DNA from: a virus
Reading direction: 5' to 3' (one strand)
DNA: 34,691 nucleotides
IMG/VR virus record: IMGVR_UViG_3300043436_003650
Location: 1-34,691 of that record
Numbering within the stretch: the stretch's first letter is position 1; the number at the start of each line of letters is the position of its first letter. Below the pieces are notes generated by a model. It had not been told where the DNA came from. It was given only the letters and a program-made list of their open reading frames with translations, and searched no databases. The position numbers and the translations under genes are program-made. This document shows positions 1-34,691 of this stretch, in pieces.

Positions 1-127
1 GGCATTGACCTTTTTGGAGGCTGTTTTGAGTACCGCAAAATGAGAGGAGGGTCTAATATCAGTAGACATTCCTGGGGAATTGCTATTGATTTAGACCCTT
101 CTAGAAATTTGCTGAAAGAAACAGCAA
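1..127. repeat. 127-bp exact direct terminal repeat (left copy)
   Basis: These 127 bases recur without a mismatch at 34565-34691. The endolysin reading frame continues cleanly through the join, so the window is a circular molecule of 34,564 bp opened at an arbitrary point. A length of exactly 127 equals a common maximum k-mer of short-read assemblers, so I infer an assembly overlap rather than a true phage terminal redundancy. The real packaging ends cannot be read from it. Confidence 0.95.
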
Positions 128-249
128 GGACAGCTCGTTTTGCTAGACCAGAGTACAAACTAATGATCGATATTTTTTATCGTCATGGTTTCTTGAGCTA
201 CGGAGTAGAAAAGAATTTTGACTGGATGCACTTTGAAATAAGATCCTAG
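1..249 (+). CDS. M15-type peptidoglycan endopeptidase (endolysin), C-terminal part
   Basis: This is residues 73-154 of a 154-residue endolysin whose start lies at 34349; the frame is open from base 1 and stops at 249. It holds the metal site of VanY/M15 D-Ala-D-Ala peptidases: [12 protein letters not shown] supplies His95 and Asp102, and DWMHFEI supplies His149 (numbering of the joined protein). Such enzymes cut peptide cross-links in murein. No signal peptide is seen, so export would rely on the holin encoded just upstream. Its stop overlaps by 4 bp the stop of a tiny gene on the other strand, so the two long transcripts of the genome meet here. Confidence 0.9.
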
Positions 250-320
250 CAGAAAATAAGATATCCGATACCTATTCCCGCTAGTAGATGTAGAATTGCA
301 TTGTAGATTTGATTTTTCAT
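246..320 (-). CDS. Tiny membrane peptide, 24 aa
   Basis: An ATG at 320 opens a 24-residue frame, [20 protein letters not shown] and four further residues, mostly hydrophobic from residue 8 on, enough for one short membrane span. Its start shares the ATGA of the previous gene's stop, the same coupling as its upstream neighbours, which is the main reason to believe it. It is the last gene of the leftward unit, and its stop overlaps the endolysin stop tail to tail. No function can be assigned, and the size makes it uncertain. Confidence 0.4.
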
Positions 321-430
321 GCTAGGAGATTTTGTATTGCTGCTAGTATTGCAATTAATGCGAAAAGTACCATTGAAAACATGATACCAACCATTGACGC
401 TTTGTAGTTTTCCTTTCTTTTATAACTCAT
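317..430 (-). CDS. Small single-span membrane protein, 37 aa
   Basis: The frame starts at 430 with MSYKRKENYKASMVGIMFSM and then a strongly hydrophobic run (VLFALIAILAAI), giving a basic N-terminus followed by one membrane helix. It is joined by ATGA overlaps to the gene before it (427-597) and the one after it (246-320). The charge pattern suggests an inner-membrane anchor with the N-terminus inside. Tiny early membrane proteins of phages are sometimes superinfection-exclusion or host-takeover factors, but nothing here proves that. Confidence 0.5.
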   Translation of the reverse strand: MSYKRKENYKASMVGIMFSMVLFALIAILAAIQNLLA

Positions 431-597
431 GGTTTTTCTCTTTTTGGTAGTGTCCAGAAAGTTCCGTCTTTGTCCTCAATTATCAGAACTGTTTTGCAAT
501 CTTCAAGAGTAGCAGAAACTTCTTTACTTAACTTTATTACCTCTATTTCTCCTTCTCCCAATGTATATTGCGGCAAAGGTTTTTTGTAGTTTTTCAT
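427..597 (-). CDS. Small hypothetical protein, 56 aa
   Basis: The frame runs from an ATG at 597 and begins MKNYKKPLPQYTLGEGEIEV. It is soluble, acidic in the middle and basic at the end (LPKREKP). It is coupled by ATGA overlaps on both sides, inside a chain of six small genes. No motif is recognised. The sequence looks like a compact, mainly beta domain (EVSATLEDCKTVLIIEDKDG), but that is only an impression. Confidence 0.55.
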   Translation of the reverse strand: MKNYKKPLPQYTLGEGEIEVIKLSKEVSATLEDCKTVLIIEDKDGTFWTLPKREKP

Positions 598-770
598 TCT
601 TCAGGTTTTAAATCATAAGCGATGCAAAGTAAGAATTTAAAAGTGAATTCTTCAATTACAATACCATCGAAGCAATGTGAAAAAACAACTGCGTTTTCTA
701 TTGGCAAAATACCTCCGGTCTTAGCTAGGTATTCTTGTATTTTTTGGCGTGCAAATTCTTTGGACATCAT
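594..770 (-). CDS. Small hypothetical protein, 58 aa
   Basis: The frame starts at 770 (or at the adjacent Met, 767) with MMSKEFARQKIQEYLAKTGG and ends IAYDLKPEE. The first half looks helical and amphipathic, the second half hydrophobic and beta-like. The start overlaps the preceding stop as ATGA and the stop overlaps the next start in the same way, so translation is probably coupled. I do not recognise the family. Confidence 0.55.
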   Translation of the reverse strand: MMSKEFARQKIQEYLAKTGGILPIENAVVFSHCFDGIVIEEFTFKFLLCIAYDLKPEE

Positions 771-952
771 GACTTCTTAGTTTTAAAACGTACTTCGCAG
801 CCCCATACTGCATCAAATGTTTGTGGCCAAGAGGTTGTTTTGGATATGGAGCTTTTTACTATAAACACTCTACAACCCTTTCTTTGTTCCCAACGTTTTT
901 TATACTCCTTTTTGAGTTTTCTAGGAACTCTTAATGTTTTTCGCTTTTTCAT
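767..952 (-). CDS. Small basic protein, 61 aa
   Basis: The protein starts MKKRKTLRVPRKLKKEYKKR, very rich in Lys and Arg over the first 25 residues, then becomes less charged (WPQTFDAVWGCEVRF). The basic head suggests nucleic-acid binding. It is coupled by ATGA overlaps to the 149-aa gene upstream and the 58-aa gene downstream. A frame on the other strand covers the same bases but has no upstream signal and lies against the direction of the unit, so I take the minus strand as coding. Confidence 0.6.
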   Translation of the reverse strand: MKKRKTLRVPRKLKKEYKKRWEQRKGCRVFIVKSSISKTTSWPQTFDAVWGCEVRFKTKKS

Positions 953-1398
953 AGCTGAGTCTTTTTAGTGTAACGTAAAACCACGCCAAATTTCAACCAG
1001 CACAGTGCAAGCATGGAGAGTCTTATTCGGCTGTTATTTCCAGTATCGATAATTTTTCTTGTATGAATTTTACCCGACGGCCAGAGCTCTATGTCTGTTC
1101 CCTGCCAACTTGAATTGAGCCAGCTCAATTTGTATCTTTTAAAATAGTCTTTTACTTTTTTCATTCTTTCTGGTGTTTGGTATTTGTCCGATGTTTTTTC
1201 CATGCACTTAAGCCAAAGATAGTTTGCCACTTCGCGTTCTACATTTGGGGTTGTGTTTCCTTGAATCAATTTGGCAGCCTCAATAGTTCTGCCATTGGTT
1301 TTGCCTTTTACTACTAGGAAAAGTTTTCCTTTGGGGGACATCTGACCTTTGTAGATTACTTTTCTTCGCAGTGTGTACGGGTAGAGTTCTTTTTGCAT
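949..1398 (-). CDS. Hypothetical protein, paralogue of the 1496-1786 product
   Basis: This 149-residue protein begins MQKELYPYTLRRKVIYKG. Residues 6-72 align with the 96-aa protein two genes upstream: PYTxRRKxIYKGxMxPKG, then a lysine-containing strand, then a helix ending ExEVxNYLWL-like. The extra C-terminal half (about residues 75-149) is basic and aromatic and has no counterpart there. The two genes look like an old tandem duplication followed by an extension. The shared part could be a small beta-barrel with a helix, but no function is known to me. An A-rich leader precedes the ATG and no Shine-Dalgarno site is seen. Confidence 0.7.
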   Translation of the reverse strand: MQKELYPYTLRRKVIYKGQMSPKGKLFLVVKGKTNGRTIEAAKLIQGNTTPNVEREVANYLWLKCMEKTSDKYQTPERMKKVKDYFKRYKLSWLNSSWQGTDIELWPSGKIHTRKIIDTGNNSRIRLSMLALCWLKFGVVLRYTKKTQL

Positions 1399-1399
1399 T

Positions 1400-1489
1400 T
1401 TATTTTCGGTTTTTAATTTCGTATAGATTAATCGCTATCAGTGCCATTATGCAATAAAGAACTAATAGAGGGAATGCAGCTAAATTCAT
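1400..1489 (-). CDS. Tiny membrane peptide, 29 aa
   Basis: An ATG at 1489 opens MNLAAFPLLVLYCIMALIAI followed by NLYEIKNRK. This is one clean hydrophobic span with a positively charged tail, so the C-terminus would stay in the cytoplasm. It fills the only gap between two clear genes, beginning 7 bases after one stop and ending 1 base before the next ATG, which supports it as a real gene. Function unknown; similar in style to the tiny membrane proteins at the end of the unit. Confidence 0.5.
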   Translation of the reverse strand: MNLAAFPLLVLYCIMALIAINLYEIKNRK

Positions 1490-1495
1490 AGGTTC

Positions 1496-1786
1496 TTAGT
1501 TTTTATTGTTTTCAAAATGCTCCAAATAAAGATAGTTGCACAATTTGCGTTCTACTTCTTCAGTGATGCCACCTTTCACTAATTGAGACAATTCTCTGGT
1601 TTTCTTCCCTATTACTTTACCTCCATTTTCAAAAAGTATATCGGCTTTAATTACGATGTAAAAATAGCCTTTAGGTGCCATTTTACCTTTGTAGATCAGT
1701 TTTCTCCTACTTGTGTAGGGTAGTTCGTCTTTTTCAAGGCCTGCTAGTGTTCTTAAGTTGTCCTCTTGTTCTTTAGTCATTTTCAT
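1496..1786 (-). CDS. Hypothetical protein, 96 aa, paralogue of the 949-1398 product
   Basis: The protein begins MKMTKEQEDNLRTLAGLEKD; a second Met at residue 3 could be the true start. Residues 22-90 carry the pattern shared with the 149-aa protein downstream: PYTSRRKLIYKGKMAPKG, a strand with IVIKA, and VERKLCNYLYLE. It follows the helicase gene by one base and lies in the same unit. Likely a small protein of the replication region; no family recognised. Confidence 0.7.
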   Translation of the reverse strand: MKMTKEQEDNLRTLAGLEKDELPYTSRRKLIYKGKMAPKGYFYIVIKADILFENGGKVIGKKTRELSQLVKGGITEEVERKLCNYLYLEHFENNKN

Positions 1787-1787
1787 T

Positions 1788-3155
1788 TTATTGGTTTTTG
1801 TATTGTTTTATTTTCGCTTTCACGGCTTCCATTAGCGCGTTTTGGCCTTTCTCTTTACGTTCTTGTGCTGCTATGACGTCTTCGTCCATTGTGCCCTTTA
1901 AAATGAGCTTATTCACAATGACCCTTTGCTTCTGCCCTTGGCGATCTAATCTGGCATTGAACTGCTGTTCCAACTCTAGTGACCAAGTTTGACCAAACCA
2001 AACAATGATGTTGCCTCCAGCTTGCAAATTCAGTCCGTGGCCTCCAGATGCGGGGTGCATCATTAAGAGTTGAATGTTTCCTTTGTTCCATTCCAAAATG
2101 TCATTGTCATCAGTAAGCTTTTTTGGCTTGTATGCTTTTAAGTATTGCGATATCCTTTCTGCATCACTTTGATAGGTATATGCAACCAAAACAGGTTTGC
2201 CATTGGCACTCTCCATGATTTCTTCCAGGGCTTCCAGTTTCAAAGTGTGGATTTCGTGTGAATCCTTTTCGCTGTCATAGACTGAGCCGTTTGCAAACTG
2301 CAAAAGTTTATTACTCAGCGCTGCAGCATTTGCTGAAGTGATTTGAGCATCCGTTTCGAAAATCTCAAGTACTTTTTCCTTTTCAAATGCTTTATAGGCT
2401 CTTCTCAGGCTCTCTGGCATCTCCAATTTGATATGGTTGTTGATGCGTTCTGGGAGATCCAAATAGTCTTTGGCTTTCATGCTCATGCAAATGTCCGCAA
2501 TGGCTTTGTGAATTCGTTCATCTGAGCCCTTTTTGACATTGTAATTGTAAACTATGTGCCCATTTGACCTTCCAGGAGAAAAGAAATCGGATCTAAAAGC
2601 GCCAATCGTCCTTCCAAGTCTTTCGCCTTTGTCCAATAAGTAAATCTGTGGCCACAGGTCAATGAGATTATTTGGTGCAGGCGTACCGGTCAAAAGCACT
2701 ACTCTGCTAAAGTGTACCAATTTAAGTGCTTTAAACCGTTTTGAAGCATGATTCTTAAATGAACTACTCTCATCTATCACCAGCATGTCAAATGGAAGGG
2801 CGCTTCCACCATATTGCGCGCACAACCATTGGACGTTGTCCCGGCCAATAGTGTAAATATCCGCTTTTTCCTGCAGCGCTTTTTTTCGGTTCATGGCGTT
2901 TCCTGTGACCACAGAGACTTTTAAATGTTGTAAGTGGGGCCATTGGGCCACTTCTTGTTTCCAAACGCTCTCAGCCACTCTTTTTGGCGCTATAACCAAA
3001 ACTCTGTTCACTTCCACTTCTTCATAGATCAGTCTATTTATGGCCGTCAAAGTCGATACGGTTTTTCCTAGCCCCATGTCCAGGAACAACCCGCATTTGT
3101 TGTGGCTGAAAATATGCTCAACAGCTTGCAATTGATATCCGTGTAGTTTCTTCAT
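1788..3155 (-). CDS. SNF2-like DEAD/DEAH helicase
   Basis: A 455-residue superfamily 2 ATPase. Visible motifs: DMGLGKT (motif I, about residues 26-32), VIDESSSF (motif II, about 126-133), LTGTPAPN (motif III, about 155-162), GGHGLNLQ (motif V) and QQFNARLDRQGQ (motif VI, arginine fingers). Both RecA lobes are complete; no extra DNA-binding domain is added. Proteins of this type sit beside VRR-NUC and VapE genes in many siphophage replication modules and are thought to remodel DNA during replication or recombination. Its ATG overlaps the VRR-NUC stop as ATGA, so the two are probably made together. Confidence 0.9.
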   Translation of the reverse strand: MKKLHGYQLQAVEHIFSHNKCGLFLDMGLGKTVSTLTAINRLIYEEVEVNRVLVIAPKRVAESVWKQEVAQWPHLQHLKVSVVTGNAMNRKKALQEKADIYTIGRDNVQWLCAQYGGSALPFDMLVIDESSSFKNHASKRFKALKLVHFSRVVLLTGTPAPNNLIDLWPQIYLLDKGERLGRTIGAFRSDFFSPGRSNGHIVYNYNVKKGSDERIHKAIADICMSMKAKDYLDLPERINNHIKLEMPESLRRAYKAFEKEKVLEIFETDAQITSANAAALSNKLLQFANGSVYDSEKDSHEIHTLKLEALEEIMESANGKPVLVAYTYQSDAERISQYLKAYKPKKLTDDNDILEWNKGNIQLLMMHPASGGHGLNLQAGGNIIVWFGQTWSLELEQQFNARLDRQGQKQRVIVNKLILKGTMDEDVIAAQERKEKGQNALMEAVKAKIKQYKNQ

Positions 3156-3478
3156 AGAACGAACCCGTCAAGTTTATAATCTACATAGTTGATAAAGTCC
3201 TGAATCCAATTCAATGCCGAATCTTTACTATCTACAACTCCCGTAAAGCTCCCAGCCTTTTGCAACTCGGAAAGAAAAACCGCCTGAAGTTGTCTTGGTT
3301 TTTTCCCTGGTGCTTTAATTTCTGCAAATCCTGCTACTCCCCTATATAGAACTATTCTATCAGGCATGCCCGCTTCAAAAGTCGGCAGCATTTTAAAAGA
3401 CTTCAGCTTTGTTTCTTTGCACATTCTAGCAAAGTACTTCTCAATATAGCTTTCGCTCATAGTATTTTTGTTTGCCAT
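3152..3478 (-). CDS. VRR-NUC domain nuclease
   Basis: A 108-residue stand-alone VRR-NUC protein of the PD-(D/E)XK superfamily. GMPDRIVLY supplies the conserved Asp and AEIKAPGKKPRQLQ supplies the Glu-x-Lys catalytic pair and trailing Gln. The length fits the phage version of the family, which acts on branched DNA. The gene overlaps the end of the primase-helicase gene by 38 bases and the start of the helicase gene by 4, which argues for a shared task. A later Met (residue 7) is possible, but the first keeps an N-terminal helix. Confidence 0.88.
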   Translation of the reverse strand: MANKNTMSESYIEKYFARMCKETKLKSFKMLPTFEAGMPDRIVLYRGVAGFAEIKAPGKKPRQLQAVFLSELQKAGSFTGVVDSKDSALNWIQDFINYVDYKLDGFVL

Positions 3479-5771
3479 AAATTTTGAAATTCGTTGTGCT
3501 CACTTTCGCGGTCCATCCTTGTAGGCTTCGAAGTAAATCATTCACTTCTCTAGTATTGTAGCGCGTCATGTCTTCTTTGTTCTTCCCTAGACACTCACAC
3601 CATACCTCAGCCGTACATGTTACGTCTCTAAGCTCTGTTCCTACGTTTTTAGGATTGTCTAGCCATGCTCTTCTATCATAGATATCTAGATCCGCCCAAT
3701 TTTTAGGAAGTAATCTATCCAAGTATTCTAGAATCATGCCTAAGCGTTCATCTTTTTCGCTGTGAAGCTCTTGAGATATGCGTGCCTGGCTTTCTACTTC
3801 TTTAGATAGGTATAGCGTTTCTCCTGCATTGTAAAGCTCAACTGCTTCAGCCCACAACTGGTCTATCTCAAGTGGCAAATCTCTAAAAACGTCTTTTTTG
3901 ATTTGATGCTGCCCACATAGTATTGGCCAGAATCGGCGGTTGCCTGTTGGGTCCTTCAGAAATTCTAAATTATTGGTAGTCCCCCAACAAGTACACTGTC
4001 TGTAAAACGTCTCAGGGACTCTAGCATAAGCCGGACGATAGTCGTCCTTTTGCTTACTGATAAAATGCTTGATGGCTTCCACTTCAGATTTCTTAAATGC
4101 GGATAATTCCGCTATCTCAATAATCCAAGCGCCCTGAAGTTGCTCAATCGCTTCTTTGCCCTGGACAGTGGAAAAGCTATCCGAGAACCATCCACGGCCC
4201 AAAATGTTTAAAAAGGAAGATTTCTTCATTCCCTGGTCTCCTACTAAAACTAGCATATAGTCAAACTTGCAACCAGGCTCCATGATGCGTGCCACAGATG
4301 CAACCATCATTTTTCGAAATGCTTCTTTTGTGAATTTGTTATCTTCTGCACCAAAATACTCCGATAGTGTGTGCGCGATTCTTTCTTTGCCGTCCCATTT
4401 TAAGCTCTTCAGATAGCTTTTTATAGGGTGAATGGTGTTACGCTCTATTTCTAGGGATAAACTGTCCTCAATCTTACCTGCAGAACAAATATTGTACACC
4501 ATTTCAACATAGTTTCGCACTCCTGAATAGTCCACATTGCGTACCGGTTCCATCTCAGATACTTCTCTCCAAGGAGCTGAACGCAAAATATAGCGTTTGG
4601 CGTCGAAAGTATTGTAGCTAAAAAGGCCTTTTAAATTGGCATCATTTGCAAAAATCAAATTCAAGTTGTGCGCCGTGCTAAGAAAGTTTCCTTTGCGGTC
4701 AATTTCTAATTCAGTCAACCAATCAGTGGACTCTGCAGCTTCGCTAGTTGGAATGCTTGTTTTCTCAGAAGCTAAAGTGAATTTCACTCCCTTATCTTCT
4801 GTGCAGAGTTCTTCCATCCTTTTAAAAGAGGTTAAATCCTGGGCGTTTTTGTCAAGGTGTCCAAATAAATGGATTCGAACTAAGTCAAATGAATTGCAAA
4901 GTCTTCCGCTTGTTGGATCTGTTCCGTGGTGCGAGTAGGACCAAATGTTATCATAGACCATGAGACCCGATGAGGTACTTCCTTTGGCGTATGTATAGCG
5001 GTCTTGTTCAGTTGGTGAATAAAGATCCGGCAAAAACTTCTCAATAGCTTCTGCAATGCCGTAAGTTCTACAGAATGCGCCTACTACTCCTTTTTTCAGA
5101 GCCGGGTCTTCCTGTTTGCTTGCAACTTCGCCAATTTCTTTAACCTTTCCTTTAGCAATAGGCCAAAGGCTAGTGTCCTTCCAGTCAATGTAGGAGTCCA
5201 AAACCTCATCGGCGCTTAAGAATTCTCCATGTTGTTCTTCCCAGTAGTATTCTACATCTTTCGGATGACTAGGCCAGAACATTAATCTGTTCACATCAAA
5301 AGTTGTGGGGTCGAAAAGCTCAATACCTAAATTCCCGGCAACCTTTCTCGAGATGGCTGAATACTCATCTGGACTCACTTCTCTGTCTAGAGGAATAATT
5401 AAGCGATATCTCGGAGCTTCTGGGCTATGTTTGTGCGTAGCATGTAAAAAAGCTGCACAACCATAAAGCATTTCAAAGTCAAAGAAGAAATCCAAATTGG
5501 AAAAATCCAAGTCGAGTGTCAATAACTGACGATGTCCAACAGAATTGATAGTCCTTTTACCGCCAACTAAGTAGCCGCCAACGTAGCCGCCGACATCTTT
5601 AATTTTCCCCTGATCTTCTTTTGAAGCGTTCAGATACTCTTTGAGCGTTTCTGAAGTTTGGACACTCGACTTTAGCTTTTCAGTGAATTGCTCCCATGTC
5701 ATTTGGGTGTTTTTCCACTTCTTAGACGTAGCCGAATATCCAATTGCTATGTCTATAGTTCTCTCTTGCAT
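3441..5771 (-). CDS. PrimPol-VapE primase-helicase
   Basis: A 776-residue replication protein with two halves. Residues 55-200 look like an archaeo-eukaryotic primase core: LLTLDLDF gives the DxD pair (about 87-89), HATHKHSP the His motif, RYRLIIPLDR a following strand and VNRLMFWPS a later motif. A linker with SHHGTDP and CNSFDLVRI (about 280-300) is typical before VapE. Residues 500-620 form the ATPase: GDQGMKKSS Walker A (511-519), IIEIAEL Walker B (550-556), NRRFWPI near 611. It probably primes and unwinds phage DNA for the polymerase encoded upstream. The start at 5771 overlaps a small gene by 19 bases. Confidence 0.9.
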   Translation of the reverse strand: MQERTIDIAIGYSATSKKWKNTQMTWEQFTEKLKSSVQTSETLKEYLNASKEDQGKIKDVGGYVGGYLVGGKRTINSVGHRQLLTLDLDFSNLDFFFDFEMLYGCAAFLHATHKHSPEAPRYRLIIPLDREVSPDEYSAISRKVAGNLGIELFDPTTFDVNRLMFWPSHPKDVEYYWEEQHGEFLSADEVLDSYIDWKDTSLWPIAKGKVKEIGEVASKQEDPALKKGVVGAFCRTYGIAEAIEKFLPDLYSPTEQDRYTYAKGSTSSGLMVYDNIWSYSHHGTDPTSGRLCNSFDLVRIHLFGHLDKNAQDLTSFKRMEELCTEDKGVKFTLASEKTSIPTSEAAESTDWLTELEIDRKGNFLSTAHNLNLIFANDANLKGLFSYNTFDAKRYILRSAPWREVSEMEPVRNVDYSGVRNYVEMVYNICSAGKIEDSLSLEIERNTIHPIKSYLKSLKWDGKERIAHTLSEYFGAEDNKFTKEAFRKMMVASVARIMEPGCKFDYMLVLVGDQGMKKSSFLNILGRGWFSDSFSTVQGKEAIEQLQGAWIIEIAELSAFKKSEVEAIKHFISKQKDDYRPAYARVPETFYRQCTCWGTTNNLEFLKDPTGNRRFWPILCGQHQIKKDVFRDLPLEIDQLWAEAVELYNAGETLYLSKEVESQARISQELHSEKDERLGMILEYLDRLLPKNWADLDIYDRRAWLDNPKNVGTELRDVTCTAEVWCECLGKNKEDMTRYNTREVNDLLRSLQGWTAKVSTTNFKIYGKQKYYERKLY

Positions 5772-5917
5772 CTCTCCTCGTAAGCCTTTAAAATCTTCTT
5801 AACTTTCTGTCTGATTTCTTTTTTGTACTTAATTGGAATCGATACCGTGACTCGATCTTTACTAATGAGACTGGGCTTTCTTCCCGCGCCTTCTCTTTTT
5901 CCTCCTCTAGTTGCCAT
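5753..5917 (-). CDS. Small basic, ribbon-helix-helix-like protein, 54 aa
   Basis: An ATG at 5917 opens a 54-residue frame beginning MATRGGKREGAGRKPSLISK. The GGKREGAGRK head is a recurrent opening of small phage DNA-binding proteins. The following part (RVTVSIPIKYKKEIRQKVKK) has the strand-then-helix pattern of ribbon-helix-helix folds. It fills the gap between the polymerase and primase-helicase genes and overlaps the latter by 19 bases. A role as a DNA-binding accessory or autoregulator of the replication genes is inference only. Confidence 0.65.
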   Translation of the reverse strand: MATRGGKREGAGRKPSLISKDRVTVSIPIKYKKEIRQKVKKILKAYEERCKREL

Positions 5918-5925
5918 TCTATATT

Positions 5926-7848
5926 TTATTTTTGAAAATATTTAACCTCTTCTCCTTTTGCATCCAGTGGAAAACCTTCAGCCCAGGTAGGTAGTTCTTT
6001 CATTAAGTTTTCCAATTCTTCTCGATTCCCGTTTTCAACTACGATTTCATCGTGAATATGCATTATAATTGTGTGTCCTGCTTCATGCACTTTCACAACT
6101 GCTTCAGCCATGAAGTCGCGTGCGACTGCTTGAGTAACATTTTCCGCAATTTTGCCACCGTAGGTATCAACCCAAGTCCATTTGCGAGTCACTGTGTCGG
6201 CCCACATGTATTGAATTGATGGGCGCCCGTATTTATTTGGGGCAATTCTAGCTTTCCAATATGTGAGAGATCTACCTGAAGGCAACTCTATGCGCATGCA
6301 CTTGGTGTCTGTTCTGAACACAAAATGTCCATATTTTACAGCCTTTTTATACTCTATGGACTTTCTAGCTGCATCTTCCATTCCCTGCCAAAATTGAACA
6401 ATAGCGCTGTTGGCTTTTCTCCAAGCTTCAACCGTGCTTTCCATTTCTTGGTGTGAAAGACCTAAATCCGCTCCTAATGCTTCACCCATTTTCTCCAGGG
6501 CTTTTGCTCCGCCCTGGTATCCAAGTGCGAGCTCTGCCACTTTTCCTTTTTGGCGGTCTTTATCAGTCATCGTATCAATAGGAATGTTGAACATCCTAGA
6601 TGCCGATTCTTTGTAAATATCGCGCTTTTCTTTTGAATGGAATAAATCCATTCTCCATTTTTCCTTTGCCAGCCATGCAAGCACTCGCGCTTCAATTGCC
6701 GAGTAGTCGGACAGGGTTAAGTGTGTTGAACCCTTTCCAGGAATAAAAGCCGTTCTTATCAACTGGGATAAAACGTCCTGAATATCTGAGAACAATAAAG
6801 TCAAGGTATCGTAGTCCCCACGCTTAACAACCCTGCGAGCTTCGTCTAGATCCTGCATGTAGTTTCTTGGTAGATTCTGTACCTGGACTAAACGTCCCGC
6901 CCAACGTCCTGTGCGATTAGCGCCGTAGAACTGAAACAGTCCACGGATACGGCCATCATCCATTGCGCATGCCAGCATAGAGTCATACTTTTTAACACTC
7001 GTTTTGCTTAATCGTTTACGAAGGTCCAGTAACTCCATAACTTTGGCATTGTCAAAACTAAGTGTAGCTAGGGCTCCTTTGGCTAGGCTTGTTATCTCTT
7101 CGCCTGTTTGCTCTTCTATCCAATTTCTTAGCTGCAAATTACTGTTAGGGTTACTGAGACCTGTAATTTCTTGAGCACGTTTGTTCATTTGCTCTCGGTC
7201 AATTTCATTAATGTGCAATACTTGCTCAATAAAAAAGAGATCAACCTGAACTCCGTTTTGGTTAATCATCTGATCCACTTCATAAAGCTTCTGCTCAAAG
7301 CTTGTTAGCGGGTTAGACTTTAAAATATTGTAGATTTCCATTTCTGCCACAACGTCTTGGCGGCAATACTCTTTAAATGCTTCCCATTTCTCAGGGTCAT
7401 GATGAGGTAGGTTGCGGGTTCTGCCTCCGTTGGTTTTTGTTGGCTTGACGTCCATACAAAAATAGCGTATCAATGCGGCACCTGCAGCGCTTTTACTTTT
7501 AGAGCCTAGGTCTAAAGCTTCAGACACGTCTTTTAGTGCCATAGGCAGTCCATTGTAACCTGCTAAAACTGCAGTACACACCCACTCATTGCCGACGTTT
7601 AAGCCCATTGCCGAAAGACAAACACGCTCAAAAGTGGCATTGTGTGCCAATTTCTGGACCTTTGGGTCCTCTAAATCCTTTCGAACTTGTTCTGGTAAAT
7701 CTGCCCAGTCGCACACTTCGACAGGACCTCCATACGAATAGGCAATGCAAAGAACCTCAAAGTCGATGGCGTCCGCATATTTGTAGACGCCAGACTTTTT
7801 GAGATCAACTGAGCTATAGGTTTCGATATCTACGTGGAGATGCATCAT
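5926..7848 (-). CDS. Family A DNA polymerase with 3'-5' exonuclease
   Basis: This 640-residue polymerase starts with a DnaQ-like proofreading domain: DIET at 7-10 (Exo I), HNATFE at 69-74 (Exo II), YCRQDVV at 161-167 (Exo III). The polymerase domain shows GANRTGRWAGR (309-319), motif A DYSAIEAR (381-388), motif B RQKGKVAELALGYQGG (432-447) and motif C HDE (599-601). All catalytic acids are present. It lacks the 5'-nuclease domain of bacterial Pol I, as is usual in phages. It should replicate the phage genome together with the PrimPol-VapE protein. The ATG overlaps the previous stop (ATGA); a second Met follows directly. Confidence 0.95.
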   Translation of the reverse strand: MMHLHVDIETYSSVDLKKSGVYKYADAIDFEVLCIAYSYGGPVEVCDWADLPEQVRKDLEDPKVQKLAHNATFERVCLSAMGLNVGNEWVCTAVLAGYNGLPMALKDVSEALDLGSKSKSAAGAALIRYFCMDVKPTKTNGGRTRNLPHHDPEKWEAFKEYCRQDVVAEMEIYNILKSNPLTSFEQKLYEVDQMINQNGVQVDLFFIEQVLHINEIDREQMNKRAQEITGLSNPNSNLQLRNWIEEQTGEEITSLAKGALATLSFDNAKVMELLDLRKRLSKTSVKKYDSMLACAMDDGRIRGLFQFYGANRTGRWAGRLVQVQNLPRNYMQDLDEARRVVKRGDYDTLTLLFSDIQDVLSQLIRTAFIPGKGSTHLTLSDYSAIEARVLAWLAKEKWRMDLFHSKEKRDIYKESASRMFNIPIDTMTDKDRQKGKVAELALGYQGGAKALEKMGEALGADLGLSHQEMESTVEAWRKANSAIVQFWQGMEDAARKSIEYKKAVKYGHFVFRTDTKCMRIELPSGRSLTYWKARIAPNKYGRPSIQYMWADTVTRKWTWVDTYGGKIAENVTQAVARDFMAEAVVKVHEAGHTIIMHIHDEIVVENGNREELENLMKELPTWAEGFPLDAKGEEVKYFQK

Positions 7849-8198
7849 TGTCCTGCGTCGTAGATTTTAGTAGGACGCCAAAATTTTAGCGCTTGGTCAA
7901 AGCCGTTCTGATCAGTCAGGTTCCCGGCAATTGTTTTCGTTTGGTCAAAATCTAATAATTCACCTAAGTGCGCTTCTTCTGTCTCAACAACGTACATAAT
8001 TTGACAACCAGCTATTGACATGTTTCCGATTTCCAAAAACCAATTGGTATGCGTTCTGTTTGGACTAAAACCCAATGTTTTTTCAGAAGAGTGAATCCCC
8101 TTAAGTTTTCCAAATACCGCTTTATATTCTCTACCATCTGGAGCTAAAAACCAAGACTCAGTTGTGCAAAGTACGTTCTTTCCTATTTTGTTTTGCAT
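7845..8198 (-). CDS. Hypothetical protein of the replication module, 117 aa
   Basis: The sequence starts MQNKIGKNVLCTTESWFLAP and continues with mixed beta-type segments (REYKAVFGKLKGI, NWFLEIGNMSIAG). It has no membrane span, no HTH and no catalytic motif that I recognise. Its end is joined to the polymerase start by ATGA, and the tRNA-like element lies just upstream, so its mRNA must carry that structure 22 bases before the start codon. It may assist the polymerase, judging only from position. Confidence 0.7.
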   Translation of the reverse strand: MQNKIGKNVLCTTESWFLAPDGREYKAVFGKLKGIHSSEKTLGFSPNRTHTNWFLEIGNMSIAGCQIMYVVETEEAHLGELLDFDQTKTIAGNLTDQNGFDQALKFWRPTKIYDAGQ

Positions 8199-8219
8199 CG
8201 TTCTTTTATTTTAAATTTG

Positions 8220-8302
8220 CGGAGAGAAGGGGACTCGAACCCCTTATCTTTCACTAGGCTGTTAACTCTAGATCGGGCATTGCCACTAATGCTATTCTCT
8301 CC
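8220..8302 (-). tRNA. tRNA-like element with aberrant anticodon arm (possibly tRNA-Asn GTT, or decayed)
   Basis: On the minus strand 8302-8221 folds with a perfect 7-bp acceptor stem (GGAGAGA with TCTCTCC) and a perfect T arm (AGGGG-TTCGAGT-CCCCT). A D arm is possible as GCAT-TAGTGGCA-ATGC with the conserved GG in its loop. The middle is wrong: only 4 bp (CTAG with CTAG) close a 10-base loop AGTTAACAGC, and the body is about 10 bases too long for a class I tRNA. A GTT triplet and discriminator G fit Asn, but U33 is missing. CCA is not encoded. It lies between two phage genes in their direction. Either a decayed tRNA or a tRNA mimic. Confidence 0.6.
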
Positions 8303-8317
8303 TACCAGTTGTAAATC

Positions 8318-8839
8318 TTACAACAAGTCGTCTCCACCAAAGTCCTCTTCAAGTGAGGCTCTTGTGTAAGTGCCTCCTAAAGGCTCGCCATCGCGTGTTT
8401 TTTGCACTGCGTTTAGTGCAACTCCTACTCCTTTGTTACCTGCCTGATTAAAGGCAAAGAAGTTCATGGAGACACGCCCATAGCACCCAGAGTAAACCTC
8501 GCGTGGCGCCATTACTTCTTGGCGGTCCTCATCGACAACGATTGGCGGTTGCAAAGAAGACACATTCATGAAGAAGTGGTTTTCGTACTCCTCAGAGTCC
8601 TTTTCTTCGTCACCGTCTCTCAAAGGTGTTTTCAAACCTTTAGTGCCTTTCAGAATGGTTTGTGACTCATCAATGACGCCTTGGATAGCGTTCTGAATCA
8701 TTTTCACTGTCGCTTTGTCATCTTTGCTGATCAGTATAGTTGTGCTATACTTTGGCTTTTGACCTTCAGTGATTGCTTTTGGTTCAAATAGATTGACATA
8801 GCTCAATCTTACTTCTCCCGTTACTACTTTTTTCGCCAT
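8318..8839 (-). CDS. DUF2815-like single-stranded DNA-binding protein
   Basis: I place the start at the ATG at 8839, giving 173 residues that begin MAKKVVTGEVRLSYVNLFEP; an open frame extends further but only from a TTG. The opening, then KYSTTILISKDDKATVKMIQ, and a C-terminus rich in Gly and Asp (EEDFGGDDLL) match the DUF2815 family, whose members act as ssDNA-binding proteins next to phage DUF2800 and polymerase genes. The acidic tail resembles the interaction tails of SSB proteins. The leader just before the ATG is nearly pure A, as expected for Bacteroidota translation starts. Confidence 0.85.
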   Translation of the reverse strand: MAKKVVTGEVRLSYVNLFEPKAITEGQKPKYSTTILISKDDKATVKMIQNAIQGVIDESQTILKGTKGLKTPLRDGDEEKDSEEYENHFFMNVSSLQPPIVVDEDRQEVMAPREVYSGCYGRVSMNFFAFNQAGNKGVGVALNAVQKTRDGEPLGGTYTRASLEEDFGGDDLL

Positions 8840-8908
8840 TTTTCTTTTTTTTAATGGAGTTAATAAATTATTTGAGTTGTAAATATAGCCTTTATTTTGA
8901 TTAAATGC

Positions 8909-8927
8909 GTAATTTTTCAAAAATTAC
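8909..8927. promoter_or_regulatory. 19-bp perfect palindrome, possible operator
   Basis: GTAATTTTT-C-AAAAATTAC is a perfect inverted repeat of 9-bp arms about one base. It overlaps the stop codon of the DUF2800-like gene and precedes the DUF2815-like start by 70 bases. There is no T run after it, so it is a poor terminator; a protein-binding site or a weak RNA hairpin is more likely. It may separate expression of the two genes. Confidence 0.35.
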
Positions 8928-10102
8928 TGTAAAAAATCATCTGCCGAGTTTAGTTCTGGGCGTTTGTCCGACTCGGGAACTAAAGCGGGTTTGCCTTCAG
9001 GTTTCACAATGACTTCGCCTAAGTATTTGCCCATATTGGCTTTCCCTAGGTTTTTCTCTAAATCGCCTAGGCCTTTAAGCTTGACAATTTTGTTGAGATA
9101 AATTAGCTCATCATAGCCGGCAGTCTGCAAAATGGTCATGGCTTTTTGCTCATCCACTATTTTGCGGTTGCTTCTACCCTCAACAAGTTTGTATCCTGGG
9201 AACTTTTTACCTGCCAAAGCTTCTTTGTAGATGTGGTCCTTCACAGCTTCCAAATAGTTGGTAATGCGATCAGACTTCTCAAATACTTCCAAAAGCTCTA
9301 GATCCGTGCCAGGTTCTTCAGCATTAAAATCCGCTGCAGCGAACTCCAAAGCTTCTTTCTTTAGCGCCGGGCAATGAACTTTTGCTTTGCAGAATCTACA
9401 CCAGTCACCTGGCATGTGCTCACCTTCTCCAGCGTAGGCTAGTTTGGCCTGAGGCTTGACATAGCCCTCAGCCCATTCGATGAGTTCTATTGTTGGAATA
9501 TCCCAAACGCTGACGGCATCTAAGCGCGGCTGAACAATCATCAAACGCACTGTTGTAATGTCATACAAAATGCTATACTTTTCAACTGCCCCAACTGCAT
9601 ATAGTTTCAACTGGCTATTATCTACTGCAGAAACTCGCACACCCTTGCCAAACTTCAAATCGATTACCCACATCAAATCATCAGCAATGATGATGAGGTC
9701 ACATGTTCCAAAGCCGTTTTCAATGTAGACTTCCAAAGATACTTTCTCTTCTATCAGGATCAATGCGTCCGGTGTGGTTGCCCTGGCTTCTGCAATCTGC
9801 TCCAGAACTATTTCAATGTATGGCCCAACTTCAAATTCAATGTCCGTGGTGAACATCGGATGGCGTCGGAGCTCCATTGTTTTTGCATTGAACTCCTTCT
9901 CAGTAATAAAGCCAAGTTTATGTCGAAGAATGTTCTCGGATATCTCATGGGCCAAGGTACCTTCCTCAGCATGCGGAGAAGCTTCTTCCACAATGCCTTC
10001 AGACATTTTTGCGGACGGCGTACAGTTTAGCCACCTTGAAGCCCCAGAAGCAGAGAGAACCGCATGGGCTCTCTCTGAATGGTTTTCTACTTTCTTTGCC
10101 AT
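8924..10102 (-). CDS. DUF2800-like PD-(D/E)XK nuclease
   Basis: This 392-residue protein begins with the family's typical head: HAVLSASGASRWLNCTPSAK and then EEGTLAHEISE. The nuclease core is GFGTCDLIIIADDLMWVIDL, followed directly by KFGKG, giving the Asp and Asp-x-Lys of a PD-(D/E)XK site near residues 135-155. WCRFCKAKVHC at about 235-245 gives clustered cysteines like the iron-sulphur cluster of Cas4/AddB-type nucleases. Such genes normally sit beside DUF2815 and family A polymerase genes, as here. A recombination or replication exonuclease role is likely. Its ATG shares one base with the previous stop (TAATG). Confidence 0.85.
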   Translation of the reverse strand: MAKKVENHSERAHAVLSASGASRWLNCTPSAKMSEGIVEEASPHAEEGTLAHEISENILRHKLGFITEKEFNAKTMELRRHPMFTTDIEFEVGPYIEIVLEQIAEARATTPDALILIEEKVSLEVYIENGFGTCDLIIIADDLMWVIDLKFGKGVRVSAVDNSQLKLYAVGAVEKYSILYDITTVRLMIVQPRLDAVSVWDIPTIELIEWAEGYVKPQAKLAYAGEGEHMPGDWCRFCKAKVHCPALKKEALEFAAADFNAEEPGTDLELLEVFEKSDRITNYLEAVKDHIYKEALAGKKFPGYKLVEGRSNRKIVDEQKAMTILQTAGYDELIYLNKIVKLKGLGDLEKNLGKANMGKYLGEVIVKPEGKPALVPESDKRPELNSADDFLQ

Positions 10103-10590
10103 TACAATGAAGCGATAAAGTCGTGGTATTCGTTGTACTTGTCTTTAGGCAGCGAAGTCACGTTTGCAGCTCCAAACTCTACCAACTTAGCTTTAATGGC
10201 ATTTTTGTGCATCAAAGCTTTTTCAGCTGTCAAAGCTCGAAGCGTAGCTACATTGATTTGCTCCTCTGCCGGTGCTTCCTCTTCTTGTATAGTTGCCGGT
10301 GTAGGACATTGGTCCATTTCTGCTTCAGGTTCTGCTTCAGGTTCTGCTTCAGGTTCTGCTTCAGGTTCTGGAGCTTTAGCTTTACGACTGCGCGTTGCCT
10401 TTTCAGTTACGGTTTTGCTTGGCCCTCCATTCATAGCCTGTTCTACATTAATTTCGAAAGGTTTTGCCGGTTCTGTTCTAAGGTTTTCCACCATAGGAAG
10501 GTCCCCTAGTGTACGCATTAGTCTTTCTAATGCTTCTACGTGCTTGACGTTCGCGACGTCAATTGTTAAACTTACATTCATGATTTTCAT
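10102..10590 (-). CDS. Hypothetical protein with acidic EAEP repeats, 162 aa
   Basis: The first 60 residues (MKIMNVSLTIDVANVKHVEA...) look like a folded beta-alpha unit. A basic stretch with ATRSRKAK follows, then a low-complexity acidic part with four EAEP units made by perfect 12-bp DNA repeats. The last 45 residues (LTAEKALMHKNAIKAKLVEF) look helical, like a small SAP or LEM-type module. The mix suggests a DNA-replication accessory protein with a flexible linker. The start overlaps the HTH gene's stop (ATGA); a second Met four codons on is possible. Confidence 0.7.
   Translation of the reverse strand: MKIMNVSLTIDVANVKHVEALERLMRTLGDLPMVENLRTEPAKPFEINVEQAMNGGPSKTVTEKATRSRKAKAPEPEAEPEAEPEAEPEAEMDQCPTPATIQEEEAPAEEQINVATLRALTAEKALMHKNAIKAKLVEFGAANVTSLPKDKYNEYHDFIASL
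10318..10365. repeat. Four perfect 12-bp tandem repeats (TTCTGCTTCAGG)
   Basis: Four identical copies of TTCTGCTTCAGG follow one another; a partial copy comes after. On the coding (minus) strand they spell EAEP four times. Perfect identity at the DNA level points to recent slippage, so copy number probably differs among related phages and alters linker length without breaking the frame. Confidence 0.9.
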
Positions 10591-10997
10591 GATTTTACGG
10601 ATTTATTGATTACTATTCTATTGATCTCGGTCAGGTAGTCTGACAAAGGTTGGTTAGGAGAGCTCAGTACGTGAGTAGCCAAAAGACTCTCCAAATGATA
10701 AATTTTTGTTATTCCCGTTTGCGGGGAGTAGATGGCGCTGTAGTCATCCAAGGTGAAGCGAAGTAAACCATTCTGGGCTGTCTGCTTCCATTGCATAGAA
10801 TCATAGTAAAGCGCATCTATTGAGAGACCTGTGAACATTGAAAGTCTGTACAACTGTTCCTCATTCATGCTAGACTTTCCACTGGCCATTCTTGAGAGAG
10901 CAGACATTGGATGCTTCGATTTTGGGAACAAAACTTTTGAAAGTTCTTTTTTGTCTAAGTTTCTGATCTCTATCAACTTTTTTAAATTCACGTTCAT
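10587..10997 (-). CDS. Cro/CI-type HTH regulator
   Basis: A 136-residue protein whose first 60 residues fit the XRE helix-turn-helix pattern: LKKLIEIRNLDKKELSKVLF, then SALSRMASGKSSMNEEQLYR as recognition helix and following helix. The C-terminal part (LLRFTLDDYSAIYSPQTG...) looks beta-rich and may be a dimer or sensing domain. It lies in the middle of the leftward unit, not at the divergent promoters, and there is no integrase, so it need not be a lysogeny repressor. It could switch the early unit or bind the repeated AACAATAA elements, but that is inference. Confidence 0.75.
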   Translation of the reverse strand: MNVNLKKLIEIRNLDKKELSKVLFPKSKHPMSALSRMASGKSSMNEEQLYRLSMFTGLSIDALYYDSMQWKQTAQNGLLRFTLDDYSAIYSPQTGITKIYHLESLLATHVLSSPNQPLSDYLTEINRIVINKSVKS

Positions 10998-11019
10998 GTC
11001 AAAACATTTTTAGTTGATA

Positions 11020-11529
11020 CTAATCCTCTAAGCCTTTTTTAAGCGCTAAGACAATGAGGCTATCTGGTTTCAAGTCCATCCCGTCGTCTATGCCTTTGAC
11101 TAGGCACTCAACTACTTCTCTAAGCGCTTTGTATTTTTTGGCTTCAATAGCATTTCTTGCATGTTCGGCCATCTGATCAACTACCTGATCAATCATCTGA
11201 TCAGCTATCTTATCAACCATTTTTTCTTCTAACTCCTTCAGGTTATCTGCAAAACTGGGATTTAGTTTTGTTGCAACTTGCTTTATTTTAAGACCTCTAA
11301 AGTGGTTTTGTTGATCTTTAGCGTAAGCTTTAAAATCTTCAGAACTCATGGATTGCGCAGCTTTATAGGCTTCTGTTACCAAGTTTGCTTCTGTAGTTCT
11401 GATTCTAGACATCCAAACTACCTCCTTTGCAATGCCAAAGCCGTTCATCGGTTTGAACTTACGAACGTAACCCTCCTGTAGTGTGTAGATAGTTTTATCT
11501 TCTATCTGTTCTTCTTGGATTCTGTACAT
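11020..11529 (-). CDS. Hypothetical coiled-coil protein with DQxx repeats, 169 aa
   Basis: The protein opens MYRIQEEQIEDKTIYTLQEG and is mostly helical after residue 60. Residues about 104-122 form a repeat of four-residue units (VDKIADQMIDQVVDQMAEH), produced by a degenerate 12-bp tandem repeat in the DNA. This suggests a helical or amphipathic spacer. The flanking parts show no known motif. It sits between two other unknown early genes with almost no spacing (2 bases to the next upstream gene), so it is part of one operon. Confidence 0.7.
   Translation of the reverse strand: MYRIQEEQIEDKTIYTLQEGYVRKFKPMNGFGIAKEVVWMSRIRTTEANLVTEAYKAAQSMSSEDFKAYAKDQQNHFRGLKIKQVATKLNPSFADNLKELEEKMVDKIADQMIDQVVDQMAEHARNAIEAKKYKALREVVECLVKGIDDGMDLKPDSLIVLALKKGLED
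11171..11218. repeat. Degenerate 12-bp tandem repeat with TGATCA cores
   Basis: Four adjacent 12-base units: ATCTGATCAACT, ACCTGATCAATC, ATCTGATCAGCT, ATCTTATCAACC. Three contain the palindrome TGATCA. They encode the DQ-rich helix of the surrounding gene. This is older and more diverged than the perfect 12-bp repeat at 10318. Confidence 0.8.
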
Positions 11530-11531
11530 GA

Positions 11532-12050
11532 CTATTTAATTTTTTGGCGCAATGCGTCCAGGTTAATACTAAGAGCTGTGTTGGTTGATAGCTTTGGGAG
11601 GTATTCAAACGCTTCCGGAAAATGCTCTTGTACTTTTTTGTAGGTGCGCAAAGTGTCGCACAAAGTCACTTGAATTTCTAACTTCAATTCGTTTACTACT
11701 TTTTCAGCTTTCTTGTAGCTTTTTTCAAGGTCCCAAAGTAATTCTCCTTCTTCTTTTGATAACTTCAAAACATTTTCACAATCTTTAAACGGAATTGATT
11801 CAGGTATGTACACCCATTTGTAATCGAAGCCGTATCCAATTAGTTGAAATTCTCTTCTTGTCACAATATAGTTCTTGTGATGGTCGATTGTTGATGCGTA
11901 AATATTTTGAATTTGTTGTGGAACGCGGTCCCAAGCGATATTCGCTACGGCTTGTTGAAATTTCAACTTCAGGGCTGCTGCTTCTTTAGCCTTTACTTCT
12001 GTCATTGCTTTGGCTGTGTCCTGGGCAATTTGTTTTGTGATTCTAGACAT
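11532..12050 (-). CDS. Hypothetical early protein, 172 aa
   Basis: It begins MSRITKQIAQDTAKAMTEVK with long helical stretches at both ends (KAKEAAALKLKFQQAV and ELLWDLEKSYKKAEKVVNEL), and a more mixed centre with aromatic residues (YIVTRREFQLIGYGFDYKWV). The look is that of a phage early protein that could bind a host partner, without catalytic motifs. It is packed between neighbours with gaps of 2 and 27 bases. Family not recognised. Confidence 0.7.
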   Translation of the reverse strand: MSRITKQIAQDTAKAMTEVKAKEAAALKLKFQQAVANIAWDRVPQQIQNIYASTIDHHKNYIVTRREFQLIGYGFDYKWVYIPESIPFKDCENVLKLSKEEGELLWDLEKSYKKAEKVVNELKLEIQVTLCDTLRTYKKVQEHFPEAFEYLPKLSTNTALSINLDALRQKIK

Positions 12051-12077
12051 TCTATTTAAAATTTAATTGGTTACTAA

Positions 12078-12479
12078 TTAATAGCCGTTAACGATGGCCC
12101 ATTCGTTTCCATTCTCTGGATGATTTTTATTTGCTGTAATGTATTCAGCTGCTTCTGATTTAGTGGTGCCTGTAAACATGACTCCAGTATTGCACTCAAT
12201 GGATTCTATGTATTCCATTTGTTTTTCTGTAGGTTTTTTAGCTACCATTTTAAATCCTTTGTTTGGGTCGAACTGCTCATCGATTAACCTTTGTTTCTTG
12301 GCTCTGTTGTATTTTGACTCTATGAAAATTAGATCGGATACATCTGTCCAAAAGTCTTTGCCAGTTCTTCGTGTTTGAAGCCTAGCGCGTGTGCCTTGTA
12401 TCTCAACAAGTATGAAGCGCATTGCCTTGTCGCTTTGCCATTTTGTGTGGTAGTTACACCCTATTATCAAATTTGCCAT
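12078..12479 (-). CDS. Hypothetical early protein, 133 aa
   Basis: I take the ATG at 12479 (MANLIIGCNYHTKWQSDKAM) rather than a TTG six bases upstream. The first half looks like a small beta domain that reads IGCNYHTKW, FILVEIQGTRARLQ and LQTRRTGKDFWT; the second half (KPTEKQMEYIESI..., KSEAAEYITANK) resembles a short helical module found at protein ends for binding. There is no catalytic signature. It lies between the ParB-like gene and other small early genes, in the same direction. Confidence 0.7.
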   Translation of the reverse strand: MANLIIGCNYHTKWQSDKAMRFILVEIQGTRARLQTRRTGKDFWTDVSDLIFIESKYNRAKKQRLIDEQFDPNKGFKMVAKKPTEKQMEYIESIECNTGVMFTGTTKSEAAEYITANKNHPENGNEWAIVNGY

Positions 12480-12490
12480 GATCAAGTAGT

Positions 12491-13237
12491 TTAGTTGATT
12501 AACACGCGATCTCTCATGCGGTGGTTGATAATGGACTCCATCTCCTGGATGATTGTCTTCACAGATTTCACGTCCTCAATGCGACGGCCCGACTCCTTGA
12601 GCTTCTTAAGCATGAGCTCATGTTCGTACTTGCCCACTGTAAGTAGTTGGATCATGACGTGAAAGAAGCGCGAGCTGTACGGGTTGGAAGTGTATTCGGA
12701 AAAGTCGCGAAGTAATGTGCCCAGGCGATATGACTGGTCTTTGCCCTTAGTGGACAAGGTACCGTCTCTGAAAGCCTCAATGGCCTCGGGTGCAGATGGC
12801 GTACCGGCATGAAACATTTTTATAGCTGTGGCCAAGCTCATGCCAGGGAAAGTATCAATGAAGTCCTGCAGCTCTATGTACGCTTCTTTCTTCAGGTCGA
12901 TATAAGAGTTCATGAAGTCCGAGTTGCGCCACTTGGTATGGTTGCTGTTGATTGTTGGAACGATGCTGAGGTCTGCTTCTTTATGTATAACATAGTAGAC
13001 GTTCGTTCTCAGTTCTCTGGAGACAGCAAATCGATGCTGCCCATCAATGATCTCCATCGCCTCATTGACAATGATTGGCGCGTATCGGAGTACGTCAATG
13101 CCTAGTCGGATAACGTCTTGAATCTTTTGAACTTTGCTCTCATTGATATCGCGGTTTCCTTTCAGGAATTTGAAGCGCCCATAGTCTGTGGTATAGTAAA
13201 TCTTAGTATTGGCTTCGATGTGTTTTAGTTCGCTCAT
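12491..13237 (-). CDS. ParB/Srx-like domain protein
   Basis: A 248-residue protein with a ParB/sulfiredoxin-type N-terminal domain: a strand YAPIIVNEAMEIIDGQHRFA (about 57-76) carries the GxHR signature (here GQHR), and NSNHTKWRNSDFMN follows. The C-terminal half is helical (ATAIKMFHAGTPSAPEAIEA) and could bind DNA. Phage proteins of this kind act as ParB-like CTPases, nucleases or partners of modification enzymes; no ParA is encoded nearby. It is the second gene of the leftward unit, close to the repeat-rich control region, so a role at those sites is conceivable. Base composition here is somewhat more GC-rich than in the neighbours. Confidence 0.8.
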   Translation of the reverse strand: MSELKHIEANTKIYYTTDYGRFKFLKGNRDINESKVQKIQDVIRLGIDVLRYAPIIVNEAMEIIDGQHRFAVSRELRTNVYYVIHKEADLSIVPTINSNHTKWRNSDFMNSYIDLKKEAYIELQDFIDTFPGMSLATAIKMFHAGTPSAPEAIEAFRDGTLSTKGKDQSYRLGTLLRDFSEYTSNPYSSRFFHVMIQLLTVGKYEHELMLKKLKESGRRIEDVKSVKTIIQEMESIINHRMRDRVLIN

Positions 13238-13668
13238 GATGCTCTACGGATAAAAAATTTAGGAATAAAAAATTTCGTTTTAGGTTCGTCCGGGTTGTTG
13301 TGGTCCTGCATAGTGAGACCTAAAGTTTTTGATTTCGGTACCCAACCAATGAAGCGACTGCCGTCCCAATGTTGTACAGATATTTGAAAAGCCTTAAGGG
13401 TTTCTCCTATTATATTGCTTTCCCAAAACACCTGGTGAGTTGCATGCAGTTGGTCCGTCTCTTCTGATTGTCCTATGAAGCGCATAAGAGTTCGATTGGT
13501 TTTTACTAGGATATTCGGATTAGGCTTTCTAACCGGTGCGCCGTACACCAGTCTATGGTCGCAAATTGAAGAATACAAGTCATAGTTGAAATGGCCGCCG
13601 AGATGGCTGTCTGTTCCAGCTTTAGACCACCAGGATCTAGCAACTGCGAAATTGAATTTTTGTGTCAT
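13234..13668 (-). CDS. Hypothetical first gene of the leftward unit, 144 aa
   Basis: It begins MTQKFNFAVARSWWSKAGTD and is rich in His, Trp and Arg, with stretches such as LGGHFNYDLYSSICDHRLVY. No motif is recognised. As the first gene after the leftward promoter it is expected to be expressed at once upon infection. It is coupled to the ParB-like gene by ATGA. Early-first position is typical of host-takeover or anti-defence proteins, but that is only positional inference. Confidence 0.7.
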   Translation of the reverse strand: MTQKFNFAVARSWWSKAGTDSHLGGHFNYDLYSSICDHRLVYGAPVRKPNPNILVKTNRTLMRFIGQSEETDQLHATHQVFWESNIIGETLKAFQISVQHWDGSRFIGWVPKSKTLGLTMQDHNNPDEPKTKFFIPKFFIRRAS

Positions 13669-13696
13669 GTTTATCGTTTTAGCGTTTTTACAGTGT

Positions 13697-13704
13697 CAAA
13701 TGTA
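13697..13704 (-). promoter_or_regulatory. Bacteroidota-type -7 box TACATTTG, leftward
   Basis: Read on the minus strand, TACATTTG fits the TAnnTTTG consensus of the primary sigma factor of Bacteroidota. It lies 28 bases before the first leftward ATG, giving a short leader of about 20 bases. No perfect TTTG upstream box is seen at the expected spacing, so the promoter may depend on an activator, perhaps bound to the AACAATAA elements upstream. Confidence 0.6.
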
Positions 13705-13762
13705 TTACTTATTTTGAATTAAATACACTTTTTTTCAAAAAATTTTTCAAAACGGAAACAAA

Positions 13763-13856
13763 GAAACAATAAAAACAGGTATTGTTTACGTTATTGTTTC
13801 CGCTGAAAGCCTTGTAAACGCTAGGAATTTTTCTATTTGTAAACAATAAACAATAA
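13763..13856. repeat. Left cluster of GTAAACAATAA-type elements
   Basis: Five copies of the element: GAAACAATAA (13763-13772, +), two on the minus strand as an adjoining pair (13781-13800, read GAAACAATAACGTAAACAAT), then GTAAACAATAA (13839-13849, +) and TAAACAATAA (13847-13856, +). The minus-strand pair points toward the leftward promoter. Confidence 0.85.
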
Positions 13857-13883
13857 TTTTCTTATATAACTAAAATATAAATA

Positions 13884-13931
13884 GGGGGTAGTGGTACACA
13901 ATATGCGTATAAACACACACGTACTACCCCC
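13884..13931. repeat. Inverted repeat with G/C-rich 9-bp arms
   Basis: GGGGGTAGT (13884-13892) pairs perfectly with ACTACCCCC (13923-13931) around a 30-base loop that contains ATGCGTATAAACACACACGT. It is the most GC-rich island of an otherwise AT-rich region and lies centrally between the two element clusters. A structural role at an origin, or a bidirectional transcription block, is possible. Confidence 0.6.
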
Positions 13932-13958
13932 CACACGTATAGGGGTTATATAGGAAAT

Positions 13959-14070
13959 TTATTGTTTCTTTGTTTCTAGGGTACCAAAAAAGAAACTAAA
14001 ACCCTTATAGATACTAGCTTTTTAAGCGTAAACAATAACGTAAACAATAAGGGAACAATAAAGGAACAAT
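13959..14070. repeat. Right cluster of GTAAACAATAA-type elements
   Basis: One minus-strand copy (TTATTGTTTC, 13959-13968) is followed by four plus-strand copies in register: GTAAACAATAA at 14028 and 14040, GGAACAATAA at 14052 and GGAACAAT at 14063, so periods of 12, 12 and 11 bases, close to one helical turn. The run ends 17 bases before the upstream TTTG box of the rightward promoter. Confidence 0.9.
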
Positions 14071-14086
14071 GTTTATTTTGCCAACT

Positions 14087-14119
14087 TTTGGTAACATGGT
14101 TGATTTTTAAATACATTTG
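14087..14119 (+). promoter_or_regulatory. Bacteroidota-type promoter, rightward late unit
   Basis: TTTG at 14087-14090 and TACATTTG at 14112-14119, 21 bases apart, match the -33 TTTG and -7 TAnnTTTG boxes of Bacteroidota. Transcription should begin about 4-7 bases after the -7 box, at 14123-14126. The first start codon is at 14126, so the message may have no leader or only a few bases. Four tandem elements lie immediately upstream. Confidence 0.75.
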
Positions 14120-14125
14120 TCATAG

Positions 14126-14551
14126 ATGGAGCTCGATAAATTTTACGGCATCGCAAAAAAGCATCACGGCGATTTGAACAGGGACGTTGTTCATGACTTG
14201 TTTTGTAAATTCGGTTCGGATCTTCCCAGCGATGCTTATCTATCGACTTGCATTCGACACAATAAACCAAAACCGCTTGTAGAAAAATTCGACGTTTCAG
14301 ATTTGTTTCTGGATCAAGAAGACCAGGACGAAAATTTTGAACCGACATTGCGGAAACTTTCACAGGCGGTTAATAACGTTAGGCAAAATTTTGAAATTGA
14401 AGTAGACACATTTTTGGAGTGTCACGTCAATAGCAACTATAAAGCATTTTCCGCAAGTAGTGGAATAGCTAGAAGCGTGTTAGAAAAAATATGTAAATTT
14501 GCTAAGAATGAAATACTTAAAGAGTTTATTAGACTTGAATCATTGGATTGA
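14126..14551 (+). CDS. First late-unit protein, possible sigma-like regulator
   Basis: A 141-residue protein starting MELDKFYGIAKKHHGDLNRD. The N-terminal part (DVVHDLFCKFGSDLPSDAYL) has a loose likeness to sigma-70 region 2 helices (E/D-L-x-Q/H-D-x-F). The C-terminal part (FSASSGIARSVLEKICKFAK) reads like a helix-turn-helix. Short sigma-like proteins are known at the head of late units in other phages. Being the first gene after a strong promoter with operator-like repeats fits a control role. The likeness is weak and I could not test it, so function is tentative. Confidence 0.5.
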   Translation: MELDKFYGIAKKHHGDLNRDVVHDLFCKFGSDLPSDAYLSTCIRHNKPKPLVEKFDVSDLFLDQEDQDENFEPTLRKLSQAVNNVRQNFEIEVDTFLECHVNSNYKAFSASSGIARSVLEKICKFAKNEILKEFIRLESLD

Positions 14552-14780
14552 ATTGCGTTCATTCGATTTCAATCTGGTTTTCATCTTCCTGGTGTTTGTA
14601 ATGGTCTACCGCTGGGGAATCAATAGACTGATCTATTTAAATTGGCCTAAAGCCAAAAGGATCAAATCTATCTACTGTTCGACTTGTTTTGCCTTTTGGC
14701 TTACCTTGTTGCTCTCTACCAATGTATTAACCGCCGCAATGGCATTTTTAATCTATAGTTTCTATGAAAAGAATAACTGA
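14508..14780 (+). CDS. Membrane protein with CxxCxxFW motif, 90 aa
   Basis: I prefer the ATG at 14508 (MKYLKSLLDL) over a TTG nine bases earlier; either overlaps the preceding gene by about 45 bases. A first hydrophobic span (NLVFIFLVFVMVY) is followed by a basic loop, then SIYCSTCFAFWLTLLLS begins a second span and a third hydrophobic stretch follows. The CxxCxxFW motif resembles small membrane proteins of the DUF1360 type. It lies between regulator and terminase genes, an unusual place for lysis proteins. Function unknown. Confidence 0.65.
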   Translation: MKYLKSLLDLNHWIELRSFDFNLVFIFLVFVMVYRWGINRLIYLNWPKAKRIKSIYCSTCFAFWLTLLLSTNVLTAAMAFLIYSFYEKNN

Positions 14781-15351
14781 AATTGAAGCAAGCTTAAAAG
14801 CACTTCAGCCGAAATTGGACATTGACGCCAGAGATTGGACCAAGTCTGAGAAAGAACACATTGAAAAATGTTATCATGCAATTACCAAAGAATCTGTTGG
14901 ATGGGGAAGAACCGTCGATTTAGGTTGTGAGGAGTGTGTGACCTCAGCCGTCAACATCATTAAGAACTACCAAACGGCGGTAGCTTCACAACCAAAAGCA
15001 ATTGAAGTACCTGAATGGGCTGATACTTTGAAAACAATTGCAGCTAAAGCAGAAGAGGTTGGTTATGAGTTTGCAAAAACTTGCAAGTCTAAAGACCAAA
15101 AAATTGAAGCTCTTCAGTCTTACTTGAATGTTTTAGAAGCACAGAAAGAAGAAGCTAACTCTCCAGAAGTAGGACAGGAAGAAGACGAGGATCTACTTGG
15201 CGAGGACTTGACGGCTGCAGATGCAACAACTTCCCCTACACGTGAAGAGCTTGTTGCAACCATTAAAGCGAAAACAGGTGAAGAAGTTCCAGAAGAAACT
15301 TCATTTGAGGACCTTCTTGCATACGTGAACGAACTGGCAGATGGCGAGTAA
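14764..15351 (+). CDS. Hypothetical protein upstream of terminase, 195 aa
   Basis: Begins MKRITEIEASLKALQPKLDI. The middle is helical (KTIAAKAEEVGYEFAKT...), followed by an acidic low-complexity linker with EEDEDLLGEDL. The C-terminal 35 residues (TREELVATIKAKTGEEVPEE) look like a compact helix-extended-loop-helix or SAP-type module often seen in phage DNA-handling proteins. Its start overlaps the membrane gene by 17 bases and its end overlaps the small terminase gene by 11. It may help DNA packaging; the evidence is position and shape only. Confidence 0.65.
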   Translation: MKRITEIEASLKALQPKLDIDARDWTKSEKEHIEKCYHAITKESVGWGRTVDLGCEECVTSAVNIIKNYQTAVASQPKAIEVPEWADTLKTIAAKAEEVGYEFAKTCKSKDQKIEALQSYLNVLEAQKEEANSPEVGQEEDEDLLGEDLTAADATTSPTREELVATIKAKTGEEVPEETSFEDLLAYVNELADGE

Positions 15352-15769
15352 AAAAAGAGGTGTACCAAAAACAATAACTAGCCCGGACGAGTTCTGGGCT
15401 AGATTTGTTGAGTACCGCGAAGCCACAAAAGCGAATCCAATTAGGGTTCACGACTTTGTTGGAAAAGATGGGTATTCCGTGCACAGAGAAAAGGAAAGAC
15501 CCTTAACAATTGAAGGGTTTGAGGAGCATTGTTGCGATTATTACGGCATTGCAACAATACAACAGTACTTGGAAAACAGAGAGGGTAGATACGAAGATTT
15601 CGTTTCTATCTTAGCGCGTATACGTAAATCTATTCGCCGAGATCAGATTGAAGGTGGCATGGCCGGAATCTATAAAGAGAACATCACAGCACGAATAAAC
15701 GGCATCTCCGATAAGATTGAACAGGAAGTGCAGCAGTCTGTTAAACTATTGAACGTAGACCCTCTATAA
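15341..15769 (+). CDS. terS: Terminase small subunit
   Basis: A 142-residue protein directly before the large terminase, with the end overlapping by one base (TAATG). The C-terminal helices RIRKSIRRDQIEGGMAGIYK and ENITARINGISDK match the gp3-like small terminases, in which QxxGGxAGxYNxNIxARxNGL is a hallmark. The N-terminal part (SPDEFWARFVEYREATK...) would carry the DNA-recognition helices. It should bind the packaging site and load the large subunit. Confidence 0.85.
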   Translation: MASKKRGVPKTITSPDEFWARFVEYREATKANPIRVHDFVGKDGYSVHREKERPLTIEGFEEHCCDYYGIATIQQYLENREGRYEDFVSILARIRKSIRRDQIEGGMAGIYKENITARINGISDKIEQEVQQSVKLLNVDPL

Positions 15770-16995
15770 TGCAGCAAACAACAGCTCTTCGCAAAATCAG
15801 TTCGATGAAAAAACGCATTCGAATGATTCGCGGTGGGCAGGGAGCGGGCAAAACAATTTCAATTTTGATGTTGATTTGCAACTCTGCTAGTTCTAATCCT
15901 GGTAGAAATTGGTTGATAGCTTCTGAAGAGCTCACTAAAATGAAGGACTCAGTTATCGCCGACTTCGAAAACGTGATGAAAGGCTTTGGCATTTGGGAGG
16001 AGCACCGCTGGAACAAGTCCGAATTTGTCTACAAGTTTAAGAATGGATCTATAATCAAGTTCCGTTCAATGGACAAGGAGGACGCGGGTAAAGGAGTTCG
16101 TATTTTCTACGGTGTTTACTTCAATGAGATTAACAAAATTAAGTTTGAAGCATACAACCAGTACGCCTCACGTTGTAAGGTTGTTTTAGGTGACTGGAAT
16201 CCGGATGCACCTTTCTTCGTTGATGATCAGATTTTGCCACGTGAAGACTGCGAGTTCCTGCAGCTGACCTTCCGAGACAATGAGATGCTGGATAAAGTTG
16301 AAAAGGATGAAATTCTAGGCTATCTCAAAAAAGGTTATCACAAGCCGGCATTGTTACCAGGAAACAAACCAGGGCAACGATACCACAAAGACAACATAAA
16401 GGATCCGTACTGGGCCAATAAGTGGCAGGTTTACGGACTTGGAAATATCGGAGCTCTCATGGGCGCCGTGTTCAACAATTGGGAGATTATTGATGAAATC
16501 CCTAAAGATGCAAGACTCAGAGCCGGTGGCGGTGACTTTGGATACACCAATGACCCTACAGCAATTATTGCCAGGTATCAGTGGAACGGCTGTCCGGTCT
16601 ACGATGAGATTTGCTATGAAACTGAAATGTCTAACAAGAAAATTGCTGAACGAATTAAGAAGTCTGTATTGGCATTTTCTACAATTTACTGGGACTCTGC
16701 AGAACCTAAGAGCGTGGATGAGCTTCGCAAAACATACAGAATCCGTGCAGTCGGAGTAGACAAAGGATCAGATTCCATTCGTTTTGGCATTGACTTGCTG
16801 CAACAATATCCAAAAATTTACGTCACTAGAAGATCAGTGAACATTATTAGCAATTTACGAAACTACGTTTGGGAAGTGGACCGCAACGGCAAACCAACAA
16901 ACAAACCAGTCGATAAGAATAACCACGCCATAGACGCCATGCGCTATGAAGAAATGGGAAAAGGAAAGTACTCAGGAAATTACATTGTAAAATGA
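15769..16995 (+). CDS. terL: Terminase large subunit
   Basis: A 408-residue packaging motor. The ATPase shows RGGQGAGKT (21-29, Walker A) and VYFNEINK (116-123, Walker B with Glu). The RNase H-like nuclease shows GGGDFGYTNDP (Asp256), IYWDSAEP (Asp309) and NHAIDAMRY near 386 as third acidic site. All expected residues are present, and the length fits the Terminase_3-type group of siphophages. It is followed with a 4-base ATGA overlap by a probable tail assembly chaperone rather than by the portal, which is unusual. Confidence 0.95.
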   Translation: MQQTTALRKISSMKKRIRMIRGGQGAGKTISILMLICNSASSNPGRNWLIASEELTKMKDSVIADFENVMKGFGIWEEHRWNKSEFVYKFKNGSIIKFRSMDKEDAGKGVRIFYGVYFNEINKIKFEAYNQYASRCKVVLGDWNPDAPFFVDDQILPREDCEFLQLTFRDNEMLDKVEKDEILGYLKKGYHKPALLPGNKPGQRYHKDNIKDPYWANKWQVYGLGNIGALMGAVFNNWEIIDEIPKDARLRAGGGDFGYTNDPTAIIARYQWNGCPVYDEICYETEMSNKKIAERIKKSVLAFSTIYWDSAEPKSVDELRKTYRIRAVGVDKGSDSIRFGIDLLQQYPKIYVTRRSVNIISNLRNYVWEVDRNGKPTNKPVDKNNHAIDAMRYEEMGKGKYSGNYIVK

Positions 16996-17636
16996 CAGAA
17001 GCAAAAATACCAACAAACGCAAAAGGACTACGGATTAAACATTTTGCATCCATGTCCTACGTACCACAGGAAAAGGCCGAGAACGAAAAGGAATTGGACG
17101 AAAGTGAAAGTCTTCTATTTTTGGCAGAGTTCACCGGACTTGGCTACAATAAGATGCTAGACTTCACTGTCAGTGATATTAAGAAAATGACGGCTACAGC
17201 TATGAAAGCATTAGCCACAATGGACTTAGTATCGGAGCTTCCTAAGACAATTAAACTTGGGGGTCAATCTTTTTATCTGGTAGATCCAGAGAAAGTCGGC
17301 ATTGGATGGCACATCGACTTCAAGAAAGCCTCCATTGTGAAAGATCCAATTCGTTTGGCTTGTTTGTTCTACATACCTGAAGGATACAACTATTCAGATG
17401 TTGACGAGAACGGCAATATCAAATTCCCAATTGCTTCCAGATACACTCTATTCAGGGATGAATTCCCTTTGGACCTGTTTATCCGATGCAGCAATTTTTT
17501 TTTGAAACGATCTCTAACCTCAACAAAGAGGTCAATGGTGAGAGAGATCGCAATAAAGAAGAAGACAAACCGAATAAGTTCGGGTCTTCGGGTCCTAAAC
17601 CTTTTGAATGGGAAACGTCTATTGAGGCGGTCATGA
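16992..17636 (+). CDS. Probable tail assembly chaperone, short form (frame 0)
   Basis: The frame gives 214 residues starting MTEAKIPTNAKGLRIKHFAS. The first 170 look like a folded domain (LSESLLFLAEFTGLGYNKM-like helices, then LGGQSFYLVDPEKVGIGWHI). The last 43 codons, after a T9 run at 17495-17503, are strongly basic and look like out-of-frame translation. In the -1 frame an acidic and then well-formed sequence continues. I read the gene as the short product of a -1 frameshift pair, like G and GT of lambda-type phages. An error in the T run is the alternative. Confidence 0.65.
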   Translation: MTEAKIPTNAKGLRIKHFASMSYVPQEKAENEKELDESESLLFLAEFTGLGYNKMLDFTVSDIKKMTATAMKALATMDLVSELPKTIKLGGQSFYLVDPEKVGIGWHIDFKKASIVKDPIRLACLFYIPEGYNYSDVDENGNIKFPIASRYTLFRDEFPLDLFIRCSNFFLKRSLTSTKRSMVREIAIKKKTNRISSGLRVLNLLNGKRLLRRS

Positions 17637-17761
17637 ATACATTCAATTTAAGTTGGAACGAAACTCTTAAATTAAACTACCGCACCTTCTCCCATAGGTG
17701 CAAATACATAAAGTACAAAAATGAAGAAGCACTTAAAGCCATAAAGAAACCTAAGAAATGA
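17486..17761 (+). CDS. Chaperone extension reached by -1 frameshift (GT-like long form)
   Basis: This frame is -1 relative to the upstream gene. Slippage on the T9 run (AAT TTT TTT TTG) would join residues 1-170 to ETISNLNKEVNGERDRNKEE and the rest, a 256-residue fusion. After a charged linker come PFEWETSIEAVMNTFNLSWN and TFSHRCKYIKYKNEEAL, a helical unit in the style of T domains that contact the tape measure. An in-frame ATG at 17486 just before the T run could also start a separate 91-residue protein. Its stop overlaps the next start as ATGA, which supports translation of this frame. Confidence 0.65.
   Translation: MQQFFFETISNLNKEVNGERDRNKEEDKPNKFGSSGPKPFEWETSIEAVMNTFNLSWNETLKLNYRTFSHRCKYIKYKNEEALKAIKKPKK
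17495..17503 (+). promoter_or_regulatory. T9 slippery run, putative -1 frameshift site
   Basis: Nine T's, read in frame 0 as AAT TTT TTT TTG, allow the P- and A-site tRNAs to re-pair perfectly one base back. The downstream bases contain no obvious strong hairpin, so efficiency may rest on the run itself. Confidence 0.55.
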
Positions 17762-18324
17762 AAAGTCCTTCAGAGGTAATCAATAGTCTAAATCTTGGAG
17801 TCTCAAGAAAAGCAATAGCGGCTGAGGTTAATTCTCCGCTTCATGCGCTTTTAATAGGATTAAACCAAGAAATCATTGATAGGCTAAATGCTTCAATTCA
17901 GGGCTACGATGCAATCGCATCCAATCGCCTAAAGCAGTCAATCATTACAGTAGATGAGACAGAACCGGGAACGATCAGCGTAGCAATATCAGCAGAGTTC
18001 TACTGGAAGTATGTCAACTACGGGGTCAATGGGACTAAAGTCAATCATGGGGCACCAACTTGGGGTTCTCCCCCAGGCAGCACATTGTCTTTTAAGGATT
18101 CCATTCTTGGATGGATTAGAGACAAAGGTTTGCAAGCTCGTCCGGGACAGACTTATGACCAGATGGCCTTTGCAATCATGAGAGGCGTAAAGGAGAAGGG
18201 CATTAAGCCACGTCCATTTTTTACTGACGTAATAAACCAAGAACTCAAAACCTATTTGTCACAGACAATTAGCGAAGTATATAAACAAGCAATCATCATC
18301 GAAATAAAAGAACCATGGCAGTAA
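17758..18324 (+). CDS. gp10-like tail/neck completion protein
   Basis: A 188-residue protein beginning MKSPSEVINSLNLGVSRKAI. The pattern of a helical head, a central AEFYWKYVNYGVNGTKVNHG stretch (a conserved aromatic-Gly loop in gp10-like proteins), then a KPRPFFTDVINQEL end with PRPF motif matches HK97 gp10-like completion proteins of siphophages. It would act at the head-tail joint or the tail end. It lies between the chaperone and the large tail proteins, and its end overlaps the next gene by 10 bases. Confidence 0.7.
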   Translation: MKSPSEVINSLNLGVSRKAIAAEVNSPLHALLIGLNQEIIDRLNASIQGYDAIASNRLKQSIITVDETEPGTISVAISAEFYWKYVNYGVNGTKVNHGAPTWGSPPGSTLSFKDSILGWIRDKGLQARPGQTYDQMAFAIMRGVKEKGIKPRPFFTDVINQELKTYLSQTISEVYKQAIIIEIKEPWQ

Positions 18325-19448
18325 CCTATCTACAGCAACCAACAGCGCAAAGCATTCAGGCAACGGACAATCCTATTGTCTTTCAGTTCTCAAGTAACCA
18401 AACGGGCCAGCCCAATTTCTGCTTTATTGTGGAAACAATTTTGGACGGCATTGTTGTTTCAACTGACAAAGTATTTCCAGAGCGTGGTAATCGAGCTCAC
18501 TGGGATGCTTCTAAAATCGCCATGCCTTCTGTAAAGCCTACACTAAGAACAACAGGTCTTATCTCGATGCAGACACTTCCTTTGCTATCTATTCGAGTAG
18601 CTGAAAGATACGGAACTACACCAACAACGCAGCCTTTCTCTACCAGTAACACAGTCAAGCTAATGAAGGCACGATGCAGCAATGAGGAGTATCAACTGAA
18701 TTGGATTGAAAACAAATTCACTCCGGATTTTAAATGGTTGACAGAGATTCCAGATTCCAAAATGATTGTAAGCAAGAAGTATCCAATCTATGCTTCTATT
18801 CTTAAAACCAGTCCTACCACTCAATTGGAAGTCTACTGTTATGACTCGAATGGCGTTTTGCTAGGAGTAGTCACAGCGCAGTCTACAGCAGGAGGAGACA
18901 AAGTGAATGTACAGATAACTCCCCAGGATATTACAGCAGCTATTGCGCCAGCTTCAATCGACGAGGTTGACAACTTAGAAATCTACATGAATCAATCTGA
19001 AGCACTCAAAGCTGAATTAGTACCAAATGAGTGTACAGAGTTCCATCAGGTTAATTGGTTAAATAAACTTGGAACCTATGACCAATTCTTATTTGGCCAC
19101 AATCATGATGAAGAAGCGTCCATTTCAGCTTTCGAGTATAAAAAGCAATTTGGAGCGTGGAACTCTTCAAATGTATTTGAGTTCAATCCATTGACAAGCG
19201 GCGATACTATTTACAACAAAGTTATTCAACCAAGTGGAACGCTATACACTGGATGGATTTCTCAAGAGTACCAAAATTGGTTAGCACAGATCTACTATTC
19301 AATCAATACCATTTTGTTTGAAGAGGACAAAATCTACTTACTTGGTGTAACGGACACCAAGAGCACAAAGATGCAAAGTAGATTTGATGAGCTTCTCAAC
19401 TTCCAGATGAGTTACAAAAAGACTAATTTTAAATCAATAACACAATAA
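18315..19448 (+). CDS. Probable tail-tip structural protein, 377 aa
   Basis: It begins MAVTYLQQPTAQSIQATDNP, and the sequence is beta-rich throughout with few charged helices. The segment HQVNWLNKLGTYDQFLFG (about 240-257) resembles a WxNxLGxxDxFxF pattern that I associate with tail-associated proteins of Bacteroidota phages. No enzymatic motif is seen. It sits between the completion protein and a 768-residue tail protein, upstream of the tape measure. A distal-tail or baseplate hub role is likely but unproven. Confidence 0.6.
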   Translation: MAVTYLQQPTAQSIQATDNPIVFQFSSNQTGQPNFCFIVETILDGIVVSTDKVFPERGNRAHWDASKIAMPSVKPTLRTTGLISMQTLPLLSIRVAERYGTTPTTQPFSTSNTVKLMKARCSNEEYQLNWIENKFTPDFKWLTEIPDSKMIVSKKYPIYASILKTSPTTQLEVYCYDSNGVLLGVVTAQSTAGGDKVNVQITPQDITAAIAPASIDEVDNLEIYMNQSEALKAELVPNECTEFHQVNWLNKLGTYDQFLFGHNHDEEASISAFEYKKQFGAWNSSNVFEFNPLTSGDTIYNKVIQPSGTLYTGWISQEYQNWLAQIYYSINTILFEEDKIYLLGVTDTKSTKMQSRFDELLNFQMSYKKTNFKSITQ

Positions 19449-19450
19449 GG

Positions 19451-21757
19451 ATGGATGAACTTGTAACGTCTACTGGAATTAGCCTAGATCTATCTCAGGG
19501 AATACCGATTCCCCTGAACCTAGCTATTGCAGATTTTAGGGAACCCGAGAAAAGACAGCGTAACTTCTCAAAGGAGATAGAACTTCCTGGGACCATAACC
19601 AACCAAAAGTATTTTGCATCCGCTTTCAGCCTGACAAAGATAGGCGGTGCATACGACTTCAATAGTAGTGCGAAAGTAAATTGCACGTATTATAAAAACG
19701 GGATAGCAATTCTCCGCAATGCGGTTTTGAAGTTGAATAGCGTAGTAGTCCTGGACGGAAACGTCACGTTCAAAGTTGGTATCTTTTCTGACTTCGTGGA
19801 CATCTTTTTGCTTTTAAGTACCATAGAAGTTGGTGAGCTCAATTGGTCTGCATACACTCACACTCTCACCAATGCAAATATCCAAGCGTCATGGAGTACT
19901 CCGATTGGTCAGGGATACTACTATCCCCTTATCGAAAGAAACCAACGTCTAGGGATTTCGAAATGGAAGAATACAGATATGATTCCATACGTTCACCTGG
20001 TTGATGTGTTCAAAAAGTGCATGGAGTTTGTGGGCCAAAGCTATACAAGTAATTTTCTAAATACAACTAGAGCCAAAAGCATTCTTTTTGGTTACGGCGG
20101 CGGGAATTATGTTGATGCAGCCATTTCACCTATTGAGCAAAACAATCGCAAAGTAGTATTGAATGCAGGAGTCATGGACTTTACCCAACAGCAAGTCATA
20201 AACCAGCAGTATGACAACTATGGTAATCCAGTCCCCGTAGCGAATCAAACACTTTTGTTTGATGGTTTTTCTTTGAGTTTACCATCCGTGAACACAGGGA
20301 CTCCGGCAATATCTTTCACGGAAGTTCAGGACATCTATAACCAATTTGTCCCAAACACTTTCACAGCGCAAAGAACAGGAGCTTACAAAGTTTCTTTAGT
20401 TGGAAGTATCAGACAGCAATACTCTGGTTCATTTTCATACGTTACTGGATCCGATGGCGGGACTACTCTCTACTATTTGAAAAATGGAGTTCCGTTTCCT
20501 TTGGTGAATTTAGTTCAAACCTCAGCGGACCAAACATTTCCTCTCAACTTGGTTTTCAACATAGATTTGAACCAGGGCGATGAGGTAACATTCCAGATGG
20601 GCGCTTCTACATTGTATGCAGGAAACCCCGTTACTGGAGCAATTATTTCCAGAACATTTTCGTCTCCGACTCCTTTGCAACTTAACTTTGTTTCACTGGA
20701 CACCACATTGATTGAAGGGTCTGTAGTAGAGATTGGAAGATTCCTTCCTAGTATGAAGTGCAGTGAATTTTTGATTGGCTTCATTCGCATGTTCAAACTT
20801 ATGATATCAGATCCGGACATTTATGGAAGTGTGCGCATTGAACCAGAGGTAAGCTTTTATCAGGGGACGAATATTTTTACGGACATTTCTGAAGAGGTGG
20901 ACGAGTCCAGAGAGATTGAGATACGTCCTTCAGCCAATGAGTATGCAAAGACATTGACTTACACTTTCAAAACAGGTACGGAAACAGATGCCAAAACATA
21001 TTTGGAAAAATGGGGTAGAGCTTATGGCGATTTATCTTTTGACCAAGCATCTTTCTTCGCCAAAGGAGAACAGAAAATAGAAATACCTTTTGGTACGATA
21101 GTTCCCTATCAGGTTTTCCCTGGCATGATCATTCCTAGATTTGTAGATATCGACAATCAAGGAGCAAGGAAAGCAACGGCAGGAGTTCCACGTATCATGT
21201 TCAGAAATGGCATGAAGCCTGGAGTGTGGGAATTGATTGGGTCTACTACTTTGACTTTGTCAACTTATCCAAGCGTTCACCACTTTGACAATTGGCAGAA
21301 TCCAACTTACGATTTGAACTTTGAATTGGTCAAGGAGGTTTTCTATGCCACTAACGTAGTGACAACCGTAAACACGTACTCCGAATACTACGGGCCAATA
21401 GTCAATGAGATTATAAGCAAGGAGGGTAAATACGTTCAACTCTACAGGAAGATGAACAATCTGCAAGTCCAACAACTTGACTGGTCCAAACTACTCATGT
21501 GGAATGGAGCACTTTTCAGGTTCAATAAAGTTATAGACTTCGACTCGGAAATCACAGAAGTGACAAAGATTGAGATTCTCAAAGTCTTAGAAGCTAGAAG
21601 TATAAACAGAAAGCAGATAACAACTGCGGCCAAACTTCCAAGCATTTATGGAAAAACAAAATTAAGCCCGGTAGGGGATGTGGGTACTGGTGCACCTATT
21701 CTCAATGGAGGAGAAAAAAACCAAATTTTAGGAATAAGTAAAATCATGATCGGATAA
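19451..21757 (+). CDS. Large tail-tip / baseplate protein, 768 aa
   Basis: The N-terminus carries KRQRNFSKEIELPGT (about 35-49), a conserved opening of large tail proteins in Bacteroidota phages and prophages. The rest is beta-rich: a jelly-roll-like middle (FTAQRTGAYKVSLVGSIRQQ) of the kind used in receptor-binding or carbohydrate-binding domains, followed by hub-like segments with SEFLIGFIRMFKLMISDP. It probably forms the tail tip and may bind the host surface. Its end overlaps the tape measure start as TAATG, so the products are made together. Confidence 0.7.
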   Translation: MDELVTSTGISLDLSQGIPIPLNLAIADFREPEKRQRNFSKEIELPGTITNQKYFASAFSLTKIGGAYDFNSSAKVNCTYYKNGIAILRNAVLKLNSVVVLDGNVTFKVGIFSDFVDIFLLLSTIEVGELNWSAYTHTLTNANIQASWSTPIGQGYYYPLIERNQRLGISKWKNTDMIPYVHLVDVFKKCMEFVGQSYTSNFLNTTRAKSILFGYGGGNYVDAAISPIEQNNRKVVLNAGVMDFTQQQVINQQYDNYGNPVPVANQTLLFDGFSLSLPSVNTGTPAISFTEVQDIYNQFVPNTFTAQRTGAYKVSLVGSIRQQYSGSFSYVTGSDGGTTLYYLKNGVPFPLVNLVQTSADQTFPLNLVFNIDLNQGDEVTFQMGASTLYAGNPVTGAIISRTFSSPTPLQLNFVSLDTTLIEGSVVEIGRFLPSMKCSEFLIGFIRMFKLMISDPDIYGSVRIEPEVSFYQGTNIFTDISEEVDESREIEIRPSANEYAKTLTYTFKTGTETDAKTYLEKWGRAYGDLSFDQASFFAKGEQKIEIPFGTIVPYQVFPGMIIPRFVDIDNQGARKATAGVPRIMFRNGMKPGVWELIGSTTLTLSTYPSVHHFDNWQNPTYDLNFELVKEVFYATNVVTTVNTYSEYYGPIVNEIISKEGKYVQLYRKMNNLQVQQLDWSKLLMWNGALFRFNKVIDFDSEITEVTKIEILKVLEARSINRKQITTAAKLPSIYGKTKLSPVGDVGTGAPILNGGEKNQILGISKIMIG

Positions 21758-24201
21758 TGGAAGAACTAATATTTAGAACGAAAGTTGAAACGGGTAAATC
21801 TGCACAGGATGTTGACAATCTAAAGCAGTCATTGTCTGAGGTAGGTACTGAAGCAGAAAAAGCTGGAGACAAAGCATCTGAATCCTTAGCAGCATTGAAC
21901 AAAAAAGTAGCTGAAGGAAATCTCACAATGAGAGAAGCCACTAAAGTGGTGAAAGAATATGCGGCAATAGCGCTACAAGCTGGAAGAGAATCTCCGATAG
22001 GACAAGAAGCCATCAAAAGAGCCGGTGAATTAACGGACACCATCGGGGACTTAAGAACTGAAATAAACAATGCAGGGGTAGACGGTGCGAATTTAAAAGC
22101 AGGATTAGAGCTTGCTAGTACGGTAACAGCGGGTTACGGAGCATTTCAAGGAGTGTTAGCCCTAACTGGATCCGAAAGCGAAGCACTGGCCCAAACCTTT
22201 GTGAAGCTCCAGGCAGTTCAATCAGTGCTCACTGGTATTGAGCAAGTGAGAGCAGCTCTCGAAAAAGAAAGTTTGTTAGTCACAAAAGCCAAAGTAGTCT
22301 GGTCTAAAGTTGCAACGGCTGCCGAGTACGTCTATGCAGCAGCAGTCGGAACTACTACCGGTGCAATGAAAGCTCTCAGAATTGCGATGCTCAGTCTTCC
22401 CATAGTAGCTATCATTGCTGGTATTGTTGCGCTCGTAGCGGCTTTAGCATCGTTCATGAGTGCTGAAGAAAAAGCAGAGGAACAGAACAAAGCATTGAAC
22501 GCTAGTTTTGAAAAGCAGAATGAAGCATTGGAAGCAAACTCCAGAGCCTACAAAAGAAATGCAGACAACAAGCGAGCTATTATGGTTTCCGAGAATGCTT
22601 CTGCCCAAGAGCTTTTCGAATTCGACAAGCAGAGGTTGAAGGATGAAGAAATGATGCGAAAAAAGAATATCAAAATGCTTCAAAACATTCTACCTCAAAA
22701 GACCGCAGCTTATCGCCAGGCTTTAAGAGAGGAGAACTGGGAATTGGCTAAAACCATAGCCCAGGAAACTAAAGCGATGAGAGATAAGTACAAAGGCTTT
22801 AGGGAACTCGACGGCCAATATGCTGTAGATCGCAAAGTCTTAGAGAACAACTACCAAAACGATTTGGCCAAGAAACAGGAAGAAGCACAAAAAGCCCAGG
22901 AACAAAAAGCCAAAGAGTGGAATCAAAAGCAAAAGGAAAAGCGTGCAGCAGAAGCACAAAAGCGACTGGAGGAGCAAAGGCTTCTTGAGGACTTACTTCT
23001 AACAAATATAGCGGACGCAAATACTCGGAGAATCGCACAAATGAAGCTCCAGCACGAAAGAGAATTGGCAGAAGTTAAACTCAAGTACGGGGAGAATAGT
23101 AAGGTCATCAAGGAGCTTGAAACCAAACAAGCCACGGAGAAGCAAGCTCTATTGGATGAAATAGCAAAAGCAGAAAAGGAAAAACAGACTGCAAGCTCCA
23201 AAGCACTTCTCGAAGGCAGGCTTATAGAAATGCGAAGTGACTTCGAAGCACAGCAAACTCTAAAGAGACAACAAGCTGAAGCGGACATGAACGAAGCTCT
23301 AGCGAGAGAAGGAATTACCGATGGAGAGAAGTACAAAATCAAACAGGAGTACAACCAGAAAATCGCTGATTTAGATAAGGAGAGAGCAGACCTAGAAAGG
23401 AGAGATCAAAAAGCACTTTTAGAAGGTAAGATCCTTCAGGAGCAGCAGGACAACAAAGAGTTGTTGGACGCAAAACTCTCCGCAATCCGTGAGGACTTCG
23501 AGCAGGAACAGGAACTCAAAAAGGAATTGGCATTGTTTGAAATGGAGGAGGCACTTCTTCAGGAAAATCTAACGGAGAATGAAAAGTTTAAAATCCGCCA
23601 GGAATATCTAGCGAAGCTGGATGCAATCAATCAGGAGTCTGCAGACAAAGAGAAGCAAAGGCAAAAGGATATCCAAGAAGCTGGAAAGCAGGTTTTACAA
23701 ATGGGTCTCGAGGCTTCACAGAATTTGGCAGATGCTTTCTTCGATTACAAATTGTCTAAAGCCGCCAAAGGTTCTGCAGAAGAGCTCAAGTTGGAAAAGA
23801 AAAAGTTTGAGATCAATAAGAAGTTGCAAGTGGCCCAAGCAATTATGCAGGGAGTTCAGGCAGCACAGGCCGCCTATGCTTCCGGTTCTGCCATTCCAGT
23901 TGTGGGGGTTGTTACGGGTCCACTGTTTGCGGCTGCAGCTGCAGCGGCCTCAGCTTTGAATATTGCTAAAATCAAAAGCACTACATTTGAGTCTACTTCA
24001 GCAAACACTTCTACTCCAAGCGCGGCCACTCCTTCTGTGAACGTTCCAGAGGTACAGGGTCAAGATACAGTGACAACTGAGACTCAAGGCCTTCAAGGTT
24101 CTACAGCTCAACCGGTAACTAAAGTAGTCATGGTGGACAGCGAGCTCAAAGCGTCTCTAGGGAACAATCAACAAGTGAGCATTGTGTCAAACGTTGGCTA
24201 A
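21757..24201 (+). CDS. Tape measure protein
   Basis: An 814-residue, highly helical protein. It begins MEELIFRTKVETGKSAQDVD, has a hydrophobic segment (LPIVAIIAGIVALVAALASF, near residues 213-232), then a very long charged coiled coil (about 240-670), and a hydrophobic Ala/Gly-rich end (GVVTGPLFAAAAAAASALNI). Two stretches of the coil of about 75 residues are similar to each other. At about 0.15 nm per residue the tail would be near 120 nm, so a siphovirus is inferred. The last 56 bases overlap a gene on the other strand. Confidence 0.85.
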   Translation: MEELIFRTKVETGKSAQDVDNLKQSLSEVGTEAEKAGDKASESLAALNKKVAEGNLTMREATKVVKEYAAIALQAGRESPIGQEAIKRAGELTDTIGDLRTEINNAGVDGANLKAGLELASTVTAGYGAFQGVLALTGSESEALAQTFVKLQAVQSVLTGIEQVRAALEKESLLVTKAKVVWSKVATAAEYVYAAAVGTTTGAMKALRIAMLSLPIVAIIAGIVALVAALASFMSAEEKAEEQNKALNASFEKQNEALEANSRAYKRNADNKRAIMVSENASAQELFEFDKQRLKDEEMMRKKNIKMLQNILPQKTAAYRQALREENWELAKTIAQETKAMRDKYKGFRELDGQYAVDRKVLENNYQNDLAKKQEEAQKAQEQKAKEWNQKQKEKRAAEAQKRLEEQRLLEDLLLTNIADANTRRIAQMKLQHERELAEVKLKYGENSKVIKELETKQATEKQALLDEIAKAEKEKQTASSKALLEGRLIEMRSDFEAQQTLKRQQAEADMNEALAREGITDGEKYKIKQEYNQKIADLDKERADLERRDQKALLEGKILQEQQDNKELLDAKLSAIREDFEQEQELKKELALFEMEEALLQENLTENEKFKIRQEYLAKLDAINQESADKEKQRQKDIQEAGKQVLQMGLEASQNLADAFFDYKLSKAAKGSAEELKLEKKKFEINKKLQVAQAIMQGVQAAQAAYASGSAIPVVGVVTGPLFAAAAAAASALNIAKIKSTTFESTSANTSTPSAATPSVNVPEVQGQDTVTTETQGLQGSTAQPVTKVVMVDSELKASLGNNQQVSIVSNVG

Positions 24202-24598
24202 GAAGTGAGGTAGCTGCCTGGTAGTCTTTGTAATGTTTCAAATTCTCATAGCGTTTTAAGCTGTGCGAAATATTACTAACCTCGCATCCAAGTGCTCTGG
24301 CTAGTATCCGGCCAGAGTACTTTTTGCTTAGCAGATAGATAAGAGTTGTTCTCTGCACAACTACACTGGGGATTCTTACTTTGTTCATCAAACCCAACTT
24401 CCAAGCAAAAGAACGTATATCGGAAACAGCTTTAAACTCTTCTGGAGTGAATACCTTAGCTCGTTTGTCAACTATGTTCCTGGTAATACTGAAGTCATAC
24501 CCATCTACTCTGGAGTTTGCTATGCCTTCAAACTTTTTGTAGTAGTGCGACTCGGGAATGGTGATCACTATCGTAACTGTATTGCCTTTGGTTTTCAT
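24146..24598 (-). CDS. DnaA-C-like HTH protein in antisense cassette
   Basis: A 150-residue protein on the strand opposite to all surrounding late genes. It begins MKTKGNTVTIVITIPESHYY. The C-terminal half (RTTLIYLLSKKYSGRILARA, then LGCEVSNISHSLKRYENL) follows the helix-turn-helix layout of DnaA domain IV, without its AAA+ domain. It is therefore probably a small DNA-binding regulator. It is coupled by ATGA to the other gene of the cassette, and its 3' end overlaps the tape measure's 3' end by 56 bases. An independent transcript made early, or in a dormant state, is likely. Confidence 0.65.
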   Translation of the reverse strand: MKTKGNTVTIVITIPESHYYKKFEGIANSRVDGYDFSITRNIVDKRAKVFTPEEFKAVSDIRSFAWKLGLMNKVRIPSVVVQRTTLIYLLSKKYSGRILARALGCEVSNISHSLKRYENLKHYKDYQAATSLLSQRLTQCSLVDCSLETL

Positions 24599-24951
24599 TG
24601 GTTCGATGTTAATTCTTCACCCTTGAGGGCAAAGTATAAATTCTGAAGATGGTGGACGTATTCAAGTTTTACACATAAAAAAGTTGAACTTGGATTAAAT
24701 ATAATTTTATCAACATTAAAAATATAGATATCTACACCTAACATGAAAAATTTATTTTTATCAATATACGAGTATTTTAATCCAAACTTCAATAACCATT
24801 CTCTGGTTAGTGGGACAGGCCTGTAAGGTATAAAATGATTCGATTTTAAGAAATTTTCGCAACATGCAAAGTCTTCAAAATCCATTTGTATTTCTTTACG
24901 GAGCATTGTATCAAAGACCCAATTTCCTAATCTTAGTTCAGTAGCTTTCAT
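24595..24951 (-). CDS. MKATELR-type conserved hypothetical protein
   Basis: I choose the ATG at 24951; an upstream extension needs a TTG. The 118 residues begin MKATELRLGNWVFDTMLRKE, include RPVPLTREWLLKFGLKYSYI and end with LEYVHHLQNLYFALKGEEL. This whole pattern (MKATELRxGNW, PIPLTxEWLxKFG, VHxLQNLYFALTGEEL) is a small family seen very often in Bacteroidota phages and prophages, of unknown function. It is the best single protein clue to the host group here. It heads the antisense cassette and is coupled to the HTH gene. Confidence 0.85.
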   Translation of the reverse strand: MKATELRLGNWVFDTMLRKEIQMDFEDFACCENFLKSNHFIPYRPVPLTREWLLKFGLKYSYIDKNKFFMLGVDIYIFNVDKIIFNPSSTFLCVKLEYVHHLQNLYFALKGEELTSNQ

Positions 24952-25109
24952 GCTTTTTTTAGTAAAAATATGAATTAAGTACCCATAAATCAAAAATAAA
25001 ACATCAAAAATTTAAAATTATTTTAGCCGCTATTTTTTAAAACTTTGATTTTCAAGTGTTTTGCAAAGTTTAAAAAAGCACTACAGGCCAAAAATTACTT
25101 ATTAAGGTG
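24952..25109. other. 158-bp AT-rich gap between divergent genes
   Basis: No gene is seen. The stretch separates the start of the antisense cassette from the start of the protease gene, so it must hold the cassette's promoter and perhaps one for the head genes. TTTTTGAT occurs twice on the minus strand (around 25000). An inverted repeat AAACTTTG (25040-25047) / CAAAGTTT (25064-25071) could be an operator. I see no exact TAnnTTTG box on either strand. Confidence 0.6.
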
Positions 25110-26378
25110 ATGAAGATTAGAGTTTATGATATGGTGATCAATGACAACGACGAAACAGGCGTTGACATTAACTCATTTGTAGATGCACCAGCACACACTA
25201 GGTCTTTCGAAACTTACGGCAAAAAGCAAAAAGCCACATTTGCTGTAGATGACGAAAAACGAATTGTCACAGGTGTGTTCATTATGGCAGATCACCTCAT
25301 TTACCGAAATGACAAACAACTGGGAGAGCATTTTGTAAAATTCAAACCAGAGGTAATTTGGCAAATCAGAAATAAATTCTTCAAAAACGGCTTCAATGTC
25401 AATACTAATGTGCAGCATGAAACAATGGTCGAGGGAGCTATCCTTGTCGATAGTTTTATAGTGCATAGTACTGATCCACGTTTTCCTAAAGTCCCTGAAA
25501 TTCTAGCAAAACAAAAAGTGAATGACGGTTCATGGGTTGGTAGTTACTACATTGAGAATGACCAACTCTGGCAGGATTGCAAAAACGGAATTTTCACCGG
25601 CTTCTCAGTTGAAGGCTACTTTGACAAAGTGGAAGCAAAAGTAAGAACAGGTATGAGCAAAAATAAAACACGTGTAACCAAAGGGCGTTTTGGCGAAGTT
25701 GCCCAGGTATCTAAATGGTATCAAACCGTAGACCAAAATACTTTCGAAGTAGGTACCAAGCTCACAACCTCTTGGACTGACCATGAAGGGAACACTTCTA
25801 CCTCTCCTTTAAGTGCTGGAGAGTACACTACTGAAACAGGTAGTCAAATTTTAGTTGATTCTAACGGGACGATCCGATTAGTATATAGTAAACAATCAAA
25901 AACCACAAACATGAGTAAATCAAAAAAGAACTCGTTGTTTAAAAACATCTTTGGGGCAGCAGCAACTGAAGAGTTTGGTCAAGCAACGACGGTCGACGGC
26001 ACCGTAATCTTCTGGGAAGGAGAATTAGCTGTAGGTACTTCGGTTCTTATCGAAGTGGATGGCGCGAAAGTGGCAGCTCCAGAAGGAGACCACCAAGTAG
26101 ACATCGATGGTAAAACTTTTGTAGTCACTTTGGACGCTGAAGGTAAAGTAACTTCTATGACAGAAGTAACTGCCATGAGCGAAGAAGCTGAAATCTTAAG
26201 TGCAGCCATCAAAAAAGTTGTTGACGATGCTTCAGCAAAATTCGCAGCTCAACAAGCTGAGATTGACAAGCTTAAAGCAGACTTGCAAACAGCTCAAGCA
26301 GGGGGTAAATTCAGTGCCTCTGGAAAGAAATCTGGAGAAGGTGATAACAAAGGCGGTTTCCGCTCAATTTTGAACTAA
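25110..26378 (+). CDS. XkdF-like prohead protease fused to scaffold
   Basis: The start is set at the ATG at 25110; a GTG lies directly before. The 422 residues split in two. The front (1-190) matches the XkdF-type phage serine protease: MADHLIYRNDKQLGEHFVKF, VEGAILVDSFIV, WVGSYYIENDQLW and GIFTGFSVEGYF, whose Ser is the likely nucleophile. The back is a linker, a small beta unit (DGTVIFWEGELAVGTSV) and a coiled coil (AEIDKLKADLQTAQ) typical of scaffolds. It should guide capsid assembly and then cut itself and the scaffold. An internal start at 25911 probably yields free scaffold. Confidence 0.85.
   Translation: MKIRVYDMVINDNDETGVDINSFVDAPAHTRSFETYGKKQKATFAVDDEKRIVTGVFIMADHLIYRNDKQLGEHFVKFKPEVIWQIRNKFFKNGFNVNTNVQHETMVEGAILVDSFIVHSTDPRFPKVPEILAKQKVNDGSWVGSYYIENDQLWQDCKNGIFTGFSVEGYFDKVEAKVRTGMSKNKTRVTKGRFGEVAQVSKWYQTVDQNTFEVGTKLTTSWTDHEGNTSTSPLSAGEYTTETGSQILVDSNGTIRLVYSKQSKTTNMSKSKKNSLFKNIFGAAATEEFGQATTVDGTVIFWEGELAVGTSVLIEVDGAKVAAPEGDHQVDIDGKTFVVTLDAEGKVTSMTEVTAMSEEAEILSAAIKKVVDDASAKFAAQQAEIDKLKADLQTAQAGGKFSASGKKSGEGDNKGGFRSILN
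25911..26378 (+). CDS. Nested scaffold protein (internal start)
   Basis: An in-frame ATG at 25911 starts MSKSKKNSLFKNIFGAAATE, 155 residues covering only the scaffold half of the protease gene. The bases just before it (AAACAATCAAAAACCACAAAC) are extremely A-rich and free of G, like the leaders of true starts in this genome, whereas the surrounding coding sequence is not. The layout repeats the C/Nu3 arrangement of lambda, where scaffold is made in excess from an internal start. This is inference from sequence only. Confidence 0.55.
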   Translation: MSKSKKNSLFKNIFGAAATEEFGQATTVDGTVIFWEGELAVGTSVLIEVDGAKVAAPEGDHQVDIDGKTFVVTLDAEGKVTSMTEVTAMSEEAEILSAAIKKVVDDASAKFAAQQAEIDKLKADLQTAQAGGKFSASGKKSGEGDNKGGFRSILN

Positions 26379-26379
26379 G

Positions 26380-27360
26380 ATGAAACGAGGAACAAAACAA
26401 AAATTCGCAGCTCGTCTCAAAGAAGAGTTCGACTTCGACGTAGCCGGTTTAGGCGCGTATGTTGATGAGCAGTCTACGGACATCATCACAGAATTGGTAC
26501 TAGGTGCAAACCTTGTATCTCGCATCCAGGTAATGGAAGGCGTAAAAGGTAGCGAGAAAATCAAGCTCATGAAGATGGACACTCCTCTTCAAAGTGCTGA
26601 GGCTTGTGGCCGCACTCCAGATGGAGACATCATTTTCACAGACAAAACGATCACTGCATCTGCAGTAAAAATCGACATGTCTGTTTGTAACAAGACCTTA
26701 AAAGGTACTTGGGCTCAAATGCTTTTAGCACTTGGCAAACGTGCAGAAAAAGAAAACCTTCCTTTAGAGGACGTTATCTCTGCATTCATTGTTAAGCGTG
26801 GCCGCTTGAAAAACCAAGACTTGATGTTCAAAGGAGATACAGCTTCTACGAACCCTGACTTGGTTTACTATGATGGTTTCATCAAGAAGTGGAATGCAGA
26901 TACGCTCATGTATCACGTAGACTTCACTGGTGCTATGTCCGTTACAAACGCATTTGCACGCTTCCAAGCTCTTGCAAACGCAATTCCAACGGTATTGTTG
27001 GACAACGGCATCACTCCTGAAATCATTTGTTCACGTGCAGATGCTCAGTTGGTAATCAACAACATCTACAACGATAAGGACTATGCGTCAAGCATCGAAA
27101 TCAGCCGCGAAGGTGGAGAGATCTCGTTCGTTCTTCCTACTACTGGAATCACGGTTCGTTCTTACCCGCAATTGGCAACAGGCCAAGTGTATGCTGTACC
27201 TTATGAGTTCATGTTCTTTGCAACTGACTTAGAAGGAGACATGGACGAATTCTGGTTGAAGTACGAAGACCTCCAAGAAAAAATCTATTTTGGTGCGGAA
27301 TGGGGTACAGGTGTACAGTATGTGTACTCTGACTATTTCGGAAAAATTGTTATCTCCTAA
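26380..27360 (+). CDS. Major capsid protein
   Basis: 326 residues, directly after the protease-scaffold gene (one base gap), the normal neighbour of a major capsid gene. The sequence starts MKRGTKQKFAARLKEEFDFD and contains VLGANLVSRIQVMEGVKGSE, then FVLPTTGITVRSYPQLATGQ and a closing VYSDYFGKIVIS, consistent with an HK97-fold coat: helical arm, central spine region and P-domain strands. Codon use is regular and fits a highly expressed gene. There is no obvious cleavable delta domain, since the scaffold is separate. Confidence 0.85.
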   Translation: MKRGTKQKFAARLKEEFDFDVAGLGAYVDEQSTDIITELVLGANLVSRIQVMEGVKGSEKIKLMKMDTPLQSAEACGRTPDGDIIFTDKTITASAVKIDMSVCNKTLKGTWAQMLLALGKRAEKENLPLEDVISAFIVKRGRLKNQDLMFKGDTASTNPDLVYYDGFIKKWNADTLMYHVDFTGAMSVTNAFARFQALANAIPTVLLDNGITPEIICSRADAQLVINNIYNDKDYASSIEISREGGEISFVLPTTGITVRSYPQLATGQVYAVPYEFMFFATDLEGDMDEFWLKYEDLQEKIYFGAEWGTGVQYVYSDYFGKIVIS

Positions 27361-27373
27361 ACTTTTTTGAGTT

Positions 27374-27904
27374 ATGTGCGAAATAACTGAAGGAAGAGAC
27401 GTCACCTGCGATAGCGCAGGTGGCTCTCAAATAGCCTACATCTACTCTCTAGTAGATTCATTAGGGGTGAGCAATTATCTTACACCTCCGACTATTGTAG
27501 ACGGAATTGTGACGGCAATGGCTCTCAAACCTACAAAGTTCTTGCACGCAATCAATGTTCAAGCGGAAACTATTGAAGCAACCGTGAACAGCATTGGCGA
27601 ATCTGCTAAGAGCTCCGCAGCTCACGAGCACTCTACCATCATTACCCTCGCAGGTAATACTTCTGACGACATCAAAGTAGCTACACAAATTGTGAAAGGC
27701 CGTGTAGGTGTCATTTTGAAGTTGAACGATGGTACCTATGAGCTTTTCCACTTCCAAGAAGGTTTTGGAGGAAAGGTTCAAAGGGCTCGTTCTACAGGTA
27801 AACTATTAGACGACATGAATGGCTCAGTATGGACCATCACGTCACGTCAACCTTTACCAGAAGCTAAGATCCCTTCAACCATTGTTGACTCAATGTTGCC
27901 ATAA
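27374..27904 (+). CDS. Probable major tail tube protein, 176 aa
   Basis: It begins MCEITEGRDVTCDSAGGSQI; the CxxDS-GG opening followed by an I-Y strand resembles tube proteins of Bacteroidota phages. Beta-rich body with KGRVGVILKLNDGTYELFHF and a Thr/Ser-rich end. It follows the capsid gene by 13 bases and is closed by a strong terminator, so capsid and this protein form one highly expressed pair, as expected for the two most abundant virion proteins. If it is the tube, it lies far from the other tail genes. Alternative: a capsid decoration protein. Confidence 0.6.
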   Translation: MCEITEGRDVTCDSAGGSQIAYIYSLVDSLGVSNYLTPPTIVDGIVTAMALKPTKFLHAINVQAETIEATVNSIGESAKSSAAHEHSTIITLAGNTSDDIKVATQIVKGRVGVILKLNDGTYELFHFQEGFGGKVQRARSTGKLLDDMNGSVWTITSRQPLPEAKIPSTIVDSMLP

Positions 27905-27933
27905 GGGTGAAAAATTATTCCAATTAATTAATG

Positions 27934-27960
27934 AAAAACAGGCCTTATGGCCTGTTTTTT
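27934..27960 (+). terminator. Rho-independent terminator after capsid/tube genes
   Basis: Perfect hairpin: ACAGGCC-TTAT-GGCCTGT, extended by A5 and T5 to 11-bp arms (27934-27944 and 27949-27959), followed by a run of six T's. It lies 30 bases after the tube gene stop. This is the clearest terminator in the genome. Confidence 0.92.
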
Positions 27961-27961
27961 A

Positions 27962-27969
27962 TATATTTG
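27962..27969 (+). promoter_or_regulatory. Bacteroidota-type -7 box TATATTTG before portal operon
   Basis: TATATTTG fits TAnnTTTG exactly, begins two bases after the terminator's T run and lies only 5 bases before an ATG at 27975, so the transcript would be leaderless or nearly so. No TTTG upstream box is found, because the terminator hairpin occupies that space. Confidence 0.6.
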
Positions 27970-27974
27970 TACGT

Positions 27975-28322
27975 ATGGTAACTATCCAAAAAGGTATGAT
28001 CAACAAAGTAGGGTTTTCACTCAGAGAGCTTTCTATCTGTGGTGAGCCTTTTGAGTACCGAATGGAGTTCAAATCTGAGAACAGTGAAGCTATCAGCTAT
28101 GAACTTACAAAAACACCTATAAATCTTAGCGAAAGACTACAAATTTTCACGATAGATGAGGGTACCGAAATTGATTTTGAATTGACAGGCTATTACGCCT
28201 ACGAAATATATCAGACTACTTCAAACAATTTAGTAGAAGTGGGCCTACTTCGAGTAGAGGGTCCAGAAGTACAGGATCCAACTATTAACAACGCCAAGAA
28301 TCCTCAAGTATATGGAGCCTAA
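27975..28322 (+). CDS. Hypothetical virion-region protein, 115 aa
   Basis: I choose the ATG at 27975 (MVTIQKGMINKVGFSLRELS), since the longer open frame would run back through the terminator and promoter. The sequence is beta-rich and acidic (EPFEYRMEFKSENSEAISYE, GTEIDFELTGYYAYEIYQTT), like a small neck or decoration protein. It overlaps the portal start by 11 bases. No family is recognised. Its close tie to the portal suggests a head-completion or accessory role. Confidence 0.7.
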   Translation: MVTIQKGMINKVGFSLRELSICGEPFEYRMEFKSENSEAISYELTKTPINLSERLQIFTIDEGTEIDFELTGYYAYEIYQTTSNNLVEVGLLRVEGPEVQDPTINNAKNPQVYGA

Positions 28323-30132
28323 TCAAGAAAAAAAAGTCATAAGAGTTGGGAGGTCATCATACAGAAAGGCCAATAATCCTGAACCAATAGAAAAATCTTC
28401 TAAAGGAATTATCCGTTGGGGTGAAGACAATCTCTATCCAAACGATTTAGTCTCTTATCGCCAGGACAATCCTATCCATGGGGGCATCATCAATCAAAAA
28501 GTGACTTTCATGTCCTCAGCAGGTGCAGAAATCACAGGCACTACGGATGAGAAATTGATAAAAAAGATTCAAGAACTTCTACCAATAGTGGTAGACGACT
28601 TTGAAACCTTTAATGGATATGCGGTTCTTTTCAAAAAAGCTGGTGAAAAATGGATACTGGAACAAGTAGACTTTGAAAATGTACGTTTTGCATCTGAAGA
28701 AAACTATTTCTACATCTCCGATGATTGGAGTGCAAAATCTCAAAGCCTTGAAAAAACGAACTATCGAAAAGTAAAAGACATAGCCAAGGGCATTTTGACT
28801 GGAGAACAAGCAGATACAGAATTGCTGTTGTACTCTCGCATCAAACCGAAACAAAGAAAGCTCAAAAACGGCAAATTGTCTTTGTGTTATTATCCAGTTC
28901 CGCAATACATCGGGGCAATAGTTTCAATCCTTGCTGGCATTGAACAGGACTACTTCACTTACGCCGAGTCTGTGAACGGTTACAAAGGAGGTACTATTGT
29001 ATCACTTAATAACGGTCAGCCTGAGACCGATGAGAAAGCGGATGAAATAGCAGACAAGCTCAAATCTGAAGCAACGGACAGAGACTCCCAAGGAGGTATG
29101 GCCGTTTTATTTGCAGATGGGGGAGACAATGCAGCATCTATCCTGAATCTTAACGGCAATGACCTGGATAAAAGATACATTGAGTCCAACAAAGAAATCC
29201 GCAATAAAATTTTAGTTGGCCACTCTGCCGGATCACCTACTTTATTTGCAGTAAATAGCGAATCACTATTTGGGTCTAAAGAAGAAATGGAGACAGCCTA
29301 CACTCTGTTTGCCAATAACTACGTAAAAGGACGTCAAAATTTTATAGCTGAGAGTCTTTCTTGGGCACTTGCTAGAGTAGGTCTTGGGAGCATCGATATA
29401 AAGTTCAATAGATATATTCTCACCTTTAATCAGGAAAAAGAGGATGATCCACAAGTGCTAAAAGACTTGAAAGGTATGGACTCTTCAATGGCTACCAAAG
29501 TTCTTGACAATATGACTCCAGATGAAATTCGTAGTCTCGCAAAATTAGCCCCTAAGAACTTAATGTCCTCTAAGTTTGGGGATAAAGCACTTTTGAAAGT
29601 TTTATCCACTGCAGGAGTTCCCCGAAAAGATATAGCTGTAGTAGATAGCAGGTCTTATGACTTCAAAGCTACGGACCAGGAATATTTAGATTCTTTAGAA
29701 AAGTTCGGAGACATCACTAAAGACCAACAACTCATTCTGAAGTTGATTCAGGATGGTAAGACTTTTAGCGAAATTAGTAAAGCTCTAGGAAAAGGCGCAC
29801 TCGCATTGAGTTTAGAGCTTATCAAGTTGAATGCTTCAGGAGCCCTTAGCGGATGGAAAGTTGAACAGCCTGAATTAATTGATTTAGAGGTCCGTTATAG
29901 CTACGAAGTCAAAGCGGGCTTAGGTGCTGCAATCATTGAAGGGACTCGCGACTTCTGCAGAGAAATGATCGACCTGGACAGACTCTATACTAGAGCGGAA
30001 ATTGACCAACTTTCAAATGACATGGACTTGGACGTTTGGAGATACCGTGGCGGATGGTACCACAATCCAAACACTGGTAAAACTACTCCTTCATGCCGCC
30101 ATGAGTGGAGACAAAACGTAGTAAGACGATGA
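28312..30132 (+). CDS. Portal protein with C-terminal CRHxW domain
   Basis: 606 residues. The front (GIIRWGEDNLYPNDLVSYRQ, then NPIHGGIINQKVTFMSSAGA) is the typical portal opening with clip and wing region, and LVGHSAGSPTLFAVNSESLF lies in the crown or stem segment. After about residue 530 an added unit starts: GTRDFCREMIDLDRLYTRAE, then YRGGWYHNPNTGKTTPSCRH and EWRQN. Cys595, His597 and Trp599 (CRHxW) and the earlier FCR suggest a metal-binding, MuF/gp7-like minor-head domain fused to the portal. The portal lies far downstream of terminase, an unusual order. Confidence 0.8.
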   Translation: MEPNQEKKVIRVGRSSYRKANNPEPIEKSSKGIIRWGEDNLYPNDLVSYRQDNPIHGGIINQKVTFMSSAGAEITGTTDEKLIKKIQELLPIVVDDFETFNGYAVLFKKAGEKWILEQVDFENVRFASEENYFYISDDWSAKSQSLEKTNYRKVKDIAKGILTGEQADTELLLYSRIKPKQRKLKNGKLSLCYYPVPQYIGAIVSILAGIEQDYFTYAESVNGYKGGTIVSLNNGQPETDEKADEIADKLKSEATDRDSQGGMAVLFADGGDNAASILNLNGNDLDKRYIESNKEIRNKILVGHSAGSPTLFAVNSESLFGSKEEMETAYTLFANNYVKGRQNFIAESLSWALARVGLGSIDIKFNRYILTFNQEKEDDPQVLKDLKGMDSSMATKVLDNMTPDEIRSLAKLAPKNLMSSKFGDKALLKVLSTAGVPRKDIAVVDSRSYDFKATDQEYLDSLEKFGDITKDQQLILKLIQDGKTFSEISKALGKGALALSLELIKLNASGALSGWKVEQPELIDLEVRYSYEVKAGLGAAIIEGTRDFCREMIDLDRLYTRAEIDQLSNDMDLDVWRYRGGWYHNPNTGKTTPSCRHEWRQNVVRR

Positions 30133-30629
30133 AGAATGTAATGTTGATAGACGTCGAGAGCGTCAAGAAATTAGGCTACGTTCACCAGAATGTATTACCT
30201 GATACTATTGCGGTTACTATCCGTAGAGTTCAACAAACGATGCTTAAAAGTGTTATGGGAAAAACAGCCTATGAAGACCTCATCAATAAAGTTTCTGCAT
30301 CTCTCCCGCCGACTACTCCAATAGTTCCTCTAACTCCCGAAACTAAAGAATTGATTGAGGATTACATTCAGCCTTATTTAGTGGCGTGTGTGGACTATCG
30401 AATCATATACCCGTTAACGATACGAAGTAGGTCAAAATCTGTGGGCAAGGGCGTAGACGAAAATCACACTCCTGCAGATATTACGGAACTCATCAAACTA
30501 AAAGACCAGATGCGCTCAGATGTTGACGCCTATGCAGAAATACTTTTGGACAAATTAAATGAAAATTCATGCGAAAGTAAAAACGAGAGCAGATCAACAA
30601 CTCCTTGGAACTCGATAAAATTTCGATAA
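30129..30629 (+). CDS. Head-tail connector-like protein, 166 aa
   Basis: The start is the ATG at 30129, which overlaps the portal stop as ATGA; an upstream Met would lie inside the portal gene. Sequence MKNVMLIDVESVKKLGYVHQ, then mostly helices (VRRVQQTMLKSVMGKTAYED; ELIEDYIQPYLVACVDYRII). This all-helical shape with a central YIxPYLxxxxxYR-type helix fits adaptor proteins that bind the portal's lower ring. Position after the portal agrees. Confidence 0.65.
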   Translation: MKNVMLIDVESVKKLGYVHQNVLPDTIAVTIRRVQQTMLKSVMGKTAYEDLINKVSASLPPTTPIVPLTPETKELIEDYIQPYLVACVDYRIIYPLTIRSRSKSVGKGVDENHTPADITELIKLKDQMRSDVDAYAEILLDKLNENSCESKNESRSTTPWNSIKFR

Positions 30630-30746
30630 ATGGACAGACCAAAGTTAAGTAAGAAGACACTAGAGAAACTCAAAAAAGCACATGAAAATAACCCTAAGAC
30701 AACTGGACAAAGCTCTGCAAAAAATAGCAGAAGCGCACGATCTTAA
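30630..30746 (+). CDS. Possible tiny basic protein, 38 aa
   Basis: The ATG at 30630 follows the connector stop immediately (TAAATG). The frame reads MDRPKLSKKTLEKLKKAHEN and ends SAKNSRSARS, overlapping the next gene by 65 bases in another frame. It is very basic. The helical first part resembles the N-termini of longer phage proteins of this kind. It may be a real small protein or only a coupling device that carries ribosomes to the next start. Confidence 0.35.
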   Translation: MDRPKLSKKTLEKLKKAHENNPKTTGQSSAKNSRSARS

Positions 30747-31155
30747 GCCAGACTATTTCTGGGGGGATTGGTCCGATTCTTTTGAAGGAAGGGTACAGAG
30801 ATATCCGGCCATTGTGTGTAATGTGAAAACTCCAGTGAATTTTGGAAAAGTCACCACCATACAACTCAATATCATTGCGGTTGACCAAGTGGCAAACGGA
30901 GAAGTCAATTTAAAGGATGTAGAAAGCGACACTTTACAGCTTCTACACGACTTTTATAAGGTTTTGAAGTATTCACCTAATTGGAATTCTTTCTGTTCCG
31001 TACAGAGCGCAACAGGAGACCTAAAATTCAAAGACTCAAGTCCTGACCAAGTGGCGGGATGGCAGTCTACTTATTCGATAAAATTAATCGAGACAAACGG
31101 ACTTTGTGATCTACCTTTAACGGGGTATGATTTTAATTCAAAAATAAATTGCTAA
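30682..31155 (+). CDS. Probable tail terminator / neck protein, 157 aa
   Basis: Begins MKITLRQLDKALQKIAEAHD. The pattern helix, then VQRYPAIVCNVKTPVNF, then VTTIQLNIIAVDQ and a helix with DTLQLLHDFYKVL fits the alpha-beta fold of tail terminators: a helix, a beta sheet with strands ending in short polar turns, and a long helix. It lies after connector and before the fibre gene. The assignment is by shape and position, so moderate. Confidence 0.5.
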   Translation: MKITLRQLDKALQKIAEAHDLKPDYFWGDWSDSFEGRVQRYPAIVCNVKTPVNFGKVTTIQLNIIAVDQVANGEVNLKDVESDTLQLLHDFYKVLKYSPNWNSFCSVQSATGDLKFKDSSPDQVAGWQSTYSIKLIETNGLCDLPLTGYDFNSKINC

Positions 31156-31156
31156 G

Positions 31157-32833
31157 ATGGTAGAATACGCTAGGATAATAACAAAAAGCAGCGAAGGACT
31201 TCCGACTATCCCGCCAAGTGCATCTCACGACAACGGAGATTGGAGTCCAAATGACATCTACGAGAATGAATTGTACGTGGACACTCTTACGGGTTTTCTG
31301 TACACTAGGCAGGGGAATAACATTATTCAGTTATCTGTGGATCCTGCAGGGAACTTGGTTTACCACGATTCCTCAATGACGGGAAGCGGTACTACATCGG
31401 ACCCGTTAGGATTGAACATAAGTACGGTTCCCGGAAACGGACTAGTATTAACAGCAGACGGCTTATATGTTAATCTATCAGGTTACGTACCTTACAACGG
31501 TGCAACTGATGACGTCGACTTAGGGGAACGCGAAATCAAAGCCGGCCAATTCGAATTCACTCAAAGTCCAACAGGAGTTCCAATTGGCACACTTTCCGTT
31601 GGTAAAATGCGCTGGAATGAGGAAGACGGTACGGCGGAAATCATGCTTAAAGGCGGAAACGTCACTCTTCAAATAGGCCAAGAACAACTCAAAAGAGTTG
31701 TTAACAAAACCGGTATTAATCTACAAGAAAGCACCTATCAAGCTGTTGCCGTGTCCGGTGCCCAAGGACAAAGACTTGCTGTAAAGCTAGCCAAAGCTGA
31801 TAGCGATGCCAATAGCGCCGGAACACTTGGTATTGTAACAGAGAATATTTTACCAAATCAAGAAGGATTCATCACAACAAGTGGGGAAGTTCGTAACATA
31901 AACACTACTGGAAGTCTTCAAGGGGAAACTTGGGCAGATGGAGACATTTTGTACCTTAGCCCAACTTTATTTGGAGGAATAACTAATATAAAACCACAAG
32001 CGCCTAATCACTTAGTAGTTATAGGATATGTTGAGTATTCCCACGCCGTTCACGGTAAAATATTTGTAAAGATAGACAATGGATATGAACTGGAGGAACT
32101 CCACAACGTGTCTAGCGATACCTATTACAACACCCAGGACAATGATAGTTTTTTATTCTTTAGCGAGTTTGAACAGGTTTGGAAAAGACTGCGATTAGAT
32201 ACACTAAAAGTTAATTTAGATCTGCTCAAAACAAATAGCACTCAAAACTGGATTCCGGTTATGCGGATAGGAGCTCCAAACTTTACACCAGTTTTTCAAG
32301 ATAGTGGTTTTGCTTACGGGGATTCCTCAACTGATTATCTCAGGCACTACGCAATAAGCCCGTTTACGGGAATGCAGGAATCTAATTTAATATTAGAGCC
32401 CTATACAACTTTAATAGGTTCTAGAGACCCTTATTCTTATCTACCTATAAACGGTTTACTTGCTGACTCAAATATCCTTTCCATAAATGGTGGAGGCGGA
32501 AGCGCTTTTAACCCTATCATAAATTTGCAATATGGAAACTTAAACATAAGTGAACCGTCTAATAGTTGCGGTATCAGTTTGAGTCCGTGGTCTCTTAATC
32601 TATACGCATATAGTTCTGGGATCAATCTTTTTGGCAACTACGGTATGAGTTTTAACTCAGGAATGGGCCAATTGAGTTTATATTCTCAATCTGCTGTAGT
32701 TATACAAACTGAAGAAATACAACTGGTTGGAACTGCTATTTTCGATAACAACGCTCATACTCCCAGTGGAAGATATCTAAAAATATATGACGGCTTTTAT
32801 GGAGCCTATTACTACATACCACTTTATTCTTAA
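31157..32833 (+). CDS. Virion fibre / head-spike protein, 558 aa
   Basis: The front carries ENELYVDTLTGFLYTRQG and SGYVPYNGATDDVDLGEREI, a motif common in fibre-like proteins of Bacteroidota phages. The middle (about 165-320) matches a domain widespread in phage structural proteins: QLKRVVNKTGINLQ, AVAVSGAQGQRLAVKLAKAD, TLGIVTENILPNQEGFITTS and NHLVVIGYVEY. The C-terminal 200 residues are beta-rich and Asn/Ser/Gly-rich with few charges, like a receptor-binding shaft. No catalytic intramolecular-chaperone motif is seen. It could be a capsid fibre or tail fibre. Confidence 0.65.
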   Translation: MVEYARIITKSSEGLPTIPPSASHDNGDWSPNDIYENELYVDTLTGFLYTRQGNNIIQLSVDPAGNLVYHDSSMTGSGTTSDPLGLNISTVPGNGLVLTADGLYVNLSGYVPYNGATDDVDLGEREIKAGQFEFTQSPTGVPIGTLSVGKMRWNEEDGTAEIMLKGGNVTLQIGQEQLKRVVNKTGINLQESTYQAVAVSGAQGQRLAVKLAKADSDANSAGTLGIVTENILPNQEGFITTSGEVRNINTTGSLQGETWADGDILYLSPTLFGGITNIKPQAPNHLVVIGYVEYSHAVHGKIFVKIDNGYELEELHNVSSDTYYNTQDNDSFLFFSEFEQVWKRLRLDTLKVNLDLLKTNSTQNWIPVMRIGAPNFTPVFQDSGFAYGDSSTDYLRHYAISPFTGMQESNLILEPYTTLIGSRDPYSYLPINGLLADSNILSINGGGGSAFNPIINLQYGNLNISEPSNSCGISLSPWSLNLYAYSSGINLFGNYGMSFNSGMGQLSLYSQSAVVIQTEEIQLVGTAIFDNNAHTPSGRYLKIYDGFYGAYYYIPLYS

Positions 32834-32836
32834 TTT

Positions 32837-33133
32837 ATGGCACTTATTGTAAAAAACGCAAAATTCAAAAACACGGAAGTAACAGCTCCTGAAATCTATA
32901 TCCGAATCCAATTCACTGCTATGGCTGACGGCAAAAGAACTATGGCTATGTTGCTTTCTGGCTTGAACAAAGAATTGGCCCTGTCAATGAAAGAAGTTGA
33001 AACCAACATCCCTAAAAACTTGATTCTGGAATTGGAAGAAAATCAGTCACAGGATTTAGCCACAATTCATGAAGTAGTTAAGGAAAAACTATTGTCTATT
33101 GACGCTGATCTAGAAATTGACATATATTTGTAG
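32837..33133 (+). CDS. Hypothetical protein after fibre gene, 98 aa
   Basis: Begins MALIVKNAKFKNTEVTAPEI. A beta front half (YIRIQFTAMADGKRTMAM) and a helical back half (KELALSMKEVETNIPKNLIL). It follows the fibre gene by three bases, which is the usual position of fibre assembly chaperones, but no such family is recognised. The lysis-cassette promoter lies inside its last codons. Confidence 0.65.
   Translation: MALIVKNAKFKNTEVTAPEIYIRIQFTAMADGKRTMAMLLSGLNKELALSMKEVETNIPKNLILELEENQSQDLATIHEVVKEKLLSIDADLEIDIYL
33099..33130 (+). promoter_or_regulatory. Bacteroidota-type promoter before lysis genes
   Basis: TTG at 33099-33101 and TATATTTG at 33123-33130 are separated by 21 bases, the same spacing as in the rightward late promoter. 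The -7 box overlaps the end of the preceding gene. Transcripts would start near 33136 and have a leader of about 28 bases that is very A-rich before the ATG at 33164. Confidence 0.55.
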
Positions 33134-33163
33134 TTCAATAAGTAATATTAAAAATAAAATACT

Positions 33164-33361
33164 ATGAACGAACAGCAAGCGGTGCAGATACTGGAACAAG
33201 CTTTAAACGTGGCTTCTCTAAAAGGTTCTTTTGGTCTTAGCGATTCAGCAAACATTCTACAAGCCCTTTCAGTGCTAAAAAATGCAGCTGCCAAAAATGC
33301 AGCTAGTGCAGCCGCCAAAGGTCAAGCTAACCCGGGTCCTGCACAAACTCAGCAAAGGTAA
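33164..33361 (+). CDS. Small Ala-rich protein, 65 aa
   Basis: Begins MNEQQAVQILEQALNVASLK. A helical first half is followed by a low-complexity tail rich in Ala, Asn and Gln, ending GPAQTQQR. The leader before the ATG (TTAAAAATAAAATACT) is a typical A-rich Bacteroidota translation start. It is the first gene behind the promoter at 33099 and precedes the holin by 12 bases. Similar small proteins occur in this place in other Bacteroidota phages, to my recollection; function unknown. Confidence 0.7.
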   Translation: MNEQQAVQILEQALNVASLKGSFGLSDSANILQALSVLKNAAAKNAASAAAKGQANPGPAQTQQR

Positions 33362-33373
33362 ATTTACCGACAA

Positions 33374-33799
33374 ATGAAAACTAAATTGACTCTTCTTCTT
33401 TTCTCCCTTGTTAGCGTACTAGCTCCAATTACGCCGCTCATCTTACTTGCAATCGCTTCAATCATTCTTGACACCTGTTTTGGGATTTGGCGAAGCGTTA
33501 AAAAACAAGGTTGGAAATCAATACGATCTAGAAGGCTATCGCACACCATTTCAAAGACCTTGCTTTATTCGGGTGCTATCACGTTTATTTTTCTACTTGA
33601 AAAATACGTTGTTGCCGATATTCTCGGCCACTTTATTGCTATTGATTTGGTGCTAACAAAGGCGTTCACGTTCTTTTGCGTAGTCACTGAGGTAAAGAGC
33701 ATCAACGAGAGTTATCACAGCGTCACGGGTGTCAATGTATGGGATAAGTTTATCGCATTTGTAAAACGCAGTAAGGAACAATTAGAGGAGCTGAAATGA
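33374..33799 (+). CDS. Holin-like membrane protein
   Basis: 141 residues with several hydrophobic spans: LLLFSLVSVLAPITPLILLA (4-25), then AIASIILDTCFGIWRSV continuing the hairpin, a basic loop (KKQGWKSIRSRRLSH), and LLYSGAITFIFLLEKYVVAD with AFTFFCVVTEV further on. The DxxxGIW-x-basic pattern and the ENY-like ESYHSVTGVNVWDKF end match the phage holin family (toxin secretion/lysis type). It would make holes for the endolysin. ATGA coupling to the spanin gene supports the lysis assignment. Confidence 0.8.
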   Translation: MKTKLTLLLFSLVSVLAPITPLILLAIASIILDTCFGIWRSVKKQGWKSIRSRRLSHTISKTLLYSGAITFIFLLEKYVVADILGHFIAIDLVLTKAFTFFCVVTEVKSINESYHSVTGVNVWDKFIAFVKRSKEQLEELK

Positions 33800-34335
33800 G
33801 ACCTGTACGCGCAACAATAGTTTACTTTCTGATTTACGCCGCATTTGTCATGCTTTGGAGTTTCCTGATGTATGGATGCTCAGCAGAGCGACTACACCAA
33901 AAGGCAGTAAATAAAGGCTACATTCACACTATTCATGTGGATACTTTCAAGGTTGCGAGAGTGGACACCATGTGGAGAGATGGCAAACCATACCCCGTAG
34001 TTACATACAAGGACTCTTTAGTTGTACGCACTGAAATCAAATACGTTCCTAGATGGGTTTATCGGTTCGATAACAAGCGATTTGCGGATAGTTTGGCACA
34101 AATACGTGCAATGTATGAAGCCAAGCTAAAAAACGAGCTTAAAAGGCAAAAAATCAAGTCACATGAAAAAAAGATAGCAACCAAGCAGAAGACCAAGCAA
34201 ACGCAAAGCGAGAATAAAAACGGATTTGCGGATGCAATGAAGTGGGTAGCGTTGTCTATTTTCAGCACCGCTCTGATTCTTTTGCTTATTATTGTTATTC
34301 GAGCAATAAAACGCTACATTGTAATCAATGGCTAA
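33796..34335 (+). CDS. One-piece (unimolecular) spanin candidate
   Basis: 179 residues. The N-terminus (residues 7-27, ATIVYFLIYAAFVMLWSFLM and YG) is a signal-like span ending in LMYGCSAE, with Cys28 as possible lipid attachment. A periplasmic part with beta character (residues 40-95) and a long charged helix (100-145, KLKNELKRQKIKSHEKK) follows, and then a second membrane span at about 149-171 (VALSIFSTALILLLIIVI). Lipid anchor at one end and inner-membrane span at the other is the plan of u-spanins, which fuse the two membranes in the last lysis step. It lies between holin and endolysin. Confidence 0.65.
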   Translation: MRPVRATIVYFLIYAAFVMLWSFLMYGCSAERLHQKAVNKGYIHTIHVDTFKVARVDTMWRDGKPYPVVTYKDSLVVRTEIKYVPRWVYRFDNKRFADSLAQIRAMYEAKLKNELKRQKIKSHEKKIATKQKTKQTQSENKNGFADAMKWVALSIFSTALILLLIIVIRAIKRYIVING

Positions 34336-34348
34336 AATTTTCTAGAAT

Positions 34349-34691
34349 ATGCTTACCACTGCCCAAATAGAAAAAAAATATGGAGTAGCAGATCCGAAAG
34401 GCGGTTATCTGAAAACCATTGATTTGCCCTATCCTATGCGACTTGCTTGGGATACTAAAACTGTAGTCAAAAAGATGAGATGCCATAAATTAGTGGCCGA
34501 TGCCTTTTTGGCTGTTTTTAATGAATTACTAGAGGCCTATGGCCATGAAGAAATAGTAAAACTTGGCATTGACCTTTTTGGAGGCTGTTTTGAGTACCGC
34601 AAAATGAGAGGAGGGTCTAATATCAGTAGACATTCCTGGGGAATTGCTATTGATTTAGACCCTTCTAGAAATTTGCTGAAAGAAACAGCAA
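34349..34691 (+). CDS. M15-type endolysin, N-terminal part (cut by window end)
   Basis: The ATG at 34349 begins MLTTAQIEKKYG and the frame runs off the end after 114 codons. The last 42 of these are the same codons seen at the left edge, so the full protein is 154 residues. The N-terminal third (to about residue 70) shows no cell-wall-binding repeat, so this is a bare catalytic domain, as is usual for phages of Gram-negative hosts. It follows the spanin gene by 13 bases and closes the holin-spanin-endolysin cassette. Confidence 0.9.
   Translation, partial: MLTTAQIEKKYGVADPKGGYLKTIDLPYPMRLAWDTKTVVKKMRCHKLVADAFLAVFNELLEAYGHEEIVKLGIDLFGGCFEYRKMRGGSNISRHSWGIAIDLDPSRNLLKETA
34565..34691. repeat. 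127-bp exact direct terminal repeat (right copy)
   Basis: Second copy of bases 1-127. Together the copies show circular closure, or a circularly permuted genome. It lies wholly inside the endolysin gene, which is an unlikely place for a natural packaging repeat. Confidence 0.95.

What the first reader, a model, noticed from the sequence alone, without database searches (positions are those of the whole stretch)
8220..8302. tRNA-like element with good ends but a broken anticodon arm
Acceptor and T arms are perfect, including TTCGAGT, yet the middle gives only a 4-bp stem with a 10-base loop and the body is about 10 bases too long. Phage tRNAs usually either work or vanish, so a kept acceptor/T half suggests use as a mimic: a processing signal for RNase P/RNase Z inside the polycistronic early mRNA, a decoy for host tRNA-cutting defence enzymes, or a translational signal ahead of the 117-aa gene.
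Basis: partly seen in the sequence, partly recalled or inferred. Interest (0 to 1): 0.7.

Follow-up and report, generated by a model that had tools for sequence, protein, structure and literature searches.

The report
Non-decoding tRNA mimic beside phage polymerase
This phage, like dozens of its relatives, carries a tRNA look-alike that cannot read codons between its DNA-binding-protein gene and its DNA-polymerase gene; it is kept by natural selection, and it most likely marks where the long phage message is cut.

Summary
On the minus strand, 8302..8220 is an 83-nt tRNA-like element with perfect acceptor and T arms, a D arm, and a 4-bp/10-nt hairpin in place of the anticodon arm. ARAGORN finds nothing; Rfam tRNA gives 22.6 bits (cut-off 29). 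It is neither a lone oddity nor a plain relic. The nearest relative has the same element with 3 differences in 70 bases, while polA four-fold sites differ by 41%. A polA profile gave 80 viral records; 46 of their 63 Rfam-tRNA matches (E<=1) lie within 1.1 kb upstream of polA on the same strand (41 records). Among 55 distinct elements, a usable anticodon arm is about as rare as chance predicts (6/55; 7.8% expected); 19/19 host tRNAs have one. Acceptor, D and T arms co-vary among homologues. Some elements shrink to acceptor plus T arm, a minimal RNase P substrate. Many sit just after the ssb stop or just before the polA start. Best reading: a phage counterpart of mitochondrial t-elements, cut by host RNase P and RNase Z to separate ssb and polA messages (inferred; about 0.5). 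Main rival: a trans-acting tRNA decoy. The conservation of the odd middle is unexplained.

The parts
8220..8302 (-). tRNA-like element, 83 nt including discriminator G at 8220
   Evidence: RF00005 22.6 bits over full model; fold; near-identical in L011
8296..8302 (-). acceptor 5' strand GGAGAGA
   Evidence: pairs 7/7 with 8221-8227
8221..8227 (-). acceptor 3' strand TCTCTCC, followed by N73 = G (8220) and CAA
   Evidence: N73-CAA is the commonest 3' flank of the family (28 of 55)
8277..8292 (-). D arm GCAT-TAGTGGCA-ATGC
8254..8271 (-). replacement for the anticodon arm: CTAG-(AGTTAACAGC)-CTAG, 4 bp, 10-nt loop; L011 changes the neighbouring base so that a fifth pair (G-U) can form
8228..8244 (-). 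T arm AGGGG-TTCGAGT-CCCCT
8318..8839 (-). upstream gene: DUF2815 / Gp2.5-like ssDNA-binding protein; its stop lies 15 nt before the element
   Evidence: PF10991 E 9e-61, phrog_112
7845..8198 (-). 117-aa gene of unknown function (phrog_22562), ATG 21 nt after the discriminator; replaced by another gene in L011
5926..7848 (-). family A DNA polymerase gene, the anchor beside which the element family lies
   Evidence: PF00476, phrog_17

Best explanation
The element is a non-decoding tRNA-like RNA built into the early transcript between the single-strand-binding-protein gene and the DNA-polymerase gene. Shown: it has a tRNA top half and D arm without a working anticodon arm; relatives carry the same kind of element at the same place and in the same orientation; it evolves slowly and its arms co-vary. 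Inferred: host RNase P cuts at its 5' end and RNase Z at its 3' end, as they do for mitochondrial t-elements. This frees an ssb message with a defined 3' end and a polymerase (or 117-aa gene) message with a short defined 5' leader, so the two genes can be expressed at different levels. The anticodon arm is free to vary because neither enzyme needs it.
For: Position: whole-record RF00005 searches of 80 polA-bearing viral records gave 63 matches (E<=1); 46 lie <=1.1 kb upstream of polA and in sense (41 records); at the curated cut-off 29 of 36 (26 records); none lies near polA on the other strand. Boundary placement: of 58 elements in measured ssb-polA gaps, 10 begin at gap position 7-16 after the ssb stop and 22 end 3-47 nt before the polA start; 32 either way against 18.7 by random placement, P 5e-5. 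In L242 and L244 only 3 nt (discriminator included) separate the acceptor from the start codon. What is kept is what RNase P and RNase Z read: acceptor, T arm, D arm (49 of 58 against 14.0 in shuffles), down to 39-nt acceptor+T minihelices in L052, L058, L060; acceptor/T-arm hairpins are efficient RNase P model substrates (passages of PMC11143913). What is lost is what decoding needs: canonical anticodon arm in 6/55 (7.8% in shuffles; 19/19 host tRNAs). Selection: 3/70 differences from L011 against 97/235 four-fold sites in polA; in four homologues (A3) 100% of arm cells pair and 6 pairs change on both sides, 0/500 shuffles. RNA sense: 50 G-U against 3 A-C pairs in acceptor and T stems (biased because the scan admits G-U).
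Against: No transcript ends, RNase P or RNase Z assay was available. Processing does not need a conserved middle, yet the middle is conserved between window and L011 (1 change in about 32 nt) and between L043 and L055 (0 in 36). 16 of 44 loci have no element close to either gene end. 27 of 34 loci with room already have a >=7-bp hairpin between ssb and the first element, so the element does not simply replace a terminator. L012 and L013 (polA 92% identical) carry different elements at the same site, a turnover more like an arms race. Four elements in L107, three of them with the same acceptor CGGAACG, are odd for mere punctuation.
Confidence: 0.5

Rival explanations
1. Trans-acting tRNA decoy: the released tRNA-like RNA soaks up host enzymes that attack tRNA (nucleases or acceptor-end-modifying toxins of defence systems), so its anticodon arm is disposable or deliberately useless.
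For: Rapid exchange of whole elements between close relatives (L012 against L013); tandem sets of different elements (L031, L035, L042, L107); strong conservation including the middle over short times; where a 5-bp/7-nt arm does exist it usually lacks U33 (L035 first, L083, L097, L107 two; only L039 has it).
Against: A decoy need not be fixed to one side of polA nor to gene boundaries. Several elements lack most of the tRNA body.
Confidence: 0.22
2. Translational operator: the structure controls initiation of polA (or of the gene behind it), possibly by binding a phage protein such as the polymerase, as the T4 polymerase does on its own mRNA (recalled, from no call).
For: 22 of 58 elements end 3-47 nt before the start codon.
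Against: Acceptor sequences share nothing across phages; in the window and L011 another gene, not polA, follows the element; minihelix forms lie 283-292 nt away.
Confidence: 0.1
3. Relic of a phage tRNA gene that lost its function.
For: L039 has an intact tRNA-Ser(GCT) at this locus; ARAGORN of 60 elements, some with an ordinary anticodon; phage tRNAs in L246 have the same ACAA-type flank.
Against: Relics decay everywhere, not in the anticodon arm alone; the element evolves far more slowly than polA four-fold sites; compensatory changes in all three arms.
Confidence: 0.08
4. Functional tRNA with an unusual (intron-bearing, expanded-loop or class II) anticodon arm.
For: ARAGORN labels several as tRNA-??? 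with 2- or 4-base anticodons.
Against: No register gives >=4 pairs, T33 and R37 in the window element; arms absent in 51-61-nt forms.
Confidence: 0.05

Closest known systems
Mitochondrial t-elements of plants (tRNA-like sequences at mRNA ends cut by RNase P and RNase Z)
   Same: tRNA-like folds at the ends of genes, sense strand, not suited for decoding; [quoted passage not shown]
   Different: Here in bacteriophage genomes, at one conserved gene boundary, with anticodon arm lost or remodelled; cleavage not shown
Minimal RNase P model substrates (acceptor stem + T arm hairpins)
   Same: 39-nt elements of L052/L058/L060 are acceptor + 8 nt + T arm; such hairpins are cleaved by RNase P (passages of PMC11143913)
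   Different: Natural genome sequences without encoded CCA
RNase P cleavage in bacterial polycistronic mRNAs and phage-induced RNAs
   Same: Cleavage of mRNAs and phage-induced regulatory RNAs by bacterial RNase P is listed as established (passage and references in PMC4919922)
   Different: A full tRNA-like fold at a fixed gene boundary is not described in the passages I saw
Canonical phage tRNA genes
   Same: Acceptor, D and T arms; N73-CAA flank also on tRNAs in L246
   Different: No decoding arm; fixed position beside polA

Membership tests
tRNA (RF00005, decoding) | covariance-model score at or above 29 bits | tested here: not met
   22.6 bits
tRNA (RF00005, decoding) | 5-bp anticodon stem with 7-nt loop, U33, purine 37 | tested here: not met
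   for the window element; 6/55 in the family, near the chance rate
tRNA (RF00005, decoding) | 7-bp acceptor, T arm with TTCRA, D arm with GG | tested here: met
t-element | tRNA-like fold at the end of a protein gene, sense strand | tested here: met
t-element | cleavage by RNase P and RNase Z that sets mRNA ends | not testable with these tools
   needs RNA
t-element | not aminoacylated | not testable with these tools
   needs RNA
tRNA relic | neutral decay of all arms alike | tested here: not met
tmRNA | tmRNA structure with tag reading frame | tested here: not met
   ARAGORN, 0 genes

The most novel reading that the evidence does not exclude
A widespread, unannotated class of phage RNAs: non-decoding tRNA mimics whose top half is held constant while the middle is swapped like a cassette, kept at the ssb-polA boundary in phages of Bacteroidota and some Firmicutes, acting in trans (for example as decoys for tRNA-targeting defence) as well as marking transcript ends.
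Probability: 0.25. Interest if true: 0.85.

Novelty: new variant of a known kind. Interest (0 to 1): 0.7.

Why it matters
If true, phages use the host's tRNA-maturation enzymes to divide their replication operon, as mitochondria do, and a set of odd or missed tRNA genes in phage databases is not tRNA at all. The unannotated copies in two cultured phages (Croceibacter phage P2559Y, Bacteroides phage BF503P2) make this directly testable.

Tried and rejected
DNA similarity searches with the element found only short stretches, mostly tRNA ends, in unrelated phages. Exact pattern searches found no further copies except the nearest relative. The 117-aa protein gave no close relative in viral contigs. 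A primer-binding-site idea (tRNA-primed replication) was dropped: the 87-nt element has one place only in its own record. An attachment-site reading was dropped by inference: the 5' acceptor strand is present and the element lies inside the early operon. ARAGORN at -ps60 was uninformative, finding 'tRNAs' everywhere. A first D-arm bracket string was one column off and was corrected. The 'hairpin replaces element' argument was weakened: 84 of 84 element-free gaps of >=30 nt have a >=6-bp hairpin (no chance control for long gaps), but so do most element-bearing loci. A recurring palindrome in the loops (GTTAAC and others) was seen by eye and not tested. Rows dropped before counts: three scan hits judged false (L034 1127, L070 2023, L078 607) from the 61 hits, identical sequences counted once (55), three more (L227, L238, L244 2096). 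Some records are near duplicates (L048/L051, L072/L074, L073/L075). In one search the 12 loci listed are about 7 contigs.

Full report
WHAT IS THERE. The window is a 34,691-base IMG/VR virus record. Its early genes run leftward on the minus strand: DUF2800 nuclease, DUF2815 ssDNA-binding protein (8839..8318), the tRNA-like element (8302..8220), a 117-aa gene (8198..7845), family A DNA polymerase (7848..5926), VapE-type protein and SNF2 helicase. The element starts 15 nt after the ssb stop and its discriminator lies 21 nt before the next ATG. Acceptor 7/7, T arm 5/5, D arm present; in place of the anticodon arm stands CTAG-10 nt-CTAG. Rfam tRNA gives 22.6 bits against a cut-off of 29; ARAGORN gives nothing.

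NOT A PLAIN RELIC. The nearest relative (contig IMGVR_UViG_3300020043_008010; polA 91% identical) carries the same element, cut by the contig end, and right behind it a second one with a different acceptor. Over the 70 shared bases there are 3 differences (4.3%), while 97 of 235 four-fold degenerate polA sites differ (41%). The similarity stops at the element's 3' end, and the gene that follows is a different one. A recent exchange of the element cannot be fully excluded. Other pairs: L043/L055 1/86 differences against 21% four-fold divergence; L095/L096 6/121 against 18.6%, with an A-T to G-C swap at the first acceptor pair. In four homologous elements (L055, L043, L056, L045; alignment A3) all 64 cells of acceptor, D and T arms pair, 6 of 16 pairs change on both sides, and 0 of 500 shuffles reach these values. 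L189/L190 swap a pair in the arm at the anticodon position (CTAAG/CTTAG to CCAAG/CTTGG) around a 12-nt loop.

A FAMILY TIED TO ONE PLACE. A polA profile (A1) gave 80 viral loci. RF00005 was run over 80 whole records: 40 and 40, the latter including the nearest relative. Of 63 matches at E<=1, 46 lie within 1.1 kb upstream of polA in sense (41 records) and 17 elsewhere; at >=29 bits 29 of 36 (26 records). An independent scan (5-bp T stem, TTCRA loop, 7-bp acceptor) found 30 sense hits in 83 kb upstream, 2 in 520 kb sense elsewhere and 1 in 603 kb antisense. A relaxed scan found 61 hits in 47 of 121 loci (128 kb), against 98 in 1.75 Mb of background. Phages without it mostly have a short gap or a plain hairpin between the two genes: 35 of 119 have a gap under 30 nt, and all 84 with a longer gap hold a >=6-bp hairpin, a figure without a chance control for long gaps. 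The element is present but not annotated as any feature in Croceibacter phage P2559Y and Bacteroides phage BF503P2. One Firmicutes-type genome (Eubacterium MAG, L107) has four; the other 26 genome loci gave no convincing one (one doubtful hit in L113).

THE ANTICODON ARM IS WHAT IS MISSING. Of 55 distinct elements, 6 pass a lenient test (>=4 pairs, T33, R37) and 1 passes with 5 pairs, against 7.8% when the middles are shuffled; 19 of 19 host tRNAs (Bergeyella MAG and Bacteroides stercorirosoris) pass. In the contig of L035 a tRNA cluster far from polA has normal arms in the three tRNAs tested, while its three elements beside polA do not. Lengths run from 40 to 134 nt with the discriminator; the shortest are acceptor plus T arm only. 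D arms are present in 49 of 58 against 14.0 expected. The acceptor and T arm were used to find the elements, so their integrity alone proves nothing; placement, strand, D arm, co-variation and slow evolution do not depend on that choice, or only in part. ARAGORN at default still of 60, many with 2- or 4-base anticodons, so databases may list some as tRNAs. L039 is a true-looking tRNA-Ser(GCT), so ordinary tRNAs can occupy the slot.

HOW IT PROBABLY WORKS. The kept features are those read by RNase P, RNase Z and the CCA-adding enzyme; the lost one is needed for decoding and by many synthetases (general knowledge). 32 of 58 elements lie against a gene end (10 at gap positions 7-16 after the ssb stop, 22 ending 3-47 nt before the polA start) against 18.7 expected (P 5e-5). 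In 27 of 34 loci with room, a >=7-bp hairpin precedes the first element; in 11 of these it ends within 7 nt of the element's 5' end (read), so a cut by RNase P there would leave an ssb message ending in a hairpin. The window has a small GTTGTAA-gat-TTACAAC hairpin over the ssb stop, ending 5 nt before the element (seen). No sigma-70-type promoter and no terminator was found at 7800-9000, which fits co-transcription, although Bacteroidota promoters are not covered by that scan. I therefore favour cutting by host RNase P and RNase Z, as in plant mitochondrial t-elements (passages of PMC11658184; model substrates in PMC11143913). Cleavage itself is inferred.

WHAT DOES NOT FIT. The middle is as conserved as the arms between close relatives though processing does not need it, and whole elements are exchanged between close relatives (L012/L013). 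Both point to an added trans function, such as a decoy for tRNA-attacking defence enzymes. I keep this as the main rival.

NOVELTY. Seven full-text searches on phage tRNA-like elements, pseudo-tRNAs and missing anticodons, plus one on t-elements and one on phage P2559Y, showed in their listings no paper that describes this; only open-access papers are held, and listings, not all texts, were read. I rate it a new variant of a known kind.

Noticed in passing
L012 4156-4183, L013 1976-2003, L052 2850-2877, L058 2851-2878, L060 2851-2878, L086 2852-2879: An identical 28-nt box (TTTTTTGGTTTAAAAAAGTTAATCTTAG) stands in the ssb-polA gap of about seven contigs; perhaps a phage promoter. In L058/L060 it is followed by about 100 nt that end in a terminator-like hairpin just before polA, possibly another small RNA.
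   Followed up: partly
L107 2084-2953: Four tRNA-like elements upstream of polA in a Eubacterium MAG; three share the acceptor CGGAACG but have different middles.
   Followed up: partly
L247 311-377 (L248 1211-1277): A further tRNA-like element without a normal anticodon arm, 8 kb downstream of polA and about 31 nt before the next reading frame, so the kind is not strictly limited to the polA boundary.
   Followed up: partly
window 1-249 and 34336-34691: A peptidase reading frame is cut by the left end of the window; in the relative L004 the full gene follows the homologue of 33796-34335, so the record is probably a circularly permuted genome.
   Followed up: no
window 10102-10590: Protein with a tandem PEAE repeat, which also gives long chance reading frames on the other strand.
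   Followed up: no
window 7845-8198 against L011 191-443: The gene between the element and polA is exchanged for an unrelated one in the nearest relative; the window's version has distant relatives in Aeromonas, Erwinia, Pseudomonas, Flavobacterium and Cellulophaga phages.
   Followed up: partly

Follow-up and report, generated by a model that had tools for sequence, protein, structure and literature searches.

The repeat array between two divergent operons

The window (i.e. the whole stretch of viral DNA analysed, a record of 34,691 bp) carries a 127-bp direct terminal repeat (positions 1-127 and 34565-34691) and is therefore very likely a complete circular assembly. No close DNA relative of it was found among 50,697 phage records. 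Its replication genes are directed leftward and encode a VapE-type primase-helicase (3441-5771), a family A DNA polymerase (5926-7848) and a DUF2800 exonuclease (8924-10102); the packaging and structural genes constitute a rightward block. These two blocks are separated by a 457-bp gap (13669-14125), which holds 12 repeats with an AACAA core, located between positions 13755 and 14072.

The sequence GTAAACAATAA occurs in this gap three times exactly, six times with no more than one mismatch and ten times with no more than two. Dinucleotide shuffling of the 457-bp gap (1000 rounds) gave mean numbers of 0.01, 0.11 and 1.2, respectively, and none of the shuffled sequences (0/1000) reached the observed number at any level. 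The array reported in a preliminary description of this DNA is thus real, and the count of about ten copies given there is about right. It is also the strongest short-repeat cluster of the window, the runner-up (near position 10301) being located within coding sequence.

The array begins with an outer plus-strand pair, GAAACAA AG AAACAATAA (13755-13772), likewise present in two related phages, L008 and G001 (see below). It is followed by a minus-strand pair (13780-13790 and 13792-13802), with a period of 12 as in L008 and G001, which represents the first "aa" pair of the origin signature considered below; the preliminary description had recognised this pair and its 12-base period, but placed it at 13781-13800. 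The adjacent 36-bp spacer (13803-13838) is conserved in length and lacks a shared sequence motif: a search of it revealed nothing beyond the level of shuffles, and an ACGCTAG match between the window and L008 is local. An inner plus-strand iteron pair (the "bb" pair; 13839-13856, period 7) and an inner minus-strand iteron pair (the second "aa" pair; 13958-13976, period 8) enclose a repeat-free core of 101 bp (13857-13957), a candidate melting site with an AT content of 64% (genome, approximately 59%) and a G5/C6 palindrome. These inner pairs, the most important part of the array, had not been singled out previously, even though the repeats themselves had been seen. Beyond a further gap of 51 bp, four plus-strand repeats (14028-14072), also present in four copies in L008, lie directly upstream of the rightward promoter. 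They start at positions 14028, 14040, 14051 and 14062, so that the four copies stand as described earlier, but with periods of 12-11-11 instead of 12-12-11.

The core also contains a long imperfect palindrome (arms GGGGGTAGT and ACTACCCCC), which is absent from the cores of the relatives. Its DNA fold gave a weak z score (-2.4), and it was set aside as a candidate functional structure.

The array is flanked on both sides by -7 boxes of the Bacteroidota type, whose consensus is TAnnTTTG; 52 such boxes occur across the window. The rightward box (TACATTTG, 14112-14119, plus strand) lies 6 bp before the ATG of the late operon (14126), and L008 and G001 have a similar box in the corresponding position, while the box of the leftward (replication) operon (TACATTTG, 13697-13704, minus strand) lies 28 bp before the ATG at 13668. 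The distance from the nearest repeat end to the -7 box is approximately 75 bp on the left and 40 bp on the right; a previous estimate of 60-77 bases therefore holds only roughly. In all three phages the late -7 box is situated merely 4-6 bp before the start codon (window, 14112-14126; L008, 4218-4230; L027, the G001 contig, 6987-7001), and the transcript would therefore be nearly leaderless. The GC-skew plot proposed in the preliminary description placed the cumulative minimum at position 11864, about 2 kb off the array. Since the skew tracks gene direction and its minimum does not coincide with the array, it was dropped as evidence for an origin.

A common geometry in VapE-encoding phages

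Absence of the element from related phages had been named as an observation that would speak against its significance. The array is present, with drifted repeats, in both L008 (terminase 73% identical) and L027/G001 (terminase 63% and VapE 74% identical), in each case at the same place, upstream of the relative of the gene at 14126. The repeat has changed to TCGAAACAA(A/T)/GTAAACAAG in these phages, and the order of the pairs and their spacings (12, 48-49, 8, 97-103 and 8) have been kept. Such a combination of drifting letters and fixed geometry is expected where a site evolves together with the protein that reads it. The outer plus-strand array beside the late promoter is conserved in the window and L008, and reduced in G001. 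A more distant relative, Croceibacter phage P2559Y (L045; VapE 58% identical), contains 15 AACAAT copies upstream of its terminase gene, arranged as a GTAAACAAT array; another, weaker array precedes its early operon. Both G001 and P2559Y possess the VapE protein, the polymerase and the exonuclease; the L008 contig stops short of that region. The P2559Y genome additionally carries a tRNA-like sequence (approximately 17290-17400), upstream of the DNA polymerase gene, which is not annotated in the record.

VapE matches are present in 1040 named-phage records. We compared phages of Bacteroidota, Firmicutes and Corynebacterium whose VapE proteins are 34-93% identical, and most of those examined contain an array with other repeat letters and a like geometry, usually just 3' of vapE. 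In ten IMG/VR relatives (L035-L044, VapE approximately 44% identical) a short-repeat cluster coincides with the 3' end of vapE in 10/10 cases; the repeat varies among the phages and is ATGGATAC, GTGTTACA, GTGTGACA or AAAGTTAC. An array also occupies the gap 3' of vapE in Staphylococcus phage phi7401PVL, Paenibacillus phage TonyLawson77, Corynebacterium phage Dina and Bacteroides phage F2 (z 20-41 versus shuffles). In the window, the array is 8 kb distant from vapE, which ends at 3441 (minus strand), and no array is present at that end.

The geometry common to these arrays consists of a close pair, 43-49 bp, a second close pair, a core of approximately 100-113 bp and an inverted close pair. The start-to-start distance across the core is 113 in the window, 97-103 in L008 and G001, 103 in P2559Y, 102 in F2, 104 in phi7401PVL, 103 in L036, 105 in L037 and 109 in Dina, and the gap preceding the core pair is 43-49 in most arrays. 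Of 17 arrays tested, 11 conform to a signature of the form pair, 40-52 bp, pair, 95-115 bp, inverted repeat; for each of these, p is about 0.01 (0.007-0.02) when an equal number of sites is placed at random. The six arrays lacking it are those of L037, L039, phi7401PVL, Blautia, Erysipelothrix phage phi1605 and Javan630; of these, L037 and phi7401PVL retain a core of approximately 100 bp.

A motif-free geometry detector, whose settings were picked after several arrays had been seen, gave position 13841 as its sole match in the window and matched the arrays of most VapE phages, with 0 matches in five phages lacking a VapE match and 0 in 25 shuffles (stricter setting). It missed the array of Dina and some others, and produced one match within coding sequence of the GC-rich Dina genome. 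No clear array was found beside vapE in PM708P2 and Blautia NatCom_24097 (in PM708P2 none anywhere by the tests used), and the array near vapE is absent or weak in SJC12, BX788P2, BV741P1, EMB1 and PM708P2, with EMB1 likely having a weak array before a packaging gene. Among streptococcal satellite phages, Javan608 has the layout of pair, core and inverted pair, with a core of approximately 83 bp. The four-site detector was silent beside the rep gene of Javan127 and Javan312, although Javan312 does have a repeat array.

In four Bacteroidota phages with co-directional operons twin arrays are located near the heads of the early and late operons, about half a genome apart. They were identified in SJC12 (L059; 20450-20800 and 37900-38190, the second recognised by eye), BX788P2 (L060; 13000-13230 and 32120-32350), BV741P1 (L062; 20984-21310 and 38355-38655, both recognised by eye) and P2559Y (14250-14490 and 33500-33830). 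The window has a single array, which faces both operon heads. The BX788P2 record also contains a run of N (7464-7563) between the copies of a duplicated stretch, probably an assembly gap.

Candidate readers of the repeats

The preliminary description listed four potential binders of the element, i.e. the products of the genes at 10587, 12491, 14126 and 24146, none of which is the best candidate. Judging from the sequence comparisons, the most likely binder is a protein missing from that list, namely the VapE-type (PriRep/VapE) primase-helicase (3441-5771, minus strand), which we propose as the initiator. This protein matches PF05272 (E 6.6e-84), and its nearest solved relative is PriRep1 with dsDNA (7pds, E 6.4e-76; top structural match, Z 13.2). 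The structural model is good only for residues of approximately 670-776 (pLDDT of about 80) and poor for the remainder; it is this C-terminal domain that is proposed to read the repeats. A search for VapE relatives in genome contigs found none.

The VapE proteins of L036 and L037 are 100% identical in the N-terminal and helicase parts. Their C-terminal parts are 85% identical, most of the differences falling within the final 30 residues, and the repeat switches from ATGGATAC in L036 to GTGTTACA in L037. Hitch-hiking could explain this link, because the VapE tail and the array adjoin in these genomes. In L042 and L043 the helicase and C-terminal parts of VapE have been replaced, and so has the repeat. 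The window, G001 and P2559Y, in which the array is unlinked to vapE, have in common both the C-terminal end of VapE (YG-Q-YY-R) and the repeat GTAAACAA. The L042 and L043 proteins (10001-12367 and 8393-10759, respectively) are chimeras, approximately 92% identical to the L035 type in the primase part, with an unrelated-looking helicase/C-terminal part.

It may also be considered that the array is not an origin, but an operator array for a regulator (the HTH protein encoded at 10587, or VapE itself) that switches the leftward replication and rightward structural operons. The array does lie between two Bacteroidota-type promoters, with the right repeats ending approximately 40 bp before the -7 box, and two arrays, one near each operon head, are found in the four phages with co-directional operons. 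Moreover, all genomes carrying the AAACAA repeat (L008, G001 and P2559Y) encode a relative of the HTH protein (10587-10997, minus strand; weak HTH_3 match), and in P2559Y this relative (14577-14987) is encoded by the first gene after the second array. However, the geometry is also present in F2, SJC12 and BX788P2, which lack the HTH protein; this protein may be regarded as a rival or additional binder. The co-variation of the repeat with the VapE tail argues against an operator as well, as does the occurrence of the same geometry inside operons, 3' of vapE, with no operon head nearby (Gram-positive phages and Bacteroides F2). The latter observation also speaks against the "two-way switch" that had been suggested as the main function. 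Finally, the arrangement of a pair, 100 bp and an inverted pair is the layout of PICI origins (PMC6092414). We therefore regard a purely regulatory array as unlikely.

Even less probable is that the array serves the ParB-like protein encoded at 12491 as a partition (parS-like) or incompatibility site. The gene of this protein is located two genes off on the leftward operon, and partition sites typically contain clustered repeats, but no relative of the protein was detected in P2559Y, which has nearly the same repeat, or by tblastn in G001, both of which carry the array; conversely, L004 and L005 encode a ParB-like protein 70% identical to it and have no such array. We attach the least weight of all to a DnaA-dependent origin, to which the DnaA-C-like protein encoded at 24146 might point. 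The array contains no DnaA box (the single pattern match in the whole window is at position 32700), and a relative of this protein was likewise neither detected in P2559Y nor matched by tblastn in G001.

The remaining candidate, the product of the first rightward gene (14126-14551, plus strand), has no detected relative in P2559Y. By eye it has the look of a small sigma factor, with a region-2-like stretch (DVVHDLF..AYLSTCIRHN) and a C-terminal helix-turn-helix. Its model is of low confidence (pLDDT 58), and the Foldseek list is rich in region 4 of ECF sigma factors, with non-significant E values of 2-5; it is possible that this protein is a late transcription factor. No relatives of it were found in genome contigs, and a search of viral contigs for more relatives of this and the HTH protein returned only the two contigs already known.

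A predicted replication origin and its possible second role

Taken at the level of sequence and geometry, the array most probably represents the DNA replication origin of the phage, read by its own VapE primase-helicase. The PICI/SaPI-type geometry and its recurrence in VapE-encoding phages support the earlier suggestion of an iteron origin on which one protein loads at helical spacing. According to the proposed mechanism, VapE would bind the repeats via its C-terminal domain, with several monomers lining up next to one another, and two oppositely facing helicase assemblies would be positioned by the two inverted pairs that enclose the 101-bp core. By analogy with the PICI/SaPI Rep proteins, these assemblies would open the intervening core and be loaded onto its strands, and the N-terminal primase part, together with the family A DNA polymerase, would then begin bidirectional synthesis.

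Because the array sits between the divergent replication and structural operons, occupancy of the outer repeats by the initiator could influence both promoters as well. It is possible, though we hold it with considerable reserve, that the site is a VapE-bound origin through whose outer repeats VapE or the HTH protein would also regulate both operons, thus coupling replication to the early/late switch; this is a stronger form of the origin reading, and the likelihoods of the two overlap. The twin arrays at operon heads of four Bacteroidota phages, as well as the outer plus-strand array beside the late promoter (conserved in the window and L008), are consistent with such a dual role. On the other hand, position is the sole argument for it: origins are commonly located in intergenic gaps, large gaps occur at operon heads in any case, and twin arrays could simply be two origins. 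Somewhat more tentatively still, we suggest that in Bacteroidota phages of this kind a PICI-type origin may have been relocated to operon heads, where it doubles as a control site: the initiator on the outer repeats would set the early and late promoters, making origin firing and the switch one event, and phages with co-directional operons would keep two sites, one per operon.

The repeat layout discussed here has been reported from phage satellite origins and was claimed to exist nowhere else; we found no earlier description of it in VapE-type tailed phages in open-access papers. Like the PICI/SaPI origins (Rep/PriRep), the array of the window comprises two sets of short iterons around an AT-rich stretch (at 64% AT, slightly richer than the genome), an element-specific repeat, and a cognate SF3-type primase-helicase (a Rep/PriRep-type initiator) encoded by the same element. 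It differs from them in residing in a whole phage instead of a satellite, in its position between divergent operons, in its core of approximately 100-113 bp and in the extra array by the late promoter. The location immediately 3' of the initiator gene, another feature of PICI origins, is found in F2, TonyLawson77, Dina, phi7401PVL and L035-L044, but not in the window. Since the array is not beside the initiator gene and belongs to a whole phage, it would be better classed, on present sequence comparisons, as a variant resembling the PICI origins than as a member of this group.

Other known systems are less similar. Lambda iterons are located inside the O gene, and O recruits the host DnaB; ori-lambda shares with the window the presence of iterons and an AT-rich stretch in a phage genome, whereas in the window the proposed initiator is a helicase in its own right, and the repeats are shorter, with an inverted arrangement about the core. 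The iterons of plasmids of the RepA/RepE type are approximately 17-22 bp long and form one direct array; initiator-bound iterons beside an AT-rich stretch are a common feature (the binding being predicted for the window), in contrast to the 7-12 bp spacing and inverted pairs seen here. The C-terminal domain of SaPI Rep binds iterons (PMC7581432), and the helicase acting at the SCCmec Cch2 origin also binds direct repeats through such a domain, as is predicted for the window, but that origin has only three 5-nt iterons, located downstream of the operon, and uses a separate polymerase-primase (PMC7581432).

The occurrence of this layout in ordinary tailed phages with VapE-type initiators, infecting hosts of three phyla, links the replication of satellites with that of whole phages, and predicted origins are now available for many phages previously without one. 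With natural pairs such as L036/L037, the recognition code of VapE-type helicases becomes directly testable, and the twin arrays at operon heads offer a testable link between replication origins and gene control.
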